Below are positions 1-61,031 of a stretch of DNA of 61,031 nucleotides, in pieces. Position 1 is the first letter of the stretch, and each line of letters starts with the position of its first letter. The stretch is from IMG/VR virus record IMGVR_UViG_3300006920_000008, positions 1-61,031 of that record. One strand, given 5' to 3'. The translations under genes were made by a program, and so were the position numbers. The DNA comes from a virus. A model generated the notes under the pieces. It was not told where the DNA came from, ran no database searches, and saw only the letters and a program-made list of their open reading frames with translations.

Positions 1-70
1 ATGACCATCGTGGTAATCGTTTATGTAAAGAGAATTGATTTTTCTTTGCTTAACATTTACATACTGTTTA
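1..70. repeat. Terminal direct repeat (circular junction), left copy
   Basis: Bases 1-70 are identical to bases 60962-61031, and a helicase reading frame continues without break across the join. This is most simply the overlap left when a circular genome is written as a linear contig. The true unit length would be 60961 bp. A physical 70-bp terminal repeat of a linear virion genome is possible but less likely, because the join falls inside a gene. Confidence 0.93.
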
Positions 71-774
71 GAAAACTTATAAAAGTTTACAAAGCCGGAA
101 AAGGGATTTCCCTTTATCCCATAAACTTGATGATACATCTGACTATAAGATTCAGGAGTAGGTGTACCTGATAACAGAATTACATTTGGGTTGTCTGATT
201 TTTGTAATAGTTCTTTTACTTGCTTAGCACGTTTACTTGGTTTAGGAAATGCACCCATACTATGTGCCTCATCTAATATTACTAAATCAAAAACACCTTC
301 CACTTTGTGTAATGATTCATAGTTTATAATTGTAATACTAAAGTCCGGGTTAAGTAAATCATAATCATTCTCTATGCTGCTGATTGCTTTCTTTTTAGTA
401 ACAAACAAAACGTTTCTTTTATTTTGAAGTTTAGCTATACCTAAACTTGTAAGTGTCTTGCCTGTTCTAACCTCCATCGTTAGATATAAAAAGCCTTTTA
501 ATAAAAGTATTTCACTTCCTTTAACAATAATTTTTTTCTGATATTCTCTGTATTTAATTTTTGATTTTTTATTTTCCATTCTGTCTTTGTAATATTCAAG
601 ACTTTCGATTGCTCTTCGCTCCACCTCTTCAGTATGTTTGTAGCATCTCTGCTCAACCATAACGGCATTCTTACCTCTTCCCGTTTTTACTAATTTGGTT
701 TTAAATACAATTCCGTGTAGTAACTTTGACTGACGATACATCTGCTCGTCAGAGTAACCCGGTATTCTATCCAT
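1..774 (-). CDS. SF2 DEAD/DEAH-type helicase, N-terminal part (gene crosses the circular junction)
   Basis: This is the first 258 codons of a 478-residue ATP-dependent helicase; the rest is at 60299-60961. Visible motifs are a Walker A-like RTGKT (residues 103-107), a DEAH box in LVILDEAHS (168-171) and motif III SGTP (202-205). The start ATG at 774 shares one base with the stop of the upstream gene (TAATG), which suggests coupled translation. The family is the phage SNF2-like or DEAD helicase used in replication or recombination. A VRR-NUC nuclease gene lies downstream in the same operon, a common pairing in phages. The domain call is firm; the exact substrate is not known. Confidence 0.88.
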   Translation of the reverse strand, partial: MDRIPGYSDEQMYRQSKLLHGIVFKTKLVKTGRGKNAVMVEQRCYKHTEEVERRAIESLEYYKDRMENKKSKIKYREYQKKIIVKGSEILLLKGFLYLTMEVRTGKTLTSLGIAKLQNKRNVLFVTKKKAISSIENDYDLLNPDFSITIINYESLHKVEGVFDLVILDEAHSMGAFPKPSKRAKQVKELLQKSDNPNVILLSGTPTPESYSQMYHQVYGIKGNPFSGFVNFYKFSKQYVNVKQRKINSLYINDYHDGH

Positions 775-1004
775 TACAAATCTTGTTTTTCCTGAATATA
801 TCTTTGTAACGCTGCACATCTTTTGTAGTCTTCTTGTTCTATAAAATAATTTAAAATTTTTTCTAAGTCCCTCATACTTGGGAGCCTTTTAGCTATGTTA
901 TGAGCGAAGTATGGATTCTTTCCATCCACAATTTCTTCCCAATCATATTCAAGTATGATAACATTAAATGAATTAATCATAGCTATATGAACCGTATCTA
1001 TCAT
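774..1004 (-). CDS. Small protein with UVR-like helical hairpin
   Basis: A 76-residue protein. The start at 1004 is preferred because its ATG overlaps the stop of the primase-helicase (ATGA), as elsewhere in this operon; longer versions would only overlap that gene. The C-terminal half (about 47-72) contains LEKILNYFIEQEDYKRCAAL, which resembles the UvrB/UvrC interaction motif, a two-helix hairpin with an acidic E-x-E-D-Y turn. It sits between primase-helicase and SF2 helicase, so a bridging role in replication or repair is possible. That function is inference. Confidence 0.7.
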   Translation of the reverse strand: MIDTVHIAMINSFNVIILEYDWEEIVDGKNPYFAHNIAKRLPSMRDLEKILNYFIEQEDYKRCAALQRYIQEKQDL

Positions 1005-3412
1005 AGGTCCATTGATGATTGCTTTACCTTTGGTTTTACAATAGTGAACCATCTTCCGTTCATATCTCTTCCCTCTAACGGTTGAACACCGGTAGTGAAT
1101 GAGCCATAGGCTACTAACCATCTATAGAATCTTGTTCTGCTTATTGTCATCTTAGCCTTTGGTCCGTAGTCAGGATACTCCCCTATGAAGTCGAAGTATA
1201 AATCTTGCATCATAAGTTTTGTGTCTACCCTTAATCTCTCATTCTTTTGATGACCTTCAATAAGTCCGCACCATTCTATAAAATCGTGTGAAGTTTGTGC
1301 TGAGAGTTGTCTGATTTTTAGGTTGACAAATTTACTTTTAACTAAACCTGTATTTAAGTAATCTTGTAGGCAGTATGTCATATAGTTATCGAACAAACAC
1401 CATTCATCTTCATTCCATTCTGCAAAGAAATGCTTATTAAACTCATCAAGAGGAGTGAAGTTTTTATTGTAATGTTGGTGAAGTTCTATTTCCCATTTTC
1501 TTCTTTCAAAAGAATTACCTGCTCCCTTAATTGCATAGTTAGTTGTGATTGCAATCTTTGGAGATTTACTAAAAGGTATTTTGATAGCATCTTTATTTTT
1601 CTTTTCAAGAGTAAGTCCTTCTGTAACTACACTAAACAATCTTTCAAAATCAAAGTGCTTCTTTACATCATCGAAACAAAGTATCTGCGTGTCTGCTGAT
1701 ACCAATTGATATGGAAATGATTTTTCGAAAGCGAATGCTTTACCATCAATGACTACGAGTTTTTTCATTTGTGAAAGTGCGTTCATAAACAAACCTTTAC
1801 CCGTACCTCCTTCAGGGTTGTCTGATATTACCTCATCATTTAATATGATTGCCGGGCAATAGCTTAGGTTTTTATATCCGTGCATCATATATCCAATGGT
1901 ACTTTCCATTGTCTTGGTTCTGTCTCTGTCATTGCCACAAACATTTCCAATGAACACAGAGTAATCACATTTCTTTTCATCACAAATTTTAAACTTGCGA
2001 TTAATGATATGGTCCTTCCAAACATAACCACCTAAGTCAAGGTAATCAATTGGCTCTATGTTTTCTTTTGTTATTTTGACCGCACAGTTTTGATAATATA
2101 AATATGCTGAGTCCTTGGTATCTTCTATAAAGTAGATGTCTATAGTTGATAGTAGTGTAAGAAACTCTTCTCTAAAGAATCTAACTTGGTCAGCAAAATA
2201 ATTGTAAACACTTAAGTCTTCAATCTCTTGTAAGTAATTCAACACATAATCTTTTATTTCTTTTTCAGATGTATGGTCTATTAGATTGTTGGTTACCTTA
2301 ACGAATACATAGTTCTTACTACCTTCCGGGCAATACTTATAGAATCCATTATCTTCTAAAAACTTTTTAAATGAAAAGTGAACAATCTTTATAACACCTT
2401 TATCGCTCTTCTCCCAAAATGTTTTTTTTGCCTGTTCTTTCTCTATGTTACTTACAATCGTTTCAATTGAATCAGAGTCTAATCCCGTTTCGCTCAGTTG
2501 ACTTTTGATTTCTTTCTTTGATACACCCTTTCTTATTTTATCTTTTATCTGCTGAAGCCTCTCATCATCTTGATAGTATTTTGTTCCGTGGTTAGTTGTA
2601 TTACTGTACGCACTATCAATAGTTCTTGTTACCTCGGCTTGTGAGAATCCATTAGTAACATATCTGTTTAGTATGTAACCGGCTAATGATTTGGCTACAC
2701 CATAATCATTAAAAGCCATAGCTAATACAAAACAATTTTGATTTCTTTGACCTTCAGTCATTGGATATTTTTTCTCCCACCACTTCACAAGTATTTCTAC
2801 TATTTTATTTTCGTCTGTGATTGGTATAGTCTGTTGGTCATTATACTTACTTACCTCTTGATATTCCGGCTCAGCTATTGTATCCCAAACCTGTGAGTTT
2901 ATGTTTATAAAAAGTAATGGGTCATAAGATTCATAACAAACTCTTGAAACATTCTTACACATCTTATCAAAGTAAGGTGAGTCATAATATTTCTGCAGTG
3001 AATTAAAATACTTAATATGATTTTCCGGGAGAGCAGGTATTTTAACTAATACCTTTAGTCCATTACCCGATGGAGATATAAATACACTGTATGTGTGTGG
3101 GTCCTTTGTTAGGTTCTCTTTGTGTTCGAGTAATAGTTTCTTCTTCTCGTATCCATCAAAGTCTAAACAAATTAAACCCGAATGCTCAACCAATGCTGAG
3201 TCTTTTCTTTTGGTGAATGTTCCTGAAAAACAAATAGCAGGTAGTAATTTTTTTAATTCATTACGCTCTGTCTTGTCCTTGGTGATTCTGATTTGCTTTA
3301 CAAGTTTCTTAGTGGCTCCATCTTTGATTCTCTCTAATACAACCTGTACCTCCCTGTGAAAAGGAGTCTCTGTCTCCTTAATGTTTTTGAATATAGTTAC
3401 TGTTTGTGTCAT
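1001..3412 (-). CDS. VirE-type primase-helicase
   Basis: An 803-residue replication protein. The N-terminal 200 residues resemble the VirE_N/BT4734 primase-like domain, with ICLDFDG (81-87, acidic DxD) and SPSGNGLK (113-120). A middle helical region (about 200-340) is like a primase C-terminal domain. The C-terminal part is a D5/VirE-like ATPase with Walker A GGTGKG (535-540), Walker B ILCFDD (577-582) and a TTNY sensor motif. The protein probably primes and unwinds phage DNA in the cytoplasm. No DNA polymerase gene was recognised, so host polymerase is presumably recruited. The start follows an A/T-rich leader carrying ATGTTGATTA repeats. Confidence 0.88.
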   Translation of the reverse strand: MTQTVTIFKNIKETETPFHREVQVVLERIKDGATKKLVKQIRITKDKTERNELKKLLPAICFSGTFTKRKDSALVEHSGLICLDFDGYEKKKLLLEHKENLTKDPHTYSVFISPSGNGLKVLVKIPALPENHIKYFNSLQKYYDSPYFDKMCKNVSRVCYESYDPLLFININSQVWDTIAEPEYQEVSKYNDQQTIPITDENKIVEILVKWWEKKYPMTEGQRNQNCFVLAMAFNDYGVAKSLAGYILNRYVTNGFSQAEVTRTIDSAYSNTTNHGTKYYQDDERLQQIKDKIRKGVSKKEIKSQLSETGLDSDSIETIVSNIEKEQAKKTFWEKSDKGVIKIVHFSFKKFLEDNGFYKYCPEGSKNYVFVKVTNNLIDHTSEKEIKDYVLNYLQEIEDLSVYNYFADQVRFFREEFLTLLSTIDIYFIEDTKDSAYLYYQNCAVKITKENIEPIDYLDLGGYVWKDHIINRKFKICDEKKCDYSVFIGNVCGNDRDRTKTMESTIGYMMHGYKNLSYCPAIILNDEVISDNPEGGTGKGLFMNALSQMKKLVVIDGKAFAFEKSFPYQLVSADTQILCFDDVKKHFDFERLFSVVTEGLTLEKKNKDAIKIPFSKSPKIAITTNYAIKGAGNSFERRKWEIELHQHYNKNFTPLDEFNKHFFAEWNEDEWCLFDNYMTYCLQDYLNTGLVKSKFVNLKIRQLSAQTSHDFIEWCGLIEGHQKNERLRVDTKLMMQDLYFDFIGEYPDYGPKAKMTISRTRFYRWLVAYGSFTTGVQPLEGRDMNGRWFTIVKPKVKQSSMDL

Positions 3413-3451
3413 TGATATGTTGATTAAATGATGATTTGATTTTCATAACTA

Positions 3452-3489
3452 ACTGATTATCAGTGGTTATGTTGATTATGTTGATTATT
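3452..3489. repeat. Palindrome plus ATGTTGATT repeats upstream of the primase-helicase
   Basis: ACTGATTATCAGT (3452-3464) is a perfect palindrome with a single central base. It is followed by TTATGTTGATTATGTTGATT (3468-3487), and another ATGTTGATTA lies at about 3417. A similar arrangement recurs at 12793-12840. This could be an origin iteron or an operator for the replication genes; no function is proven. Confidence 0.45.
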
Positions 3490-3580
3490 TTCTCTTTAAT
3501 GTAAAGAAAAGAAAATTATTGTTAATAAAAAAATATAGTAGTACAAAAGTTTTTTTACTTCACTGTGACATATTAGGTAT

Positions 3581-3604
3581 AAAAAAGAAGGGAGCAATGC
3601 TCCC
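3581..3604 (-). terminator. Rho-independent terminator after the SSB-like gene
   Basis: Read on the minus strand, GGGAGC-ATT-GCTCCC forms a 6-bp GC-rich stem followed by TTCTTTTTT. It lies about 30 bp downstream of the stop of the SSB-like gene and just beyond a copy of the 16-bp palindrome. Confidence 0.75.
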
Positions 3605-3617
3605 CTCTTTAACCTTT

Positions 3618-3633
3618 GTGTCTTTGAAGACAC
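3618..3633 (-). repeat. Dispersed 16-bp palindrome, copy 1
   Basis: GTGTCTTTGAAGACAC on the plus strand; the minus (transcribed) strand reads GTGTCTTCAAAGACAC. It starts immediately after the stop codon of the SSB-like gene and just before a classical terminator hairpin. Exact copy of the genome-wide repeat. Confidence 0.95.
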
Positions 3634-3906
3634 TTAGAATGGTAAGTCGGCATCAACCTCCTTTGCAGTTTCCTGCTTAGGTGTGTTGTCTGCTTTTGGT
3701 TTAGCCTCCCAAGTATCTAACTCACAATAGTAGTTGCCTCCTTTTGCTCGTTTGATGTCAAGGTTTACCCAACCGTTTTTAGCGTTAGCTTTTAAGAAAG
3801 CTATAGCCTCATCGACTTTAATTGATTGCTTCCCTACTACAAATTCAGGAGCATTGTCGTTTCTCTTAAATGAGAAACCATCTGCAAAAACTTTTTCTTC
3901 TGCCAT
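3634..3906 (-). CDS. Single-stranded DNA-binding-like protein
   Basis: A 90-residue acidic-tailed protein. It ends in VDADLPF, matching the acidic-hydrophobic tail (DxxIPF/DxxLPF) with which SSB proteins recruit replication partners. The body (about 5-65) has a beta-rich stretch with aromatic residues (GWVNLDI, NYYCELDTW), compatible with a small OB-like or Whirly-like ssDNA-binding fold. It sits between the primase-helicase and the RecE/Sak recombination pair, which fits a role in coating ssDNA. The fold was not verified by structure comparison. Confidence 0.72.
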   Translation of the reverse strand: MAEEKVFADGFSFKRNDNAPEFVVGKQSIKVDEAIAFLKANAKNGWVNLDIKRAKGGNYYCELDTWEAKPKADNTPKQETAKEVDADLPF

Positions 3907-4026
3907 TTTTAATTGATTTTAATTGTTCGTTCCAAATGATTAATAATTCCGAGGATAACATTATCTTTCTCCCCACGACTGATGCAGTTGATTGGAACTT
4001 CCAACCACATCACTCGCTTTCTTTTT

Positions 4027-4749
4027 TTAAAGAGTAGCTTCCACATAATATTCGTTTATATCATATTGAGGATTCTCTCCAAAGAACTTTTTGTATACTT
4101 CAATTGCTCTTTCTACTTTCTCTTCCCCACGTTGAAGAAATTCTTCTGATGGTTTAAAGATTCCAAGTTGCAAGTTAGTCTTATCTACAACATAAAAAAC
4201 TAACGGCTTACCAAATAGTTGTTGGTAGATATAGCACTGACTGTCATAATTGTATTTTCTTGCACTCCACTTAAAATCAGATATTGAACTTGTAGTTTTC
4301 AGGTCAATTAATTTATCGCTACAAACGATGTCTGCTTTACCTTTCCACTTCATCCCTTTTATCTCCTTAATAGATGGAACTTCATACTCGTTACCTTCCT
4401 GACGTATACCTTCAAAGAATGGTAAGTTACCCATCATTGCTTGAACACAATCACGAATCTCTTGTCCTTCCTTTTCTAACATAATAATCCCGTTAGATGC
4501 TTGTTCTTTGTATGCCTTCGTGTTTCTTGATGACACTCCAATGAACTCAGTTTCTTCTGCCTTCTCCGGCTCAAGGATTAATTGATGAAAGTATCTTCCT
4601 TTGTGAAAGTTTACATTATCATCTTGAGGTTTACCAAACATAGTTGGATTACTCAATAGCGTACCGATGTCTGAATTAGATAAGAACTGCTTACCGAACT
4701 CCCCATAGTATTGGGTGTCATCTTTTAGTTTTTCTATTAACTCTTTCAT
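4027..4749 (-). CDS. RecE-like PD-(D/E)XK exonuclease
   Basis: A 240-residue nuclease. The catalytic signature is visible as GKADIV (137-142, Asp140), LIDLKTT (148-154, D-x-K) and the downstream YDSQCYIY (168-175) typical of RecB/RecE-type exonucleases. It would degrade one strand of linear duplex DNA to make 3' single strands for the annealing protein. Its start overlaps the end of that annealing gene by four bases (ATGA), a tight two-gene recombination module. Confidence 0.85.
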   Translation of the reverse strand: MKELIEKLKDDTQYYGEFGKQFLSNSDIGTLLSNPTMFGKPQDDNVNFHKGRYFHQLILEPEKAEETEFIGVSSRNTKAYKEQASNGIIMLEKEGQEIRDCVQAMMGNLPFFEGIRQEGNEYEVPSIKEIKGMKWKGKADIVCSDKLIDLKTTSSISDFKWSARKYNYDSQCYIYQQLFGKPLVFYVVDKTNLQLGIFKPSEEFLQRGEEKVERAIEVYKKFFGENPQYDINEYYVEATL

Positions 4750-5414
4750 TTGATTAGATTTTTGATTTCATTCTTAGCTGCTGCACTCAATGTATACTTT
4801 GTACCAACCTTATCACATAGCTTCTTGAAACCTAATGACTTGTTTTCTTTACAAAAGTTTGCCATTGCACTCCACTTCTCATCAGACACATCTAACTTAG
4901 GTTTGCTTGGTGTCTTTGAAGACACTTCTTTCTTAGTAGTTGGCTGAGGTTCGCTTGTAGTAGTTGGCATATCTTCTCCTGCATAGATATAAATACCCAT
5001 ACCGAACATTGCAAGATTCTTAACTAAACATCTCATAAGAGTTTTGTTTATATCAAAAGATGTTGCTGCTGCTACTTGCTTCTCTCCGTATCTTGTTTGA
5101 TACGAATAAGGAACTTTCTTCATTGCCTGATTCTTACTATCCATTACCGGCAACCACATTGATAATGTTTCTCCGTTAATAGTTACGTTAGTCTCACACA
5201 TAAAACCTAATGCTTCATCATAGACGTAAGGATTTCCTTGTTCATCTTTAATGATTTCATAAGTTGCATCCGGACATACTTTCTTAGTTTCGCTCCAAGC
5301 GAATGCCCAAGATAAATAAGTTAATCCGTTTTTCTTTTCAACGTACTTGTTTACGTTGATTGCAGATAGTTTCTCAAACGTTGTCTGCTTCTTCTCTGTT
5401 GACTTTGTTGCCAT
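4746..5414 (-). CDS. Sak/DUF1071-like single-strand annealing protein
   Basis: A 222-residue protein. YLSWAFAW (33-40), MWLPVMD and the core DINKTLMRCLVKNLAMFG followed by YIYAGED are hallmarks of the DUF1071/Sak family of Redbeta/Erf-type annealing proteins. The N-terminal 150 residues form this domain. A Thr/Pro/Lys-rich linker follows and contains VSSKT, encoded by a copy of the 16-bp palindrome (4910-4925), and then a C-terminal helical tail. It partners the RecE-like exonuclease. The first 41 bases overlap the preceding gene. Confidence 0.85.
   Translation of the reverse strand: MATKSTEKKQTTFEKLSAINVNKYVEKKNGLTYLSWAFAWSETKKVCPDATYEIIKDEQGNPYVYDEALGFMCETNVTINGETLSMWLPVMDSKNQAMKKVPYSYQTRYGEKQVAAATSFDINKTLMRCLVKNLAMFGMGIYIYAGEDMPTTTSEPQPTTKKEVSSKTPSKPKLDVSDEKWSAMANFCKENKSLGFKKLCDKVGTKYTLSAAAKNEIKNLIK
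4910..4925 (-). repeat. Dispersed 16-bp palindrome, copy 2 (inside annealing-protein gene)
   Basis: Exact copy, read on the coding strand as GTGTCTTCAAAGACAC and translated VSSKT in the low-complexity linker between the annealing domain and the C-terminal tail. Confidence 0.95.
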
Positions 5415-5826
5415 AATTTAATTGATTTAATTGATTTAATTTTGAATTGATTTCTGAATACTTATTTAGTATTCTTTCTCTACTTGATTTTAAAATTCCT
5501 ATCTGCTTCTCAGACTTTTTATCATTGATATATTGTTTGATTCGTTGCTCAATGATATCAAGCTTTGAACGATAGTTAGACAAAGATAAGACAAAAACTC
5601 CATATCTCCAACCTTTTTCTGTAAAAGATTTTAATTCATCTTCGGTTATTGATATGTAATAATCCCCTCCTTTCATAGTGTTTAGTATTTGAATTGTACC
5701 GGTCTCTTTGTCCTTCACAATCTTTGTCCCGTACACCATTTTGGATTGGTATCCATCTCCATCTAAGGAGATTGCATAAGTATCTTCCATTGCCTGAGCA
5801 AATATATCTTCCAAACTATACTTCAT
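5374..5826 (-). CDS. Hypothetical protein in recombination operon
   Basis: A 150-residue protein of unknown function. Residues 1-85 look globular (LEDIFAQAMEDTYAISLDG, GGDYYISITEDELKSF, RYGVFVLSLSNYRSKL). Residues 85-140 are strongly helical and charged, probably a coiled coil. The 3' end overlaps the start of the annealing-protein gene by 41 bases; the overlap contains a short TTAATTGA tandem repeat. No family recognised. Confidence 0.7.
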   Translation of the reverse strand: MKYSLEDIFAQAMEDTYAISLDGDGYQSKMVYGTKIVKDKETGTIQILNTMKGGDYYISITEDELKSFTEKGWRYGVFVLSLSNYRSKLDIIEQRIKQYINDKKSEKQIGILKSSRERILNKYSEINSKLNQLNQLNYGNKVNREEADNV

Positions 5827-6118
5827 CTTCGTTTAATACTGATTCTATTGTTTCGATATAATCAACATCACTTTCAAGTTTACTTTTTACTTGTGAGATT
5901 CCGTGATGTATAGATGAATGTGGAATAACATATCCATTCTCTGCCATATACTCTTGAATATAAACCAACCTCATTGGTCTAACGTGACAGAGATAATATA
6001 GAAGATGTCTTGCATCTACTACATCTCTTCGCTTTGTTTTGGTAAATAACATTTCTTTGTCAATCCCAAAAAGGTAGCAAACCTTGTCTACATACTTATT
6101 AAAAATTGTTGCCTTCAC
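5816..6118 (-). CDS. DnaA domain-IV-like DNA-binding protein
   Basis: A 100-residue stand-alone version of the DnaA C-terminal helix-turn-helix. KRRDVVDARHLLYYL (29-43) matches the DnaA signature basic loop plus helix (R-x-x-V-x-A-R-x-x). IPHSSIHHGISQVKSKL (65-81) matches the second signature helix (D/N-H-x-T/S-V/I-x-x-x). There is no ATPase domain. It may bind DnaA-box-like sites on phage DNA to help or block initiation. A second relative is encoded at 58702-59250. It overlaps the neighbouring genes at both ends by 10-20 bases. Confidence 0.78.
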   Translation of the reverse strand: MKATIFNKYVDKVCYLFGIDKEMLFTKTKRRDVVDARHLLYYLCHVRPMRLVYIQEYMAENGYVIPHSSIHHGISQVKSKLESDVDYIETIESVLNEDEV

Positions 6119-6311
6119 TTGATTTTGATTTTAAATTATCTCTTGACCTGCCTGAAAATATTTCAGCCCAAGCTTCAAAGATTTCGTTTAACACTTTTTT
6201 TGTTTCTTCATTTGAATACTGTGCCTCTCGGTAAGTATCATCTAAATAATCTCTTAAGTTTTGAGATTCTTTTTCACGCTCCTCTTGGAACATTTTTTTT
6301 GATTTTGACAT
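6099..6311 (-). CDS. Small acidic helical protein
   Basis: The start is placed at ATG 6311, after an AATTAAATTAAAT leader typical of this genome; a longer frame to 6368 runs into the probable promoter. The 70-residue product is charged and helical (EEREKESQNLRDYLDDTYREA), with a hydrophobic NEIFEAWAEIF segment. The 3' end overlaps the DnaA-like gene by 20 bases. A near-consensus -7 element (TATCTTTA, about 6339-6346 minus) lies upstream. Function unknown. Confidence 0.65.
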   Translation of the reverse strand: MSKSKKMFQEEREKESQNLRDYLDDTYREAQYSNEETKKVLNEIFEAWAEIFSGRSRDNLKSKSSEGNNF

Positions 6312-6375
6312 ATGATTTAATTTAATTGATTGAATGGTAAAGATAGTAAAAGTATATGGCTTGACCAAATTTTGT

Positions 6376-6645
6376 CTAACTTTTATCTTCTTTTTTGCAC
6401 TGAACTCTATATAAGATTAAGTATCCAATCAAGTCAAGAAGAGTATCCTCCGTCTTGTCATTAATTCCTACCGTCTTTATCCTGCTCAGCTTGTCATCTA
6501 TTCTCGCAAGGATTCCCTCCTTAGCAGATAGCTTTGAGAATATTTTTGGTGGCTTGTTAGCCGTGTCTCCGTATGCTTTATTTTTTTCAAGCAGGAGCAT
6601 AACTACCTCCCTGCCTACCTCTTTAATTAATTCTTCTGTTTTCAT
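6376..6645 (-). CDS. DUF1599 / nucleotide-modification-associated domain 1 protein
   Basis: An 89-residue protein. LLEKNKAYGDTANKPPKIF, RIDDKLSRI and EDTLLDLIGYLILYR form the pattern of the DUF1599 (Nmad1) family, a MazG-like all-helical fold often found in phages. Family members are thought to act on nucleotides or in modified-base metabolism. No base-modification enzymes were seen nearby, so its role here is open. The start overlaps the stop of the upstream gene? No: its own start at 6645 overlaps by four bases the end of the gene at 6642-6878. Confidence 0.78.
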   Translation of the reverse strand: MKTEELIKEVGREVVMLLLEKNKAYGDTANKPPKIFSKLSAKEGILARIDDKLSRIKTVGINDKTEDTLLDLIGYLILYRVQCKKEDKS

Positions 6646-6878
6646 TTTACTATTTGATTATACATAAATTCTTCTACCAAATTCAAATCGTTTGAACGCT
6701 TACCCCTGCCAATGCCTGATGGTCTGTATAAAAACTTTCCATTCTTTAGCATTTCGATGTAATGTTCTCCTGCGTACATAATAACATCTGTTGTATGTTG
6801 ATGTAGAATTGATACATCCGGGACCGCTTGTATCTTTTGAATTTGCCCGGTGTTTATAAATGATTTAATTGATTCCAT
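6642..6878 (-). CDS. Hypothetical small protein
   Basis: A 78-residue protein starting at ATG 6878 (MESIKSF). An upstream extension to 7016 is rejected because it only mirrors the next gene in another frame. The C-terminal segment (YRPSGIGRGKRSNDLNLVEEFMYNQI) loosely parallels the end of the neighbouring 125-residue protein (YLWSGISG ... EKIMCNQL), hinting at a shared small domain. The stop overlaps the start of the DUF1599 gene (ATGA). Function unknown. Confidence 0.66.
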   Translation of the reverse strand: MESIKSFINTGQIQKIQAVPDVSILHQHTTDVIMYAGEHYIEMLKNGKFLYRPSGIGRGKRSNDLNLVEEFMYNQIVK

Positions 6879-6879
6879 T

Positions 6880-7257
6880 TTAATTATTAAATAATTGATT
6901 ACACATAATTTTTTCAGCACCTGCCAAAGTTTTGTATAGTTTAGGTTTGTCTCCCGAGATTCCACTCCAAAGATATTTGTATTCTTTTTTTTCTTTGTTT
7001 GGCTGAATCTTTTCAATATAGTTTAGACCTAAATAGAGATAAACCTCAACCACAAAATCATTAAGCCTTGGTGGATTAGCATAGGTTTTTAAAAATACTG
7101 AAGGATTTAGTTTTCTTCTTGTCATACGATATTCTTTCGCTCCGTATGTATCGCCATCCATTGCTTGTTGAACTTTCTGAATAGCAACCTTGTTGTCTGT
7201 TCCTGAGTCAAGCTTTAACTCAAGTAGATGCTCTCGCATCAAATGTTTCATATCCAT
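6880..7257 (-). CDS. Hypothetical protein
   Basis: A 125-residue protein, start ATG 7257. It has a charged helical N-terminus (MDMKHLMREHLLELKL) and an aromatic-rich middle (VVEVYLYLGLNYIEKI). Its end may be related to that of the 78-residue neighbour. It ends one base before that neighbour starts, in an operon of early genes. No family recognised. Confidence 0.68.
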   Translation of the reverse strand: MDMKHLMREHLLELKLDSGTDNKVAIQKVQQAMDGDTYGAKEYRMTRRKLNPSVFLKTYANPPRLNDFVVEVYLYLGLNYIEKIQPNKEKKEYKYLWSGISGDKPKLYKTLAGAEKIMCNQLFNN

Positions 7258-7263
7258 AATAGA

Positions 7264-7503
7264 TTATTTTACTTCACTGATACCACATTCGATTGCATCC
7301 CCCACGATTGGATGCCCTGCGATTTCAGTTGCTTGTTTATTTGGTGGGAGATTCATAATGAGACCTTCTTCATTCACGACTAATAGTTTCTCGTTTAAGT
7401 AAACGAACTCTATGTATCCCTGAACTAAGTCTTGCATTTTCTTTAATGATGAGATGTCTACATTTGGTATCACCTCACCGCTTGATTTGATTAATCTTGC
7501 CAT
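7264..7503 (-). CDS. DUF3846-like protein
   Basis: A 79-residue protein. LVQGYIEFVYLNEKLLVVNEEGLIMNLPPNKQA, followed by HPIVGDAIEC, matches the pattern of DUF3846, a small domain common in phages and plasmids (gly-tyr-ile-glu, asn-glu-glu-gly, asn-x-x-ala, gly-asp). Its biochemical role is not known. It lies in the early operon, six bases upstream of the 125-residue gene. Confidence 0.75.
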   Translation of the reverse strand: MARLIKSSGEVIPNVDISSLKKMQDLVQGYIEFVYLNEKLLVVNEEGLIMNLPPNKQATEIAGHPIVGDAIECGISEVK

Positions 7504-7550
7504 AATAATTTAATTTGATTTATACGAAAGTACGAATTTTATTAGACGTA

Positions 7551-7784
7551 TCAAAATTTTATGTCTGTTATTTTAGCGTACCAATATCCCTTGATTAACT
7601 TCTTGTCTGCTTTGTGGAACCATCTTTCTCTTTGATTGTCTGTCTGTTCAAGATGCCTGATTAACATATCAAGTCCATCCTTGATTCCTTTATGCTCTGC
7701 TGATGTATGGCTATCGTTTACCCATTCATCATCTGCCTTTATGTCTTCTGCTATTCTTTTGATTCTGTTTAATTCTATTTTCAT
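7551..7784 (-). CDS. Hypothetical small protein
   Basis: The start is placed at ATG 7784 (MKIELNRIKR). An alternative GTG at 7823 would begin exactly inside the 16-bp palindrome and is unlikely. The 77-residue product is hydrophilic and rich in His/Trp/Lys (EWVNDSHTSAEHKGIKDGLDML, RWFHKADKKLIKGYWYAKI). Unknown function. Confidence 0.65.
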   Translation of the reverse strand: MKIELNRIKRIAEDIKADDEWVNDSHTSAEHKGIKDGLDMLIRHLEQTDNQRERWFHKADKKLIKGYWYAKITDIKF

Positions 7785-7807
7785 TTTATTGGATTTAAAA
7801 AAAGGAT

Positions 7808-7823
7808 GTGTCTTTGAAGACAC
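7808..7823 (-). repeat. Dispersed 16-bp palindrome, copy 3
   Basis: Exact copy lying in the 57-bp gap between the amidotransferase-cyclotransferase gene (ends 7842) and the next gene (starts 7784). CA-centred on the transcribed strand. Confidence 0.95.
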
Positions 7824-7841
7824 ACCCCTCGGATTATTAAT

Positions 7842-8921
7842 TTATTGTTTGCTGAAATTTAATATCTCATCTTCCTTAAACCAACCACCACAAGAAGAGC
7901 AGTAGTAGTTGTGAAACATATCGTGTTCAACATCATTGAAACAATCAATACAAGTTGGTGTCTCTGATGTTGGGAAATCATTGTCATCCCAACCGATGTC
8001 TATTGCTTGATGATTCTCAGTTGCATCATAAGTTGGCTGAACATCATCGAAAGTAAAACTTCGCTGAGGATAAACCCTTGTCTGTTTGTACTCACTATGT
8101 AACTCTGTGTCCGGATGAATGTCCTTTGGATTAAAGTATATCCAACAATTCAATGTTCTATTCTTTAGCTTTACCGGTATCTGAACTCTCTTGTACCACT
8201 GCGGATGTCCCTCAAGTTGGTCAACCTTTTTAAGTTGCATATCGCTAACCTTGAATACATCAACCACAACATTGTGACCTACACCTTTTTTGTTTACTAA
8301 GAATGGTAACCCATCAACAATTAAAGGATATTTGTCTTGTGTCTTTCCTCTACCAATGTGCTTTGCATTTGTAAGGTAAGAGTAATAGTTGTTGAATCCT
8401 TTCTTTAATGTTCCATACACCGCAATCAGATTGTCTTGCAATACATTTGCTTTTGAATACCAAATGCCATCACGATATGTATACATATTGCGATTGTAAA
8501 TTTGGAATGAACGAGTACGAACATTTACTGAAACAAATCTTGAATCATACTGCTCAAGATGTGTCTTCCAATTTCTACGATTCATTGAGCCAAGCTGAAT
8601 AGCTAATGCTTTTGAATCACATAACTCTGCACTACCAAGTCCTTTGATTGTTCCATTCATCATAAGGTATTCATCTTTGTTGTTACCACATACAAATGGA
8701 TGAGTGTTTGCTCTGTTGATTGCACCGACTGTTGCATATCTAAAGTGAGCAATGAATGGTCTCTTTGTTATTAGTTTACGATAGTCTTTTGATTTGTGGT
8801 AAGTTACCTCAAAGGTATCTAACCAAATGATTCCTAATCCGTGAGGATTAATTTTTGATGATGTCTTTGCTATCTCTTCAGACATCACATTGTTTTTCTG
8901 TTTAATAATAATTACACACAT
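7842..8921 (-). CDS. Class II glutamine amidotransferase fused to gamma-glutamylcyclotransferase and zinc ribbon
   Basis: A 359-residue three-domain protein. (1) Residues 1-155 are an Ntn-type glutamine amidotransferase: Cys2 nucleophile (MCVII), HFRYATVG (59-66), NTHPF (72-76), NGT (89-91), CDSKALA (101-107). (2) Residues 164-285 are a GGCT/AIG2-like cyclotransferase, with YGTLKKG (169-175) and the catalytic-Glu region QLEGHPQWY (235-243). (3) A C-terminal zinc ribbon has CIDC (324-327) and CSSC (341-344). Comparative genomics has linked such domains with amidoligases, and an amidoligase is encoded at 10253-11203. Together they may make or remove amide or gamma-glutamyl-like bonds on a peptide or cell-wall target. 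The substrate is unknown. Confidence 0.85.
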   Translation of the reverse strand: MCVIIIKQKNNVMSEEIAKTSSKINPHGLGIIWLDTFEVTYHKSKDYRKLITKRPFIAHFRYATVGAINRANTHPFVCGNNKDEYLMMNGTIKGLGSAELCDSKALAIQLGSMNRRNWKTHLEQYDSRFVSVNVRTRSFQIYNRNMYTYRDGIWYSKANVLQDNLIAVYGTLKKGFNNYYSYLTNAKHIGRGKTQDKYPLIVDGLPFLVNKKGVGHNVVVDVFKVSDMQLKKVDQLEGHPQWYKRVQIPVKLKNRTLNCWIYFNPKDIHPDTELHSEYKQTRVYPQRSFTFDDVQPTYDATENHQAIDIGWDDNDFPTSETPTCIDCFNDVEHDMFHNYYCSSCGGWFKEDEILNFSKQ

Positions 8922-8942
8922 AGTGATTTGAATTTGCGAGGA

Positions 8943-8958
8943 GTGTCTTTGAAGACAC
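8943..8958 (-). repeat. Dispersed 16-bp palindrome, copy 4 (5' leader of amidotransferase gene)
   Basis: Exact copy located between the predicted promoter (8985-8992) and the start of the amidotransferase gene (8921), so it should be in the untranslated leader of that mRNA. Confidence 0.95.
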
Positions 8959-8984
8959 TGACCTCTGATTTATAATTGATTGAA

Positions 8985-8992
8985 CAAATATA
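8985..8992 (-). promoter_or_regulatory. Bacteroidetes-type -7 promoter element
   Basis: TATATTTG on the minus strand (TAnnTTTG consensus), about 64 bp upstream of the amidotransferase start. It would give a leader of about 55 nt containing palindrome copy 4. Confidence 0.6.
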
Positions 8993-9017
8993 AGACTAAA
9001 TTTAGACATAACCTAAT

Positions 9018-9560
9018 TTAATCTAATAATTCTTTTTTAACTCTTTCCCAATAGATTTCTGTTGACTGCTTCTTGTGTCCTCTTGGTCCACCATTCCATT
9101 TTCTTGCAACGATTTCGAAGAACTCTAATTGAGTCAAACCTAAACAACATTCAACCTCTTCAGCCATTATGTCAAACATATCAATTGACTTCTGTCTGTT
9201 CCATCTGTCATTCATTTCGAACTTGAGATTGACCTTGTGTCCCCTGAGAACCCTGTTTACTTCCCTGACCATTATTGGTCTAATTTGTAGACAACCGACT
9301 GCCTTTTCTTTTTTATGGTATGCCGAATCATTACCTCTTGATTCTACATAGATGACTGCGTTAACGAAATCATCCCAGACAATTTTATGTTCCACTGTTA
9401 CCGGAACTGTGTCTACGGTATTTGCTACGGTGTCTGCTGATTGTAAAAGAAGGGAAGGAATTTCTTCCCTCCCGACTTCTGCAGTTTGTGTCTTTGAAGA
9501 CACATCACTGCCCACATATCCAACCACAGATAATGCTGATAGTAATATAAATTTTTTCAT
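9018..9560 (-). CDS. Secreted lytic-transglycosylase-like protein
   Basis: A 180-residue protein. Residues 1-17 (MKKFILLSALSVVGYVG) look like a signal peptide, followed by a low-complexity linker. The linker begins with VSSKT, encoded by palindrome copy 5. The C-terminal domain resembles an SLT/lysozyme-like fold: VESRGND with a candidate catalytic Glu73, GCLQI (89-93), and ARKWNGGPRG near 150. It probably cleaves peptidoglycan glycan strands outside the cytoplasm. Unlike typical lysis enzymes it lies in the early block next to the amidotransferase and amidoligase genes, which hints at a common cell-envelope target. Confidence 0.72.
   Translation of the reverse strand: MKKFILLSALSVVGYVGSDVSSKTQTAEVGREEIPSLLLQSADTVANTVDTVPVTVEHKIVWDDFVNAVIYVESRGNDSAYHKKEKAVGCLQIRPIMVREVNRVLRGHKVNLKFEMNDRWNRQKSIDMFDIMAEEVECCLGLTQLEFFEIVARKWNGGPRGHKKQSTEIYWERVKKELLD
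9488..9503 (-). repeat. Dispersed 16-bp palindrome, copy 5 (just after signal peptide)
   Basis: Exact copy coding VSSKT directly after the predicted signal peptide of the transglycosylase-like protein. CA-centred on the coding strand. Confidence 0.95.
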
Positions 9561-9745
9561 TTTGATTTGATTTGGTTATCTTCTTCTAAGAATACTTCAT
9601 CCAAGTAATATCCTTTTGTTCTGTGTATGTAAGCTATGAAATTATCCATATGCTTTTGGTCTTTAAACTCCTTGGTCAATGTCCAAAGAGATTTCCCTCT
9701 GCCGTAAGGAATCTTACCGGTTTCGAATTGTAATGTTGCTTTCAT
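9557..9745 (-). CDS. Hypothetical 62-residue protein
   Basis: Small hydrophilic protein with aromatic residues (KSLWTLTKEFKDQKHMDNFIAYIHRTKGYYLDEVF), overlapping the start of the transglycosylase-like gene by four bases. The segment around KHMDNFIAYIHRTKG looks like a small alpha/beta domain. No family recognised. Confidence 0.65.
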   Translation of the reverse strand: MKATLQFETGKIPYGRGKSLWTLTKEFKDQKHMDNFIAYIHRTKGYYLDEVFLEEDNQIKSK

Positions 9746-9746
9746 A

Positions 9747-9914
9747 TCATCTTGATTTTACTGCGTTAAACTTCGCTCTGATTATCCAAGGGAACTTGCT
9801 TATGTTGTCGTTATAAACTCTATCAATTGCTTCCCATTTAGAATGAGCAGGTAAGACTTTAATTAGCTTACCTGCATACCTAACTTTGTAGTAGTGTTGA
9901 ACTTCTCTATGCAT
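9747..9914 (-). CDS. Hypothetical 55-residue protein
   Basis: A short frame, start ATG 9914 and stop 9747-9749, giving MHREVQHYYKVRYAGKLI at the N-terminus and ending FNAVKSR. It fits exactly between its neighbours: the start overlaps the end of the membrane-protein gene by eight bases and the stop lies one base before the next ATG. This tight packing supports it as a real gene. It is basic and probably a single small alpha/beta domain; function unknown. Confidence 0.62.
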   Translation of the reverse strand: MHREVQHYYKVRYAGKLIKVLPAHSKWEAIDRVYNDNISKFPWIIRAKFNAVKSR

Positions 9915-10143
9915 TGTGTCTTTCTTTTATATCAGCTACAATTAAACCTATTGTTGCCCACATACAGAACAACAAGAATGCAAATACAATGAACATTGAC
10001 AATGCACCACTGATGGTCTGTAATAGACTTCTTGCATCGTTAAGTACAATGTGAATTAATAGTCTTCCCACCATTGAGAAAACTCCTAAAGTGATTGCGA
10101 TGTACAGAACTGATTCTGCGTAATTTTTGATTTGATTTTTCAT
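9907..10143 (-). CDS. Small two-helix membrane protein
   Basis: A 78-residue protein with two hydrophobic segments (about 12-34, VLYIAITLGVFSMVGRLLI, and 42-70, ISGALSMFIVFAFLLFCMW) and a charged tail (DIKERHNA), so an inner-membrane hairpin is likely. It could be an early membrane-modifying protein or an accessory holin, but the lysis cassette is elsewhere (17735-18723). Its place near the transglycosylase-like and amidoligase genes suggests an envelope role, which is inference. Confidence 0.65.
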   Translation of the reverse strand: MKNQIKNYAESVLYIAITLGVFSMVGRLLIHIVLNDARSLLQTISGALSMFIVFAFLLFCMWATIGLIVADIKERHNA

Positions 10144-10195
10144 TTTATTATAAATTAAATTAATGCTTCTGTTTCATCCTTTTGGAATCATCAGT

Positions 10196-10211
10196 CAAGG
10201 TACACACCTTG
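10196..10211 (-). other. Intergenic hairpin
   Basis: CAAGGT-ACAC-ACCTTG is a perfect 6-bp stem with a 4-base loop, in the 109-bp gap between the amidoligase gene and the membrane-protein gene. Flanking TGCTTCTGT and ACAGAAAGCA can extend the fold imperfectly. There is no T-run, so it is more likely a processing or structural RNA element than a terminator. Confidence 0.4.
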
Positions 10212-10252
10212 ATACAGAAAGCAGTTTTACATCTTGCTTAGGATATTGTTTG

Positions 10253-11203
10253 TTATGGTCTGTATCCGTTTGTTAACAAATCTCTGTCGTACCATTTCTG
10301 TGCATCTAATCTTCGCATTGGGTCACAGAATGGAATTACATCACGATTCACTTTGTGAGTAAGAATCATCTTGCGGAATGATTTCGCCAAGGAGATTATC
10401 TCAGCCACTTTCGTTTCATCATTGTTGTACATTGACTTCACAATTGGTGTTACTCTTTTAAGGAATGTGTTATGACTTCCGTTAGGATTGTTGATTGAGA
10501 AATCAAGTAACTCATACATCAATTCGTATCTTCTCATCATCTGCTTTACAGATTGGAATCTGCTTGGCAATCTAAACTCGATGCAGTTACCTTTCACAAG
10601 GATAACTTTGTATCTACCACCACCCCACATCATTGAATCTGTTGTGTCTGATGGCATCAATGTCATATTACCTCGGCAGTAAGAATTGTTTAATCTCTTA
10701 CGGAATAAAGACATAATGATTCCGGCATTCTTACGAACTGCTTCGAGCAAATCATCTCCACTCATACCTTGAACTGCGATTGTGATATGTCCACCACAAT
10801 TTGTTGAACTTGGAGAGTATTGGTCCTCGATTACTTTTCTCGCTTCAAACATCATATTGAAAACTTTGTTTCTCCACTTTCCACTTGGTAGTAATGGAAG
10901 AATGTTTGTCACTGCTTCATAGCCACAAGAAGAATCTCTTTCGAATCCGCAAAACAATGGGTATTCTTTCACTGCACCTCTGTGCAATCTGTTCTTCTCT
11001 ACTTCCATTCCGATAGTGAATTTAGAATCGTAGTTACCATCGCCTAAATCGACAAGGTTACGTTTCTGTGAAGACTTCAATGCTTTAATATCTGAAGACT
11101 TTGCACCTTTCGACATATCTCTGAAAGATGGCTTTCTGTGGTAAGAAGACATAACTCCTCTATCTCTTCTACCTTCTGTTGTGTATTGAATTTCTGTACT
11201 CAT
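10253..11203 (-). CDS. Predicted amidoligase (COOH-NH2 ligase of the glutamate-cysteine ligase / glutamine synthetase fold)
   Basis: A 316-residue protein, start ATG 11203; a GTG at 11239 would fall inside a palindrome copy and is rejected. Motifs in order: GMEVEKN (65-71, metal/ATP Glu residues), ERDSSCGYEAVT (88-99), TNCGGHITIA (134-143) and CIEFRLPS (207-214). This is the order and spacing expected of the amidoligase family (G-x-E-x-E; D-x-S...G-x-E; CG-x-H-x-H-like; E-F-R). These enzymes form amide or peptide bonds with ATP. The amidotransferase-cyclotransferase fusion and the transglycosylase-like protein are encoded just downstream, so a peptide-tagging or cell-wall-modifying pathway is plausible. 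The substrate is unknown. Confidence 0.85.
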   Translation of the reverse strand: MSTEIQYTTEGRRDRGVMSSYHRKPSFRDMSKGAKSSDIKALKSSQKRNLVDLGDGNYDSKFTIGMEVEKNRLHRGAVKEYPLFCGFERDSSCGYEAVTNILPLLPSGKWRNKVFNMMFEARKVIEDQYSPSSTNCGGHITIAVQGMSGDDLLEAVRKNAGIIMSLFRKRLNNSYCRGNMTLMPSDTTDSMMWGGGRYKVILVKGNCIEFRLPSRFQSVKQMMRRYELMYELLDFSINNPNGSHNTFLKRVTPIVKSMYNNDETKVAEIISLAKSFRKMILTHKVNRDVIPFCDPMRRLDAQKWYDRDLLTNGYRP

Positions 11204-11223
11204 AATATCTGTGGTTTTAGATT

Positions 11224-11239
11224 GTGTCTTTGAAGACAC
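11224..11239 (-). repeat. Dispersed 16-bp palindrome, copy 6 (upstream of amidoligase)
   Basis: Exact copy in the 38-bp gap between the 214-residue protein gene (ends 11242) and the amidoligase start (11203). CA-centred on the transcribed strand. Confidence 0.95.
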
Positions 11240-11241
11240 TA

Positions 11242-11886
11242 TTATTGATTAATTGAATTTTGTAAAAACTGAATTGCGTTTGCAATCTCTTCTAAATTGT
11301 TACCGGATACATTTCCTTGGTCATCAATTCTAATAGATAGATTTGTTCCGTTAGGATTTTTGTATGTCATCACAAATTGATAGTTAACTCTATCTTGCTC
11401 TACAGATGCTTCAGCAATTACTTCTGCTTCTGCTTCAGCAATCTCTTCTTCTGTAGCATCTTCACTAACTTCAATAGCAGTTAAATCTATTGTTCTGCTA
11501 AACTCAAGCAATCCGGCAATTGAACGATTTGCATCTTGTCCGACTTCATCACATTTAGTGTTGAATGCATCTACTATTCTTTGGTCAAGGTTAGCCACCT
11601 TGATTAGCTTGTAGAAGAATGACTTCTGATATCCGAAGACTTTCTTACCGAACTCTTCTTTGTTCCATTCAATTCCCTCTTCACGAAAGATTGCTTTTGC
11701 TTCATCACTTCCGAACCATTCAACTGCTTCGCCAATTAGCTTAGCAAGTTTTGTTGTGTGATTGAATTTGCTCTTGTGAGCATTGTCGATTGAACGCTGA
11801 ATGCGTTTCACTTCATTTAGTTTCAGTGATTCTTTCACTGATGGCATTCTTAAGAATGCATTTTCGATTTCTAATAATTGACTCAT
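11242..11886 (-). CDS. First protein-coding gene of the early block, hypothetical
   Basis: A 214-residue protein. Residues 1-125 are helical (VKRIQRSIDNAHKSKFNHTT, FGYQKSFFYKLIKVANLDQRIVDAF) and could hold a DNA-binding helix-turn-helix. An acidic Glu/Ala-rich stretch (about 135-165, EDATEEEIAEAEAEVIAEAS) follows, then a small C-terminal beta domain (NYQFVMTYKNPNGTNLSIRID). As the 5'-most minus-strand protein gene it may be an early regulator, but there is no firm family match. Confidence 0.68.
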   Translation of the reverse strand: MSQLLEIENAFLRMPSVKESLKLNEVKRIQRSIDNAHKSKFNHTTKLAKLIGEAVEWFGSDEAKAIFREEGIEWNKEEFGKKVFGYQKSFFYKLIKVANLDQRIVDAFNTKCDEVGQDANRSIAGLLEFSRTIDLTAIEVSEDATEEEIAEAEAEVIAEASVEQDRVNYQFVMTYKNPNGTNLSIRIDDQGNVSGNNLEEIANAIQFLQNSINQ

Positions 11887-12097
11887 TGTCTGTTAATTTT
11901 AAGTTAAATAATTGATTTTCAGTTACTTAGGGTTGTTCGAGACTCTCTCGTTCCCTTTGCATACTGCAATATACACAATTCTTTTCTAATATTAGTCTAA
12001 TTCTATAATAAACTTTGTCTCTCTCTTTTCTCTTTCTATTTACGCAGTTTTGTTTACCCTTAAAAATCTTCGCACAGAGGTTAAGCAAAGTCTCTTT

Positions 12098-12113
12098 GTG
12101 TCTTCAAGGACAC
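12098..12113 (+). repeat. Dispersed 16-bp palindrome, one-mismatch copy
   Basis: GTGTCTTCAAGGACAC differs from the consensus at a single base (A to G in the right arm). It lies in the divergent control region, outside any gene. Confidence 0.8.
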
Positions 12114-12193
12114 TATGTAATAGCTTTTACTCAAGGAATGGAGGAGAGGAGAGGAAGAACAGACAAACAACAGGAGATGTAACCGGAAGACGA

Positions 12194-12244
12194 GACGTTA
12201 AACGTCAGCAGCAGCAGCAGCAATATGTATTGCAGCAGCAGCAG
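12194..12244. repeat. Palindrome and CAG triplet repeat hairpin
   Basis: GACGTT-A-AACGTC (12194-12206) runs into five CAG triplets (12206-12220), then the palindrome CAATATGTATTG (12221-12232), then four more CAG triplets (12233-12244). The two CAG arms flanking the palindromic centre could fold into a long imperfect hairpin. Confidence 0.7.
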
Positions 12245-12394
12245 CGATGAGGTCAAATAAAAAGCTAAAAAAATCCGGATGCGAGGATAAAAAGCATACC
12301 CCACCCCTCTAAAAAAAATCGGTTTTCGTTTTGGGGTCCGGCTGCGTGTGCCCGGGGGGAACCTAAACAGTATACATACCTAATATATTTTTTG

Positions 12395-12402
12395 TATATT
12401 TG
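12395..12402 (+). promoter_or_regulatory. Bacteroidetes-type -7 promoter element
   Basis: TATATTTG, 16 bp upstream of the ATG at 12419. It would drive the first plus-strand gene. Confidence 0.6.
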
Positions 12403-12418
12403 TACAAAAGCATTAGAT

Positions 12419-12613
12419 ATGAAAATGAAATTTCAAAGTATGGGAGGTCTTAGAGTTGAGAAGGGAAGACTTATCAATGATAGACCCGATGGTATTACAG
12501 GTATCGCACAAGCTGCTCAATTGCGAAAGACTTTACATAGAGCAAGGAAAGTTGATATGATGGCTGACGGCATAGAACTTGCTGAAGGCAGAAAGAACTT
12601 CTACAGAATGTAG
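12419..12613 (+). CDS. Small basic hypothetical protein
   Basis: A 64-residue protein starting at ATG 12419, just after a TAnnTTTG element and ahead of a strong terminator, so it is its own short transcription unit. Sequence features are MKMKFQSMGGLRVEKGRLI, then a helical TGIAQAAQLRKTLHRARKVD, ending EGRKNFYRM. Expression from a private promoter beside the divergent control region suggests an early regulator or host-takeover peptide. No family recognised. Confidence 0.62.
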   Translation: MKMKFQSMGGLRVEKGRLINDRPDGITGIAQAAQLRKTLHRARKVDMMADGIELAEGRKNFYRM

Positions 12614-12644
12614 TTGATTTTGATTTGATTGATTGATAGGAAAG

Positions 12645-12674
12645 GAGGAGCATAATATGTTCCTCTTTTTTTTT
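12645..12674 (+). terminator. Rho-independent terminator
   Basis: GAGGAGC-ATAATAT-GTTCCTC forms a 7-bp stem (one G-T pair), followed by nine T residues. It ends the 64-residue gene and lies just before the tRNA gene on the opposite strand. Confidence 0.8.
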
Positions 12675-12675
12675 G

Positions 12676-12749
12676 TACACCCATCAGGATTCGAACCTGA
12701 GACCTACTCATTAGAAGTGAGTTGTTCTATCCAACTGAACTATGGGTGC
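12676..12749 (-). tRNA. tRNA-Arg (anticodon UCU)
   Basis: A 74-nt cloverleaf can be drawn on the minus strand: acceptor GCACCCA pairs with TGGGTGT, D-arm AGTTCAGTTGGATAGAAC, anticodon arm ACTCA-CTTCTAA-TGAGT with anticodon TCT, and T-arm with GGTTCGAATCC. The 3' CCA is not encoded. It reads AGA codons, which are the main Arg codons in this genome. Confidence 0.93.
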
Positions 12750-12792
12750 ATTCAACATAGAGATGTTATTTTCTATGTTATTTAATTTTACT

Positions 12793-12840
12793 TAACTTAT
12801 TGATTATCAGTTTATTATTTTATTTATGTTGATTATGTTA
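12793..12840. repeat. Second copy of the TGATTATCAGT / ATGTTGATTATGTT element
   Basis: TAACTTATTGATTATCAGT (12793-12811) and TTATGTTGATTATGTT (12824-12839) repeat the element found upstream of the primase-helicase (3450-3489) with similar order and spacing. It lies in the 257-bp gap between the tRNA and groEL. The rest of that gap is AT-rich, with a GTA triplet run near 12883-12895 and the groEL promoter. Confidence 0.45.
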
Positions 12841-12977
12841 AAAATATTCTATCATAGATAGTAATTGAAAAAAATAAATAAAGTAGTAGTAGTAGTATAG
12901 AGAGTCAATGTTTCTTCATATAGTAATTTAGACAAAATATATACATACTGTTCTTGTGCTAAGATAAATATAATTCG

Positions 12978-12985
12978 TATCTTTG
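12978..12985 (+). promoter_or_regulatory. Promoter -7 element for groEL-groES
   Basis: TATCTTTG matches TAnnTTTG. It is followed by an AAATTAAATTAAATTAAA leader and the groEL ATG at 13007. Confidence 0.68.
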
Positions 12986-13006
12986 AGCAAATTAAATTAA
13001 ATTAAA

Positions 13007-14602
13007 ATGTCAGAAATAGGATACACACCAAAGAACCTACAATTCGATAGCGAAGGTAGAGACAAACTATTCAAAGGAATAGAACAAATTGCTAAAGCAG
13101 TTAAGTCAACCTTAGGACCTTCCGGTCAAACAGTTCTTATTGAATCACCAAACCACACTAACGGAATTACTGTAACTAAAGACGGAGTGACAGTAGCTAA
13201 AGCAGTTTCACTAATTGACCCAACAGAAAACTTGGCAGTTAAGATAATGAAACAAGCTTCTGAACGAACCGCAACACAAGCAGGAGACGGAACAACTACT
13301 GCTATTGTTTTAACTGAGGCAATTGTAGAAGCAGCCAAACACATTATTAATGACTCTAACAAGACAGATGTTCTTAGGGACTTAATTAAAGAAACGAACT
13401 TGATTGTTTCTAACCTGAAGGCTAAAGCCAAGAAAGTAACTAATAAGATGCTGAAGGATGTAGCCACTATCTCCGCAAACAATGATGAAGAGTTAGGTGA
13501 TATTATAGCATCAGTTTATAAGAAGGTTGGTACAGATGGTATAGTAGCCGTGGATAAATCTCAAACATCAGATACATATTATGAAACCACAAATGGATTA
13601 AAAATTCAAAGAGGTTATGAATCACCATTGTTCGTAAACAATCAAAGGAAGGATGAATGTGTTCTTGAAGACTCTTATGTATTAGTTAGTGATGCACCAA
13701 TTGAAAATATATTAAGTATAGAGAGTATACTTAAACCAATTATACAAGGAAATAAAAAGTTACTAATCATAGCACCAACCTCACAAAACGTAACGAACAC
13801 TTTAGCTGCTAACGTTATGAAGAGTAATTTAAAGTTATGTGCTATAGGTCCACCATCATTCGGATACAAGCAACACGAACTAATGCAAGACATTGCTATT
13901 AGCGTTGGAGCAACTTACTTTAGTGAAAAGACCGGGGATGATTTATCATTGATGACAGAAAAAGATTTGGGTCACTGTGCTAAGGTGATAGTTAGCCGTG
14001 ACTCAACGGTCATCATAAAAGATGATGAAGAGTTAAATGATACCGTAGGGAAAAGAGTAGCGGAACTTAGGGTTGCTATGACAAATGAAAAACGTAAAGA
14101 AGAAAAGGAGTTTATCTTAAGTAGAATCGCAACACTAAATGGTGGTGTCGGTGTAATATACGTTGGTGGTCAAACAGACTTAGAACAAAAAGAATTATAC
14201 GATAGAGTTGATGATGCAGTATGTGCAGTACGTTCAGCTTTAGAGGAAGGCATACTTCCGGGAGGTGGTTCAGCATTAATGCAAGAAGCACACCGCATTG
14301 ATTTCAGTAAAGGTGAAACCACAGTTGCTCAACAAATTTTAGTGAAAGCACTTCGTGCTCCTATGTTTCAGATATGGGAGAACGCAGGTATTAAATATGA
14401 AGGTCAGTATGAAGCTTCAAAAGTAGAATACAATGATGGCTTTGATGTAAAGGAAAGAAGGTGGGGAGATATGTATAAGATGGGAATCATTGACCCACTA
14501 AAGGTAACTAAGTCCGCATTACAAAATGCAGTGTCGGTTGCAGTAACTATTTTATCAACCAATGCTATTATTACAATGGCAAGAACATACGAACAGAAAT
14601 GA
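13007..14602 (+). CDS. groL: Phage-encoded chaperonin GroEL (Cpn60)
   Basis: A 531-residue group I chaperonin subunit, close to the usual length of about 540. ATP-site motifs are present: LGPSGQ (36-41), KDGVTVAK (58-65), GDGTTT (93-98), a conserved RVDDA Asp region, and GILPGGGSAL near residue 415. The Gly-Gly-Met C-terminal tail of bacterial GroEL is missing. The sequence is clearly divergent from host-type GroEL, especially in the apical domain, which suggests adaptation to phage substrates such as capsid proteins. Its stop overlaps the groES start (ATGA), forming a dedicated two-gene operon behind its own promoter. Confidence 0.97.
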   Translation: MSEIGYTPKNLQFDSEGRDKLFKGIEQIAKAVKSTLGPSGQTVLIESPNHTNGITVTKDGVTVAKAVSLIDPTENLAVKIMKQASERTATQAGDGTTTAIVLTEAIVEAAKHIINDSNKTDVLRDLIKETNLIVSNLKAKAKKVTNKMLKDVATISANNDEELGDIIASVYKKVGTDGIVAVDKSQTSDTYYETTNGLKIQRGYESPLFVNNQRKDECVLEDSYVLVSDAPIENILSIESILKPIIQGNKKLLIIAPTSQNVTNTLAANVMKSNLKLCAIGPPSFGYKQHELMQDIAISVGATYFSEKTGDDLSLMTEKDLGHCAKVIVSRDSTVIIKDDEELNDTVGKRVAELRVAMTNEKRKEEKEFILSRIATLNGGVGVIYVGGQTDLEQKELYDRVDDAVCAVRSALEEGILPGGGSALMQEAHRIDFSKGETTVAQQILVKALRAPMFQIWENAGIKYEGQYEASKVEYNDGFDVKERRWGDMYKMGIIDPLKVTKSALQNAVSVAVTILSTNAIITMARTYEQK

Positions 14603-14856
14603 AACCAATAGGACACTACATATTAATTAGACAAATAAAAGAAGAGATTAAGACAGAGTCAGGTTTGTTATTATCTGCAGATGATGTATCTAACATAAGA
14701 TACAAAAAAGCTAAAGTTGTAAAGCCGGGAACAGATGTTTCTCACATTGCAGCAGAAGATATAATTTACTATGACTCAAGAGCAGGACACACAATGGTAA
14801 TCAAAGACGAACAATATACAGTTATTTCTGAGAGGGATGTTGTTGTTGTCGAATAG
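14599..14856 (+). CDS. groS: Phage-encoded co-chaperonin GroES (Cpn10)
   Basis: An 85-residue protein, slightly shorter than the usual 95. The N-terminal strand is IGHYILIRQI. The mobile-loop region KTESGLLLSADD corresponds to the segment that docks on GroEL. VVKPGTDVSHI and the final strand VISERDVVVVE complete the beta-barrel pattern. It forms the lid of the chaperonin made by the adjacent groEL. The last 35 bases overlap tail-to-tail with the frameshifted minus-strand gene. Confidence 0.9.
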   Translation: MKPIGHYILIRQIKEEIKTESGLLLSADDVSNIRYKKAKVVKPGTDVSHIAAEDIIYYDSRAGHTMVIKDEQYTVISERDVVVVE

Positions 14857-15252
14857 TCTTGTTTAGCTTTTTAATGTAATTCCTGTACACCTTATCTGTA
14901 TAGTTTGCTCCTTCCAAGAATAGAGGGTTTGAAGATTTACTTTCAGGTATTTCTTCTCCCTCTAATTTTTTATATAAAGATGTTATCATTCTTTGAGCCT
15001 TATAAGATAATTGGTATATGGCTCTACGCTTTCCTTCTTTCTTTCTAAAAGAATCTATCCAACCTTCCTTTCTTAATTTTTCAAATCTATTTTATCCCAA
15101 CTTAAGAGTTCGTCAAACTCATCAAAGTTATCTTTTGAAAAATATTTTTCGCTTCTCAAAAAGAGAAGCATTTCCAATTCCGCTTGACTTATGTCGTATT
15201 TCTTTTTGACATAGTACCTTATTACTCGCCAATATTTGAGGTAATCAACCAT
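14822..15252 (-). pseudogene. Winged-helix-like DNA-binding protein gene interrupted by a -1 frameshift
   Basis: Two overlapping minus-strand frames together spell one protein of about 143 residues. The first part (ATG 15252 to a stop at 15073) reads MVDYLKYWRVIRYYVKKKYD through FDELLSWDKI. The second part, open from 15091 to the stop at 14822, continues EKLRKEGWIDSFRKKEGKRR ... YQLSYKAQRMITSLYKKLEG. The join needs one extra base within 15073-15091, near ATAGATTT or in a run of five A residues. The combined sequence looks like a MarR-like winged helix: helices, a recognition-helix-like segment, then a basic wing. The break could be a sequencing error, a real mutation or a recoding site. It is the only protein gene on this strand within the plus block. 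Confidence 0.72.
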
Positions 15253-15266
15253 TCGATTAAATTTAA

Positions 15267-15285
15267 TATCTTTGTAACAAAGATA
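15267..15285. promoter_or_regulatory. Overlapping face-to-face promoter elements
   Basis: TATCTTTGTAACAAAGATA is a perfect palindrome (8-bp arms, TAA centre) made of two -7 elements, one on each strand. The plus-strand element serves the gene starting at 15294, and the minus-strand element serves the winged-helix gene starting at 15252. The two promoters cannot be occupied together, so they may form a switch. Confidence 0.65.
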
Positions 15286-15293
15286 CATTTATT

Positions 15294-15545
15294 ATGAGTG
15301 ACGAAAAGAAATCAAGACCTAACTCTCAAACTGAAGAGAATAAGTACAAAGAGGGTAAGGCAAAAGAAAGCACAACTGCAAACTTAAATATCTTTAAACC
15401 TAAAGATGTTACGAAGTGGTCAAGAAACACAAGAAGTGACAGAAACAATAGAAAAGTTTCTTCAGGTGGTAAGATAACTTTTGGAGGTTCAAAGCTTGGA
15501 ACAAGAATGCGTCTTCATAGAAAAAAGAACAATAGAACAACATAA
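15294..15545 (+). CDS. Lys/Arg/Ser-rich small protein
   Basis: An 83-residue, very basic and probably disordered protein (SDEKKSRPNSQTEENKYKEG, ending RLHRKKNNRTT). It is first in a run of about seven tiny, highly basic genes between the chaperonins and the lysis cassette. Such proteins may bind nucleic acid or be packaged; function unknown. Confidence 0.65.
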   Translation: MSDEKKSRPNSQTEENKYKEGKAKESTTANLNIFKPKDVTKWSRNTRSDRNNRKVSSGGKITFGGSKLGTRMRLHRKKNNRTT

Positions 15546-15555
15546 ATATATTATT

Positions 15556-15819
15556 ATGCCGGATAAAGAAGATTTAAAAGCCAAGAAGAAAGCAGCGAGA
15601 GAAAAAAGAAGAACTGCAAGACAAGATGTTCGTTACAAAAAGAAGTTAAGAAAAGCTAAGAGTAAAGAAACTTTAGGTAAGCTTACGGGTAACGAAGTTA
15701 GACAGGTTAAAGGTGAAATTAAAATTGACAAGCTTAAAACAAAAAGAGCAAAGCAACTTGAGAGAAGAGGTAGAGATATGTCAAAGCCATTGTCAGATTC
15801 AAAGTTTGATGATGAATAA
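15556..15819 (+). CDS. Lys/Arg-rich helical protein
   Basis: An 87-residue protein starting at ATG 15556 (MPDKEDLKAKKKAAREKRR). It is dominated by Lys/Arg/Ala helices and has an acidic tip (SDSKFDDE). The strong positive charge suggests DNA or RNA binding. Its stop overlaps the next start (ATGAATAA). No family recognised. Confidence 0.64.
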   Translation: MPDKEDLKAKKKAAREKRRTARQDVRYKKKLRKAKSKETLGKLTGNEVRQVKGEIKIDKLKTKRAKQLERRGRDMSKPLSDSKFDDE

Positions 15820-15937
15820 AAAACTTGTACCATATTTCTCTGCAGCTATAAAAAAGAATGGCAATCCTGATAAGTGGTCAGGACAGGCTAAACAAAAATA
15901 TATAGACAACAGTCCTTATAAAAAAATAAAGAGGTAA
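15812..15937 (+). CDS. Small basic protein (41 residues)
   Basis: Starts at ATG 15812 (or the adjacent ATG 15809), inside the end of the previous gene. It reads MNKKLVPYFSAAIKKNGNPD then KWSGQAKQKYIDNSPYKK. The stop is joined to the next start as TAATG. Tight packing on both sides supports a translated gene. Function unknown. Confidence 0.6.
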   Translation: MNKKLVPYFSAAIKKNGNPDKWSGQAKQKYIDNSPYKKIKR

Positions 15938-16294
15938 TGCCAAAAGATGCTTGTTACAGAAAGGCAATGAAGAGTTACGGTAAGTGGTCGGCTCGAGCTG
16001 CACAAGCAACTGCTAAGTGCCGTAAAAAAAAAGGTAAGGTACGAAAGACTGAGGCAGGTTCTAATTTAAAGAGGTGGACTAAAGAAAGATGGATAGATAC
16101 TCGAACAAACAAACCTTGGAACAGGAGGTAAGAGTGAATATTGTAGACCATCAAGAAGAGTGTCTTCAAAGACACCGGTTACCAAAAAAGAAATGTCACA
16201 AAAGACATTAAAGAAAAAACAATCTGAGAAAGCAAGAATCGGAAAACAAGGAGCCGGAGGTAGAAAAGTTAAGTCTGTTCGAAGAAGAAAATAA
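15937..16294 (+). pseudogene. DUF5872-like basic virus protein gene, split by a frameshift
   Basis: The first frame (15937-16131, 64 residues) reads PKDACYRKAMKSYGKWSARA ... WTKERWIDTRTNKPWNRR and stops. The +1 frame continues GGKSEYCRPSRRVSSKTPVT ... RKVKSVRRRK to 16294. From memory, relatives in large DNA viruses and phages carry both halves in one chain (KxxW, then GKPCG, then CRPSKxVSSKTP), so one gene appears interrupted around 16110-16131. Restoring the frame needs loss of one base or gain of two (TGTGG in place of TGG would restore Cys-Gly). A separate short start exists at ATG 16193. VSSKT is encoded by palindrome copy 7. Confidence 0.68.
16160..16175 (+). repeat. Dispersed 16-bp palindrome, copy 7
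   Basis: Exact copy GTGTCTTCAAAGACAC coding VSSKT in the second half of the DUF5872-like protein, where VSSKTP appears to be a family motif rather than an addition. Confidence 0.95.
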
Positions 16295-16297
16295 TAT

Positions 16298-16591
16298 ATG
16301 GCAGTTAGTAAAAAAAATATGAAGTGTAACTCGGTTAGACCGAGCACAAGACCGGGCAAGAAGAAAATGGTAAAAGCCTGTGAAGGTGGAAAAGAAAAAC
16401 TAATTCACTTTGGTGCTAAAGGTTATGGTCATAATTATTCTGCTAAAGCGAGAAAATCTTTTAAAGCAAGACATAAATGTGGAACTGCTAAGTCTAAGTT
16501 GACGGCAAGGTATTGGTCCTGTAAAAAACTATGGGCAGGTAAAGGGGGAAGCACCAAGTCTTCACCAAAAAATAGACAAGGAAAATATTAG
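16298..16591 (+). CDS. Conserved small Lys-rich phage protein (KACEGGKEK type)
   Basis: A 97-residue basic protein. VKACEGGKEKLIHFGAKGYG followed by ARKSFKARHKCGTAKSKLTA and ARYWSCKKLW is a combination I recall from small proteins of many marine phages. There, Cys/Lys-rich blocks and a final Y-W-x-x-K-x-W motif are conserved. Its role is unknown; candidates are a minor virion or DNA-binding protein. It starts four bases after the preceding frameshifted gene ends. Confidence 0.72.
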   Translation: MAVSKKNMKCNSVRPSTRPGKKKMVKACEGGKEKLIHFGAKGYGHNYSAKARKSFKARHKCGTAKSKLTARYWSCKKLWAGKGGSTKSSPKNRQGKY

Positions 16592-16599
16592 TATATTTG
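16592..16599 (+). promoter_or_regulatory. Bacteroidetes-type -7 promoter element
   Basis: TATATTTG directly after the preceding stop codon, 19 bp before the ATG at 16619. Confidence 0.6.
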
Positions 16600-16618
16600 T
16601 AAAATAAAAAAAACAATT

Positions 16619-16819
16619 ATGGCACAGGGATATAATTCAAGACTCGATGAGTCAATGGGAGCAAGAAACGGAAAGAAGTCTCAATCATACAAGTCTCGTA
16701 GAAACGAGTCAAAAGGTATGGAAAAAGCAATGGGTAAAAAAGCATACTCAGGAAACAAGTCTTCAGCACAAGGATGCTATCACAATATGAATTTGAAATT
16801 CGTTAAACACAACTTCTAA
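16619..16819 (+). CDS. Small basic protein
   Basis: A 66-residue Ser/Lys/Gly-rich protein (AQGYNSRLDESMGARNGKKS, RNESKGMEKAMGKKAYSGN, QGCYHNMNLKFVKHNF), preceded by its own promoter element. The stop is fused to the next start as TAATG. Similar short LDESxGxRxGK proteins occur in other phages by recollection, without assigned function. Confidence 0.66.
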   Translation: MAQGYNSRLDESMGARNGKKSQSYKSRRNESKGMEKAMGKKAYSGNKSSAQGCYHNMNLKFVKHNF

Positions 16820-16959
16820 TGGGGAAACTATTTGTAAAGATGGGATTGTGGATGCAATCCGTTTGGTGTAAATTCCAATGTAAATGGAATTGGCTTGTAT
16901 CTAAGTTAATGTTTAATGTGGATTCTTGTCCTAACAAATTGTGCACTTGTAAAAAATAA
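16819..16959 (+). CDS. Tiny Trp/Cys-rich protein
   Basis: A 46-residue product, MGKLFVKMGLWMQSVWCKFQ then CKWNWLVSKLMFNVDSCPNK and LCTCKK. It is translationally coupled to the previous gene (TAATG). The amphipathic aromatic N-terminus suggests membrane association, and the terminal CPNKLCTC could bind metal. Function unknown. Confidence 0.58.
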   Translation: MGKLFVKMGLWMQSVWCKFQCKWNWLVSKLMFNVDSCPNKLCTCKK

Positions 16960-16965
16960 ATCAAA

Positions 16966-17121
16966 ATGAAATCAAAAGGACTCGGAGATACTGTAGAAAA
17001 AATAACAACTGCCACAGGTATTAAACAAATTGTTGAAGCCGGAGCCAAAGTTTTAAAAAGAGACTGCGGATGTGGGAAAAGGAAAAAAATGTTAAACGAC
17101 AAGTTTCCTTATAAAAAATAA
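16966..17121 (+). CDS. Small GLGDTVEK...DCGCGKRK protein
   Basis: A 51-residue protein. KGLGDTVEKITTATGIKQIV followed by RDCGCGKRKKMLNDKFPYKK is a pattern I recall as widespread in small phage proteins placed beside structural genes. The C-x-C motif and basic tail suggest a metal- or nucleic-acid-binding or capsid-associated peptide. No function is established. Confidence 0.68.
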   Translation: MKSKGLGDTVEKITTATGIKQIVEAGAKVLKRDCGCGKRKKMLNDKFPYKK

Positions 17122-17127
17122 AAAGAT

Positions 17128-17631
17128 ATGGCAACAAACAAAATACAAGGATATCAAGCACTTAGCATTGTTACTTCTGATAACGCTAACGTTCCTTACA
17201 CTGTAATTAGAGTAAGTGGGGAATGCGATACAATAAGCACAGACCAATTGAATGGTATGTCCGGTGTGGAATTTATTAAGAATGGAGTAAAAGCAGGTGA
17301 CATTGTAGTAAACACAATTACCGGTGTATCTGCAACGGTAACCGCAGTAATTGATTCTGAAGTGCTACAGTTAAATGCTAACATTTTTACTGTTGTTAAT
17401 GAAACATATACTATATATGCAGCAAGTGCAGTTGACAACTACCAAGATGCAAATAACGGATGTGTCTTATACATTGGTAAAGGTGGTGCAGGTCTCGATT
17501 TAAAGATAACTCCATTGGCTAATCAATTACCTGTAGTTTTTAAAAATGTAAAAGAAGGATTCTTTCCTGTTCAAGTAAAGAAAGTTTGGAAGACAGGCAC
17601 AACTTGTGCAGAAATTATAGCACTTTGGTAA
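17128..17631 (+). CDS. Putative virion structural protein
   Basis: A 167-residue beta-rich protein with repeated Val/Thr strands (VKAGDIVVNTITGVSATVTAVI) and a C-terminal GCVLYIGKGGAGLDLKI ... FFPVQVKKVWKTGTT ending IALW. The C-terminal pattern is common in small phage structural proteins, possibly head decoration or neck, that lie beside lysis genes. The precise role is not known. Confidence 0.65.
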   Translation: MATNKIQGYQALSIVTSDNANVPYTVIRVSGECDTISTDQLNGMSGVEFIKNGVKAGDIVVNTITGVSATVTAVIDSEVLQLNANIFTVVNETYTIYAASAVDNYQDANNGCVLYIGKGGAGLDLKITPLANQLPVVFKNVKEGFFPVQVKKVWKTGTTCAEIIALW

Positions 17632-17667
17632 TATGGAAAAATTAACAATAGGCATAACAATTAGAAT

Positions 17668-17742
17668 ATGAAAAATTATTGGGTATATACTACCACTTGG
17701 GGAAACATCGTATTTAATTACAAACTAAATAATAATGAGTAA
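17668..17742 (+). CDS. Possible 24-residue peptide
   Basis: MKNYWVYTTTWGNIVFNYKL then NNNE, filling the gap before the lysis cassette and overlapping the next start by eight bases. It is aromatic-rich. Only its position and overlap support it, so it may not be translated. Confidence 0.3.
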   Translation: MKNYWVYTTTWGNIVFNYKLNNNE

Positions 17743-17917
17743 TTGGATGGGAGATATTAAGATGTACCTTCTTAATATAGGTACTTTTGCGATTTCGATG
17801 TCGCATATAGATATGATTTTAAAAATCACCTTGCTTGTTTTATCAGTGGGATATACCGCTCAGCGTTGGTACTTGTTAGATAAGGAACGCAGAGAAAAAA
17901 ATAACAATGAAGATTGA
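17735..17917 (+). CDS. Small membrane protein of the lysis cassette
   Basis: A 60-residue protein with hydrophobic residues 10-44 (MYLLNIGTFAISMSH, IDMILKITLLVLSVGYTA) and a charged C-terminal tail (LLDKERREKNNNED). One or two transmembrane helices are likely. It overlaps the amidase gene by 11 bases, so it is part of the lysis cassette. It may be a holin, antiholin or pinholin-like partner of the three-helix holin that follows the amidase. Confidence 0.68.
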   Translation: MSNWMGDIKMYLLNIGTFAISMSHIDMILKITLLVLSVGYTAQRWYLLDKERREKNNNED

Positions 17918-18368
17918 AAAACTTATAGTACATTGTTCAGCCACCCGAGAAGGTCAACATATAACTATTGACACTATAAGAGATTGGCACGTTAACGGCA
18001 GAGGTTGGAAAGATGTCGGCTATCATTATATTATTTATCTTGATGGCACAATTAAAAAAGGAAGAGAAGATAATGTTCCCGGTGCTCATTGTAGACAATA
18101 CAATAGAAGCAGTTTGGGAATTTGTTATATTGGGGGTGTTGAGTCCGATGGAAAGACACCTAAGGATACAAGAACTTGTGAGCAAGAAGAAAGTTTAGAA
18201 AGTTTACTTATGACTTTAAAGGCAATTCACACCGATAGTGTTGTTCACGGTCATAGAGATTTCGCAAATAAAGCTTGTCCAAGTTTTGATGCAACGGAAG
18301 AGTATAAATATATAAGCGAAATAGAGTATGAAAAAAATAGTGGAATGGTTCGGGGGGAGTGTAGTTAA
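17907..18368 (+). CDS. N-acetylmuramoyl-L-alanine amidase (endolysin)
   Basis: A 153-residue amidase_2/T7-lysozyme-type enzyme that cuts the bond between muramic acid and the stem peptide. HCSAT (9-13) supplies the first zinc ligand, His9. GWKDVGYHY (33-41) carries the catalytic Tyr region. VVHGHRDFANKACPSFD (112-128) carries His116, Lys122 and Cys124, matching the T7 lysozyme zinc/catalytic set. There is no signal peptide, so export depends on the holin. The last 41 bases overlap the holin gene. Confidence 0.92.
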   Translation: MKIEKLIVHCSATREGQHITIDTIRDWHVNGRGWKDVGYHYIIYLDGTIKKGREDNVPGAHCRQYNRSSLGICYIGGVESDGKTPKDTRTCEQEESLESLLMTLKAIHTDSVVHGHRDFANKACPSFDATEEYKYISEIEYEKNSGMVRGECS

Positions 18369-18723
18369 AGACTTACTCGGAGGACTTGATAATCTCTTTA
18401 CTTCTAAAGAGGAAAAAATAAAAGCACAAAACGTTATAAAGCAAATTCTAATTCAAAAAGAATTAGAGTTGCAAAAAATGCAAACTGAAATCATAGTTAC
18501 AGAAGCAAAAGGTAATTGGCTTCAAAGAAGTTGGAGACCAATATTAATGTTAGCTTTTGGTTTTATAGTAATCTATGTAAAGTTTATTGCACCATTATTT
18601 GATTTAAGAATTCCTGAGTTAGAAAATGAATTTTGGAATTTGTTGCAGTTAGGTATAGGTGGTTATGTTATAGGTAGGACAGGAGAGAAAATGATGAAGT
18701 CCTATTCTGATTCCAAAAAATAA
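18328..18723 (+). CDS. Three-helix holin (GTA_holin_3TM-like)
   Basis: A 131-residue protein. An amphipathic N-terminal region (KKIVEWFGGSVVKDLLGGLD) is followed by a helical linker. RSWRPILMLAFGFIVIYV (about 66-83) is the family's characteristic segment before the membrane helices, and LLQLGIGGYVIGRTGEK near the C-terminus is also diagnostic. It permeabilises the inner membrane to release the amidase. Confidence 0.85.
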   Translation: MKKIVEWFGGSVVKDLLGGLDNLFTSKEEKIKAQNVIKQILIQKELELQKMQTEIIVTEAKGNWLQRSWRPILMLAFGFIVIYVKFIAPLFDLRIPELENEFWNLLQLGIGGYVIGRTGEKMMKSYSDSKK

Positions 18724-18741
18724 ACCATCAAATAATTTCAG

Positions 18742-18749
18742 TACCTTTG
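18742..18749 (+). promoter_or_regulatory. Bacteroidetes-type -7 promoter element for fibre genes
   Basis: TACCTTTG, 26 bp before the ATG at 18776 and after the end of the lysis cassette. Confidence 0.6.
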
Positions 18750-18775
18750 TATAATAATAAAAACTGCAAATATAG

Positions 18776-19507
18776 ATGTCAAGAATTCGCTTATATCCAA
18801 TTGATGAGAACGTAGTCGGTGGTGACAAAATGATTGGAACTAATATTAACAATGGAAGAACTAAAAACTTCTCAGTTAATAAAATGGTTCAATATATCAA
18901 TGAGTCATCTGCAATTGACACTCAAACATTGAGATATAAGTTTCAGTTTTTAGAGACGGGAGATACATTAGAACCCGGAACATTATCTTTCAATCCACAA
19001 CAAGGAAAGGTTGTTGATTTTATAAATGTATCAAACATAGTTTTAAGCGAAACAAGTTTAAGATATGTTAGTCAAGGTACACCAACAGATGTTTCAACTT
19101 TTTATTCAGCAATTATAGGCTCTCAGGTATTGATATCAGACACAACAGACATTTCTAAGTTTGGTGTTTTTGATTGGGATAGTAGTGTTGTTAGTGGTAA
19201 TCCTAATTTTTACGATATAGGATTAACCCTAATTTCAGGACAAGGTGCTTTAGAAAAGGATAAAGAATATTTCATATCTTTGTTGTCGTGGAACCCATCG
19301 GGTGCGGGAGGAGATAAAACATTTGTGTTTTCACAAGGAGTTCCTTTATATCAATGGGATATTACACACGATTTAAATAAATTTCCTTCAGTAAGTGTTG
19401 TTAATTCATTTAACGAAGAAGTATTTGGTAAAGTAGATTATATAAACAAAAATAGAGTAACGGTAACTTTCGCAGCACCCTTTTCAGGTCAAGCGTACTG
19501 CAACTAA
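18776..19507 (+). CDS. Tail fibre / appendage protein with virion-anchor domain
   Basis: A 243-residue protein. The N-terminal 45 residues (SRIRLYPIDENVVGGDKMIG, then TN...TKNFSV) match the start of the 688-residue fibre at 24521 (ARISTYAIDGIPTIHDKVIG), suggesting a shared particle-anchor domain. The C-terminus (WDITHDLNKFPSVSVVNSFN, then VTVTFAAPFSGQAYCN) is a compact beta-domain common at the ends of phage fibres. It probably forms or joins a receptor-binding structure. Confidence 0.74.
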   Translation: MSRIRLYPIDENVVGGDKMIGTNINNGRTKNFSVNKMVQYINESSAIDTQTLRYKFQFLETGDTLEPGTLSFNPQQGKVVDFINVSNIVLSETSLRYVSQGTPTDVSTFYSAIIGSQVLISDTTDISKFGVFDWDSSVVSGNPNFYDIGLTLISGQGALEKDKEYFISLLSWNPSGAGGDKTFVFSQGVPLYQWDITHDLNKFPSVSVVNSFNEEVFGKVDYINKNRVTVTFAAPFSGQAYCN

Positions 19508-19528
19508 AAAAACAAAAACAATAAAATT

Positions 19529-21634
19529 ATGGCAATAAAATTTTTAGATGCAATTGACTTAACAGGATTAGAAATCCAAAATGTCATTGCACAGAACAAT
19601 CCGGGTAACCCTGCAAGTTCATTGGGTGAAGGACAATTTTTCTTTGATTCAACTGCAAAGACATTAAAGTATTATAATGGTACAGGATGGGTAGAACTTG
19701 ATGGTCAAGGTGGAGTAACAGGTATTACTGCAGGTCCCGGACTTTTAGCTTCTTCCTCAACGGGAGCGGTTACAATTAGTCCTGATTATTCAACTGCCAA
19801 AAACATTATTCTTTCAGCAACTAATTTAGCAGGTACACCTGTTCCTTTAGAGGCTCACATTATTTATTCAGATTCAAAGAGTGTTGTTAATTATGCAGCC
19901 GTACAAGACTTACCTTTTACTGCTAACACAGGTACAGTAACAGGGGTGTCAGGAACTGCTCCAATAGTTTCAAGTGGAGGTACTTCACCGACTATTAGCA
20001 TTAATGACTTCACGGGTGCAAACGGAACAACTGCAGGAACTAAAGGTGCAGTACCTGCACCGGCAGCAGCAGATAATGTTAAGTATTTAAAAGGGGATGG
20101 AACTTGGGCAACTATTCCTTCAGGATTTGCAGGGTTTGATATTACAGATGGAACAACTTCATTCTCGGTAGCTTCAGGTCAGACCGTAGGTTTTATTTCT
20201 AAAACCTTAACTGTTGACACTTCTACTCCTCTTACAGTTAGTTTAGAGTTACCAACAACAGGAATAACTGCAGGTAATTATACCTCAGCAGATATTACTG
20301 TAGATGCTGAAGGTAGAATAACCAAGGTTAGTGATGGTGGTGCAGGAACAATGAGTTCATTTATACTAACATCAGATAGTGGTACAAACCAAACAATAAC
20401 TGACGGGGAGACACTTACTATTAGTGGTGGTACTGCATTGTCAGGTGTGGTTGGTAATACAGATAAAGTAACTATTAATCACGATGCTTTTGGAAGTGCA
20501 GGAACATATGCATATCCTTCTCAAGTAGTAACAAACGCAACCGGTCACATTACCTCTATTACTGCAGGTAGTGCTCCGGGCACAATGAGTTCGTTTACTA
20601 TTGAAGCTGACTCAGGAACTGCTGAAACAATTAGCAATGGTAACTCAATAAACTTTGCCGGTGGTGAAGGTATTGTTACTGATGTAGCAGCTACAGACCA
20701 AATAAATATTGTACTTGACCTTACGGAACTTCCTGCAAGAACTGCAACGATAGACCCTAAGTCAGATAAATTAATTGGATTGTTTGATAAAGCAGCAGAC
20801 CAAAACACGGTTGTCATTGCTGATTTAACATTAAGTATGTGGGGAGCACCAACTGCTGACATAAGCATTGCTTCTAACAAACTTACTGATGTTAAAGACC
20901 CAACTGCTACTCAGGATGCAGCTACTAAAAACTATGTAGACACTACATTCGCAGGTTCAGGTGCATTGATTTACCAAGGTGGTTATGATGCAGATACTGC
21001 AGCACCAACAGGAGCAGCAGTTAAGAAAGGATTTACTTATGCAGTAACCAAAGCCGGTACAGGAAATCCTGTTGGATTTTGGAGTCCTGCTTTAGAGGTT
21101 GGTGATTTAATTATTGCTAATCAAGATAATCCTACAACTGCAGCAGATTGGACAGAGATTAACAAGAACATTGATGTTGCAACTGCAACGGTTCAAGGTA
21201 TTGCTAACTTCCCAACTGCAGGTGGACTAAGTGTATCTGCAGGTGCAGTAAGCTTACCAAACAAAGTAACTGCAGGTAGTGCAGGTACTGCTTCTAAGTC
21301 TGCTGCAATAACAGTTGATGCTAAGGGTAGAGTAACTGCTTTATCAGATGCAGATATTTCTATATCAGCAAGTCAAGTTAAAAACTTCTGTGCAGAAGTT
21401 GAAGCTTGTCAAACTAAGAGGGAATATGTTGAGACAGTTGGTGGTAGTGATACATTTGTTATTAATCACAAACTTGCCTCACAAAATGTAATGGTTCAGG
21501 TGTATTCAAATACTTCACCTTTTGATACTGTTCACGTTACAGTAGAAAGAACTGATGTTAATACCGTAACAGTAAGAACCGCTAAACCACAAGCAGCAGC
21601 AGCACTTGTTGTAATGGTTCAGAAAATAGGCTAA
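19529..21634 (+). CDS. Tail fibre protein
   Basis: A 701-residue Gly/Thr/Ser-rich beta-fibre. The N-terminus (AIKFLDAIDLTGLEIQNVIA) is followed by a loop typical of phage appendages (FFDSTAKTLKYYNGTGWVEL). Internal repeats include GTMSSFILTSDSG / GTMSSFTIEADSG and VDAEGRITKVSD / VDAKGRVTALSD. The C-terminal domain (FVINHKLASQNVMVQVYSNT) resembles fibre tip domains. It would sit at the tail and contact the host surface. Binding specificity is unknown. Confidence 0.8.
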   Translation: MAIKFLDAIDLTGLEIQNVIAQNNPGNPASSLGEGQFFFDSTAKTLKYYNGTGWVELDGQGGVTGITAGPGLLASSSTGAVTISPDYSTAKNIILSATNLAGTPVPLEAHIIYSDSKSVVNYAAVQDLPFTANTGTVTGVSGTAPIVSSGGTSPTISINDFTGANGTTAGTKGAVPAPAAADNVKYLKGDGTWATIPSGFAGFDITDGTTSFSVASGQTVGFISKTLTVDTSTPLTVSLELPTTGITAGNYTSADITVDAEGRITKVSDGGAGTMSSFILTSDSGTNQTITDGETLTISGGTALSGVVGNTDKVTINHDAFGSAGTYAYPSQVVTNATGHITSITAGSAPGTMSSFTIEADSGTAETISNGNSINFAGGEGIVTDVAATDQINIVLDLTELPARTATIDPKSDKLIGLFDKAADQNTVVIADLTLSMWGAPTADISIASNKLTDVKDPTATQDAATKNYVDTTFAGSGALIYQGGYDADTAAPTGAAVKKGFTYAVTKAGTGNPVGFWSPALEVGDLIIANQDNPTTAADWTEINKNIDVATATVQGIANFPTAGGLSVSAGAVSLPNKVTAGSAGTASKSAAITVDAKGRVTALSDADISISASQVKNFCAEVEACQTKREYVETVGGSDTFVINHKLASQNVMVQVYSNTSPFDTVHVTVERTDVNTVTVRTAKPQAAAALVVMVQKIG

Positions 21635-21640
21635 AACTAA

Positions 21641-24211
21641 ATGGCATATATAAAGTTTAAGGAACCCATTGACGTTACCGATGACCTTAAGGTTAACGGT
21701 ACATCTTTGGGGTCCAATGCTTTTACGAGCACAACAATTCCAACAGACAATAATCAGTTAACTAACGGGAGGGGTTATATTACTCTTGCTCAAGTACCGG
21801 CTGAGTCTGATACTTTAGCTACAGTTACAGGGAGAGGTGCTACAACAAATAGTGCTCTTACTTTAAATGGTAACGTAACCTTAGGTAGTAGTGCCGATTT
21901 AGTATTTAAAGACTTAGGGGGAACTTTTCCAACATCAGGTAAAGGTTTTGATTGGACCTTAAATAATGATGGTGCAAGAATCTACGCACAACAACCATCT
22001 TCTGATTCAATTAATTTTGTTTTTGAATTAAGAGATAACACAACTGTAAACGATAAATTTATATTTTACGTTAAAGACTACAGAGGTGCAGCATTCAATA
22101 GAACTCCACTTGAATTGAGAGGTGGTACTATTGTTGATTTAGTAGATTCAGCTTTATATACCAATGGCTCTTTAAGACTTTCTAATACAGGTGTTCTTTC
22201 AAATGTAACAAACACCAATTGGGATAATGCTTACAACAATCAAATTACAAAACTTGCAGTAACCGGTAACACAACTAAAACATTAACTGCTACTCAACAA
22301 GATGGTGGTACGTTAACTGCATCTTGGACAGACAACTCAGCTTCAGTAAGCAATAATAAAATTACATTATCTGCAGGTTCAGGTATGAGTGGTGGAGGAG
22401 ACTTTACACTAAACCAAACTACAGATGAAACAATCACACTAACAAACAACGACAAAGGCTCTTCTCAGGCAATATTTAAAAATGTTACTAATGGTGTGGG
22501 CATTATTAAAGCAACATCAAATAACGACACTTAAACTCTTATTGGTTGTAAAGGAACAAATGTAACTATTAACGAAGAAACAAGAGAAGTTGAGTTTTGT
22601 GTTGATAGACAAACATTATCTGTAGTAGGTGAGGAACTTACTATAACCGATGGTAACACTGTAACCCTACCAACAAACACAGGACCTCAAGGTCCTAAAG
22701 GAGATACGGGAGCACAAGGACCGGAAGGTCCGGAAGGACCACAAGGTGCAAAAGGAGACACGGGAGCAGCCGGTGCAAAAGGAGATACGGGAGCAGCCGG
22801 TGCAAAAGGAGATACGGGTAGTCGAGGACCAATAGGCTTGACAGGACCGGAGGGTCCTCAAGGTCCTAAAGGAGATACAGGCGACCAAGGTGTTAAAGGT
22901 GATACCGGAAGCCAAGGACCAATAGGATTAACAGGTCCACAAGGACCCGAAGGACCACAGGGTGATATTGGCAAGACCGGTGATACGGGTGCTAAAGGCG
23001 ATACAGGTGCACGGGGTCCTATCGGATTGACAGGACCTGAAGGTCCACAAGGACCAAAGGGTGATACAGGTGACCAAGGTCCCAAAGGAGACACAGGTTC
23101 TCAGGGTCCTATAGGTTTGACGGGACCAACGGGACCCGAAGGACCACAGGGTAAGACCGGTGCCACAGGAGCCACCGGACCACAGGGACCTAAAGGAGAT
23201 ATTGGAGCAACAGGACCGGAAGGTCCTAAGGGAGATACCGGAAGTACGGGTCCACAAGGTGCTAAGGGAGATACCGGAAGTACGGGTCCACAAGGTCCGG
23301 AAGGACCCGAAGGACCACAAGGGAAAACCGGAGATACCGGTGGTGTTGGACCTGAAGGACCTAAGGGAGATACAGGTGCTAAGGGAGATACCGGAAGTAC
23401 GGGACCAACGGGACCGGCAGGTGCTAAGGGTAGTACCGGAGCAGTTGGACCTGAAGGACCGGAAGGACCGGAAGGAGCCAAAGGCGATACGGGAGCAAAA
23501 GGAGACACGGGAGCAGTTGGACCGACAGGACCAAAAGGTAGCACCGGAAGTGTAGGACCGGAAGGACCTGCAGGAAAAGATGGAGCAACAGGTCCGGAAG
23601 GACCTGAAGGACCTAAAGGAAGCACAGGGTCAACGGGACCTCAAGGTCCACAGGGTCCGGCAGGAGCCAAAGGAAGCACAGGGTCAACGGGACCGCAGGG
23701 ACCGGAAGGTCCGGAAGGTCCGGAAGGTCCGGCAGGAGCCAAAGGAAGTACAGGCTCAGTAGGACCGCAGGGACCGGAAGGTCCACAAGGAGAAAAAGGA
23801 AACACCGGTGCACAAGGACCAATAGGATTAACGGGACCTCAGGGAGCCAAAGGCGATACCGGAAGCCAAGGACCTCAGGGAGCCAAAGGTGATACAGGAA
23901 GTACAGGACCACAAGGACCACAGGGTCCGGCAGGAGCAGATGGTAAAGATGGAGCAACAGGACCTCAAGGTCCACAGGGTGCAACCGGCTCAAAAGGAGC
24001 AACCGGAGCAACAGGACCTCAAGGTCCACAAGGTCCACAAGGACCACAAGGACCTGCAGGAGCAGATGGTGGCGGTGATATTTTCCTTAACGGTAAACAA
24101 ACACAAATTGTTAGACAAGATTATATTACAGAAGGTAAGACTGCATACTTGCAAATAACTTTTGATGATGGAAGTACAACTTGTATATTGTTAACTCGAT
24201 GTGAGTTTTAA
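21641..24211 (+). pseudogene. Collagen-like tail fibre gene interrupted by an in-frame TAA
   Basis: One reading frame runs from ATG 21641 to 24211 (857 codons) but contains a single TAA at 22532-22534. Before it lies a 297-residue fibre stalk (AYIKFKEPIDVTDDLKVNGT ... GIIKATSNNDT). After it the same frame continues [20 protein letters not shown] ... LPTNT, then 154 collagen-like Gly-x-y triplets, then a C-terminal cap ([20 protein letters not shown] ... CEF). No ATG or GTG start with a leader is seen between the stop and the collagen block; only a TTG inside the repeats (22838) could start. One substitution (for example TTA or CAA to TAA) explains the break, but stop readthrough is possible. 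Confidence 0.82.
22682..24067 (+). repeat. Collagen-like Gly-x-y coding repeat
   Basis: An unbroken run of 9-base units encodes 154 consecutive Gly-x-y triplets, with units such as [18 protein letters not shown] and GSTGPQ. It is exactly 1386 bases, a multiple of nine, so there is no indel within it. It would form a long triple-helical shaft in the tail fibre and is prone to recombination between repeats. Confidence 0.93.
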
Positions 24212-24229
24212 TTGCAATAGAAAATTTCA

Positions 24230-24237
24230 TATCTTTG
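24230..24237 (+). promoter_or_regulatory. Bacteroidetes-type -7 promoter element
   Basis: TATCTTTG followed by an AT-rich leader and the ATG at 24267. Confidence 0.65.
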
Positions 24238-24266
24238 TAACTAATAATTAATTTAATATAAATCAA

Positions 24267-24521
24267 ATGGCAAAAAGTAAAAAATTGACAGAACAAGAAC
24301 TTACACAAGTTCAATCAATGCTAAACGCATTCAATCAATTAAAGATGCAACTTGGAGATGCAGAACTACAAAAAGTAGCACTCGTTAAAAAGATTGACAC
24401 TTTAAAATCTGATTATGCAGCAGTAGAATTAGAACTATCTAAAAAGTATGGTGAAGATTCTCAAATTGATGTTCAAACAGGAGAAGTAAAAAAGAAAGAA
24501 GAACTAACTAAAGTAGAATAA
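24267..24521 (+). CDS. Small coiled-coil protein
   Basis: An 84-residue protein. Residues 5-65 form a heptad-like helix (LTEQELTQVQSMLNAFNQLK ... LVKKIDTLKSDYAAVELELS), followed by a short tail (YGEDSQIDVQTGEVKKK). The tail motif occurs by recollection in similar small phage proteins. Its stop is fused to the next start as TAATG, so it may be a chaperone or partner for the fibre encoded next. Confidence 0.7.
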   Translation: MAKSKKLTEQELTQVQSMLNAFNQLKMQLGDAELQKVALVKKIDTLKSDYAAVELELSKKYGEDSQIDVQTGEVKKKEELTKVE

Positions 24522-26587
24522 TGGCAAGAATAAGTACATATGCAATAGATGGCATCCCAACAATTCACGACAAAGTAATTGGTACAAACGTTGATGATGC
24601 TGATGTTACAATGAATTATACCATTGGAGACATTATTGCATTAGTACCGGGAGGCTCAGCTTCCGTTCAGTCATTAAATACTCTTACGGGTGACTTAAAC
24701 TTAGTTGGAGCCGGAGGCATTAGTATTAGTGCTTCCGGAACTGACATTACTATTACAGGCAGTGGCAGTGGTATTCAATCTATTGATGGAGCAACAGGTC
24801 CTGATATTGATTTAGTAGGTAAGGGAGGTATTACAATAACTGCAGTAGGGAACTTAATTAACATAGATGGTTCAGGTATTTCAGGAGGTAGTCCGGGAGC
24901 ACCTAACCTTGGAGTTCAATATAATGATGGTGGTAACTTTGCTGCAGGTGATTTTTTCACAGTAGATTTAAAAGGATACGCAAACCCTGCAGTTAATATA
25001 GGTAAAAACCAAGAACTAAAAGGTCAGTTAAATATATTTTCAGGAACCGGTGAAGGCTCGTTTTTTGGAGAGACAAGATATTATGATGCAATTGGTTCGG
25101 GTCAATATGCTTCTTGGGCATCTCCGGGTCAAATATCAAAACAAAGCTATGCGGTTGCTCTACCGGAAAACGAACCGGCAACAGGTCAAGTATTAGTTAT
25201 TGATAAAGTTGCAACCTCAACAACTCCTTACACATCTCTATGGTCTACCGTAGGTGGTAGTAGTGCTGATGAAAAATTTAAATATGATGCAGCAGATACT
25301 CAAGCAGGATATTGGAGTGAAAAAGTAACAATAGGTTCAGGTTTATCAGGTTCAGTTAATACAGATGTAAATGGTGTTAAAACACTAACTATAAGTGCTG
25401 TATCATACAATATGGTAAATAGTATTAAGGTTGGTAGTGATACTGAATCAGGAACATTTGAGTTTACAGGTTCAGGTGTTACTATGGACAACTCAAGTAA
25501 TCCAACTGTAATTAATTTTGATTCAGGAAGTTCAGGAATTACAGGGGTTATAGGACCGAATGCATCTGTTGTAGGAGATATAACATTTAACGGTGCTTTA
25601 GTTTCTCAAACCGGAAATACATTTTCATTTGATTTACCAAAGAGTGGTCTTGTAACAAGTGTTACGGCAACTAATCCTATTAAGAGTTCCGGTGGAACAA
25701 CACCGGATATTAGTATGAGTGCAGCTTCGGCAACAGGTGATGGGTATTTATCATCAGGAGACTTTGCTACTTTTAATAGTAAACAAGATGCTTTAGTTAG
25801 TGGAACAAATATTAAAACCGTTAATGGAAACAGTCTTCTTGGTAGTGGAAATTTAGCTATTACTGCTACTGCAACACCGGGTGGTTCAGCATCTAATGTT
25901 CAATTCCATAATTCAAGCGGATTATTAGATGGTGATATACAATTTACTTATAACTTAGATTCAGTTAATAAAATTGCTACGGTTAAAATAGGTGATGAAG
26001 TTTCTCCATCTGAAACTTATGGAGTATTAAGGCTTGACGGAAACAATGGTAGCCAAGGTGGTAAAGTTGAATTTAGAACAGGAAGCAGTAAAGCAGTTAC
26101 TCCAAAAACAATTACTCTTCAAGCACCGACTTCAGGTGTTGACCAAGTGATTTCATTACCTGAAACTTTACCTACTGCAGGAACTCAAGTGTTAGGTCTT
26201 AAAGCAATCAGTGGAACAGACATAAGCACACAATGGGTAGACCAATCAGCATCTTCACTGCCTTATACAAGTTACGAGGTTCTTTTTTCAACTGCCGGTG
26301 GTGTGGTAAATGCTAAGCAATTAAATAACACAACGGCTTTGACTTTTGGTTGGACAGATAATCGTAATGGTACGTTAACTGTTAAAGCAAGTGGGACACT
26401 TCCGGATACTGATGAAGTATTTGTATTGTTAAATGGATTTGGTGGTTCAAAAGGTGGAATAGTTCAATGCTACTTTGGTGGTTTCGACAGAGTTCAAAAA
26501 GAAATTCAAATTGACATATATGATGAAGTACTTCAAAATCAAGCAATTGATATCATACAAGGCAACTTTGAACTTAGAATATACTAA
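24521..26587 (+). CDS. Large tail fibre protein
   Basis: A 688-residue Gly/Ser/Thr-rich fibre. The N-terminal anchor (ARISTYAIDGIPTIHDKVIG) is shared with the protein at 18776. The shaft contains paired motifs such as SLNTLTGDLNLVGAGGISIS and SIDGATGPDIDLVGKGGITI. The C-terminal domain (EVFVLLNGFGGSKGGIVQCY and onward) is probably the tip. Translationally coupled to both neighbours by TAATG. Likely a host-recognition appendage. Confidence 0.78.
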   Translation: MARISTYAIDGIPTIHDKVIGTNVDDADVTMNYTIGDIIALVPGGSASVQSLNTLTGDLNLVGAGGISISASGTDITITGSGSGIQSIDGATGPDIDLVGKGGITITAVGNLINIDGSGISGGSPGAPNLGVQYNDGGNFAAGDFFTVDLKGYANPAVNIGKNQELKGQLNIFSGTGEGSFFGETRYYDAIGSGQYASWASPGQISKQSYAVALPENEPATGQVLVIDKVATSTTPYTSLWSTVGGSSADEKFKYDAADTQAGYWSEKVTIGSGLSGSVNTDVNGVKTLTISAVSYNMVNSIKVGSDTESGTFEFTGSGVTMDNSSNPTVINFDSGSSGITGVIGPNASVVGDITFNGALVSQTGNTFSFDLPKSGLVTSVTATNPIKSSGGTTPDISMSAASATGDGYLSSGDFATFNSKQDALVSGTNIKTVNGNSLLGSGNLAITATATPGGSASNVQFHNSSGLLDGDIQFTYNLDSVNKIATVKIGDEVSPSETYGVLRLDGNNGSQGGKVEFRTGSSKAVTPKTITLQAPTSGVDQVISLPETLPTAGTQVLGLKAISGTDISTQWVDQSASSLPYTSYEVLFSTAGGVVNAKQLNNTTALTFGWTDNRNGTLTVKASGTLPDTDEVFVLLNGFGGSKGGIVQCYFGGFDRVQKEIQIDIYDEVLQNQAIDIIQGNFELRIY

Positions 26588-26814
26588 TGGATATTAGAAA
26601 AATTTCTATAGGACCTGATTATAAGTCAGGAGCAATGCATTATATTGTAGGTCAAGCAGTGTTAAATGGTAGTTATACAATTCATTTAATTAAGTTTGAA
26701 GAAGAGTCTGATAGTATTTTAATATACATTCAGAAAAATGATGAAATATTATTATGGAAAGAGTTCACATCTATGATGCCTGTCTCTATTGAATACAATA
26801 TAAATTTTCTGTAA
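26587..26814 (+). CDS. Small beta-rich protein after fibre
   Basis: A 75-residue protein coupled to the fibre gene (TAATG). Strand-like segments are GAMHYIVGQAVLNGSYTIHL, IKFEEESDSILIYIQKNDEI and PVSIEYNINFL. It may be a fibre-associated or chaperone-type protein, judged from position only. Confidence 0.62.
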   Translation: MDIRKISIGPDYKSGAMHYIVGQAVLNGSYTIHLIKFEEESDSILIYIQKNDEILLWKEFTSMMPVSIEYNINFL

Positions 26815-26996
26815 TGACAGATAATGAAAGAAAAGAACTAACAGAAAAAGTAGAAGTTCTTAAAAAACAAAAAGAAAGTATCTCTGATTGGATGGAACAA
26901 ATGTCAGTTGCTGATGAGATTCACAATATTGAAATGAAATTAAATGGAGTCAAACCAACTGATTCACATATAGACTGTATTGGTTGTGGCTCATAA
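26814..26996 (+). CDS. Small helical protein with Cys pair
   Basis: A 60-residue protein: a charged helix (ERKELTEKVEVLKKQKESIS) followed by a second helix and a HIDCIGCGS terminus with a C-x-x-C motif that could bind metal. Coupled to the previous gene by TAATG. Function unknown. Confidence 0.6.
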   Translation: MTDNERKELTEKVEVLKKQKESISDWMEQMSVADEIHNIEMKLNGVKPTDSHIDCIGCGS

Positions 26997-27004
26997 ATTA
27001 AATT

Positions 27005-27568
27005 ATGAAATCACCTTTTGCTTTTATTGTAAAACCTTTAAAGGGTAAGCGATATAACAACACAAAAGAAATGTCCGGATTGGACATTATTATAAGTACA
27101 TCTGAAGAGGATTTTCGATTTGCGAATCGAGAAGCCGAAGTAATAGAACTCCCCCTTGGATATAAAGGTCCAATAAAGGTGGGAGATTTTTTATTAGTAC
27201 ATCACAATGTTTTTAAGTTCTACAATGATATGAAGGGTACAAAACGAAGTGGTAAAAGTTACTTTAAGGATGATTTGTTTTTTGTAGAAAAAGAACAATT
27301 TTATATGTATCATAATGGCACACAATGGAATGCCTGTGATAGATACTGTTTTGTCAAACCTGCTCCCGTTGAAGAATCATATGTATACAAACCTTTAAGT
27401 GAAGAGCCTTTAGTAGGTGTTATGGAATACCCAAACGATTACTTAAAATCTAAAGGTGTCACAAAAGGAGATAAGGTTTGTTACAAACCCAATAGTGAAT
27501 ATGAGTTCATCGTTGATGATGTTAAGATGTATAGAATGTTTGACCATCAAATCGTTATGTCAATATGA
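27005..27568 (+). CDS. Tandem GroES-like (Cpn10-fold) protein, putative second co-chaperonin
   Basis: A 187-residue protein whose two halves both look like Cpn10 barrels. The N half (about 5-108) starts FAFIVKPLKGKRYNNTKEMS with a GroES-like flexible loop, then IKVGDFLLVHHNVF. The C half (about 114-187) has CFVKPAPVEES, LVGVMEYP, TKGDKVCYKPNSEYEFIVDD and a terminal strand MFDHQIVMSI like the GroES end. It may act as a specialised lid or assembly chaperone for the phage GroEL. It lies just before the oxygenase, SET and terminase genes. The fold call is by eye and less certain than for the classical GroES. Confidence 0.6.
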   Translation: MKSPFAFIVKPLKGKRYNNTKEMSGLDIIISTSEEDFRFANREAEVIELPLGYKGPIKVGDFLLVHHNVFKFYNDMKGTKRSGKSYFKDDLFFVEKEQFYMYHNGTQWNACDRYCFVKPAPVEESYVYKPLSEEPLVGVMEYPNDYLKSKGVTKGDKVCYKPNSEYEFIVDDVKMYRMFDHQIVMSI

Positions 27569-28041
27569 ATGTAGGAATATTTGAAGATGTAATAAAGGAT
27601 GTAGAGTCTTATGTTCAGGATATAAATGATTTTGGATTTGAAGATGTTAGTCTTGATGAGGGTTTGTTTAAGAATATACAGATAAGACCTGTAGATGAAT
27701 TTGTTCTGTTTTTAGAAAAAAAATATCCATCGTATGAAGCAGTTTTAAATTTCATTAGACGTTCACCTAAGAACCAAGAAGAACCAAATTGGATTCATAC
27801 AGATGAAATGATGGGAGACTTGACCGCTATACTTTACTTAAACACAGAGCATCCTGAAAAGGATGGAACTACGTTATATTATAAAGGAGAAAAAATGTGT
27901 ATATTGAGGTCAAGATATAATAGGCTTATTGTTTTTCCATCTAACCTTTATCATTCAAGAAATATTTTTGAAAATTTTGGTTATGCAGAAAAAGCAAGAT
28001 TAATACAAGTGTGTTTTTTAAAAGAAAAAAACAATGGATGA
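27565..28041 (+). CDS. 2OG-Fe(II) dioxygenase-like protein
   Basis: A 158-residue protein. The iron triad is visible as WIHTDEMMGD (His78, Asp80) and SNLYHSRN (His130), and Arg145 in KARLIQVCF is the probable 2-oxoglutarate ligand. ILYLN and NRLIVFPSNLYH match the small hydroxylase subfamily often carried by marine phages. Start and stop overlap the neighbouring genes (ATGA-type). It may hydroxylate a protein or nucleic-acid target; the partner SET gene suggests protein modification. Confidence 0.82.
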   Translation: MNVGIFEDVIKDVESYVQDINDFGFEDVSLDEGLFKNIQIRPVDEFVLFLEKKYPSYEAVLNFIRRSPKNQEEPNWIHTDEMMGDLTAILYLNTEHPEKDGTTLYYKGEKMCILRSRYNRLIVFPSNLYHSRNIFENFGYAEKARLIQVCFLKEKNNG

Positions 28042-28426
28042 TTTTCATAAATTTCTTGAAGAACAAAATATAGACTTAGAAACTCTTAATAATTATATTG
28101 ACTCTGAAGAGTTTGAGTCACAAGCAGGACCTGTTGTCGATTTTGGTAATAATAATTATGAAGTTAGAAATTCAAGCATTGAAGGTTTTGGAATTTTTGC
28201 AACAAAAGATTTTAATAAAGGAGAAGTTATTGGATATGGAACTCTTGACGGATGTAGAACTATAGCAGGTAGGTATACAAACCACTCTAAACATCCTAAT
28301 GCAGGATTTTATTATTTTAGAGATAATGAAAATATGATACTGTTAGCAAACGGGTACATCGAAGTAGACGAAGAAATTGTTGTTAATTACAGACACCATA
28401 CTGACACAAGAAAATATTATGAGTAA
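28034..28426 (+). CDS. SET-domain protein (putative lysine methyltransferase)
   Basis: A 130-residue protein. After a 40-residue acidic lead it has SIEGFGIFATKDFNKGEVIG (48-67), YTNHSKHPNA (81-90) and NGYIEVDEEIVVNYR (106-120). This is the order of SET core motifs: G-x-G-x-F-A; N-H-S-x-x-P-N; G-E/D-E-I-x-x-x-Y. The cofactor would be S-adenosylmethionine and the target a protein lysine, unknown here. It overlaps the oxygenase gene by eight bases, making a two-enzyme modification pair ahead of the terminase genes. Confidence 0.82.
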   Translation: MDDFHKFLEEQNIDLETLNNYIDSEEFESQAGPVVDFGNNNYEVRNSSIEGFGIFATKDFNKGEVIGYGTLDGCRTIAGRYTNHSKHPNAGFYYFRDNENMILLANGYIEVDEEIVVNYRHHTDTRKYYE

Positions 28427-28595
28427 GTATATTTATTGGGAAGATGAATGGAACGAACACGATGGTTCTCAGATTCCTATTAGAAAATCTAAAAGATTTA
28501 AAAATGAAATCAAAAGAAATAAAATTAAAAATAATAGAAGCAGGTCACAGGGCAGTGGAACAACTGATAAAGGTGGCGAAGGAAGCGATTATTAA
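28419..28595 (+). CDS. Small basic protein overlapping the terminase small subunit gene
   Basis: A 58-residue protein starting at ATG 28419 (overlapping the SET stop). MSKYIYWEDEWNEHDGSQIP looks structured, while the rest (RKSKRFKNEIKRNKIKNNRS ...) is basic and read from DNA shared for 92 bases with the next gene in another frame. Only the first half may be under protein-level selection. Confidence 0.55.
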   Translation: MSKYIYWEDEWNEHDGSQIPIRKSKRFKNEIKRNKIKNNRSRSQGSGTTDKGGEGSDY

Positions 28596-28785
28596 ACAAG
28601 ACCCTGAGGATGACCTTTCTGCTGATAGATTAAAGAATGCAGCAGCTACTAAAAAATTAGCAATCTTTGATGCTTTTGAAATACTTAATCGTATAGAGGC
28701 TGAAAAGGATGCAATAGATTCATTAGAAAAAGGAACAAGTAAAACTGATACAAAACAAGGATTTGCAGAGCGAAGGTCTAAATAA
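28504..28785 (+). CDS. Putative terminase small subunit
   Basis: A 93-residue protein starting at ATG 28504 (MKSKEIKLKIIEAGHRAVEQ). It is helical and charged; KQDPEDDLSADRLKNAAATK followed by AIFDAFEILNRIEAEKD resembles small packaging proteins located directly before the large terminase in related phages. It has no recognisable helix-turn-helix. It would bind phage DNA and regulate the motor. The assignment is mostly positional. Confidence 0.62.
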   Translation: MKSKEIKLKIIEAGHRAVEQLIKVAKEAIIKQDPEDDLSADRLKNAAATKKLAIFDAFEILNRIEAEKDAIDSLEKGTSKTDTKQGFAERRSK

Positions 28786-30991
28786 CTTATTTATAACCCT
28801 TAATGGTGTTGTACCAAAAAATGTTTTAAAGTCTAAGAACAAGGCTAAAACGTGGAAATATGGGTATGACACTAAGTATGAGTTTGTAGTTATTTCTAAG
28901 ACAGGTCAGATTGGCGAGGTTATCAGTATAAGTGGATTAAAGGTAGCGTTACCATTAGAACCAAAAAAGTGTCTTCAAAGACACAAAAACCCTAAAGAAC
29001 AATATTGGGAAAGAGAAGACCTTCCTAAGCAATTAAATAAAATACAATCTATATTTCAGTGGAATGAAATGTCATCTGAATTCAAAGACAGATGGGTGGA
29101 TTATATTGAGGAAGAGTTTGATAGAAGGGAGCAAGGTTTATGGTTTATGTCCAATGGTAAACCAACATACATAACCGGAGCACATTATATGTATCTGCAA
29201 TGGACAAGTATAGATGTGGGTTATCCGGACTTTAGAGAAGCTAATAGAATATTGTTTCTTTATTGGGAAGCATCAAAGGCAGACACAAGGAGTTTTGGAA
29301 TGATATACTTAAAGATAAGACGTTCAGGCTTTTCTTTTATGTCATCATCTGAATGTGTTAATACAGGGACACTTGTAAAAGATGCAAGAGTAGGTATATT
29401 ATCTAAGACAGGTTCTGATGCTAAAAAAATGTTTACAGATAAAGTAGTTCCTATAAACAGTAGGCTGCCGTTTTTCTTTAAACCTATTATGGATGGTATG
29501 GATAAGCCAAAAACAGAGTTGGCTTTTAGAATTCCTGCGGCAAAGATTACAAAGAAAAATATGTATGATACAACTAATGATGAGTTGTATGGGTTAGATA
29601 CTACTATTGATTGGAAGAACACAGATGATAACAGTTATGATGGTGAAAAATTATTATTATTAGTTCACGATGAAAGTGGTAAATGGACAAAGCCTAATAA
29701 CATTTTAAATAATTGGAGAGTTACCAAAACTTGTTTAAGGTTAGGTAGTAAAATTATAGGTAAATGTATGATGGGGTCCACATCAAATGCACTTGAAAAG
29801 GGTGGTGATAATTTTAAAAAACTATACACAGACTCTGATGTGGGAAAACGAAATGCAAATGGTCAAACCAAAAGCGGTATGTATTCACTTTTCATCCCTA
29901 TGGAATGGAATATGGAAGGGTTTATAGATAGGTATGGTATGCCTGTTTTTGATACACCGGAAGAACCTGTTGTTGGAATAGATAATCAATTAATACATCA
30001 AGGAGCAATTGATTATTGGAAAAACGAAGTTGACTCTTTAAAAAATGACCCTGATGCATTAAATGAATATTACAGACAATTCCCAAGAACTGAGTCTCAC
30101 GCATTTAGAGATGAAAGTAAACAGTCTCTTTTTAATCTAACTAAAATATATCAGCAAATAGATTACAATGATTCATTAATTATTGACCACCATATTACGA
30201 GAGGGTCATTGAGTTGGAAGAATGGAGTTAAAGATACTGAGGTAATATTTTCTCCAAATAATAGAGGAAGGTTTTTAGTTTCTTGGACCCCTAATAAGTC
30301 TTTACAAAACAGGGTTGATATAAGAAGAGGTATTAAGTATCCCGGCAATGAACACATAGGTGCATTCGGGTGTGATAGCTATGACATATCGGGTGTAGTT
30401 GGTGGTGGTGGCTCTAATGGAGCACTGCACGGGAAGACTATGTTTAGTATGGCTGAAGCACCAAGTAATGAATTTTTCTTAGAATACATAGCAAGACCAC
30501 AAACTGCAGAAATATTTTTTGAAGATGTTTTAATGGCTTGTGTGTTTTATGGTATGCCTATATTAATAGAAAACAATAAGCCTCGATTATTATATCATTT
30601 TAAAAACAGAGGGTATAGAGGGTTTTGTATGAATAGACCTGATAAGGCATATACTAAATTATCAAAAACTGAAAGAGAGTTGGGTGGAATACCTAACTCA
30701 AGTGAAGCAGTAAAACAAGCACACGCTTCTGCGATTGAATCTTACATTGAAACTAATATAGGTTTTAAAGATGATATGGAGATTGGAGATATGGTTTTTT
30801 CAAGAACTTTAGAAGATTGGGCAAAGTTTGATATTAGCAATAGAACTAAGTATGATGCTTCTATTAGTTCAGGCTTAGCAATTATGGCAACACAGAAACA
30901 CCTTTATTTACCTGAGAAAAAAGTTTCAAAAATAAAGGTTAACTTTGCAAGGTATAGTAACAAGGGCAAATATAGCGAAATTATTAGATGA
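28763..30991 (+). CDS. Terminase large subunit
   Basis: A 742-residue packaging motor. ATPase motifs are a deviant Walker A (RRSGFSFMSSS, 186-196), a Walker B-like segment (LLLLVHDESGKW, 297-308) and coupling motif GSTSNA (338-343). The nuclease domain starts at FGCDSYD (around residue 538) with its acidic metal site. The first in-frame ATG is at residue 103, well inside the protein, so TTG 28763 (overlapping the previous gene by 23 bases) is the likely start. The N-terminal KCLQRHK is encoded by palindrome copy 8. Confidence 0.87.
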   Translation: MQSEGLNNLFITLNGVVPKNVLKSKNKAKTWKYGYDTKYEFVVISKTGQIGEVISISGLKVALPLEPKKCLQRHKNPKEQYWEREDLPKQLNKIQSIFQWNEMSSEFKDRWVDYIEEEFDRREQGLWFMSNGKPTYITGAHYMYLQWTSIDVGYPDFREANRILFLYWEASKADTRSFGMIYLKIRRSGFSFMSSSECVNTGTLVKDARVGILSKTGSDAKKMFTDKVVPINSRLPFFFKPIMDGMDKPKTELAFRIPAAKITKKNMYDTTNDELYGLDTTIDWKNTDDNSYDGEKLLLLVHDESGKWTKPNNILNNWRVTKTCLRLGSKIIGKCMMGSTSNALEKGGDNFKKLYTDSDVGKRNANGQTKSGMYSLFIPMEWNMEGFIDRYGMPVFDTPEEPVVGIDNQLIHQGAIDYWKNEVDSLKNDPDALNEYYRQFPRTESHAFRDESKQSLFNLTKIYQQIDYNDSLIIDHHITRGSLSWKNGVKDTEVIFSPNNRGRFLVSWTPNKSLQNRVDIRRGIKYPGNEHIGAFGCDSYDISGVVGGGGSNGALHGKTMFSMAEAPSNEFFLEYIARPQTAEIFFEDVLMACVFYGMPILIENNKPRLLYHFKNRGYRGFCMNRPDKAYTKLSKTERELGGIPNSSEAVKQAHASAIESYIETNIGFKDDMEIGDMVFSRTLEDWAKFDISNRTKYDASISSGLAIMATQKHLYLPEKKVSKIKVNFARYSNKGKYSEIIR
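28969..28984 (+). repeat. Dispersed 16-bp palindrome, copy 8 (inside terminase gene)
   Basis: Exact copy GTGTCTTCAAAGACAC near codon 70 of the large terminase, read in a different frame from the other coding copies and giving CLQRH. Confidence 0.95.
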
Positions 30992-33423
30992 AAAAAGTAA
31001 ACATAAATATATCATCTGCCGGATTTCCAAGCCAATTTGTATCTGATTCAGAAAAAGCTACTGATGAATTTGGATTACAAATAGGACAGGCTATTCAATA
31101 CGAATGGTTTAAAAAAGACGGCAGTGGTTGTAGATACTTTAGTCAGTGGAGAGACTTCAATAGACTAAGATTGTACGCAAGAGGTGAACAAGGTACAGGA
31201 AAATATAAAAACGAATTAGCAGTTGACGGAGATTTGTCTTATCTAAATTTGGATTGGACCCCCGTACCTGTATTACCTAAGTTTGTAGATATCGTAGTTA
31301 ACGGTATGCAAGATAGAGAGTTTAGTGTTAAGGCTTACGCACAAGATGCTATGTCTCAATCTAAAAGAAGTAAGTATCAACAAATGATTGAAGGGCAAAT
31401 GGTAGCTAAACCAATGCTCGAAACTATACAACAGAAGACCGGTGTCAATCCTTTTACTATGGAACCGGAGGACCTTCCTCAAACTGATGATGAGTTAAAG
31501 CTATATATGCAGTTGAACTATAAACCTGCAATTGAAATAGCAGAGGAAGAAGCGATTTCAACAATATTTGAAAGCAATAAATATAATGATATAAGAAAGC
31601 AGTTAGATTATGATTTAACTGTTTTAGGTGTTTCAGTAGCAAAGCACGAATTTTTACCCGGTGATGGGGTTAGACTTAAATATGTTGACCCTGCTAATGT
31701 TGTCTATAGCTATACAGAAGACCCGCACTTTAAAGATTGTTTCTATTGGGGAGAAATTAAAACAGTACCAATTACTGAGTTAATTAAAATTGACCCAACT
31801 TTAACTAACAATGATTTAGAAGAAATATCTTCATATGCACAAAGTTGGTTTGATTATTTTAATATAGCACAATATTATCAAAATGATATTTTCTATAAGG
31901 ATACTGCTACGTTAATGTACTTCAATTATAAGTCTACTAAAAAAGTCACTTATAAAAGAAAAGTAAAGGATAATGGTAATGTAACTATGGTGGAAAAGGA
32001 TGATACTTTTAATCCACCTATTGAAATGCAGGAAGAAGGAAACTTTGAAAAAGTTCAAAAAACAGTTGACGTATGGTATGAAGGGGTAATGGTTATGGGT
32101 ACTAACATTATTCTCAAGTGGGACTTGATGGAAAATATGGTTAGACCTCAATCAGCAACCCAACACGCTATACCAAATTATGTAGCAGTTGCACCAAGAA
32201 TGTATAAAGGTGTTATTGAATCTTTAGTAAGAAGAATGATACCTTTCGCTGATTTGATTCAGATTACACATTTAAAACTACAACAGGTTATAGCGAGAGT
32301 TGTACCTGATGGTGTGTTTATTGATGCTGATGGACTGAATGAAGTGGACCTTGGCACAGGGAATGCTTATAATCCCGAGGATGCTTTAAGGTTGTATTTT
32401 CAAACAGGTTCTGTTATTGGTAGAAGTTATACTCAAGAAGGAGACTTTAATCAAGCAAGAATTCCTATAAAAGAGTTACAGTCATCTTCGGGTGCATCGA
32501 AAACTCAAATGCTTTTAAGCAACTACAATCATTATTTAAACCAAATTAGATTAGTAACAGGGCTAAACGAAGCAAGAGATGGAAGCACACCTGACCCTAA
32601 CTCTTTGGTTGGGTTACAAAAGTTAGCTGCATTAAATTCAAATGTAGCGACAAGACATATTTTAGATGGAAGCTTATACATATATCGTAGTCTTGCTGAG
32701 GCAACTACATATAGAGTAGCTGACATTTTGCAATACTCTGACTTTAAAGAAGAATTTATAAACCAAATCGGTAAATACAACGTCTCTATATTAAGTGATA
32801 TAAATGATTTGTATATATATGATTTCGGAATATTTATTGAGTTAGCACCGGATGAAGAACAAAAACAACAATTGGAACAAAACATCCAAATGGCTTTATC
32901 TAAAGGTGATATTAATTTGGAGGATGCTATTGATATTCGTGAGATAAAAAATCTTAAACTTGCTAACCAACTTCTTAAAATGAAAAGGGTTTCTAAGCAA
33001 GAGAGAGATGAAAAAATGGCTATGCAGAAACAAGCTATGCAGTCTCAACAACAACTTAAGTCTCAAGAGATGGCAGTTCAGGCAGCACAGATGAAAGTGC
33101 AAATGGAGACAAAAGCAAAAATGGAGTTTAGACAAGCCGACATTGCTTTTGAAATAGAGAAATTAAAAGCTGAAGCACAATTGAAATCTCAATTAATGCA
33201 ACAAGAGTTTGACTTAAATATGCAATTAAGAAATGCAGATGCAGAATTATTACAAAGCAGAGAGAGTCAAAGAGAAGATGCAAAAGCAAAAAGAATTTCT
33301 CAAGCTAATACAGAGCAATCTAAAATGATTAACCAACGTAAAAATAATTTACCTCCGATTAACTTTGAATCAAACGAGGATAGTTTAGATGGGTTTGACC
33401 TTGCAGAATTTAACCCAAGGTAA
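30988..33423 (+). CDS. Portal protein
   Basis: An 811-residue protein directly following the terminase (ATGA overlap), the standard portal position. The core (about 30-640) has features of large portals of short-tailed phages: WRDFNRLRLYARGEQ, YLNLDWTPVPVLPKFVDIVV, GDGVRLKYVDPANVVY, LPGDGVR and RMIPFADLIQITHLKLQQVI. Residues 640-790 form a Gln/Met/Lys/Ala-rich coiled coil that may make the barrel or contact internal proteins. It forms the DNA entry ring of the capsid. Confidence 0.85.
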   Translation: MKKVNINISSAGFPSQFVSDSEKATDEFGLQIGQAIQYEWFKKDGSGCRYFSQWRDFNRLRLYARGEQGTGKYKNELAVDGDLSYLNLDWTPVPVLPKFVDIVVNGMQDREFSVKAYAQDAMSQSKRSKYQQMIEGQMVAKPMLETIQQKTGVNPFTMEPEDLPQTDDELKLYMQLNYKPAIEIAEEEAISTIFESNKYNDIRKQLDYDLTVLGVSVAKHEFLPGDGVRLKYVDPANVVYSYTEDPHFKDCFYWGEIKTVPITELIKIDPTLTNNDLEEISSYAQSWFDYFNIAQYYQNDIFYKDTATLMYFNYKSTKKVTYKRKVKDNGNVTMVEKDDTFNPPIEMQEEGNFEKVQKTVDVWYEGVMVMGTNIILKWDLMENMVRPQSATQHAIPNYVAVAPRMYKGVIESLVRRMIPFADLIQITHLKLQQVIARVVPDGVFIDADGLNEVDLGTGNAYNPEDALRLYFQTGSVIGRSYTQEGDFNQARIPIKELQSSSGASKTQMLLSNYNHYLNQIRLVTGLNEARDGSTPDPNSLVGLQKLAALNSNVATRHILDGSLYIYRSLAEATTYRVADILQYSDFKEEFINQIGKYNVSILSDINDLYIYDFGIFIELAPDEEQKQQLEQNIQMALSKGDINLEDAIDIREIKNLKLANQLLKMKRVSKQERDEKMAMQKQAMQSQQQLKSQEMAVQAAQMKVQMETKAKMEFRQADIAFEIEKLKAEAQLKSQLMQQEFDLNMQLRNADAELLQSRESQREDAKAKRISQANTEQSKMINQRKNNLPPINFESNEDSLDGFDLAEFNPR

Positions 33424-33450
33424 CCGTCTAAAACTATAATAATTTTTGTG

Positions 33451-33458
33451 TAACTTTG
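33451..33458 (+). promoter_or_regulatory. Bacteroidetes-type -7 promoter element for capsid genes
   Basis: TAACTTTG, 23 bp before the ATG at 33482, with a typical AAATTAAATTCAATTAAAT leader. Confidence 0.65.
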
Positions 33459-33481
33459 TATAAAATTAAATTCAATTAAAT

Positions 33482-34612
33482 ATGGAAATAAAAGTAAGAG
33501 CAGTTGAAAGCAACGAAGAAAAGTCTATACAACAAGTTGAACAAGAGTTGTTAGATAAACACGAAGCACAACTAAATAACGAAACCACTCCTACACCTGA
33601 GACAGTAATTGTAAAGGAAGAAGTAGTTTCTAAAGAAGAGCCTAAGGCTGCAGAGCCTGAAGCAAAAGAAGAAATTAAAACTCAATCCTCAGAGTTAACC
33701 GAGGAAGATGTTCTTAAATTTATTGGTAATAGATATGGAAAAGAGTTTAAGTCTATTGACGAACTCAATCAACAGAGAGAGGAAGAACCTCTGCCTGAAG
33801 ATGTTTCTAAATATCTACAGTATAAAAAAGATACAGGTCGTGGATTCGATGACTTTGCAAAATTGCAAAAGAATTACGATGAAATGGAACCTGACAATTT
33901 GCTAAGAGAATATTTATCTGCAACAGAAAAAGGTTTGGATGCAGAAGATATTGAAGACTTAATGGAAGATTATCATTATGATGAAGATATAGATGATGAA
34001 AAATCCATTAAGAAAATAAAATTAGCAAAGAAAAAGACTATTGCGAAAGCCAAGGAGTTTTTTGAGAAGCAACAGGAAACATATAAAGTTCCTCTCGAGT
34101 CGAGAAGGGGTCCAATTCCTGAAGTGGAAAACGAAGACTACGAGGCATATAAACAATATATAGCTGAAGCGAAGACAGTTAATGAACAAAACGCTCTTAA
34201 GAGTGAGGTGTTCACGAAGAAGACTGACAATGTGTTTAGTGAGTTCAAAGGTTTTGAGTTTACGTTAGACGACAATAAAGTTTATTTTTCTCCCGGTGAT
34301 GCTGCTGAAATCAAGAAGACCCAAATGGACCCTTCTAACTTTATAAGAAAGTTTTTAGATGACAATGGGTTAATGAATGATGCAGGTGGTTATCACAGGT
34401 CATTAGCGATGGCGATGCACCCCGACAAATTTGCTAAGTTCTTTTATGAACAAGGTAAATCTGCTGCTGCTGAAGACACTATGAAGAAGTTAAAAAATGT
34501 AAATATGACGACTCGTAGTGCTCCTGAAGTATCATCAAAAGGAGGGATGCAAATAAAATCTTTAAGTAATGACTCAGGTCGTGGGTTAAAGATTAGGAAT
34601 AGAAATAAATAA
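33482..34612 (+). CDS. Putative capsid scaffolding protein
   Basis: A 376-residue, very acidic, helical protein lying between portal and major capsid genes. Residues 1-80 are low complexity (Glu/Pro/Lys). Coiled-coil segments span about 130-240 (DEKSIKKIKLAKKKTIAKAK). A more ordered C-terminal part (HRSLAMAMHPDKFAKFFYEQ) and a basic tail (GRGLKIRNRNK) follow. Composition and location match scaffold proteins that organise procapsid assembly; there is no protease motif. Confidence 0.72.
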   Translation: MEIKVRAVESNEEKSIQQVEQELLDKHEAQLNNETTPTPETVIVKEEVVSKEEPKAAEPEAKEEIKTQSSELTEEDVLKFIGNRYGKEFKSIDELNQQREEEPLPEDVSKYLQYKKDTGRGFDDFAKLQKNYDEMEPDNLLREYLSATEKGLDAEDIEDLMEDYHYDEDIDDEKSIKKIKLAKKKTIAKAKEFFEKQQETYKVPLESRRGPIPEVENEDYEAYKQYIAEAKTVNEQNALKSEVFTKKTDNVFSEFKGFEFTLDDNKVYFSPGDAAEIKKTQMDPSNFIRKFLDDNGLMNDAGGYHRSLAMAMHPDKFAKFFYEQGKSAAAEDTMKKLKNVNMTTRSAPEVSSKGGMQIKSLSNDSGRGLKIRNRNK

Positions 34613-34635
34613 CGTTTAAAAAAAAAAGTAAAATT

Positions 34636-36087
34636 ATGAGTGTACAAGCAACTCCCGGTTTTGACTTACAACCAAGTGCTCAAAGAGTACCGCTTAAGTC
34701 AAACTATATTACTAATTTTGATTTCTTGAATCAGTATCTTCCTGATACTTATGAAAAGGAATTCGAAAGATATGGTAATAGAACAATCTCCTCATTCCTT
34801 AGAATGGTAGGAGCAGAAATGCCTTCTAACTCTGACCTTATTAAATGGGCAGAACAAGGAAGACTTCACACTAAATATGTAAACTGTACTACTGCTGCAC
34901 TTGCAGGAGATTTAGAGTTTACATTAACAGTGAATGATGCAGGTAACCCTGCTTTCAGTGCAAACAACAGTATCGCAATCAGAATTGGACAAACCGTAAT
35001 GGTGAGTGACAATGCAGGTGGTGGTTCAGTTAAATGTATTGTAACTGACGTAGATTACGCAGCACAAACTTTCAAGGTTGCAACTTATCCTGATACAGGT
35101 ATTCCTATTGCAGGTGCAGCAGCGAAGTTTACTGTATTCATTTACGGTTCTGAATTTAAAAAAGGTACTCACGGAATGAAAGGTTCTCTTGAGGCTGATG
35201 ACTTTATCTTCGAGAACTCTCCAATTATCATTAAAGATAAGTATGCAGTATCAGGTTCAGATATGGCTCAAATCGGTTGGGTAGAAATTACAACTGAAAA
35301 TGGAGCAAACGGATACCTATGGTATTTGAAGTCTGAGCACGAAACAAGACTTAGATTTGATGACTACTTGGAAACTTCTATGATTGAAGCAGTTCCTGCT
35401 GATGCAGCAGGTGGTGTTGCTACTCAAGCAGTAGTAGGTGCTGAAGATGTAGGTAACAAAGGTTCTGAAGGTATCTTCTACGTTGTTGAAGACAGAGGTA
35501 ACGTATGGGGTGGTGGAAACCCAACTACTCTTCCTGAGTGGGATACAGTTATTTCAAGACTTGACAAGCAAGGAGCAATCGAAGAAAACGTAATCTTTGT
35601 AGATAGAGATTTCTCTTTCGACATTGATGATATGCTTTCTGAGCAATCTTCTAATGCTGCAGGTGGTGTTTCTTACGGTCTATTTGACAACGAAAAAGAA
35701 ATGGCATTGAACTTAGGTTTCACAGGATTCCGTAGAGGATATGACTTCTACAAGTCTGATTGGAAATATCTAAACGACCCAACTATGAGAGGTGGTTTAG
35801 CATCAGGACCGGCAGGTGTTGGTGGCTCAGGTAGAGTTAATGGACTTTTAGTTCCTGCAGGTTCTACTTCAGTATACGACCAAGTGTTAGGTAAAAACGC
35901 TAAGAGACCATTCTTGCACGTTAGATATAGAGCTTCAGAAACTGAAGACAGACGTTACAAGACTTGGATTACAGGTTCTGCAGGTGGAGCAGAAACTTCA
36001 AGCTTAGATGCTATGGAGGTTCACTTCTTATCTGAAAGAGCAGTATGTACTTTAGGTGCTAACAACTTCTTCTTATTCCAAGATTAA
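34636..36087 (+). CDS. Major capsid protein
   Basis: A 483-residue protein after the scaffold candidate and followed by a very strong terminator, as expected for the most expressed late gene. Features include FEFERYGNRTISSFLRMVGA-like N-terminal helix (YEKEFERYGNRTISSFLRMV), SDLIKWAEQGRLH, a long beta region and WKYLNDPTMRGGL near the C-terminus. This pattern resembles HK97-fold coat proteins of short-tailed Bacteroidetes phages. The fold is inferred. Confidence 0.82.
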   Translation: MSVQATPGFDLQPSAQRVPLKSNYITNFDFLNQYLPDTYEKEFERYGNRTISSFLRMVGAEMPSNSDLIKWAEQGRLHTKYVNCTTAALAGDLEFTLTVNDAGNPAFSANNSIAIRIGQTVMVSDNAGGGSVKCIVTDVDYAAQTFKVATYPDTGIPIAGAAAKFTVFIYGSEFKKGTHGMKGSLEADDFIFENSPIIIKDKYAVSGSDMAQIGWVEITTENGANGYLWYLKSEHETRLRFDDYLETSMIEAVPADAAGGVATQAVVGAEDVGNKGSEGIFYVVEDRGNVWGGGNPTTLPEWDTVISRLDKQGAIEENVIFVDRDFSFDIDDMLSEQSSNAAGGVSYGLFDNEKEMALNLGFTGFRRGYDFYKSDWKYLNDPTMRGGLASGPAGVGGSGRVNGLLVPAGSTSVYDQVLGKNAKRPFLHVRYRASETEDRRYKTWITGSAGGAETSSLDAMEVHFLSERAVCTLGANNFFLFQD

Positions 36088-36099
36088 GATGATTATATT

Positions 36100-36134
36100 G
36101 GGGGAGTGTCTTTAAAGACACTCTCCCTTTTTTT
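36100..36134 (+). terminator. Strong terminator built on the 16-bp palindrome
   Basis: A 14-bp stem (36100-36113 with 36114-36127, one G-T pair) is followed by seven T residues. Its core is GTGTCTTTAAAGACAC (36106-36121), the dispersed palindrome with a TA centre, extended by GGGGGA and TCTCCC. It directly follows the major capsid gene. Confidence 0.88.
36106..36121 (+). repeat. Dispersed 16-bp palindrome, centre variant
   Basis: GTGTCTT-TA-AAGACAC has both 7-bp arms intact and a changed centre (fully symmetric), embedded in the capsid terminator. Confidence 0.88.
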
Positions 36135-36158
36135 AAACTTTAATTAAATTTTATAATA

Positions 36159-36911
36159 ATGGCAAAAAAAACCAACAAGCAATTTGTAGCTAAGAGTTAC
36201 AAGCTTACAAGAAACCGAGCACCTTTATCTTTTATGCTGCCGGTTAGACACTCCAAAAGATTTTCACTATTACATTTTGATGACACAACAGGAACCAACA
36301 GGGAACTTCGTTATGCACGAAACCAAAAGTCTTGTTTTGTAGATGAGCAAGATGAGAATGCATTAATGGAACCCATTATCTTTGAAGATGGGTTTTTGCA
36401 CGTTGCTAAAGAGAATCAAGTTTTACAAGAATTTCTTCATTATCATCCATTAAATGGAAAGCAGTTTACTGAAATGGATAAAGCTAAAGATGCGGCAAAA
36501 GAGGTTGAAGACCTTATGGTGGAAGCAGATGCTTTAGCTGAAGCTAAAAAACTATCTATTGAGCAACTTGAAAATGTATGTAGAGTATTGTTTGGCACTG
36601 ATACCACTAAATTATCAACTGCTGAATTAAAAAGAGATGTATTAGTATTCGCAAGAAATAATCCTTCTGATTTCTTAGAGGTTATTAATGACCCTGATTT
36701 GAAATTTATGGGAACTATACAAAGATTATTTGACCAAGGTTTATTGACAACTCGTAAGAGCGGTAAAGAAGTTTGGTACAATACACCAACTAATAAAACC
36801 AAAATGCTAAATGTTCCTTTTGGAGCAGAAGCTGAGGATATGGCAGGTTCATTTTTACAAAGTGATGATGGATTAGAAGCACTTAAACACTTAGAGGGTT
36901 TATTGGATTAG
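36159..36911 (+). CDS. Hypothetical virion-associated protein
   Basis: A 250-residue protein between the capsid and neck genes. The N-terminal half is beta-rich and basic (KSYKLTRNRAPLSFMLPVRH). The middle is helical and acidic (KAKDAAKEVEDLMVEADALA). The C-terminal half has a small helical domain (DFLEVINDPDLKFMGTIQRL followed by GKEVWYN) that looks like a winged-helix or SAP-like segment. It may be a head decoration or completion protein, judged from position. Confidence 0.65.
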   Translation: MAKKTNKQFVAKSYKLTRNRAPLSFMLPVRHSKRFSLLHFDDTTGTNRELRYARNQKSCFVDEQDENALMEPIIFEDGFLHVAKENQVLQEFLHYHPLNGKQFTEMDKAKDAAKEVEDLMVEADALAEAKKLSIEQLENVCRVLFGTDTTKLSTAELKRDVLVFARNNPSDFLEVINDPDLKFMGTIQRLFDQGLLTTRKSGKEVWYNTPTNKTKMLNVPFGAEAEDMAGSFLQSDDGLEALKHLEGLLD

Positions 36912-36934
36912 TAGTAATAATCACTTATTCTAAG

Positions 36935-36968
36935 AGAGGGGTCAGTTTTCTGACTCCTCTTTTTTTTT
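36935..36968 (+). terminator. Rho-independent terminator
   Basis: AGAGGGGTCAG-TTTT-CTGACTCCTCT (11-bp stem with one G-T pair) followed by eight T residues, 24 bp after the preceding gene. Confidence 0.9.
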
Positions 36969-36971
36969 CAT

Positions 36972-36979
36972 TATCTTTG
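36972..36979 (+). promoter_or_regulatory. Bacteroidetes-type -7 promoter element
   Basis: TATCTTTG immediately after the terminator and 16 bp before the ATG at 36996, restarting transcription for the neck and tail genes. Confidence 0.7.
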
Positions 36980-36995
36980 TAAAAAAGAATGACAG

Positions 36996-37961
36996 ATGAT
37001 AAATTCAGTTAGACAAACAGTAATGTCGGTACTGAATAAGAATAACTACGGATATATATCCCCATCGGATTTTAACTTATTTGCAAAACAAGCACAGTTA
37101 GATTTATTTGAAGATTATTTTTATTCTTACAACTATCAGATTAACAAAGAGAATGCTCGTAAATCAGGTACGGGTTATGCTGATATTACCAAAGGATTAG
37201 AGGAGGTTATTGATACATTTTCTGAAACTCTACCTTTAACTCAAAGTGTTGTAAATACTAATGGGTATTTTTTGCCATCTCTATTAACCACTAACAACGA
37301 TTACTACTTAATTAATAAAATGCTTATTAATAATAAAGTAATTACAAGTGGAACCACTACAAGTACCGTTGGTGGTCAAAATAAAATAGTAGATTCATCG
37401 GCAGACTTTAACGCAGATGGTGTAGAGATAGGAGATATAGTTGGTGTAGAAATAGGAAACATTGCTTATAATTTAGTTGTAACTGCAATAAACACAACGG
37501 GTGATGCTCTCACTGTTGCTCCAAATGTGGTAAATACATTCCCACTTACATATACCGTTTTTAAAGCAAGAACAGTAAAGGAAGCAGAGAAAGTTACGCA
37601 TAGCAAAATAACTATGCTTAACAACTCTATTCTTACTTCTCCGAATCTAACATACCCGGCTTATACGCAAGAGGCATTGGTGGGTGATATGTTCCCTTAT
37701 ACTATAAACAACCCGGGTCAAGTTATATGTCAATACATAAGGTTCCCTTATACACCAAATTGGACATACGTTACATTGATTAATGGAGAACCTTCGTTTG
37801 ATGAGAGTGCTGCTGATTATCAGGATTTTGAATTACCAAACGATGATGAGGTTAATTTAATAAATAAAATACTGCAATATGCAGGTATGTCTATAAGAGA
37901 AATAGGTGCAGTTCAATTCGCTCAGGCTGAAGAACAATCCAATAACCAAGAAGAGAAATAA
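36996..37961 (+). CDS. Putative head-tail connector (neck) protein
   Basis: A 321-residue protein. The N-terminus (INSVRQTVMSVLNKNNYGYI, SPSDFNLFAKQAQLDLFEDY) is helical and typical of adaptor proteins of short-tailed phages. A short beta-barrel-like insert follows (VGGQNKIVDSSADFNADGVE), and the C-terminus returns to helices (NLINKILQYAGMSIREIGAV). It precedes a second neck candidate and the large nozzle-like protein. The role is inferred from order. Confidence 0.65.
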   Translation: MINSVRQTVMSVLNKNNYGYISPSDFNLFAKQAQLDLFEDYFYSYNYQINKENARKSGTGYADITKGLEEVIDTFSETLPLTQSVVNTNGYFLPSLLTTNNDYYLINKMLINNKVITSGTTTSTVGGQNKIVDSSADFNADGVEIGDIVGVEIGNIAYNLVVTAINTTGDALTVAPNVVNTFPLTYTVFKARTVKEAEKVTHSKITMLNNSILTSPNLTYPAYTQEALVGDMFPYTINNPGQVICQYIRFPYTPNWTYVTLINGEPSFDESAADYQDFELPNDDEVNLINKILQYAGMSIREIGAVQFAQAEEQSNNQEEK

Positions 37962-37963
37962 TT

Positions 37964-38887
37964 ATGAGTTATATATCACAATATCAGTATTATGAAAATG
38001 GGGGACTACCTCCTGAAAATGCAAATTGGGGTTCATATCAATATGTCTCTCTTGAAGATATAGTTAACAATTTTATGTTAATGTATGCAGGGAATCATAA
38101 CTTGATAAACAACGAAGAAAGATTTAAAGTTTTGTTTCACGCAAAAAGAGCGATTCAAGAACTGAACTACGATGCATTTAAAGAAATAAAAATATTAGAA
38201 CTAAGTGTCTGTGACACATTGAGATATGTTCTTCCATCAGACTACGTTAATTGGGTGAGAATCTCTTTGTATAGAGATGGCTTATTAATGCCTTTAACAG
38301 AAAATATTCAGACTAATTGGTCCGGTGCTTATTTACAGGATAATGAATGTAGAATATTGTTTGATTTAGACGGCAATGCTTTATCTCCACAATATTCAGA
38401 TTTAGATTACGACAGAATAAAAGGAACTAAACAAAGCATATACTTAAATCAAAACTCAGAGTATTATGGAAAAGCAGGTCATTGTGTAGATGGTGCTTGG
38501 TACTTTGAATATGGAATTGGTGCACGTTATGGTTTAAATACAGAGACTGCAAACGCTAATCCTACTTTTAAAATTAACCCCAAAGGAGGTGTAATTAATT
38601 TTAGTTCAGGTATGTCAGGTGAGTTATGTGTTCTTGAATATGTTTCTGATGGTATGGAGAATGGTGATGATAGTTTAGTTACAGTGAATAAATTATTTGA
38701 AGAGTTTATTTATGCATACATTGAGTTTGCAATACTTAGCACTAAACTTAATACTCAAGAATATATTGTTGCAAGAAAGAGAAAGCGTAAAGCTGCACTC
38801 TTAAGAAATGCAAAAATTAGAATTAGTAACATACATCCCGGAAGACTATTGCAAAACTTAAGGGGTAGAGATAAGTGGCTAAAATAA
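37964..38887 (+). CDS. Putative neck/tail adaptor protein
   Basis: A 307-residue protein with segments I recall as conserved in marine and Bacteroidetes podovirus genomes: VSLEDIVNNFMLMYAGNHNL, LFHAKRAIQELNYDAFKEIK, VLPSDYVNWVRISLYRDGLL and a basic C-terminus (ARKRKRKAALLRNAKIRISN). It is likely a ring protein connecting portal and tail. No firm family name can be given. Confidence 0.68.
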   Translation: MSYISQYQYYENGGLPPENANWGSYQYVSLEDIVNNFMLMYAGNHNLINNEERFKVLFHAKRAIQELNYDAFKEIKILELSVCDTLRYVLPSDYVNWVRISLYRDGLLMPLTENIQTNWSGAYLQDNECRILFDLDGNALSPQYSDLDYDRIKGTKQSIYLNQNSEYYGKAGHCVDGAWYFEYGIGARYGLNTETANANPTFKINPKGGVINFSSGMSGELCVLEYVSDGMENGDDSLVTVNKLFEEFIYAYIEFAILSTKLNTQEYIVARKRKRKAALLRNAKIRISNIHPGRLLQNLRGRDKWLK

Positions 38888-38888
38888 T

Positions 38889-41800
38889 ATGGCGAATATA
38901 ACAAGAAACTTTACCCAAGGTAAAATGAACAAAATGGTTGATGAGCGACTCGTTCCAAACGGGGAGTACATTGATGCATTAAATGTTCGTATGGGTTCAA
39001 CGGAAGGTGCTGAAATAGGGGTTATAGAAAACTCAAAGGGTAATCTATTAATAACCAATATTCAAGTTGATGGTGTTGCATTATCTGCTCAAGCCAAATG
39101 TATAGGTGCTTTTGAGGATGGTGCTTTTGAAACCATTTATTGGATGATACACGACCCTGCATTTACTGATAGCAACACAGGTAAGTTGGACTTAATAGTT
39201 TCTTGGAATTCAAATAATAATATAGTTGTATATCACATTATTAGTAAAGACGATGGTGGCGGTGTAGATACTACATTAAACTTTAATGATGACTATTTAT
39301 TTACAGGAGTTGATAAGGTAGAAAACTTGTTGTTTTTTACAGATAATTATAATCCTCCAAGAAAAATAAATGTACAAAAAAATTATGCAAATCCTGATGC
39401 AAGTGGAGTAGATGGATTTCCTGCAGAAGATATATTGGTTATTAAAAAACCTCCCACTCACGCACCTGATATTTTACTATTACAAACAGGTAGTCAGGAA
39501 AACTTTTTAGAGGAAAGATTTATTTGTTTTGGGTATAGATACAAGTATGATGATGATGAGTATTCGGCTACATCACAGTTTACACCACCTGCTTTTAATC
39601 CGGGACCTTTTCTGTTTTCCGGTGAGAGTTATCTTAATGAGGGTGTGGTTAACATTTATAACACGGCTTTAGTTACGTTTAATACAGGAGGACCTTTAGT
39701 AAAAGGGGTTGACCTTTTGTTCAAAGAGGCTAACAGTCCTGTTATAAAAATCATTGAAAAACTTAATAAGAATGACCAAGGTTATTCAGACTTTCAGGAT
39801 GTAACATACTCTTTTACTAATAGTAAAATTTTTACAATATTACCTGAGGCAGAAGTTTTAAGACTGTATGACAACGTTCCGTTACTTGCTCAAGCATCAA
39901 CCTTAATGGGTAACAGAATTATGTACGGTAACTATGTTGAGGGATATAATATGGTTACAGGAGACGGTAATCCTGTTAGACTTGATTATACAACAGAAGC
40001 AGTTTCAGAATCTTTTGATGACACAGACGTTGAAGGGGAATCTTTTAATGTTAACTACACAATAGATGGCTCTCAAACAATAAACGATGCAGGTTTAGAA
40101 TATGACTTTCAAGGAGTTGATTTAGTAGAGGGTGCTACAATAACAGTGTTATGTACATTTGAACACGCATCCTTTAGTGGTGGAACAACACCTGTTGAAA
40201 CAAATGAAGAACTACTATTTCAGTATACTTTCTTGCTACAACAAGATTATGCAAGTGTGTATGAATGGGGAATAAGTAGTATTACATTAGGTCAATTAGG
40301 TACTTCATTACCCGGTGGTAATATTCAGCCTATGGCTACTCGAGATGATGGTAGCACAATGACAGATGCTTTTAATAGATTATTTAAACCTGACTTAGAC
40401 GGAACAGAACTTATTTATCAAAGTGGTATAAGTGCAGTAGAACAAGCTATTCAGCTTGATGTAACTCCGGGTTCTAATATTGTTAAATTTAGATTTCCTG
40501 CTGCTCAATATGCTTCGCCTGATATTGTAACACCTACAACTATAACAACTGAATATTTTAAAGCAGTTGATGTAGAACTTTTATATAACAAATTAGGTTC
40601 AGGAGAAAGTCTACATAGTAACAGAGGGTATGAGGTTGGTATTATTTATATGGATGAGTTTAATCGTTCAACACCTGCATTGGTTAGCCAATATAATACA
40701 ACTCATTTTTCCTGTGATGACTCTGATACTGCTAACAGTATATATGTTAATATACCAACATCACAAATTGCTCCATTTTGGGCAACAAATTATAAGTTTG
40801 CTATAAAGCCTGATAGAGAAACATATGAAACAATTTATTCAAGCATATTCTTTACCGACCCACAAGATAGTCAAACGTACTTTTTACTTCAAGGAGAAAA
40901 CTCTCAAAAGATTACAGAGGGTCAAAGACTGATTGTAAAGAGAGATGTTGATGGTCCAACTTCAGGTTGTGTATTTGCTACTGTTCTTGAAAAAGATGCT
41001 AAGCAAAAAGACTTTATAGAGGTAGCATCCGAGGCAGACCCAACTACGAATCTTCCTATTCCTTCAGGAACTTATATGAAGATTAAGGCTAATTCGTTTG
41101 GAGTTCAGCAAGGAGAGAATGCAGTTGTAGATTATGGTTGTAAAAGCGAAACGAGAAAATCATCAGGTAGTTACCCACAGGTTAATTATCCGGTAACCTT
41201 ATCTCAGCCGGACCCTAATATTCCCGGCTCTACAAATACAGATTACACCATTCCTGCAAACTCAAGAGTTACTTTTGACATAGAGGTTAAAAGAAGAGGT
41301 TCGGGGAATAAGTGTGAGGGTAGAAGATGGAACTTAGAAAAAACTGCAGTTGCTTCTCAAGATTACGACAACTTTCAAGAATGGTTTGAGGGAGATAATA
41401 TAAAAGATGTATTAGCACTTGGTGTTAGTAGTATTGGTAATCCGGGAAGTGGTTGTGATTTTGATACAGATTATGTAGGTACAACTACAGGTTCTCTTCC
41501 TCAAGATTTGTGTACAATATATTTTGGGTTTTATAGAAACTCTTCTACAAACCAATTGTATTTTCAAACAAGAGGTACAAGAGCGTGTGGTAGCACTAAG
41601 AAAAGAAGGTCTTCTTTAAAAGTTTGTATTACTGTTTTTAGAGCAGAGAATACTTGTGTTTTTGAAAGTGAGCCACTTGATGCATCACCGGATATTTGGT
41701 ATGAAGGTTCAGAAACATTTAGTGTTATTAGAGGAAACAACATATGTAATTTCACAATAGAGAATGACGACATAAACGATGTGGTATTTGACTACGTTGA

Positions 41801-43538
41801 TATTAATGGGTCACCTCAGCAGGTTTTAGTTACAGGCAATTCGGCAGGTTCAGGAACCACAATAACATTAGCTGCAGAATGTGGTAGTGTTAGTATAAAC
41901 CCTTCAACACCACCGTTTGACCCGACAGATATAAATATAGGTTCAACCCCAATACCGGCAGGTACACACTTAGGTAATATTCAAAACCAAGTAATATCAA
42001 CTAATCAACCTGCAATAATTGATTCAAAGTTTTTTAATTGTTATGCGTTTGGAAATGGTGTTGAAAGCTATAAAATTAGAGACAGTGTAATTGGCAAGGA
42101 TTTTAAACTTGGGAATAGAGTAACTTCTACAGAGGCTATAGACTATTCAAGAGTTCGAAGAGGAGCAGATATTACTTACAGTGGTATTTACAATGATGAA
42201 TCAAACGTAAATAGACTTAATGAATTTAACGGAGGATTACTAAACTTTAAAGCTTTAGAAGAATCATTTGGTCCTATTCAAAAATTATTTGCAAGAGAGA
42301 CTGATGTACTAACATTGCAAGAGGATAAGATATCCTATGTTCTTCAGGGAAAGAATCTATTGTCAGATGCAGGTGCAGGTAACTTATTACAATCGGTCCC
42401 TGAGGTTTTAGGAACTCAAATAGCAAGAATAGAAGAGTTTGGCATTAGTCACAACCCTGAAAGTTTTGCTAAATGGGGTCCCGATAAATATTTTACTGAT
42501 GCTAAGCGTGGTGCAGTTTTAAAACTCAGTGGAACAAGTTACCAAAACGACAGTCTTGAAACTATATCAGGATATGGTATGCGTACTTGGTTTAGAGATT
42601 TGTTTAACACACAATTTGAAACTCAAAAGTTAGGAGGGTTTGACCCTTATATGAATGAGTACGTTTTAAATTCAAATAAAGAATTAATTCCTGTGGAAAA
42701 AGAATGTGTGGCTTGTGGTGTGTCACAACAACTTACAATTCTTGCTTCACAAGATTTTGATGCTTGTTTTGAAATGGGAGAGGTTATAGGACCTGTTGAA
42801 ATAGTTTGGGATGTTGCTCAAATCAGTGGAACGTTTGATGTTATTATTGAGTATAATGGTAACACCACAACTGTATCTAATGAGAATTCAAGTGGAAGTG
42901 TAGTTATTCAGAAAAATGTGATTTCAGTTACTGAAATAAATGTAACAATAAGTTCTACTAATGCAGTAACCTTAACCCTAAATGTTCCTTGTCCTGATGC
43001 AAAAACAATAACCGTTATAGAGGTTGTTGCCACAAGTGCAAATGAATCAGGTTTGGATATTCATACTCAGTTTAGATACGTTGATGGTACTTTTGTTTCT
43101 CCATTAACATCTACGTTAGTTCAGTTTGACTCGGGTGCAGGTAATCCTGTAGTTAGTTATTATAATGTGGTTTCAGGTCAGCAAGGTAATGGAGCAATTC
43201 CAACAACAGGTTCTACTGTAAAAATGTTATGGAACAAGTTTGTTACAGATACTGCAGTTTGGGATAACAATACTAATAAACTTAGATATCTCAGAACTGC
43301 TGATAACTTTGCAAACACATCACAATCAATAGCTGCATTAATACCACAGTGTACTACTTTGGTTACTGACACTTCGGGTCAACCAAATGTTTATACAGGT
43401 GAATTCACAATGCCGGGTGGTAGTGATGGAGATTATTTGTATTTAGTATGGGATTTAAGAAAACCAACTGCAATAGATTTATGTAAAGGTAACGACCTAT
43501 TAGGTGCTTGTTGTGGTTGTAACGAATCACCTGATTAA
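38889..43538 (+). CDS. Large tail nozzle-like structural protein
   Basis: A 1549-residue protein. The N-terminus (FTQGKMNKMVDERLVPNGEY, IDALNVRMGSTEGAEIGVIE) resembles the starts of T7 gp12-type nozzle and P22 gp10-type proteins (P-N-G-x-Y...N-V-R). Long beta-rich stretches and Ig-like segments near the C-terminus (DVIIEYNGNTTTVSNENSSG) follow. It is Cys-rich for a phage structural protein, ending DLLGACCGCNESPD. Position after the neck genes supports a tail tip role. Confidence 0.72.
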   Translation: MANITRNFTQGKMNKMVDERLVPNGEYIDALNVRMGSTEGAEIGVIENSKGNLLITNIQVDGVALSAQAKCIGAFEDGAFETIYWMIHDPAFTDSNTGKLDLIVSWNSNNNIVVYHIISKDDGGGVDTTLNFNDDYLFTGVDKVENLLFFTDNYNPPRKINVQKNYANPDASGVDGFPAEDILVIKKPPTHAPDILLLQTGSQENFLEERFICFGYRYKYDDDEYSATSQFTPPAFNPGPFLFSGESYLNEGVVNIYNTALVTFNTGGPLVKGVDLLFKEANSPVIKIIEKLNKNDQGYSDFQDVTYSFTNSKIFTILPEAEVLRLYDNVPLLAQASTLMGNRIMYGNYVEGYNMVTGDGNPVRLDYTTEAVSESFDDTDVEGESFNVNYTIDGSQTINDAGLEYDFQGVDLVEGATITVLCTFEHASFSGGTTPVETNEELLFQYTFLLQQDYASVYEWGISSITLGQLGTSLPGGNIQPMATRDDGSTMTDAFNRLFKPDLDGTELIYQSGISAVEQAIQLDVTPGSNIVKFRFPAAQYASPDIVTPTTITTEYFKAVDVELLYNKLGSGESLHSNRGYEVGIIYMDEFNRSTPALVSQYNTTHFSCDDSDTANSIYVNIPTSQIAPFWATNYKFAIKPDRETYETIYSSIFFTDPQDSQTYFLLQGENSQKITEGQRLIVKRDVDGPTSGCVFATVLEKDAKQKDFIEVASEADPTTNLPIPSGTYMKIKANSFGVQQGENAVVDYGCKSETRKSSGSYPQVNYPVTLSQPDPNIPGSTNTDYTIPANSRVTFDIEVKRRGSGNKCEGRRWNLEKTAVASQDYDNFQEWFEGDNIKDVLALGVSSIGNPGSGCDFDTDYVGTTTGSLPQDLCTIYFGFYRNSSTNQLYFQTRGTRACGSTKKRRSSLKVCITVFRAENTCVFESEPLDASPDIWYEGSETFSVIRGNNICNFTIENDDINDVVFDYVDINGSPQQVLVTGNSAGSGTTITLAAECGSVSINPSTPPFDPTDINIGSTPIPAGTHLGNIQNQVISTNQPAIIDSKFFNCYAFGNGVESYKIRDSVIGKDFKLGNRVTSTEAIDYSRVRRGADITYSGIYNDESNVNRLNEFNGGLLNFKALEESFGPIQKLFARETDVLTLQEDKISYVLQGKNLLSDAGAGNLLQSVPEVLGTQIARIEEFGISHNPESFAKWGPDKYFTDAKRGAVLKLSGTSYQNDSLETISGYGMRTWFRDLFNTQFETQKLGGFDPYMNEYVLNSNKELIPVEKECVACGVSQQLTILASQDFDACFEMGEVIGPVEIVWDVAQISGTFDVIIEYNGNTTTVSNENSSGSVVIQKNVISVTEINVTISSTNAVTLTLNVPCPDAKTITVIEVVATSANESGLDIHTQFRYVDGTFVSPLTSTLVQFDSGAGNPVVSYYNVVSGQQGNGAIPTTGSTVKMLWNKFVTDTAVWDNNTNKLRYLRTADNFANTSQSIAALIPQCTTLVTDTSGQPNVYTGEFTMPGGSDGDYLYLVWDLRKPTAIDLCKGNDLLGACCGCNESPD

Positions 43539-43549
43539 AATTAAATATT

Positions 43550-44710
43550 ATGGCAATATATTACATAGACGGAACAACACTAAGCAACTCAACTGCGGTA
43601 TACACAGACCCCACGTTGGCTAATTATGCACCTGCTGCTTTTTATTCAGATGGTGTGGTTTCAAGAGAGCAAGTCCCTGTAGGCAATTTTTTTGAATTAT
43701 TACCTCCTCAAATTTGTCCTACTTGTGCTACTCCTTGCGGAACTTCCATAGCAGCATCAGGTGGTGAAGGTATTTATAGGTTAGACGTAGATACGGGAGG
43801 AACTGCTACAGATACGGGTGCTATAGTTATAACGTTTGACCCTGCAAATGTGCCTGACGGTATTAAAGTTATTTATGACGGAACAACTTACAATAAATTA
43901 AGTTCACCACAGTTTGGTTTGTTACAATCAGGAACTGCAGGAGTGCCAACATTCATAGGTTCAACAGGAAGTCAAGGTGGTTGTGGTGGTGCGATAGAAG
44001 GAAATTACAATCTTACAGTTTATGAATACTCAGGTTCTTCATTTGTTAATACAGGGAATTCTGAGACTGTAATTATAAACGCACCTCAAAACCAACTAAC
44101 TGCAGGTGGTCCGGGTGATTGTGTTATGGTTGTGCCAAAACCAAACCCATCTCCTACTGTTGTAAATGTAGAGGTTATAGGACCTTGTGGTGGAACTGTT
44201 TGGAGTATTGATGTTAAATGTCCTGTAGAAATACCTAAACTTCTTGCAGGGTACAATTCAAACCAAGAACAAGCTTGTGCTGAAATTTTAGACCAATATG
44301 TTTATCACGTTCCGGTAAATGGTCAATCATCTCAAAACAATGTGTTTGTTCACGATTATATTTTTGCGGATAATAACGGTGCAGTATCCGTAAATGATGG
44401 GTGGTATTTACATCCTACCGGATACATCTATAGGGTACAAAGCGGTGTAGTTACAGACAAGCAAAGCAACTACTGTAATACTATTACATTAGAAGATTGT
44501 ACTACAGGTCAACTTTGGACAATGAATGACAGATTTAACACTAATGTTGTCGGTGAGGTTATTCAGTATAAAAGAGTAAATTTAGTAACCCAAGAAGTTG
44601 AAACAACTATTTACTGTGGTGAAATAACCTCTACAGGTAGTGGTTCGACAAATGCACAACAAGTAAGTCCAATAAGCAGAGCCTGTGATGACACAGTACA
44701 CTGTCCATAA
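43550..44710 (+). CDS. Tail-associated structural protein
   Basis: A 386-residue beta-rich, Cys-containing protein (CPTCATPCGT near 57-66, CGGAIEGNYNLTVYEYSG, CGGTVWSIDVKCP). The C-terminal half has a WYLHPTGYIYRVQSGVVTDK-like domain with paired Cys residues. It follows the nozzle-like gene and is probably a tail surface or fibre-attachment protein. Function inferred from position and composition. Confidence 0.62.
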   Translation: MAIYYIDGTTLSNSTAVYTDPTLANYAPAAFYSDGVVSREQVPVGNFFELLPPQICPTCATPCGTSIAASGGEGIYRLDVDTGGTATDTGAIVITFDPANVPDGIKVIYDGTTYNKLSSPQFGLLQSGTAGVPTFIGSTGSQGGCGGAIEGNYNLTVYEYSGSSFVNTGNSETVIINAPQNQLTAGGPGDCVMVVPKPNPSPTVVNVEVIGPCGGTVWSIDVKCPVEIPKLLAGYNSNQEQACAEILDQYVYHVPVNGQSSQNNVFVHDYIFADNNGAVSVNDGWYLHPTGYIYRVQSGVVTDKQSNYCNTITLEDCTTGQLWTMNDRFNTNVVGEVIQYKRVNLVTQEVETTIYCGEITSTGSGSTNAQQVSPISRACDDTVHCP

Positions 44711-44720
44711 AATATAAAAT

Positions 44721-45542
44721 ATGAGTAATCAAGTAAATAAGGATACGATATACACATTAACCTATGATAATGGAGTTAAAGGATTTCCATCTTTTTATTC
44801 ATATTATCCGGATTGGATGATTGGTATGAACAATTATTTCTATACGTTTAAGGGGGGTAATCTTTATCGACATAATACAAACCCTGTAAGAAATAGATAC
44901 TATGGTGTAAACTATCCATCTATAATGCAATCTGTATTCAATGACATACCCTTAGAAAATAAACTTTTTAAAACAATAAACTTAGAGGGGGATGATAGTT
45001 GGGGTACAATATTAATTAGTGACCAACAAGACGATGGCTTTATATTAAAAGATTGGTACGAAGAAAAGGAAGGTGCTTTTTTTGCTTTTGTTAGAAACAA
45101 TGGAACAACACCGGCTCAATTAAGCGAGTATGCTTTACGTTCTTTAAATGGTATAGGTACAAGTGCAGACATCGTTGTGACAGGTTCAACCACAACTGTT
45201 TCTTTCCCTGTAACTATGCCTATAGGCAGTATAATATCTGTAGGTTCTCCACTAAACAATGATGGTGATATGCTTTATTTTGGTGCACCTTTACCAACAT
45301 TATTGGGTAGAATAATTGAGGTCAATCAAGACTTCCCTGCAGGTATAAATAATATAGTTGTAGATAACTCAATAGGTGTTCCTGCTCCGAGCACAACTGA
45401 ATATATTTTGTATATAAAAAACTCAGTTGCTGAGTCTCACGGAATACTTGGACACTATGGTGTATTCACGTTAACTAATAATAATACAGATAAGGTTGAA
45501 TTGTTTTCAGTAGAAAGCGAAGTAATGAAATCATTCCCTTAA
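44721..45542 (+). CDS. Tail-associated structural protein
   Basis: A 273-residue protein. The N-terminal half contains SFYSYYPDWMIGMNNYFYTF, GGNLYRHN and RNRYYGVNYPSIMQSVFNDI, a pattern I recall from podovirus tail proteins with a stump-like beta-propeller edge. The C-terminal half is a beta-rich domain. It continues the tail module between nozzle and internal virion genes. Confidence 0.65.
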   Translation: MSNQVNKDTIYTLTYDNGVKGFPSFYSYYPDWMIGMNNYFYTFKGGNLYRHNTNPVRNRYYGVNYPSIMQSVFNDIPLENKLFKTINLEGDDSWGTILISDQQDDGFILKDWYEEKEGAFFAFVRNNGTTPAQLSEYALRSLNGIGTSADIVVTGSTTTVSFPVTMPIGSIISVGSPLNNDGDMLYFGAPLPTLLGRIIEVNQDFPAGINNIVVDNSIGVPAPSTTEYILYIKNSVAESHGILGHYGVFTLTNNNTDKVELFSVESEVMKSFP

Positions 45543-45548
45543 ATTTCT

Positions 45549-45556
45549 TATCTTTG
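45549..45556 (+). promoter_or_regulatory. Promoter element giving a near-leaderless mRNA
   Basis: TATCTTTG ends only seven bases before the ATG at 45564, so the transcript would start at or next to the start codon. Confidence 0.55.
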
Positions 45557-45563
45557 TTGTTGA

Positions 45564-45977
45564 ATGATATTTGATATAAGACCACTTAATTCAGATGATT
45601 ATGACACCATCCTTGTAGATTGGTGGAAAGATTGGGGGTGGACACCTCCTCCAAAAGACTTTCTACCTCAAGAAGGAACAGGTGGGATGATGGTATTAGA
45701 CCCTGACGGAACACCAATTTGTGCAGGTTTTATATACATAACTAATTCGAATGTAAGTCTTATAGAGTTTATGGTGTCAAGTAAAAAATATAGAAAAAAA
45801 CCACATAGAAAAAATGCTATGGGTTTGTTGATTGAAACGTTAACAAATGTAAGTAAAAGAAATGGTGCTAAATATTGCTACTCTTTGTTAAAACATAAAT
45901 CTTTAATGGGCACTTTTGAATCATTGGGATATGTTAAAGGAGATTCTAATACTTATGAAATGATAAAAAACTTATAA
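45564..45977 (+). CDS. GNAT-family acetyltransferase-like protein
   Basis: A 137-residue protein. DIRPLNSDDYDTILVDWWKD starts like a GNAT fold. GTPICAGFIYITNSNVSLIE is the central beta hairpin. RKKPHRKNAMGLLIETLTN covers the acyl-CoA loop and helix, with only a weak Q/R-x-x-G-x-G. LMGTFESLGYVKGD is the GNAT C-terminal turn. Similar proteins sit at this site, just before internal virion proteins, in many podoviruses. The substrate is unknown and the catalytic role uncertain. Confidence 0.78.
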   Translation: MIFDIRPLNSDDYDTILVDWWKDWGWTPPPKDFLPQEGTGGMMVLDPDGTPICAGFIYITNSNVSLIEFMVSSKKYRKKPHRKNAMGLLIETLTNVSKRNGAKYCYSLLKHKSLMGTFESLGYVKGDSNTYEMIKNL

Positions 45978-45980
45978 ATT

Positions 45981-46796
45981 ATGGCAGCAGCAACGGCAAT
46001 AGCAGCAGCAGGTTTAGCGGTATCCATAGGGACTACTGCGGTATCCTTCTCTCAAGCAAGTAAACAAAGAAAGGCTCAACAACAAGCAGAAATTGATGCA
46101 GACAAAGCAATGGCAGAAGCAAGAGGAAAACTCGATGTAAATTTTGCGGAGCAAATGTCTATCAAAAAAGAAGCTTATGATAATGAGCGTGAGGCTTTAT
46201 TAGTACAGGGTGCTATGGCAACTCAAGCAGGTATCGAAAGTGAAAGAGGCTCGGCTGCTTCTGCAGGTAGAGTTTATGCTGCACAACAGGCAGGACAAGC
46301 ACAGGTAAGAGGTGCTATGGCTGATGAGATGACAAACATCGAAAACGCTATTATAGAAGAAGATTCAAGGCTAAGAGATTTAGATGTAGCATTAGATTTA
46401 GAAGAGGTAGCAGGTAATCAACAAAAAGCTGCTGATGCTCAGAGAGCAGCAGAGATGGCTAAGCAACAAGGTATTCAAGGTATTATGAACACTGCACAAC
46501 AAGCAGCAGCGTTTGTTCCTTTATATGGTCAGAACACTGCAGCACAGAGAGCGGCAGTTGGTCAAATTGATAACATAGATGCCAATACATTTGCAGCAAA
46601 AGGAACAGGAGCAACTTTTCAGGACCCTGCTGCAATTGCTGCTATGAGTAACAAAGACTTTAGAGTGTATAAAAGAAGTTTAAGTGATGCTCAGAGTAAT
46701 ATGTTGTTTCAAAACCAACAATATATAAATGCATACTCTAATCCTTTTAATGCATATCTTGGAAATACTGCTGCGGTTACAGGAGCACCGAAATAA
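45981..46796 (+). CDS. Internal virion protein, small Ala/Gln-rich
   Basis: A 271-residue protein. The N-terminus is a hydrophobic, Ala/Gly-rich segment (AAATAIAAAGLAVSIGTTAV), followed by a long Ala/Gln/Glu coiled coil (KQRKAQQQAEIDADKAMAEA, QAGQAQVRGAMADEMTNIEN). This matches T7 gp14-like ejection proteins that insert in the outer membrane during DNA entry. It lies directly upstream of two larger internal proteins. Confidence 0.75.
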   Translation: MAAATAIAAAGLAVSIGTTAVSFSQASKQRKAQQQAEIDADKAMAEARGKLDVNFAEQMSIKKEAYDNEREALLVQGAMATQAGIESERGSAASAGRVYAAQQAGQAQVRGAMADEMTNIENAIIEEDSRLRDLDVALDLEEVAGNQQKAADAQRAAEMAKQQGIQGIMNTAQQAAAFVPLYGQNTAAQRAAVGQIDNIDANTFAAKGTGATFQDPAAIAAMSNKDFRVYKRSLSDAQSNMLFQNQQYINAYSNPFNAYLGNTAAVTGAPK

Positions 46797-46810
46797 ACTA
46801 AAACTAAGAA

Positions 46811-48799
46811 ATGGCAACAGCATATAAATACGTTGAAAGACAAGCAGAGGACAATATTAATTGGGCAGAAGTTGGTAGCAACTTTAATAATATGCTCAAA
46901 GAGGAGATGCGTGTCCGAGAGGAAAAGAAAGCTGCCATTGATGAAGCCTCAAGAGAATATCAGAGAGTTTTAAATAATGTTCCTCAAGGTGAAAACCAAG
47001 ACTTAAATGGATTTGCAATTGGATTTGCTGATGACCTACAAAAACAAATGTTGATGCAAGAGACTTTGTTAAAAAGTGGTCAATTAACTCCTAAGAAATA
47101 CACGATGATGAGGCAAAACTTAACCGATGGAACTGACCAAGGTTTTAGTTTACTTCAAGATTATAATGATGAGTATACCAAAAAGATGGATATGCTATCG
47201 TCAGAACTTCCGTATGGTGAACAGTTATCTGAAATTGATTTGCAGATTATGGCAAATGTTGAGGGGTTCTCAAACTTTAATAATTCAAAATTAGTTATTA
47301 ATCCCGAGACAGGTTTAGTATCTATGGGTAAAATGATTGACGATGGTAAGGGTGGAAAAATGCTTGACCCTAACCGAAACAATTTGGTTTCAGTACAAAA
47401 TTTAAAAAACAGAATAAAAACATCAATTACTAAATATGATGTTGTTGGTAATGCTAAGGATTGGACAAACTCCTTAGGTCAAGATATAAAAGCAACTGTT
47501 CAAAGTATGGGTACAACATATACTGCAGGTACTTTAAAAACAATTGAAGACATAAGACAAAGAGAAGGTGGCTATGCCGGAATGGATGACAAAAAATTAG
47601 CAGCACTTGCTGCAGAAATGGGAGTCAAGCCAAGTGATTTGAAGGCATTAAGTTTATGGGAAGAGTCTTCTAAAACTTGGGCACAAGGTCAATTGCAAAG
47701 CGGCTCGTTTAACGGAGCATCTATCCTTATGGATTTTAATAAAGCCACTCCCGATGGTCAGCAGTATACAACCACGTTTGATGAGGCTGAGACTTTAGAT
47801 GCTAATGGCAAGAGAAAGCAAAATGTAATTTTGTTGAAATCAGAAAATGGTCGTACTGTTACAGATATGACAGACGAACAAAATGCAGTTGCTGCAAGAA
47901 CATTAGCCGCTCAAGCAGAGATGCAAATTGACTACAAGGAAAAAGTAGATACAGAAAGAATGAAGTTTGAGGCAAGACCTAAAACTCCAACCGAAGATGC
48001 AAATAATAAAAAAGCACAAGAAGACAAATCTGTAGTAGGTAACTTTGCTAAGCTTTGGTATGGTAATGATACAGAGGTTAAGGAGGCAGAAGATTTCCTA
48101 AGAAGTCTTAACTCTGACATCGTATCTTTTGATAGGGATGGAACATCAGTTGTTGTTGAATTTTCAGATGGCAGAAGTGAAACGCTTTCATTTACAGATG
48201 ATGCAGGGGTACGAGTAGACCAAGCTTCATTTATAAAAGGTAACGTAAATAAAATATTGTCCGAGGACAATAAAATAAAAGATGTAGATGCTACCCTTAA
48301 AAAATCTAAATTTGACCAAGACAGAGAGTTTAATGAAAAATCAGTAGGCTTTAGTGCAGGTACTGATGCAGATACTAAGGAACCTCTTCAGAAAGCGTTT
48401 GAACGAGTTATAAAGAAAGAGAATCCTATTCCAAAAGGTGCAATTAAACTTGATGACAAAAATGCTTCTGTGCCCGGTGTACAAGCATTTGTAAATTCAC
48501 TTCCGGGTCTTTCAGGTAAGTATACTGTTAGAGCAGGAGGATGGGGTACAGATGATTATATTGAAATAGTAGATGCAAAAGGTAATGTGGTGGTTAAATC
48601 TCCTGATTTTAGTTCAAGCTATCCACCTGATTCTTGGTGGCAATCTATTTATGATTTGTCTACTAATCAAACCTCAATGGAAGATAAGGGTTTAATTACA
48701 CAAGGAAAAAGAAAAACCATAAAGGCAACAACAAAAACAAGTAAGAAACAAGCAGCAGCAGCCGCCAACAATAACGCAGGTGGTGGAACATCAAGATAA
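46811..48799 (+). CDS. Internal virion protein, medium
   Basis: A 662-residue hydrophilic, largely helical protein (ERQAEDNINWAEVGSNFNNM at the start). A more structured C-terminal part carries VPGVQAFVNSLPGLSGKYTV and a basic Ala/Asn tail. Its position between the gp14-like protein and the giant protein corresponds to the middle ejection protein of T7-like phages (gp15-like). The assignment is positional. Confidence 0.7.
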   Translation: MATAYKYVERQAEDNINWAEVGSNFNNMLKEEMRVREEKKAAIDEASREYQRVLNNVPQGENQDLNGFAIGFADDLQKQMLMQETLLKSGQLTPKKYTMMRQNLTDGTDQGFSLLQDYNDEYTKKMDMLSSELPYGEQLSEIDLQIMANVEGFSNFNNSKLVINPETGLVSMGKMIDDGKGGKMLDPNRNNLVSVQNLKNRIKTSITKYDVVGNAKDWTNSLGQDIKATVQSMGTTYTAGTLKTIEDIRQREGGYAGMDDKKLAALAAEMGVKPSDLKALSLWEESSKTWAQGQLQSGSFNGASILMDFNKATPDGQQYTTTFDEAETLDANGKRKQNVILLKSENGRTVTDMTDEQNAVAARTLAAQAEMQIDYKEKVDTERMKFEARPKTPTEDANNKKAQEDKSVVGNFAKLWYGNDTEVKEAEDFLRSLNSDIVSFDRDGTSVVVEFSDGRSETLSFTDDAGVRVDQASFIKGNVNKILSEDNKIKDVDATLKKSKFDQDREFNEKSVGFSAGTDADTKEPLQKAFERVIKKENPIPKGAIKLDDKNASVPGVQAFVNSLPGLSGKYTVRAGGWGTDDYIEIVDAKGNVVVKSPDFSSSYPPDSWWQSIYDLSTNQTSMEDKGLITQGKRKTIKATTKTSKKQAAAAANNNAGGGTSR

Positions 48800-48808
48800 T
48801 ATAAAGGT

Positions 48809-51800
48809 ATGAATCCATTAGAAGGCAAAACAAAAGAAGAGGTTGAACAACTGTTAAGGGATTACATTACTACGGTTAACAACCCGGTATATAAAGGGAA
48901 TATAGATGTAATAAATTCTAAGTTCCCTGAATTTAGTGGAATAGATGTTCAGGTGTTACAGGACTATATTGCCACTTATAATAATCCGGAATACTCAGGA
49001 AATTACGATGTAATAAATTCTAAGTTTCCTGAATTTTTTGCAGGAGTAAAAAAAAAAAAACAAACACAAGAAGATACGGATTCTTCTTCGGAAGATGGTT
49101 CTTCGGATTTGTCCGACATTCCTGAATTTGACCCAAGTACATTTAATTATGACCCAACCGCACCGGGTGCTCCAAGAGACACAAGAGAAGATGGCTATGT
49201 AAGTCCTATGTCTACCCAAAATATGGGTATGTATCCTGAGCAAAATGTTCTTGAAAGAGCACAAAACCAAATGGCAGCAGACTTTGCTTTTACGACAGAG
49301 CAAAGAAATAAAGATTTACCGGACCTAAGACTACAACAAGAGCAAGAGGCTAAGGCTAAAGAAATAGAAAGAGAGTTAAAGAATGCAGAGATATTAGGTG
49401 TACTACAAGACGAAACTTTTGTAAATGAAATATCACAAATAGATGCTTCTCTTATAGATAAAGAAGAGGAAGAGGTTGTTCCTTTTTTAATAAAGAATTT
49501 TAAAAAATATGGGTTTAGGTTTGTTGAATCAGGCATTGGCGATAACGTTACTGTAACTGCACCTGATGGAAAAACTACAACTACAATTGATTTAGACCCC
49601 TTCACATCTGACGGGGAAAGACAAGGAGCAGATAAACTAAGAAACTTTATAAAAGGAAACCTTGGTGGTGCTGCTAAAAAACCTTTATCGTCTGAAGTTC
49701 AAAAAGCAATCAAAGCAAAAACATTAAGAAAGATTCCTTTAAAAAACGAAGATGGAACAGTATCAACTGTTAGAATGACCTCGTTTGAAGAGGATGGTAA
49801 GCACAAGGTTATACCTATGCTGCATCCTGTTAATCCTGACCACTATACATCAGATGGGATGTGGTGGCATCAAGACTTAAGTTTTGATGAGGCTTTAAAA
49901 TTGGCAAGAGAAAGAGATGAGGTTTTTGAATTCGACACCAAAGAAGAAGCAGAGGCTTTTGCTCAGGGCAGTTGGAAGGATGTGGCTACTGCAGAGGCAG
50001 AGATGGAAAAATACTATGATGAGAGAGGTCTTGATTATTCTACTGAAAGAAAACTTTTATCTGATTATGACGAAGCTAAAGACACAGAAAACTTTTTAAG
50101 TGGTGCTCCGTTTAAACAAGAAGACCTTAGTCCTCAGGACCAAATAAAATATGATAAATTTTATATCAATGGTAGATTAAGGGATGATTCTTATGAACTT
50201 AAAAAGGCTGCTACAAAAAGAAGAGAAGAATTAGCAGATGCATATCTTGATGACGAAGCAATGTATGTTAGGGAAGAAGCAGACCTTTATCTTGAAAAAA
50301 GAAGAAAGGCTACTATTGGGGATGCAATAAAAATAAACGTTGCCGCAAAAGAAGCTGAACAAGCAATTGAAAATAAAAGCTTAAGATATTTTGGTGTGAA
50401 GCCAAGTGAATTAAGTCTTTACGAACCCCAAGACGAAAGAGAGGCTCAGATAAAAAAAGTTATTGAATTAGAGTATGGTGCTCAACAATACAAATCTCAG
50501 ATTGCTGCAGATGCTTATAAAGAAGCTTCAACATACTATGATTTAAAGTACGACAAGTATGCTGAAAAAGAGTATGCTGAAAATTGGGAAGGGTTTCAAG
50601 TAGCCTTAGAGAACGGAACCAATATGGGTAAAGCAGGTGATTTAATTTTAGCTGCTACAATGTACCCGGGGTTTATGGATGGTATTGACCTTGAAGACCC
50701 TGAGTCTACTTCATTAATGGCAGAGAAGATTGTAGACTATATGAATCGAACTTCTGACAAAAGGTCAAGAGTTTTAAATAGATGGGAGAAAGCATCTAAT
50801 ATGGATGAGAATTGGGATGTTATTTTAGACGACCCATTTGAGTGGATGACATCATTAGCAGCACATAGTCTCTCTATGATGTTGCCGTATGGTAAAAAGA
50901 TTATTCCTATATCTATGGCTGCAGGTACAGTTGCAGGTGGAGTTTATGGTAGTGTTGTTCCCGGTGCAGGTACTGCTGCCGGTGCAGCAACAGGATTTAC
51001 TTGGGGTACAAGAACAGGGTTTGCAGCTACTTCATTGGCTATGGAATATACCAACGCAGTTCTTGAGGCTATTACAAATCAAGGATACGATATGACAGAC
51101 CCTGAATCTGTGGCAAAAGCTTTGAATGACGAAAAAGTTTGGGCAGAAGGTAAAGAGCGTGGATTTAAAAGAGGTGTTCCAATTGCTATTGTAGATTTAA
51201 TTACTGCAAAATTAGCAGGTAACCTTATAAGAGTTGGAAGTGTATCAGGAAAAGGAGCGAGAATTGCAGCTTTAACTGCAGAACGTATGATAGCTGACCC
51301 AATTGGTGAAGGCTTTGGCGAACTTGCTGCTCAAATAACAGTTGGTGATGATATAAACATCAAAGAGATAATGGCTGAGATGGGTGGTGCTATGGGTAAC
51401 AACACATCTAATATGGCAATTAATCTTGCACTACAAGCAAGAAGTAGAAACAACTTAGAGTTAGCATCAGCATTTACAGATATAAAGTTTATGTCTGATG
51501 AGTTGTCTTCAGGAACTAAGATTTCTGCTTGGGCAAATAATATGGAACGTCTTGGTCAAATAGATGCTGAGACTAATCAGCGTATACAAATGAACGTTGG
51601 TTTAAGAAAGACTGCAAGGGAACTGTTAAATAACACAGGAGCATTTTCAAGAATTAAAAGAAATGGCGAAGTAGAAACAAGAGTTATGGAACTTCTTGCA
51701 GCTAAGGAGGAAATGTCATCAACACCAAATAGAAAATCAATTTTCAGTAATAAGATTGGTGAAATAAATAAAGAGTTAGAGGACATAATTACTACTCGAA

Positions 51801-54800
51801 AAACAAGACCACTAAACGAGCAAACTATTCTTGCAGGTACAGGTGTTTTTTCTATTGGAGAACAAGCAAACGTTTCTGATGTAAGAGAAGGGTTACCATC
51901 TTATAGAATTAAGAAAAATAGATTTGGAAGATTACAACAAGTTTCTAAAGAAGAGTTTGTTGAATTTATAAATGGACTTAGTCCTAATGAGTTGCTTCGT
52001 ATGAGTGCAACTGTAGATAATGATGATGAGGTATCTAAGTTAGTTTCTCGAAAGTTAGTTGAAGCAAACATTCAAGAAGCAAGAGGTGGTGCTCAAACAA
52101 CTACGGAAACTGAAACAGAGGTAAGAGATACTCCTGAAGCTGAAACAGAGGTAAGCGAAGAGCAAAGTGAAGTTCCTACAGAAACAGGCATTGTTCCTAC
52201 AACAACAGAAGAAGTGTCTTCAAAGACACAAACTGAAGAAACCACTCCGGCATTACCTGAGGGTACTCAAACAACTCCTGCTCTTAATCAAGGTCAAGGT
52301 CAAGCAAGTGTTGGTGTTATAGAAGAAACAAAAGAAACAGAAACCCAACAAGCGGCAGAGGACTTTGAGGCTTCACTAAAAGAAGAGGAATCAGGTAAAA
52401 AACCAAAGGTAGATTTCAGATTAGAGATAGATGAGACTACTGATGAAAATGCAAAACAAGAAGCTGAAGATGAAGTGACCAATGCAATAAACGCAATGGA
52501 AAGTCCAAACGTTGATGTTAAGATTACACCTGATGAAATGACATCAGAAAAGATTGATGTTGATGAACTAAATAGTAGAACAGATAGACCACTGAAGATT
52601 ACTAATCTTAAAGTTGTCAAGGGTGTTCCTACTATGTTTAGTATTACAGACCAACTAACAACAGGAACCGTTACTAATCCTGTTACGGGGAATGTAATTG
52701 AAGACCTTAAGGGTGCGATTGGTTTCAATGGAACTGTAGGCAATGAACAAGCAGCTTGGGCAAATGTGGAAGAGAAAGAGGCTCAGACTATTATAAGTAG
52801 AGCAGAAAAAATCTATCAAGAAAACCAAGAAATATTTAAAGATTTTTGGGCAAAGAATCCTGAGTACAATGGTTTGGTTCCAATGAACATTGTTAAGATG
52901 GGTCAAGATGCTATGCAATCTAACGAAGCAGTTGTAAGAGTGTTAGCAGATAATATAGGTACGTTGCCTAAGAGAAACAGAAAGTCAGCAGTTCGTGTTT
53001 TAAAAACACAGATGAAGGAGGACTTGGTTAAGTTAAAGGCTAAGCCTAAAAAGAACGCTACTGATAAAAAGAATATTAGAAACCTAACTGACCTATTAAA
53101 AAGATTTAGAGAAGGCAAGGTTACAACAATGGACCAAGCACTTACTCCTCAATTTATAGAGAATATGTCTCTACCTATGAGAGCAAAGTTGGTTGGATAC
53201 CTAACCACAGGAGTCATTCAGGAAGCTAAGGGTAAAGAAAAGAAAGTTGGAGGAGTAACTAAAAGCACAAAGGTTACAGTAAAAGAACTTTTGAAAGGTG
53301 TAGAACAGGATGCAGCTAAACTAAACTTGGCTCAGATAACTAATTTACTTACAGACCCACAACTAAAAAACGTACCTATTGGTAACGTTGTTGCGTTGGT
53401 TGGTGTTGATGTTTTAAATCCGGGTATCATAGAAACCACACATCCTAATTACAAATATGGTGTTAGAGGAAAGTCAATTGGTATACTTGAAAATCCACAA
53501 TCAATGGAGACGGTATATCCTAAAGCTTTCGAAAAGATAATGGCTAAGATGATTACCTCTGAATCAAGTGGTAAAAAGTTTGCTGCTAAAACAAAAAGAA
53601 CTCAAACAACAGGTGTGGGGATTGGTGTTCCGGATAAAGATTATATTGGTATTATGGCAACCATCAATCCTGATGAGTCTACCAAACTAAATGCATTTAT
53701 GAACTTAGCGTTCCCGTCTGTAGTAATAAATTCAGACGTAGATACATTCAACAATGTAATGTCTCAAGACAACGTTAGAACATATCTAAGAGGTGATGAA
53801 ATCATTTATGGTGTAACAGTGGATGGAGATATTTATATCAACCCTGAGGTGCACGAAACCAAGTCTTCCTTGTACAATACATCTATACACGAAATGGGTC
53901 ACGTTTGGACAGACTACTTACAGACAACAAAGAAAGGTAGAGAGATTTACAAGAAGGGTGCTGAGGTTGTTCAAGAAACTGAGGAGTTTAAAAAACAACT
54001 TAAAAGATTTGATGGTGATGTAGATAAAGCCACAAGAGAAGCTATGGCTATTCTTATTGGTAATAAAGGTGAGACAATAGTTAATGGTTCTATTAAGTCC
54101 AAGTTCAGCGAATGGTTGATTGGGATGTGGAATTATATCAAGTCTCAATTTAAAATGTCTAAAGACCTGTCAGCAGAAGAAATTCAAAACTTAACACTTG
54201 ATGAATTCTTAGGTACTGCATTAGCAGATATCTTTGCAGGTAAGCCACTGAAGATGACAGAGGCTCAAACAAAAGCTTTAAAAAACCCTGAAGCTATGTT
54301 TAGTTCCGGGATGAGTATAGATAGTATTATTCAGAAAGGAAGAGACCAAGGTATCCCTGATGAATCAATTAGAGTAGTCTTAAAAAACAGAGGCTTTAGT
54401 GCAACTGATATCAACAAGGCAATGGTAGTAAACATAGGATTAAGAGTTCCTATGCCAAGAGTTTTTGGAGATGTGAACGAAGGTGCGAAGGTTGGTTTTA
54501 GATTATTTAATAATGTAAGAACTGCAGTAAATAAATTTGCATTTGACAAGACGGGAAGAATTAAAACTTTTTCTGAGATAAGAGAAAAAGCATTTGATAC
54601 TTTAAAAGCCGACCCAATATTTAAAATTCAAACTGAACAATTACAGAACGAGTTACTTGTTGCATTTGATAGAGCACTTGGTATTAGAGGAAATGCTAAG
54701 GTTGCAAGAGAAATAAATAACATTAAGAAAAATCTTAAGCAAAGAAAGATAAGTGCAGATAATCTTACAGATGCACAAAGAAGAATGAGAATGATTATTC

Positions 54801-57724
54801 GTAAGCTTCTACCTGCAGGTAAGAATTATTCTAAAACAGTAATCAACAGATTACTAAAAACAGTCAACACAACTACACCTAAAAACTTCATAGGTAAAAT
54901 GTCTGAGGTTTTAAAAGAAGTTGAGATTGAAAGAAATAATGAAAAGAACAGAGTAATAAAAGACATCCTAACTATAGTAAAAAAGAAAGCAAGAAAATCT
55001 AAAACATCTTCAGGCAAGGTAAGAGCAGCAGGGTTAGATGCAATAGGTCAAGCCTATTTCTCTCAAGTAAAAGAAGTTTTGGATGCAGTAATGAAACAAG
55101 ACTTCGAAACATTACAGGAATTAGCAGATAGCGTTAGAGACGAAAAGATTACAGAAATACTTCAGAAACAAGAAGAAGGTAAGAAGCTTACATCAAAAGA
55201 AAAGTTACTTCTTGACAGAAGAATTGCAATAGATTCTTTTGCAGACGTTATGACAATGGAACTTGAAGATGTTCAGGAGTTACTCGAAGATGTCAAGAGT
55301 GCAAGGAAAGAATCAATTCAAAGATTAAATAACAGAAAAGAAGAAAGAAGACAGAAAGTAGAAGAAAAACAAAAAGAGTTTAATGAACAAATAAAAGACG
55401 ACTTTGGTCAGCTATATGATGAGAACGGTAATCCACTAAACGATAACGGTCTTGAGAAGAATAAGCAGTTTATTAGAAAAGCATTTAAAGAAAAAGGATT
55501 GTTTGGAGCAGTCACTGCATTCTTTAATCAGTTTAAAGAAAATGGTGTAAAAGATTTAACATCAAATGGTGTAGCTAAGTTTATGCAAAACTATGTTACT
55601 CACTTTAAAACGTTTACTAATATACTTGACGGAAATAAAGACGGAATGTTTACTGAAACATTTTTTAATGTGTTGAACGACTTCGATGAAAGAAATCTTC
55701 AAGGTGTTAGAAGAACCGAAAGTGATATGAATGCTATGACTAATTCTACTCACGGTAAAAAATGGACCGATTGGAAGTATTCATTAGGAACAGATGTTCA
55801 AGAGTTGTCATTTATAGATACAGAAACAGGTAATAGAACCTCAAATGTTTTCAATAAAGACCAAGCAATGAGAATCTATGCGTTGTCTCTAAACCCAATT
55901 CAGGCAGAAAAGTTAGCTAAGATGGAGGTGGATTTAGAATTAGTTAAAAGATTTATTGGTAAAGACAATCAAGAGTTGGTAGAGCAAACTGTAGATTTTT
56001 TAAGTAATAAATATTTTGAAGAGACCAATTCAGTTTACCAACAAGTAAATGATGTTAGTCTTGGTTATGTAGAAAATTACTTTCCTACAAGAACAATTAG
56101 TAAAGGAGCAATCACCAACGATATGATTCTTCAAGGAGAGTTTAACAAGGTGTTTACTGCGGAGTTTTCTCCTGCACTTAAAGAGCGTGTTGATTTAACA
56201 GGAGATGTTTTATTAGGCTTGTCTTTCAGTGAGGTTATGGAGGAGCACGTTAAGGCTATGGAGAAGTACAAGGCATATGCCGTAGGTGTCAAAGAAATGA
56301 ACGCAATACTTCAGGACCAAGGAATACAAAACCTTTTAAACGAAACAGGTTTGAAGCAATTGTTTTCAAGGTCGCTTAATTATGCCATTAATCCTGATTC
56401 GGGACCACAAGTAGAAAGTGCAGATGTGGTTACAAAATTACAATCTTTGTTTACAGGTTTTGCTTTAGCACTAAAATTGGTTCAGATTCCAAAGCAGATG
56501 TCTTCATTTATATTTGCGTGGCAAAAGTATAACGCATTGCCATCAGGTAAATATATTCCGGGGTTAGACACACTTGGGTTTATGAAAGACTATGCTGAGG
56601 TATTGTTGTTCTTAAGAACAAATATTAAGGAAGCAAGAGAGATATCGGCAACTTTTGATAATCGTATCAAGCAAGGTTTAGAAGGTGATGTATTTGGTAT
56701 TGAATCGGGTGGTAGAACTTTTAAGAAAACAAAAGCACAACAAGGTAGAAAGGGTCGTGCTGCAAGAGCATTTACAAAAGTAAAAGGTTTTACTACAGTC
56801 GCAGGGGATATCCTTGGTGTACTCGGATACAAAGCTTTATACAACAGACAAATCAGAAATGGTGTAGATAAAAATGAAGCACTTAGAAATTTCAATGATT
56901 ACAACTCTACTCAGCAATCAAGAAGAGCAACAGAAAAAGTAGGACTTCAGCAAAGCACAGATGCTCTTAACAGAACGTTTACAATGTTTGGTAGTTCTTT
57001 GTTTCTAATGATGAACAATGTTTACCAATCTTCTATGAATGTAACAAGCGACATTATGAAGGGTAAGATGCCTAAGAGAGAACAGATTCGTAAATTGCTT
57101 TTAAATTATTCATTAGCAAACGTTGCGTTTACCGCAGTGTCATACGCACCTGCATTACTTCACGGTAAAGATGGAGAGAAAGATAGAGCGTACAAAGCAT
57201 TGAGAGATGCAGCGTTAGGACTTAACTTAATCTATGCTATACCTATTATGGGTTCTGCAATTGAAACGGCAATAGCATACGCTGAGAAAGATAGAAAGCC
57301 AATCTCTGATGTTGTAAACCCATTAACATCTGTAGTTAGAAAAGTATTCAAGAGTATTAAAGATGTCAGTGGTCCTGATGGGTTAGTTCAAGCAACGAGA
57401 GTGTTGTTAGAAATTTATTCAGGAATGCAACTTGATGCACCAATAGGATTAATAAAGCTTCTCGGAGGCAGTGGTGATTCAGATGATATGTATGATGCAC
57501 TTGGTATCACACCATCTTACAGACCGGGTTATGGGCAAACTAAACCAAAGGGTGAAACTAAAAAGAAATCAACTACTGCAGAAGATAAGAGAGCAATAAA
57601 GGCTATTGACCCTGAGTTGTACGAAGAACTATACGGGAAAGAAAGACCTACATATGGAATCGAGCAGGAGTTAAAACAGATGAAAAAAGAAATAAAAGAT
57701 GAACTTAAAGAGACATATAACTAA
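48809..57724 (+). CDS. Giant polyvalent/internal virion protein with metallopeptidase motif
   Basis: A 2971-residue protein, the largest in the genome. The N-terminus has two copies of a NNPxYxGNxDVINSKFPEF repeat (about 23-41 and 56-74). A Gly/Ala-rich hydrophobic zone lies at about 685-750 (GTVAGGVYGSVVPGAGTAAG) and may insert in membranes. A Glu/Thr-rich linker (about 1095-1200) carries VSSKT from palindrome copy 9. HEMGH at 1694-1698 is a zinc-metallopeptidase site. Basic helical regions follow. A C-terminal domain (GFALALKLVQIPKQMSSFIF) resembles segments of large ejected proteins. It is probably injected with the DNA, combining wall or protein cleavage with channel formation. Confidence 0.78.
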   Translation: MNPLEGKTKEEVEQLLRDYITTVNNPVYKGNIDVINSKFPEFSGIDVQVLQDYIATYNNPEYSGNYDVINSKFPEFFAGVKKKKQTQEDTDSSSEDGSSDLSDIPEFDPSTFNYDPTAPGAPRDTREDGYVSPMSTQNMGMYPEQNVLERAQNQMAADFAFTTEQRNKDLPDLRLQQEQEAKAKEIERELKNAEILGVLQDETFVNEISQIDASLIDKEEEEVVPFLIKNFKKYGFRFVESGIGDNVTVTAPDGKTTTTIDLDPFTSDGERQGADKLRNFIKGNLGGAAKKPLSSEVQKAIKAKTLRKIPLKNEDGTVSTVRMTSFEEDGKHKVIPMLHPVNPDHYTSDGMWWHQDLSFDEALKLARERDEVFEFDTKEEAEAFAQGSWKDVATAEAEMEKYYDERGLDYSTERKLLSDYDEAKDTENFLSGAPFKQEDLSPQDQIKYDKFYINGRLRDDSYELKKAATKRREELADAYLDDEAMYVREEADLYLEKRRKATIGDAIKINVAAKEAEQAIENKSLRYFGVKPSELSLYEPQDEREAQIKKVIELEYGAQQYKSQIAADAYKEASTYYDLKYDKYAEKEYAENWEGFQVALENGTNMGKAGDLILAATMYPGFMDGIDLEDPESTSLMAEKIVDYMNRTSDKRSRVLNRWEKASNMDENWDVILDDPFEWMTSLAAHSLSMMLPYGKKIIPISMAAGTVAGGVYGSVVPGAGTAAGAATGFTWGTRTGFAATSLAMEYTNAVLEAITNQGYDMTDPESVAKALNDEKVWAEGKERGFKRGVPIAIVDLITAKLAGNLIRVGSVSGKGARIAALTAERMIADPIGEGFGELAAQITVGDDINIKEIMAEMGGAMGNNTSNMAINLALQARSRNNLELASAFTDIKFMSDELSSGTKISAWANNMERLGQIDAETNQRIQMNVGLRKTARELLNNTGAFSRIKRNGEVETRVMELLAAKEEMSSTPNRKSIFSNKIGEINKELEDIITTRKTRPLNEQTILAGTGVFSIGEQANVSDVREGLPSYRIKKNRFGRLQQVSKEEFVEFINGLSPNELLRMSATVDNDDEVSKLVSRKLVEANIQEARGGAQTTTETETEVRDTPEAETEVSEEQSEVPTETGIVPTTTEEVSSKTQTEETTPALPEGTQTTPALNQGQGQASVGVIEETKETETQQAAEDFEASLKEEESGKKPKVDFRLEIDETTDENAKQEAEDEVTNAINAMESPNVDVKITPDEMTSEKIDVDELNSRTDRPLKITNLKVVKGVPTMFSITDQLTTGTVTNPVTGNVIEDLKGAIGFNGTVGNEQAAWANVEEKEAQTIISRAEKIYQENQEIFKDFWAKNPEYNGLVPMNIVKMGQDAMQSNEAVVRVLADNIGTLPKRNRKSAVRVLKTQMKEDLVKLKAKPKKNATDKKNIRNLTDLLKRFREGKVTTMDQALTPQFIENMSLPMRAKLVGYLTTGVIQEAKGKEKKVGGVTKSTKVTVKELLKGVEQDAAKLNLAQITNLLTDPQLKNVPIGNVVALVGVDVLNPGIIETTHPNYKYGVRGKSIGILENPQSMETVYPKAFEKIMAKMITSESSGKKFAAKTKRTQTTGVGIGVPDKDYIGIMATINPDESTKLNAFMNLAFPSVVINSDVDTFNNVMSQDNVRTYLRGDEIIYGVTVDGDIYINPEVHETKSSLYNTSIHEMGHVWTDYLQTTKKGREIYKKGAEVVQETEEFKKQLKRFDGDVDKATREAMAILIGNKGETIVNGSIKSKFSEWLIGMWNYIKSQFKMSKDLSAEEIQNLTLDEFLGTALADIFAGKPLKMTEAQTKALKNPEAMFSSGMSIDSIIQKGRDQGIPDESIRVVLKNRGFSATDINKAMVVNIGLRVPMPRVFGDVNEGAKVGFRLFNNVRTAVNKFAFDKTGRIKTFSEIREKAFDTLKADPIFKIQTEQLQNELLVAFDRALGIRGNAKVAREINNIKKNLKQRKISADNLTDAQRRMRMIIRKLLPAGKNYSKTVINRLLKTVNTTTPKNFIGKMSEVLKEVEIERNNEKNRVIKDILTIVKKKARKSKTSSGKVRAAGLDAIGQAYFSQVKEVLDAVMKQDFETLQELADSVRDEKITEILQKQEEGKKLTSKEKLLLDRRIAIDSFADVMTMELEDVQELLEDVKSARKESIQRLNNRKEERRQKVEEKQKEFNEQIKDDFGQLYDENGNPLNDNGLEKNKQFIRKAFKEKGLFGAVTAFFNQFKENGVKDLTSNGVAKFMQNYVTHFKTFTNILDGNKDGMFTETFFNVLNDFDERNLQGVRRTESDMNAMTNSTHGKKWTDWKYSLGTDVQELSFIDTETGNRTSNVFNKDQAMRIYALSLNPIQAEKLAKMEVDLELVKRFIGKDNQELVEQTVDFLSNKYFEETNSVYQQVNDVSLGYVENYFPTRTISKGAITNDMILQGEFNKVFTAEFSPALKERVDLTGDVLLGLSFSEVMEEHVKAMEKYKAYAVGVKEMNAILQDQGIQNLLNETGLKQLFSRSLNYAINPDSGPQVESADVVTKLQSLFTGFALALKLVQIPKQMSSFIFAWQKYNALPSGKYIPGLDTLGFMKDYAEVLLFLRTNIKEAREISATFDNRIKQGLEGDVFGIESGGRTFKKTKAQQGRKGRAARAFTKVKGFTTVAGDILGVLGYKALYNRQIRNGVDKNEALRNFNDYNSTQQSRRATEKVGLQQSTDALNRTFTMFGSSLFLMMNNVYQSSMNVTSDIMKGKMPKREQIRKLLLNYSLANVAFTAVSYAPALLHGKDGEKDRAYKALRDAALGLNLIYAIPIMGSAIETAIAYAEKDRKPISDVVNPLTSVVRKVFKSIKDVSGPDGLVQATRVLLEIYSGMQLDAPIGLIKLLGGSGDSDDMYDALGITPSYRPGYGQTKPKGETKKKSTTAEDKRAIKAIDPELYEELYGKERPTYGIEQELKQMKKEIKDELKETYN
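52214..52229 (+). repeat. Dispersed 16-bp palindrome, copy 9 (linker of giant protein)
   Basis: Exact copy GTGTCTTCAAAGACAC coding VSSKT inside an acidic Thr-rich linker of the giant virion protein. CA-centred on the coding strand. Confidence 0.95.
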
Positions 57725-57879
57725 TGCCATTTAAGAGAGTTGGTTCAAATAAAAACGTAAGTCCAAGTGGTAGGGTGTTCACTGATAAACAAGTGAAACT
57801 CTACTACGCAACTGATGGATTTAAAAAATCTAAGCTATCAAAGAGTTCAAGGAAAAGAAGAAGAAAGAAGAAGGATTAA
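57724..57879 (+). CDS. Small very basic protein, last gene of the plus block
   Basis: A 51-residue protein, PFKRVGSNKNVSPSGRVFTD then KQVKLYYATDGFKKSKLSKS and a run of Arg/Lys (SRKRRRKKKD). Its start is fused to the stop of the giant gene (TAATG). The 3' end overlaps the convergent minus-strand gene by 33 bases, and no terminator hairpin is visible at this junction. Possibly packaged with DNA; function unknown. Confidence 0.62.
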   Translation: MPFKRVGSNKNVSPSGRVFTDKQVKLYYATDGFKKSKLSKSSRKRRRKKKD

Positions 57880-58278
57880 GTCTACACCTTCTGATACTTT
57901 TAAGTAGCCTACTTCTTTTGATATGGTTTGTCTATCTGAGAAATCTGTTTGTTTAGGTAGGTCTCTGCGTGACCATTCTACTTCATATTGTTGTAAATAA
58001 AAACCCCAAACACCTTTAGGTGTGGAGTTTATATAAACAGGTATTGTACCATAAGTTTTACTACGCTCCATAAGTGAGACGTATTTTTTTCTTTCTATAA
58101 TTAATTCATCATAGTGTTTTCTTCTACACTTTAACTCTATATCTAAATTGTATTCGGAAGAATAACAATCATACCTACTGTTTGTAAATTTAGTAGGGTT
58201 TAAATCTTGTATAAAATTTTTTTTTATAAATGCAAATAGCTGCTGCTCCGAAGCAATCTCTTGATAGTCATATGTCAT
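57847..58278 (-). CDS. PD-(D/E)XK-like nuclease
   Basis: A 143-residue protein starting at ATG 58278; a TTG six bases upstream is less likely. RYDCYSSEYNLDIELKCRRK shows an Asp followed by E-x-K, the core of PD-(D/E)XK nucleases, and a helical Lys/Glu segment follows. It is the last gene of the minus-strand block and could be a resolvase or endonuclease for replication intermediates. The catalytic assignment is by motif only. Confidence 0.62.
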   Translation of the reverse strand: MTYDYQEIASEQQLFAFIKKNFIQDLNPTKFTNSRYDCYSSEYNLDIELKCRRKHYDELIIERKKYVSLMERSKTYGTIPVYINSTPKGVWGFYLQQYEVEWSRRDLPKQTDFSDRQTISKEVGYLKVSEGVDLILLLSSSFP

Positions 58279-58462
58279 CCTCAACTGATATTGAAATATC
58301 CTTTAAGATAGACTGCAACAATTTAATTTGTGATTTTAAAACCTCAAAGTCTCTATCCATTAGAGCCTCGTAGATTTCAGTAGTAGAGTCGTGAATGTTG
58401 TCCATCAGGTAGTTGATGTGAGCGATACGTTCTTTGTCATACGCTGATGGGTCAGGAGCCAT
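58268..58462 (-). CDS. Hypothetical small helical protein
   Basis: A 64-residue acidic, all-helical protein (YDKERIAHINYLMDNIHDST, then LMDRDFEVLKSQIKLLQSIL). It overlaps the nuclease gene start by about 11 bases. No family recognised. Confidence 0.63.
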   Translation of the reverse strand: MAPDPSAYDKERIAHINYLMDNIHDSTTEIYEALMDRDFEVLKSQIKLLQSILKDISISVEDDI

Positions 58463-58463
58463 T

Positions 58464-58721
58464 CTATAAGGGTTCTTTTAATGTGTCTTTTGAGTCCATT
58501 GTTTGTAAGAACAAAGTCCCCATACTATTATTAATTGTTTTAATTGCTAAATAAATTCTACGAGACATTTTTTTTACTTCGTCTTTCTCTTTCCTTGTAG
58601 AGTCCGTACCAAGATGACAATGCATACTGCAATCCATTTCAAGAAGCCTGTCCTGCTTTCTTTTATTGGACCAAGTCTTATAGGAAAGTACCTTTTCTAT
58701 TTCACTTGTCGTAAATACCAT
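58464..58721 (-). CDS. Hypothetical protein
   Basis: An 85-residue protein of unknown function. It contains a Cys/His cluster (MDCSMHCHLG, about 29-38) that might bind metal, and a basic helix (KEKDEVKKMSRRIYLAIKTI). The start overlaps the DnaA-like gene end by 20 bases. Confidence 0.62.
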   Translation of the reverse strand: MVFTTSEIEKVLSYKTWSNKRKQDRLLEMDCSMHCHLGTDSTRKEKDEVKKMSRRIYLAIKTINNSMGTLFLQTMDSKDTLKEPL

Positions 58722-59250
58722 TGTAGAATTGATTTAATTTATGTAAGATTACATCTTCAGTTCCAATTCGGGTTCTTTCTTGTATCACTTTAAACAATTC
58801 TTGAAACCTTTTGTCTTTTTCTTGGAATTCTTTTAGACGTAAACTAAACTTTTCTGTTTCCGAAGATAACTCTTTGTTTCTAATTCTCAAAGAAATTACT
58901 TCTTTTTTTAGTTCATTTTCTGACGCATAATAAATTGGGTCATAATTCTTATTGAATTCTGATTTAATTCTTTCGTAGTTATTACGCAGTTGAACATCGG
59001 TTTTTACATACCACTTAAAGTTTTTAAAGTAGTGTAGCATGGAAGCGTGGTTCATTAACATCGACTTCGCTATAACACTACAACCATACCCTGCTTCATT
59101 TAATATGGTAGCATAAATCATTTTAGCATTTACATTGTGTTGTACTCTGCTTCTGTCTTTTCGTACATCAACTCCTAAGAGAGTCTTCACTATCGTTCTC
59201 AGGTGGCTGAATTGCTCCTCCTTCAAGTATAAAGTTTCTAATTGGTTCAT
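58702..59250 (-). CDS. Second DnaA domain-IV-like protein with coiled-coil tail
   Basis: A 182-residue protein. Residues 20-90 match the DnaA C-terminal DNA-binding domain: VRKDRSRVQHNVNAKMIYAT (R...R...V-x-A-K) and MNHASMLHYFKNFKWYVKTD (signature helix, N-H-A-S-x-x-H-Y). Residues 110-165 form a coiled coil (NELKKEVISLRIRNKELSSE), so it may dimerise. No ATPase domain is present. With the protein at 5816 the genome carries two different stand-alone versions, possibly for origin recognition or host DnaA interference. Confidence 0.75.
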   Translation of the reverse strand: MNQLETLYLKEEQFSHLRTIVKTLLGVDVRKDRSRVQHNVNAKMIYATILNEAGYGCSVIAKSMLMNHASMLHYFKNFKWYVKTDVQLRNNYERIKSEFNKNYDPIYYASENELKKEVISLRIRNKELSSETEKFSLRLKEFQEKDKRFQELFKVIQERTRIGTEDVILHKLNQFYNGIYDK

Positions 59251-59578
59251 TTTTTATTATATGTGATTTGATTGAGTTGTTATTTGATATAAAATCTAAG
59301 TATTCATCTACTTCTATTTCATTAAGGTCTACTAATATAGGTCTTTCTGTTTCTTGTTTTAAATATTCAACAACAAAAAATATGGGTTCTTCTTTTTTTA
59401 TTACACCTGCAACCTCTTGGGTCCATCCATTTTTTATTGGAAGAAACTCCATTACAGATACGGTTTGTCCAATGATTAAAGATGCATCATCAATACTGTA
59501 GTAGCTAAGCTGCTGATAAAACCAATCATCAACTTCATACGCTAACTCATCCTCTAAATACTTCAGTTGTAAATCCAT
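59168..59578 (-). CDS. Hypothetical acidic protein
   Basis: A 136-residue protein with an N-terminal helical part (LQLKYLEDELAYEVDDWFYQ), then a small beta domain (SLIIGQTVSVMEFLPIKNGW, PIFFVVEYLKQETERPILVD). The final 83 bases overlap the DnaA-like gene and encode a hydrophilic tail. No family recognised. Confidence 0.65.
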   Translation of the reverse strand: MDLQLKYLEDELAYEVDDWFYQQLSYYSIDDASLIIGQTVSVMEFLPIKNGWTQEVAGVIKKEEPIFFVVEYLKQETERPILVDLNEIEVDEYLDFISNNNSIKSHIIKNEPIRNFILEGGAIQPPENDSEDSLRS

Positions 59579-59786
59579 ATTTCTCTAATTCTTTTAGTCT
59601 ATACTTTTGTAGTTCTGACACTTTACCTTTCGGTGTCTTGACTTCACTAAAGATTACATTAGAGTTTGGTGGTATAGCAAGAATATCCGGTATACCATTC
59701 TTATTTGTCTTAACTAATTTTAATACATAATATCCTTCAGCTTCTAACTGCTTTATTCTTTTTGATTGTATTTGTTGTTCAGTCAT
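59547..59786 (-). CDS. VRR-NUC domain nuclease
   Basis: A 79-residue minimal VRR-NUC protein, a PD-(D/E)XK fold cutting branched DNA. It has GIPDILAI (31-38, catalytic Asp34), VIFSEVKTPKGK (44-55, Glu48-x-Lys50) and Gln60 in SELQKYR. The length matches stand-alone phage versions. It is in the same operon as the SF2 helicase, a frequent functional pair. Overlaps the next gene by 32 bases. Confidence 0.9.
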   Translation of the reverse strand: MTEQQIQSKRIKQLEAEGYYVLKLVKTNKNGIPDILAIPPNSNVIFSEVKTPKGKVSELQKYRLKELEKYGFTTEVFRG

Positions 59787-59965
59787 CCGTTCTTTTTGTA
59801 ATCCTCAAAGAAGCCTATGGCAACAATAAGGTTCATACTTAATGATGATGCAATCTCTATTACATCGTGATAGTTGTGAATAGACAGGTGTATGTGACCT
59901 ACTACCCAAAAAGGAATTGCTAAGTTTTGACTAATCCAAATCAGTAAAAATCTTAAGAACCTCAT
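59783..59965 (-). CDS. Small membrane protein
   Basis: A 60-residue protein with a hydrophobic N-terminal segment (FLRFLLIWISQNLAIPFWVV) and a second one (ASSLSMNLIVAIGFF), ending DYKKNG. A two-helix membrane protein is likely. It overlaps the VRR-NUC gene by four bases, and a promoter element lies only four bases upstream of its start. Function unknown. Confidence 0.62.
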   Translation of the reverse strand: MRFLRFLLIWISQNLAIPFWVVGHIHLSIHNYHDVIEIASSLSMNLIVAIGFFEDYKKNG

Positions 59966-59969
59966 ATAA

Positions 59970-59977
59970 CAAATATA
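59970..59977 (-). promoter_or_regulatory. Promoter element giving a leaderless early mRNA
   Basis: TATATTTG on the minus strand ends four bases before the ATG at 59965. Transcription from it would start at about the start codon and read into VRR-NUC and the DnaA-like gene. Confidence 0.55.
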
Positions 59978-59984
59978 AAATATT

Positions 59985-60302
59985 TTATTGGAAGTTATAT
60001 CTATAGTTATGCCTTTCGACTTCTATCTTTTGATTTGAAAAGCAAGTCATTCCATTTATATGACTATCGGTAGGTACAAAGTAATGCCACCTTTTTATGC
60101 CGGGGATGTAGTAGAAAAAGAATGCTGCTCTTTTCCCCGTGTTCTTTTCATAAATAACAGTTGCAGTATGGTCGCTTGTTGGTATAATTTCCTGCACACT
60201 AAAAGTTTCATTATTGTAGTTGTTCTTTCTTTCTTTATTAGAATACCTTCTACACACCTCATCAGTAAATGATTGTAGTTGTTTTGCTATTTGTTTATTC
60301 AT
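59985..60302 (-). CDS. Hypothetical protein
   Basis: A 105-residue protein. A helical N-terminus (NKQIAKQLQSFTDEVCRRYS) is followed by a beta-rich region (ATVIYEKNTGKRAAFFFYYI, KRWHYFVPTDSHINGM). The start overlaps the end of the helicase gene by four bases (ATGA). This domain layout is seen in small phage proteins beside helicases, but no family can be named. Confidence 0.66.
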   Translation of the reverse strand: MNKQIAKQLQSFTDEVCRRYSNKERKNNYNNETFSVQEIIPTSDHTATVIYEKNTGKRAAFFFYYIPGIKRWHYFVPTDSHINGMTCFSNQKIEVERHNYRYNFQ

Positions 60303-61031
60303 ATTATCTTTTTAAAATGATTTACTGTAAAGTCCTTCTTCTTTGATACTGCTTTATAAATATCTTTTTCTATTCCACCCTTAGCGAATATCCAATACAC
60401 ATCTGATTCCAATCTATCTTTAGTTGTCATTCTATCTCTTGACTGCCAATAGCTTGTAGCACTAAAGTCTATGTTATAATATACAAGTGCCTTTGCTTTT
60501 CGTAAGGATATACCCTCACGACCTGATACAATTTGTAAGGCTATAGACTTACTTGTGTCTTCAAAGACACTGAGTTCTGTACACAGTTGGTCCCCGTATA
60601 TCTTCTTAAGTGCGTTCAGTTCTTCTTTAAACTTATAGAAGATACCAATCTTTACATCTGCAAAGTTGTCGTGTATGAATTGTGCTTTTGAATAATCTAT
60701 AATTGTTGAGTTGCCTGACTCAAACTTAATGGTCCCTGAGTACAATTGATGAAGCTTCATCATAAGCTTTACGGGAGTGTCTCCAAGTATAACTTCTTCC
60801 TTCCCTTCTACTACCCTATGTTTTTTTAATTGAGCCGTAAGCTTCTTTGTAATTGGCTCAACATCTACCTCAAGTATGTGTTCACGGGTATCTACCTTAA
60901 ACCCTGCCTCTTTTTGTGAGTAAGAAATAGTATATGGTTTCATCTCATCAATAATCTTTTGATGACCATCGTGGTAATCGTTTATGTAAAGAGAATTGAT
61001 TTTTCTTTGCTTAACATTTACATACTGTTTA
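60299..61031 (-). CDS. SF2 helicase, C-terminal part (continues from position 1)
   Basis: The C-terminal 220 residues of the helicase whose N-terminus is at 1-774; bases 60962-61031 duplicate 1-70. Motif V is SGREGISL (404-411 of the joined protein) and motif VI is QSRDRMT (431-437, Q-x-x-x-R). GGIEKDIYKAVSKKKD follows near the end. Palindrome copy 10 encodes VFEDT (about 389-393), twelve residues before motif V. The joined length of 478 residues is normal for such phage helicases. Confidence 0.88.
   Translation of the reverse strand, partial: KQYVNVKQRKINSLYINDYHDGHQKIIDEMKPYTISYSQKEAGFKVDTREHILEVDVEPITKKLTAQLKKHRVVEGKEEVILGDTPVKLMMKLHQLYSGTIKFESGNSTIIDYSKAQFIHDNFADVKIGIFYKFKEELNALKKIYGDQLCTELSVFEDTSKSIALQIVSGREGISLRKAKALVYYNIDFSATSYWQSRDRMTTKDRLESDVYWIFAKGGIEKDIYKAVSKKKDFTVNHFKKII
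60555..60570 (+). repeat. Dispersed 16-bp palindrome, copy 10 (inside helicase gene, reversed centre)
   Basis: The plus strand reads GTGTCTTCAAAGACAC while the gene is on the minus strand, so the coding strand carries the TG centre. This is the only exact copy in that orientation. It is translated VFEDT. Confidence 0.95.
60962..61031. repeat. Terminal direct repeat, right copy
   Basis: Identical to bases 1-70; the overlap of a circular contig. Confidence 0.93.

Follow-up and report, generated by a model that had tools for sequence, protein, structure and literature searches.

The association of amidoligase, class-II glutamine amidotransferase (GAT) and cyclotransferase (GGCT) genes in phages has already been published (PMC5498523, PMC3890496, PMC10580990), and a "peptidoglycan modification cassette" has been described in the podoviruses Pseudoalteromonas PSA-HP1, RIO-1, phiEco32, tf, LUZ24, PaP3 and UFV-P2 (PMC5498523, PMC3890496). 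Many phages that are not related to one another carry clusters of these enzymes, and the published accounts of the cassettes give no demonstrated function. The locus examined here spans positions 7842-11203 of the IMG/VR record IMGVR_UViG_3300006920_000008 (61,031 nt in full, hereafter the window). The combination that defines a phiEco32/RIO-1-type cassette, amidoligase, GAT and GGCT together, is found in the window, and as in the podoviruses the amidoligase, class-II GAT and GGCT/AIG2 functions are clustered amid replication genes. The podovirus cassette, however, consists of separate genes, among them those for an ATP-grasp enzyme and a further ligase (PF14395), whereas the window encodes a single amidoligase, of divergent sequence, and joins GAT, GGCT and ribbon in one chain; the PF14395, R2K_2 and R2K_3 models gave no match in the window phage.

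An earlier, sequence-only reading had described an amidoligase and a GAT/GGCT/zinc-ribbon fusion at this locus, and both open reading frames are present at the coordinates it claimed (10253-11203 and 7842-8921; Table 1). As an observation, this description is confirmed by folds, profiles, motifs and conservation among homologues. The locus has 303 matching stretches among viral sequences, and the phage lineage comprises hundreds of viral contigs. A megablast search of deposited phages returned no match to the region. The lineage is widespread and uncultured, and its hosts are probably Bacteroidota. The label "early operon" derives from the genes nearby, which encode a Sak annealase, a PD-DEXK protein, a DnaA-C-like protein and a primase, and the pair may on this basis be expressed early in infection.

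Table 1. Features of the amidoligase-fusion locus, in window coordinates
Feature	Position	Strand	Evidence
Class-II GAT (residues 1-158) + GGACT-type cyclotransferase (~163-284) + Cys4 ribbon (324-344), 359 aa	7842..8921	-	Pfam, folds, active-site residues
Palindrome GTGTCTTCAAAGACAC, ~21 nt upstream of fusion ATG	8943..8958	-	exact 16-bp copy
Secreted SLT/lysozyme-like protein between the pair, not conserved in the module	9018..9560	-	PF01464 sub-threshold; 12/81 loci
Small membrane protein between the pair, not conserved in the module	9907..10143	-	mainly in close relatives
GS-fold amidoligase (COOH-NH2 ligase) that diverges from the PF12224 family, 316 aa	10253..11203	-	Foldseek, YbdK Z, hhalign, motifs
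Palindrome GTGTCTTCAAAGACAC, 20 nt upstream of amidoligase ATG	11224..11239	-	exact 16-bp copy
Conserved gene directly upstream of amidoligase in most relatives	11242..11886	-	neighbourhood survey

The identity of the amidoligase emerges from several lines of evidence taken together. Ranks 1-50 of the Foldseek matches to its model were entirely of the GS/YbdK/PafA/GmaS type. The fold scores themselves (YbdK, Z 8.2; GS, ~7.8; gamma-glutamylcysteine synthetase, 7.0) come from structural models built from narrow alignments and lie near the tool's background, yet one fold fills the list; with scores at this level, the assignment depends on Foldseek, hhalign and motif order in combination. In hhalign, the lineage profile matched the phage amidoligase set of PF12224 type at 95.3% (E 2.3e-8), as against 2.3% for a control comparison. 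The motifs run in the order GMEVE, D-S, GYE, CGGH, R-YC-N and IEFR, and the series ExE ... D/S ... GxE ... CGxH ... R-YC-N ... IEFR aligns with PF12224-type members. E67, E69, D90, E96, H139, R170, E209 and R211 are invariant in 78 homologues, and the core motif residues are kept in 76-78 of the 78, so that the claim of an amidoligase with all the expected motifs holds good. The start at 11203 is consistent with the homologues; an alternative, longer GTG-started frame reaches 11239 only because the palindrome translates as VSSKT.

Family models could not have settled this identity alone, since they are silent on the protein: it has no Pfam, NCBIfam or PADLOC match. PF12224 (Amidoligase_2) did not match the window amidoligase, a search of its own phage genome with that model was negative, and just one of 26 aligned proteins matched it. 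An unnamed PHROG was matched by one of the 24 members aligned, the window protein itself having no PHROG match. Judged from its predicted fold and the profile-profile match, the amidoligase is PF12224-like, yet it lies outside the PF12224 model, and it represents a family that current models miss.

The fusion protein was easier to place. Residues 167-266 match PF06094 (GGACT) with an E-value of 2.5e-21 (76.9 bits; cut-off 22.8), whereas the N-terminus matches GATase_4 and GATase_6 weakly (E 2e-4 and 2e-3), under the curated cut-off; both PF06094 and GATase_4 were matched by all 24 aligned fusion members. The modelled cyclotransferase domain superimposes on GGACT with Z 17.9 over 120 residues, and E237 aligns with the GGACT catalytic residue E82. 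For the GAT domain, the best matches, EgtC (Z 10.7) and GlmS (Z 10.3), are tied, and the fold therefore cannot choose a function for this domain. Conservation is strict among the 85 fusion homologues: the GAT-domain residues C2 (the nucleophile, directly after Met), R61, T64, N89, G90 and D102 are present in all of them, as are Y169, G170 and L172 of the cyclotransferase YGTL loop and the catalytic E237, and the ribbon (CxxC-x13-CxxC) is present in 81. The three-part chain that had been proposed, an Ntn amidotransferase, a GGCT-like domain and a zinc ribbon, is thus borne out, and, two near-invariant positions aside, no homologue of either protein (85 for the fusion, 78 for the amidoligase) has lost a catalytic residue.

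The two genes are also tightly linked. In a gene-neighbourhood survey, 66 viral loci had 4 kb or more of sequence ahead of the fusion gene, and in every one the amidoligase lay upstream of it on the same strand, at a distance of 0.5-4.9 kb, though the intervening genes turn over. All 66 belong to one phage lineage, and the synteny must therefore be partly inherited. Outside it, the same three activities occur as separate adjacent genes, in differing orders, in unrelated Arthrobacter and Vibrio phages. GGCT, amidoligase and GAT are three adjacent genes in Arthrobacter phages Salgado and Ottawa (domain search of whole records), as in the window except that they are unfused and the amidoligase is a canonical PF12224 member (Salgado, E 2.7e-35); GGCT, GAT and ligase are neighbours in Vibrio phage 1.293.O, and GGCT and GAT in Slicky01. 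Some phages have an amidoligase and GGCT without a detected GAT, or an amidoligase and GAT without a detected GGCT, which suggests that not every phage requires all three activities at once. Taken with the invariable co-occurrence, the adjacency in other phages supports a functional linkage of amidoligase and fusion. Neither of the outcomes that would have counted against the sequence-only reading, loss of catalytic residues or a lack of co-occurrence in relatives, was observed.

The proteins encoded between the pair fared differently. The ES..QI motif is present in the SLT-like protein, whose match to PF01464 is sub-threshold (E 5.6e-4; 19.9 bits versus a cut-off of 21.3); of the 81 loci surveyed, just 12 have its gene, and the small membrane protein is encoded at 27 of 127 loci, some of them duplicates. 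Thus, of the interpretation given in the sequence-only reading, the enzyme identities, the functional linkage and the upstream palindromes stand, whereas a pathway role for the SLT-like and membrane proteins does not. The conserved gene just beyond the amidoligase gave no significant match in Pfam and other family searches. Exact 16-bp copies of the palindrome do precede both genes (Table 1). The copy before the fusion ATG covaries among relatives, and in 37 of the 38 with an exact copy it lies 19-23 nt from that ATG. A T run follows the copy at 7808-7823 in its transcription direction; for most copies a plain terminator was rejected, as no T run follows them and their positions are within genes or ahead of starts.

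Our results favour, as the probable reading, a two-gene, three-activity cytoplasmic module that would make and unmake carboxamide or gamma-glutamyl bonds. With ATP, the amidoligase would activate a carboxylate, that of a glutamate side chain or something similar being the likeliest, and condense it with an amine. The Cys2 GAT domain of the fusion would hydrolyse glutamine or, like EgtC, a gamma-glutamyl amide, and so either provide the ligase with ammonia or trim what the ligase makes, and the cyclotransferase domain would release gamma-glutamyl groups as 5-oxoproline. The ribbon may be a dispensable accessory, probably for binding. Catalysis, the order of these steps and a single substrate common to all three activities are what we infer. 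That unrelated genes were simply co-inherited as neighbours would be consistent with the confinement of all 66 co-occurrences to one lineage, but it is very improbable and largely refuted: the module is favoured over chance because the same activities are adjacent, unfused and reordered in unrelated phages, and phage C75C1 joins the same fusion with a different amidoligase.

What the module would act on is a matter of more tentative proposals. Modification of peptidoglycan precursors is possible, though doubtful: UDP-MurNAc-peptide or lipid II would be amidated or gamma-glutamylated early in infection, which would protect newly made wall from superinfecting phages or, until the proper moment, from the phage's own lysins. 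The PSA-HP1 and OM43-phage authors propose such a role for homologous cassettes with reference to Iyer et al. and Hardies et al. 2013, and their accounts of the cassettes contain no experimental test of it (PMC5498523, PMC10580990). MurT/GatD offers a precedent for amidating peptidoglycan glutamate (PMC3267633). Against this proposal, a family-level search found neither the PF14395 second amidoligase nor the R2K ATP-grasp enzyme of the full cassette in the window phage, and the SLT gene is not conserved. Moreover, by established chemistry a cyclotransferase acts on gamma-glutamyl groups only where the alpha-amine is free; the stem L-Ala-gamma-D-Glu-mDAP presents no such group, making simple cleavage within the stem unlikely. 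A role in small-molecule metabolism, through the making of a gamma-glutamyl metabolite or an ergothioneine-like (EgtA/EgtC) protecting-group cycle, serving nitrogen economy or acting against a host-made toxin, appears unlikely; it draws on EgtC as the best GAT-domain match and on the resemblance of the amidoligase to YbdK and gamma-glutamylcysteine synthetase, but the tie with GlmS leaves the fold indecisive, and those parts of the phage that were scanned showed no enzyme dedicated to such a biosynthesis.

Protein tagging, in which the amidoligase joins glutamate or a peptide to host or phage lysines in a PafA/Pup-like manner, with the GGACT domain stripping it from isopeptides, seems quite unlikely. 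PafA is among the amidoligase Foldseek matches, and human GGACT, which acts on gamma-glutamylamines, is the closest solved relative of the cyclotransferase domain. However, a Pup-like carrier was sought among the small conserved neighbours and dropped, as none has an invariant C-terminal Glu/Gln and their C-termini vary. Reversible gamma-glutamyl tagging of a host or phage macromolecule, with the amidoligase writing and the GAT/GGCT protein erasing under a lineage-specific 16-bp palindrome ~20 nt before the starts, is a long shot; if true, it would be a modification system so far without biochemical description. DNA hypermodification was set aside, with no dedicated base-modification enzyme among the early genes scanned, as was a defence system, with no PADLOC match.

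Compared with known systems, the module has both close and distant counterparts. In the ergothioneine pathway, the GS-fold ligase EgtA works with EgtC, a class-II GAT-fold gamma-glutamyl hydrolase. The window likewise pairs a predicted GS-fold ligase with a class-II GAT-fold partner whose top fold match is EgtC, but EgtA/EgtC has no GGCT domain, and no other ergothioneine genes were seen in the parts of the window phage scanned. Phage C75C1 (OQ984151) has a GAT-GGCT fusion ~40% identical to that of the window, with an amidoligase ~0.85 kb upstream; this amidoligase is a canonical PF12224 member ~18% identical to ours, and the fusion lacks the zinc ribbon. Podoviridae sp. ctfjg026 (MW202828), a diverged relative, carries orthologues of both genes (42-44% identity) directly adjacent, unlike the window with no gene between them; their annotations say no more than "hypothetical protein" and "gamma-glutamyl cyclotransferase". 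The fusion brings together GAT and GGCT, which other phages encode as separate partners. Of the sets found in this analysis that combine all three activities, this two-protein one is the smallest, and it is practical to express and assay. The kind of system is already known from phage cassettes, and the fusion and the divergent amidoligase are what is probably new here.

On the basis of its modelled fold and conserved motifs, the 316-residue protein encoded at 10253–11203 is an amidoligase, as the sequence-only reading had proposed, and one that lies outside the Pfam model. The protein matched nothing in Pfam or NCBIfam; its identity is instead argued by fold matches of the glutamine synthetase type, a profile match to phage amidoligases and conserved motif residues. 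In Foldseek, an AlphaFold2 model built from 24 relatives (mean pLDDT 82.6) returned only glutamine synthetases, YbdK, the Pup ligase PafA and gamma-glutamylmethylamide synthetase at ranks 1–50, and VIA-align gave Z 8.2 against YbdK. A profile of the amidoligases of this viral lineage matched a set of eight phage proteins annotated as amidoligase or carboxylate-amine ligase, including the PF12224-type proteins of phages C75C1 (OQ984151) and Salgado (profile–profile comparison; 95.3% probability, E 2.3e-8, 176 columns), while a control profile of the neighboring fusion protein reached 2.3% against the same set. Among 78 distinct homologues, E67, E69, D90, E96, C136, H139, R170, E209 and R211 are invariant, and C176 and N179 nearly so. 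In one contig (L020:407–625 and L109) the amidoligase frame is split in two, with a stop after 73 residues and two profile matches; a frameshift, an assembly error and a pseudogene are the candidate explanations.

The 359-residue fusion protein consists of three parts (see table), and the proposed union of a class-II glutamine amidotransferase (GAT), a cyclotransferase and a zinc ribbon was borne out by fold scores, PF06094, active-site residues and the paired CxxC motifs. C2, R61, T64, N89, G90 and D102 are present in 85/85 homologues, and E237 aligns with E82 of GGACT, the residue mutated to Gln in PDB 3jud. Because four of the homologues lack the ribbon, it is, judging from sequence conservation, an accessory part. 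The nucleophile of class-II GATs is an N-terminal Cys; an N-terminal signal peptide should therefore be excluded, and the fusion should act in the cytoplasm.

Co-occurrence in related phages, which had been set as a test of the pathway, was found throughout: the amidoligase lies upstream of the fusion, on the same strand and 0.5–4.9 kb away, in all 66 viral loci with at least 4 kb of upstream sequence, although these loci were fetched with the fusion profile, include contigs that overlap the first set and near-duplicates, and belong to one lineage, so that they do not represent 66 independent events. The idea that the two genes in between belong to the same pathway did not hold. The SLT-like gene occurs in only 12/81 loci and the small membrane protein chiefly among close relatives, and neither is part of the amidoligase–fusion module. 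The gene immediately upstream of the amidoligase, present in 113/127 loci (a count that includes duplicates), has no recognizable domain; it may be part of the operon core and is a candidate regulator or third module member.

The 16-bp palindrome GTGTCTTCAAAGACAC occurs in 10 exact copies in the window, where chance would yield about 0.01 matches even if two mismatches were tolerated. Exact copies stand upstream of both enzyme genes (8943 and 11224), as had been noted earlier. Judged from the ORF map, nine copies read as GTGTCTTCAAAGACAC on the same strand as the genes around them. Copies stand both about 20 nt ahead of start codons and inside coding linkers; the copies within the Sak, SLT-like and 2971-residue ORFs read VSSKT in frame. 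The palindrome is exact upstream of the fusion in 38/85 distinct homologues (19–23 nt from the start in 37 of the 38) and upstream of the amidoligase in 24/81. Diverged versions, for example ATGTCTTCAAAGACAT, GTCTCTTCAAAGAGAC, GTGTCGTTAACGACAC and GTCTGTTCCAACAGAC, retain the stem through paired changes. When 2.9 million viral contigs were searched for the palindrome followed by a 15–28 nt spacer and ATGTG, an end picked to suit the fusion gene, 66 stretches matched, 53 of them fusion starts. The palindrome was not found in the fetched loci of other phages. It looks like a lineage-specific shared control element, likely a dimer operator or an RNA hairpin.

Features of the window and domains of the fusion protein
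Feature	Position	Strand	Remarks
Palindrome GTGTCTTCAAAGACAC	3618, 4910, 7808, 8943, 9488, 11224	-	exact copies
Palindrome GTGTCTTCAAAGACAC	16160, 28969, 52214, 60555	+	exact copies
Palindrome, near copies	12098, 36106		
Fusion protein	7842–8921	-	359 aa
Class-II GAT domain	residues 1–158		compact fold; EgtC Z 10.7, GlmS Z 10.3
GGACT-type cyclotransferase	residues ~163–284		GGACT Z 17.9; PF06094 76.9 bits
CxxC-x13-CxxC ribbon	residues 324–344		in 81/85 homologues
SLT-like gene	9018–9560	-	
Small membrane protein	9907–10143	-	
Amidoligase	10253–11203	-	316 aa
Upstream gene	11242–11886	-	
GroEL/GroES pair	13007–14856	+	opens rightward genes; also in MW202828
Collagen-like Gly-X-Y repeat protein	22654–24211		repeat unit 9 nt; probably a fibre
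Giant ORF	48809–57724		2971 aa; in-frame palindrome copy

The two ends of the 61,031-base window are identical over 70 bases (1–70 and 60962–61031); the genome is therefore probably complete, and either circular, circularly permuted or bounded by direct terminal repeats. Minus-strand genes on the left encode a primase-type protein (BT4734-like_N/PriCT_1), a PD-DEXK protein, a Sak annealase and a DnaA-C-like protein; on the plus strand, GroEL and GroES are followed by genes that include an amidase and a holin. Relatives comprise IMG/VR records, the deposited podovirus MW202828 (Podoviridae sp. ctfjg026) and contigs of one Cytophagales and one Flavobacteriales MAG, the last two of which make a Bacteroidota host likely.

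Two chemical readings fit these proteins. The GAT domain could release ammonia with which the amidoligase would amidate a carboxylate, the GGACT domain clearing gamma-glutamyl side products; or the amidoligase could join the gamma-carboxylate of glutamate to an amine, from which the GAT domain, in the manner of EgtC, and the GGACT domain would take the glutamate off again. The GAT domain matches the folds of EgtC and GlmS about equally well, so structure does not choose between amidation and reversible glutamylation. A cyclotransferase requires gamma-glutamyl residues whose alpha-amine is free. The normal L-Ala-gamma-D-Glu-mDAP stem offers none, and cleavage inside the peptidoglycan stem is thus unlikely. 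The target may be an added branch on a precursor, a protein lysine or a soluble metabolite. Peptidoglycan modification against superinfection has been proposed for such phage genes (PMC5498523, PMC10580990).

Support for the linkage that is independent of the lineage comes from C75C1 and from the gene sets of unrelated phages. C75C1 encodes a fusion about 40% identical to that of the window together with a canonical PF12224 amidoligase that is only 18% identical to its counterpart here. In whole-record domain searches, gamma-glutamyl cyclotransferase (GGCT), amidoligase and GAT are three adjoining genes in the Arthrobacter phages Salgado and Ottawa; Vibrio phage 1.293.O has neighboring GGCT, GAT and ligase genes, and GAT adjoins GGCT in Pseudoalteromonas phage Slicky01. 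In Bacillus 055SW001, Geobacillus GR1 and a Blautia phage, amidoligase and GGCT but no GAT were detected, and in Marvin and MEP402 a GAT and weak matches to amidoligase but no GGCT. The enzyme cluster is already known as a phage gene association; what is new, as far as the literature outside the founding study of Iyer et al. (2009) shows, is the fusion into one chain and the divergent form of the amidoligase. Given the partner sets of other phages, the fusion unites in one chain the two partners, GAT and GGCT, that amidoligases have elsewhere.
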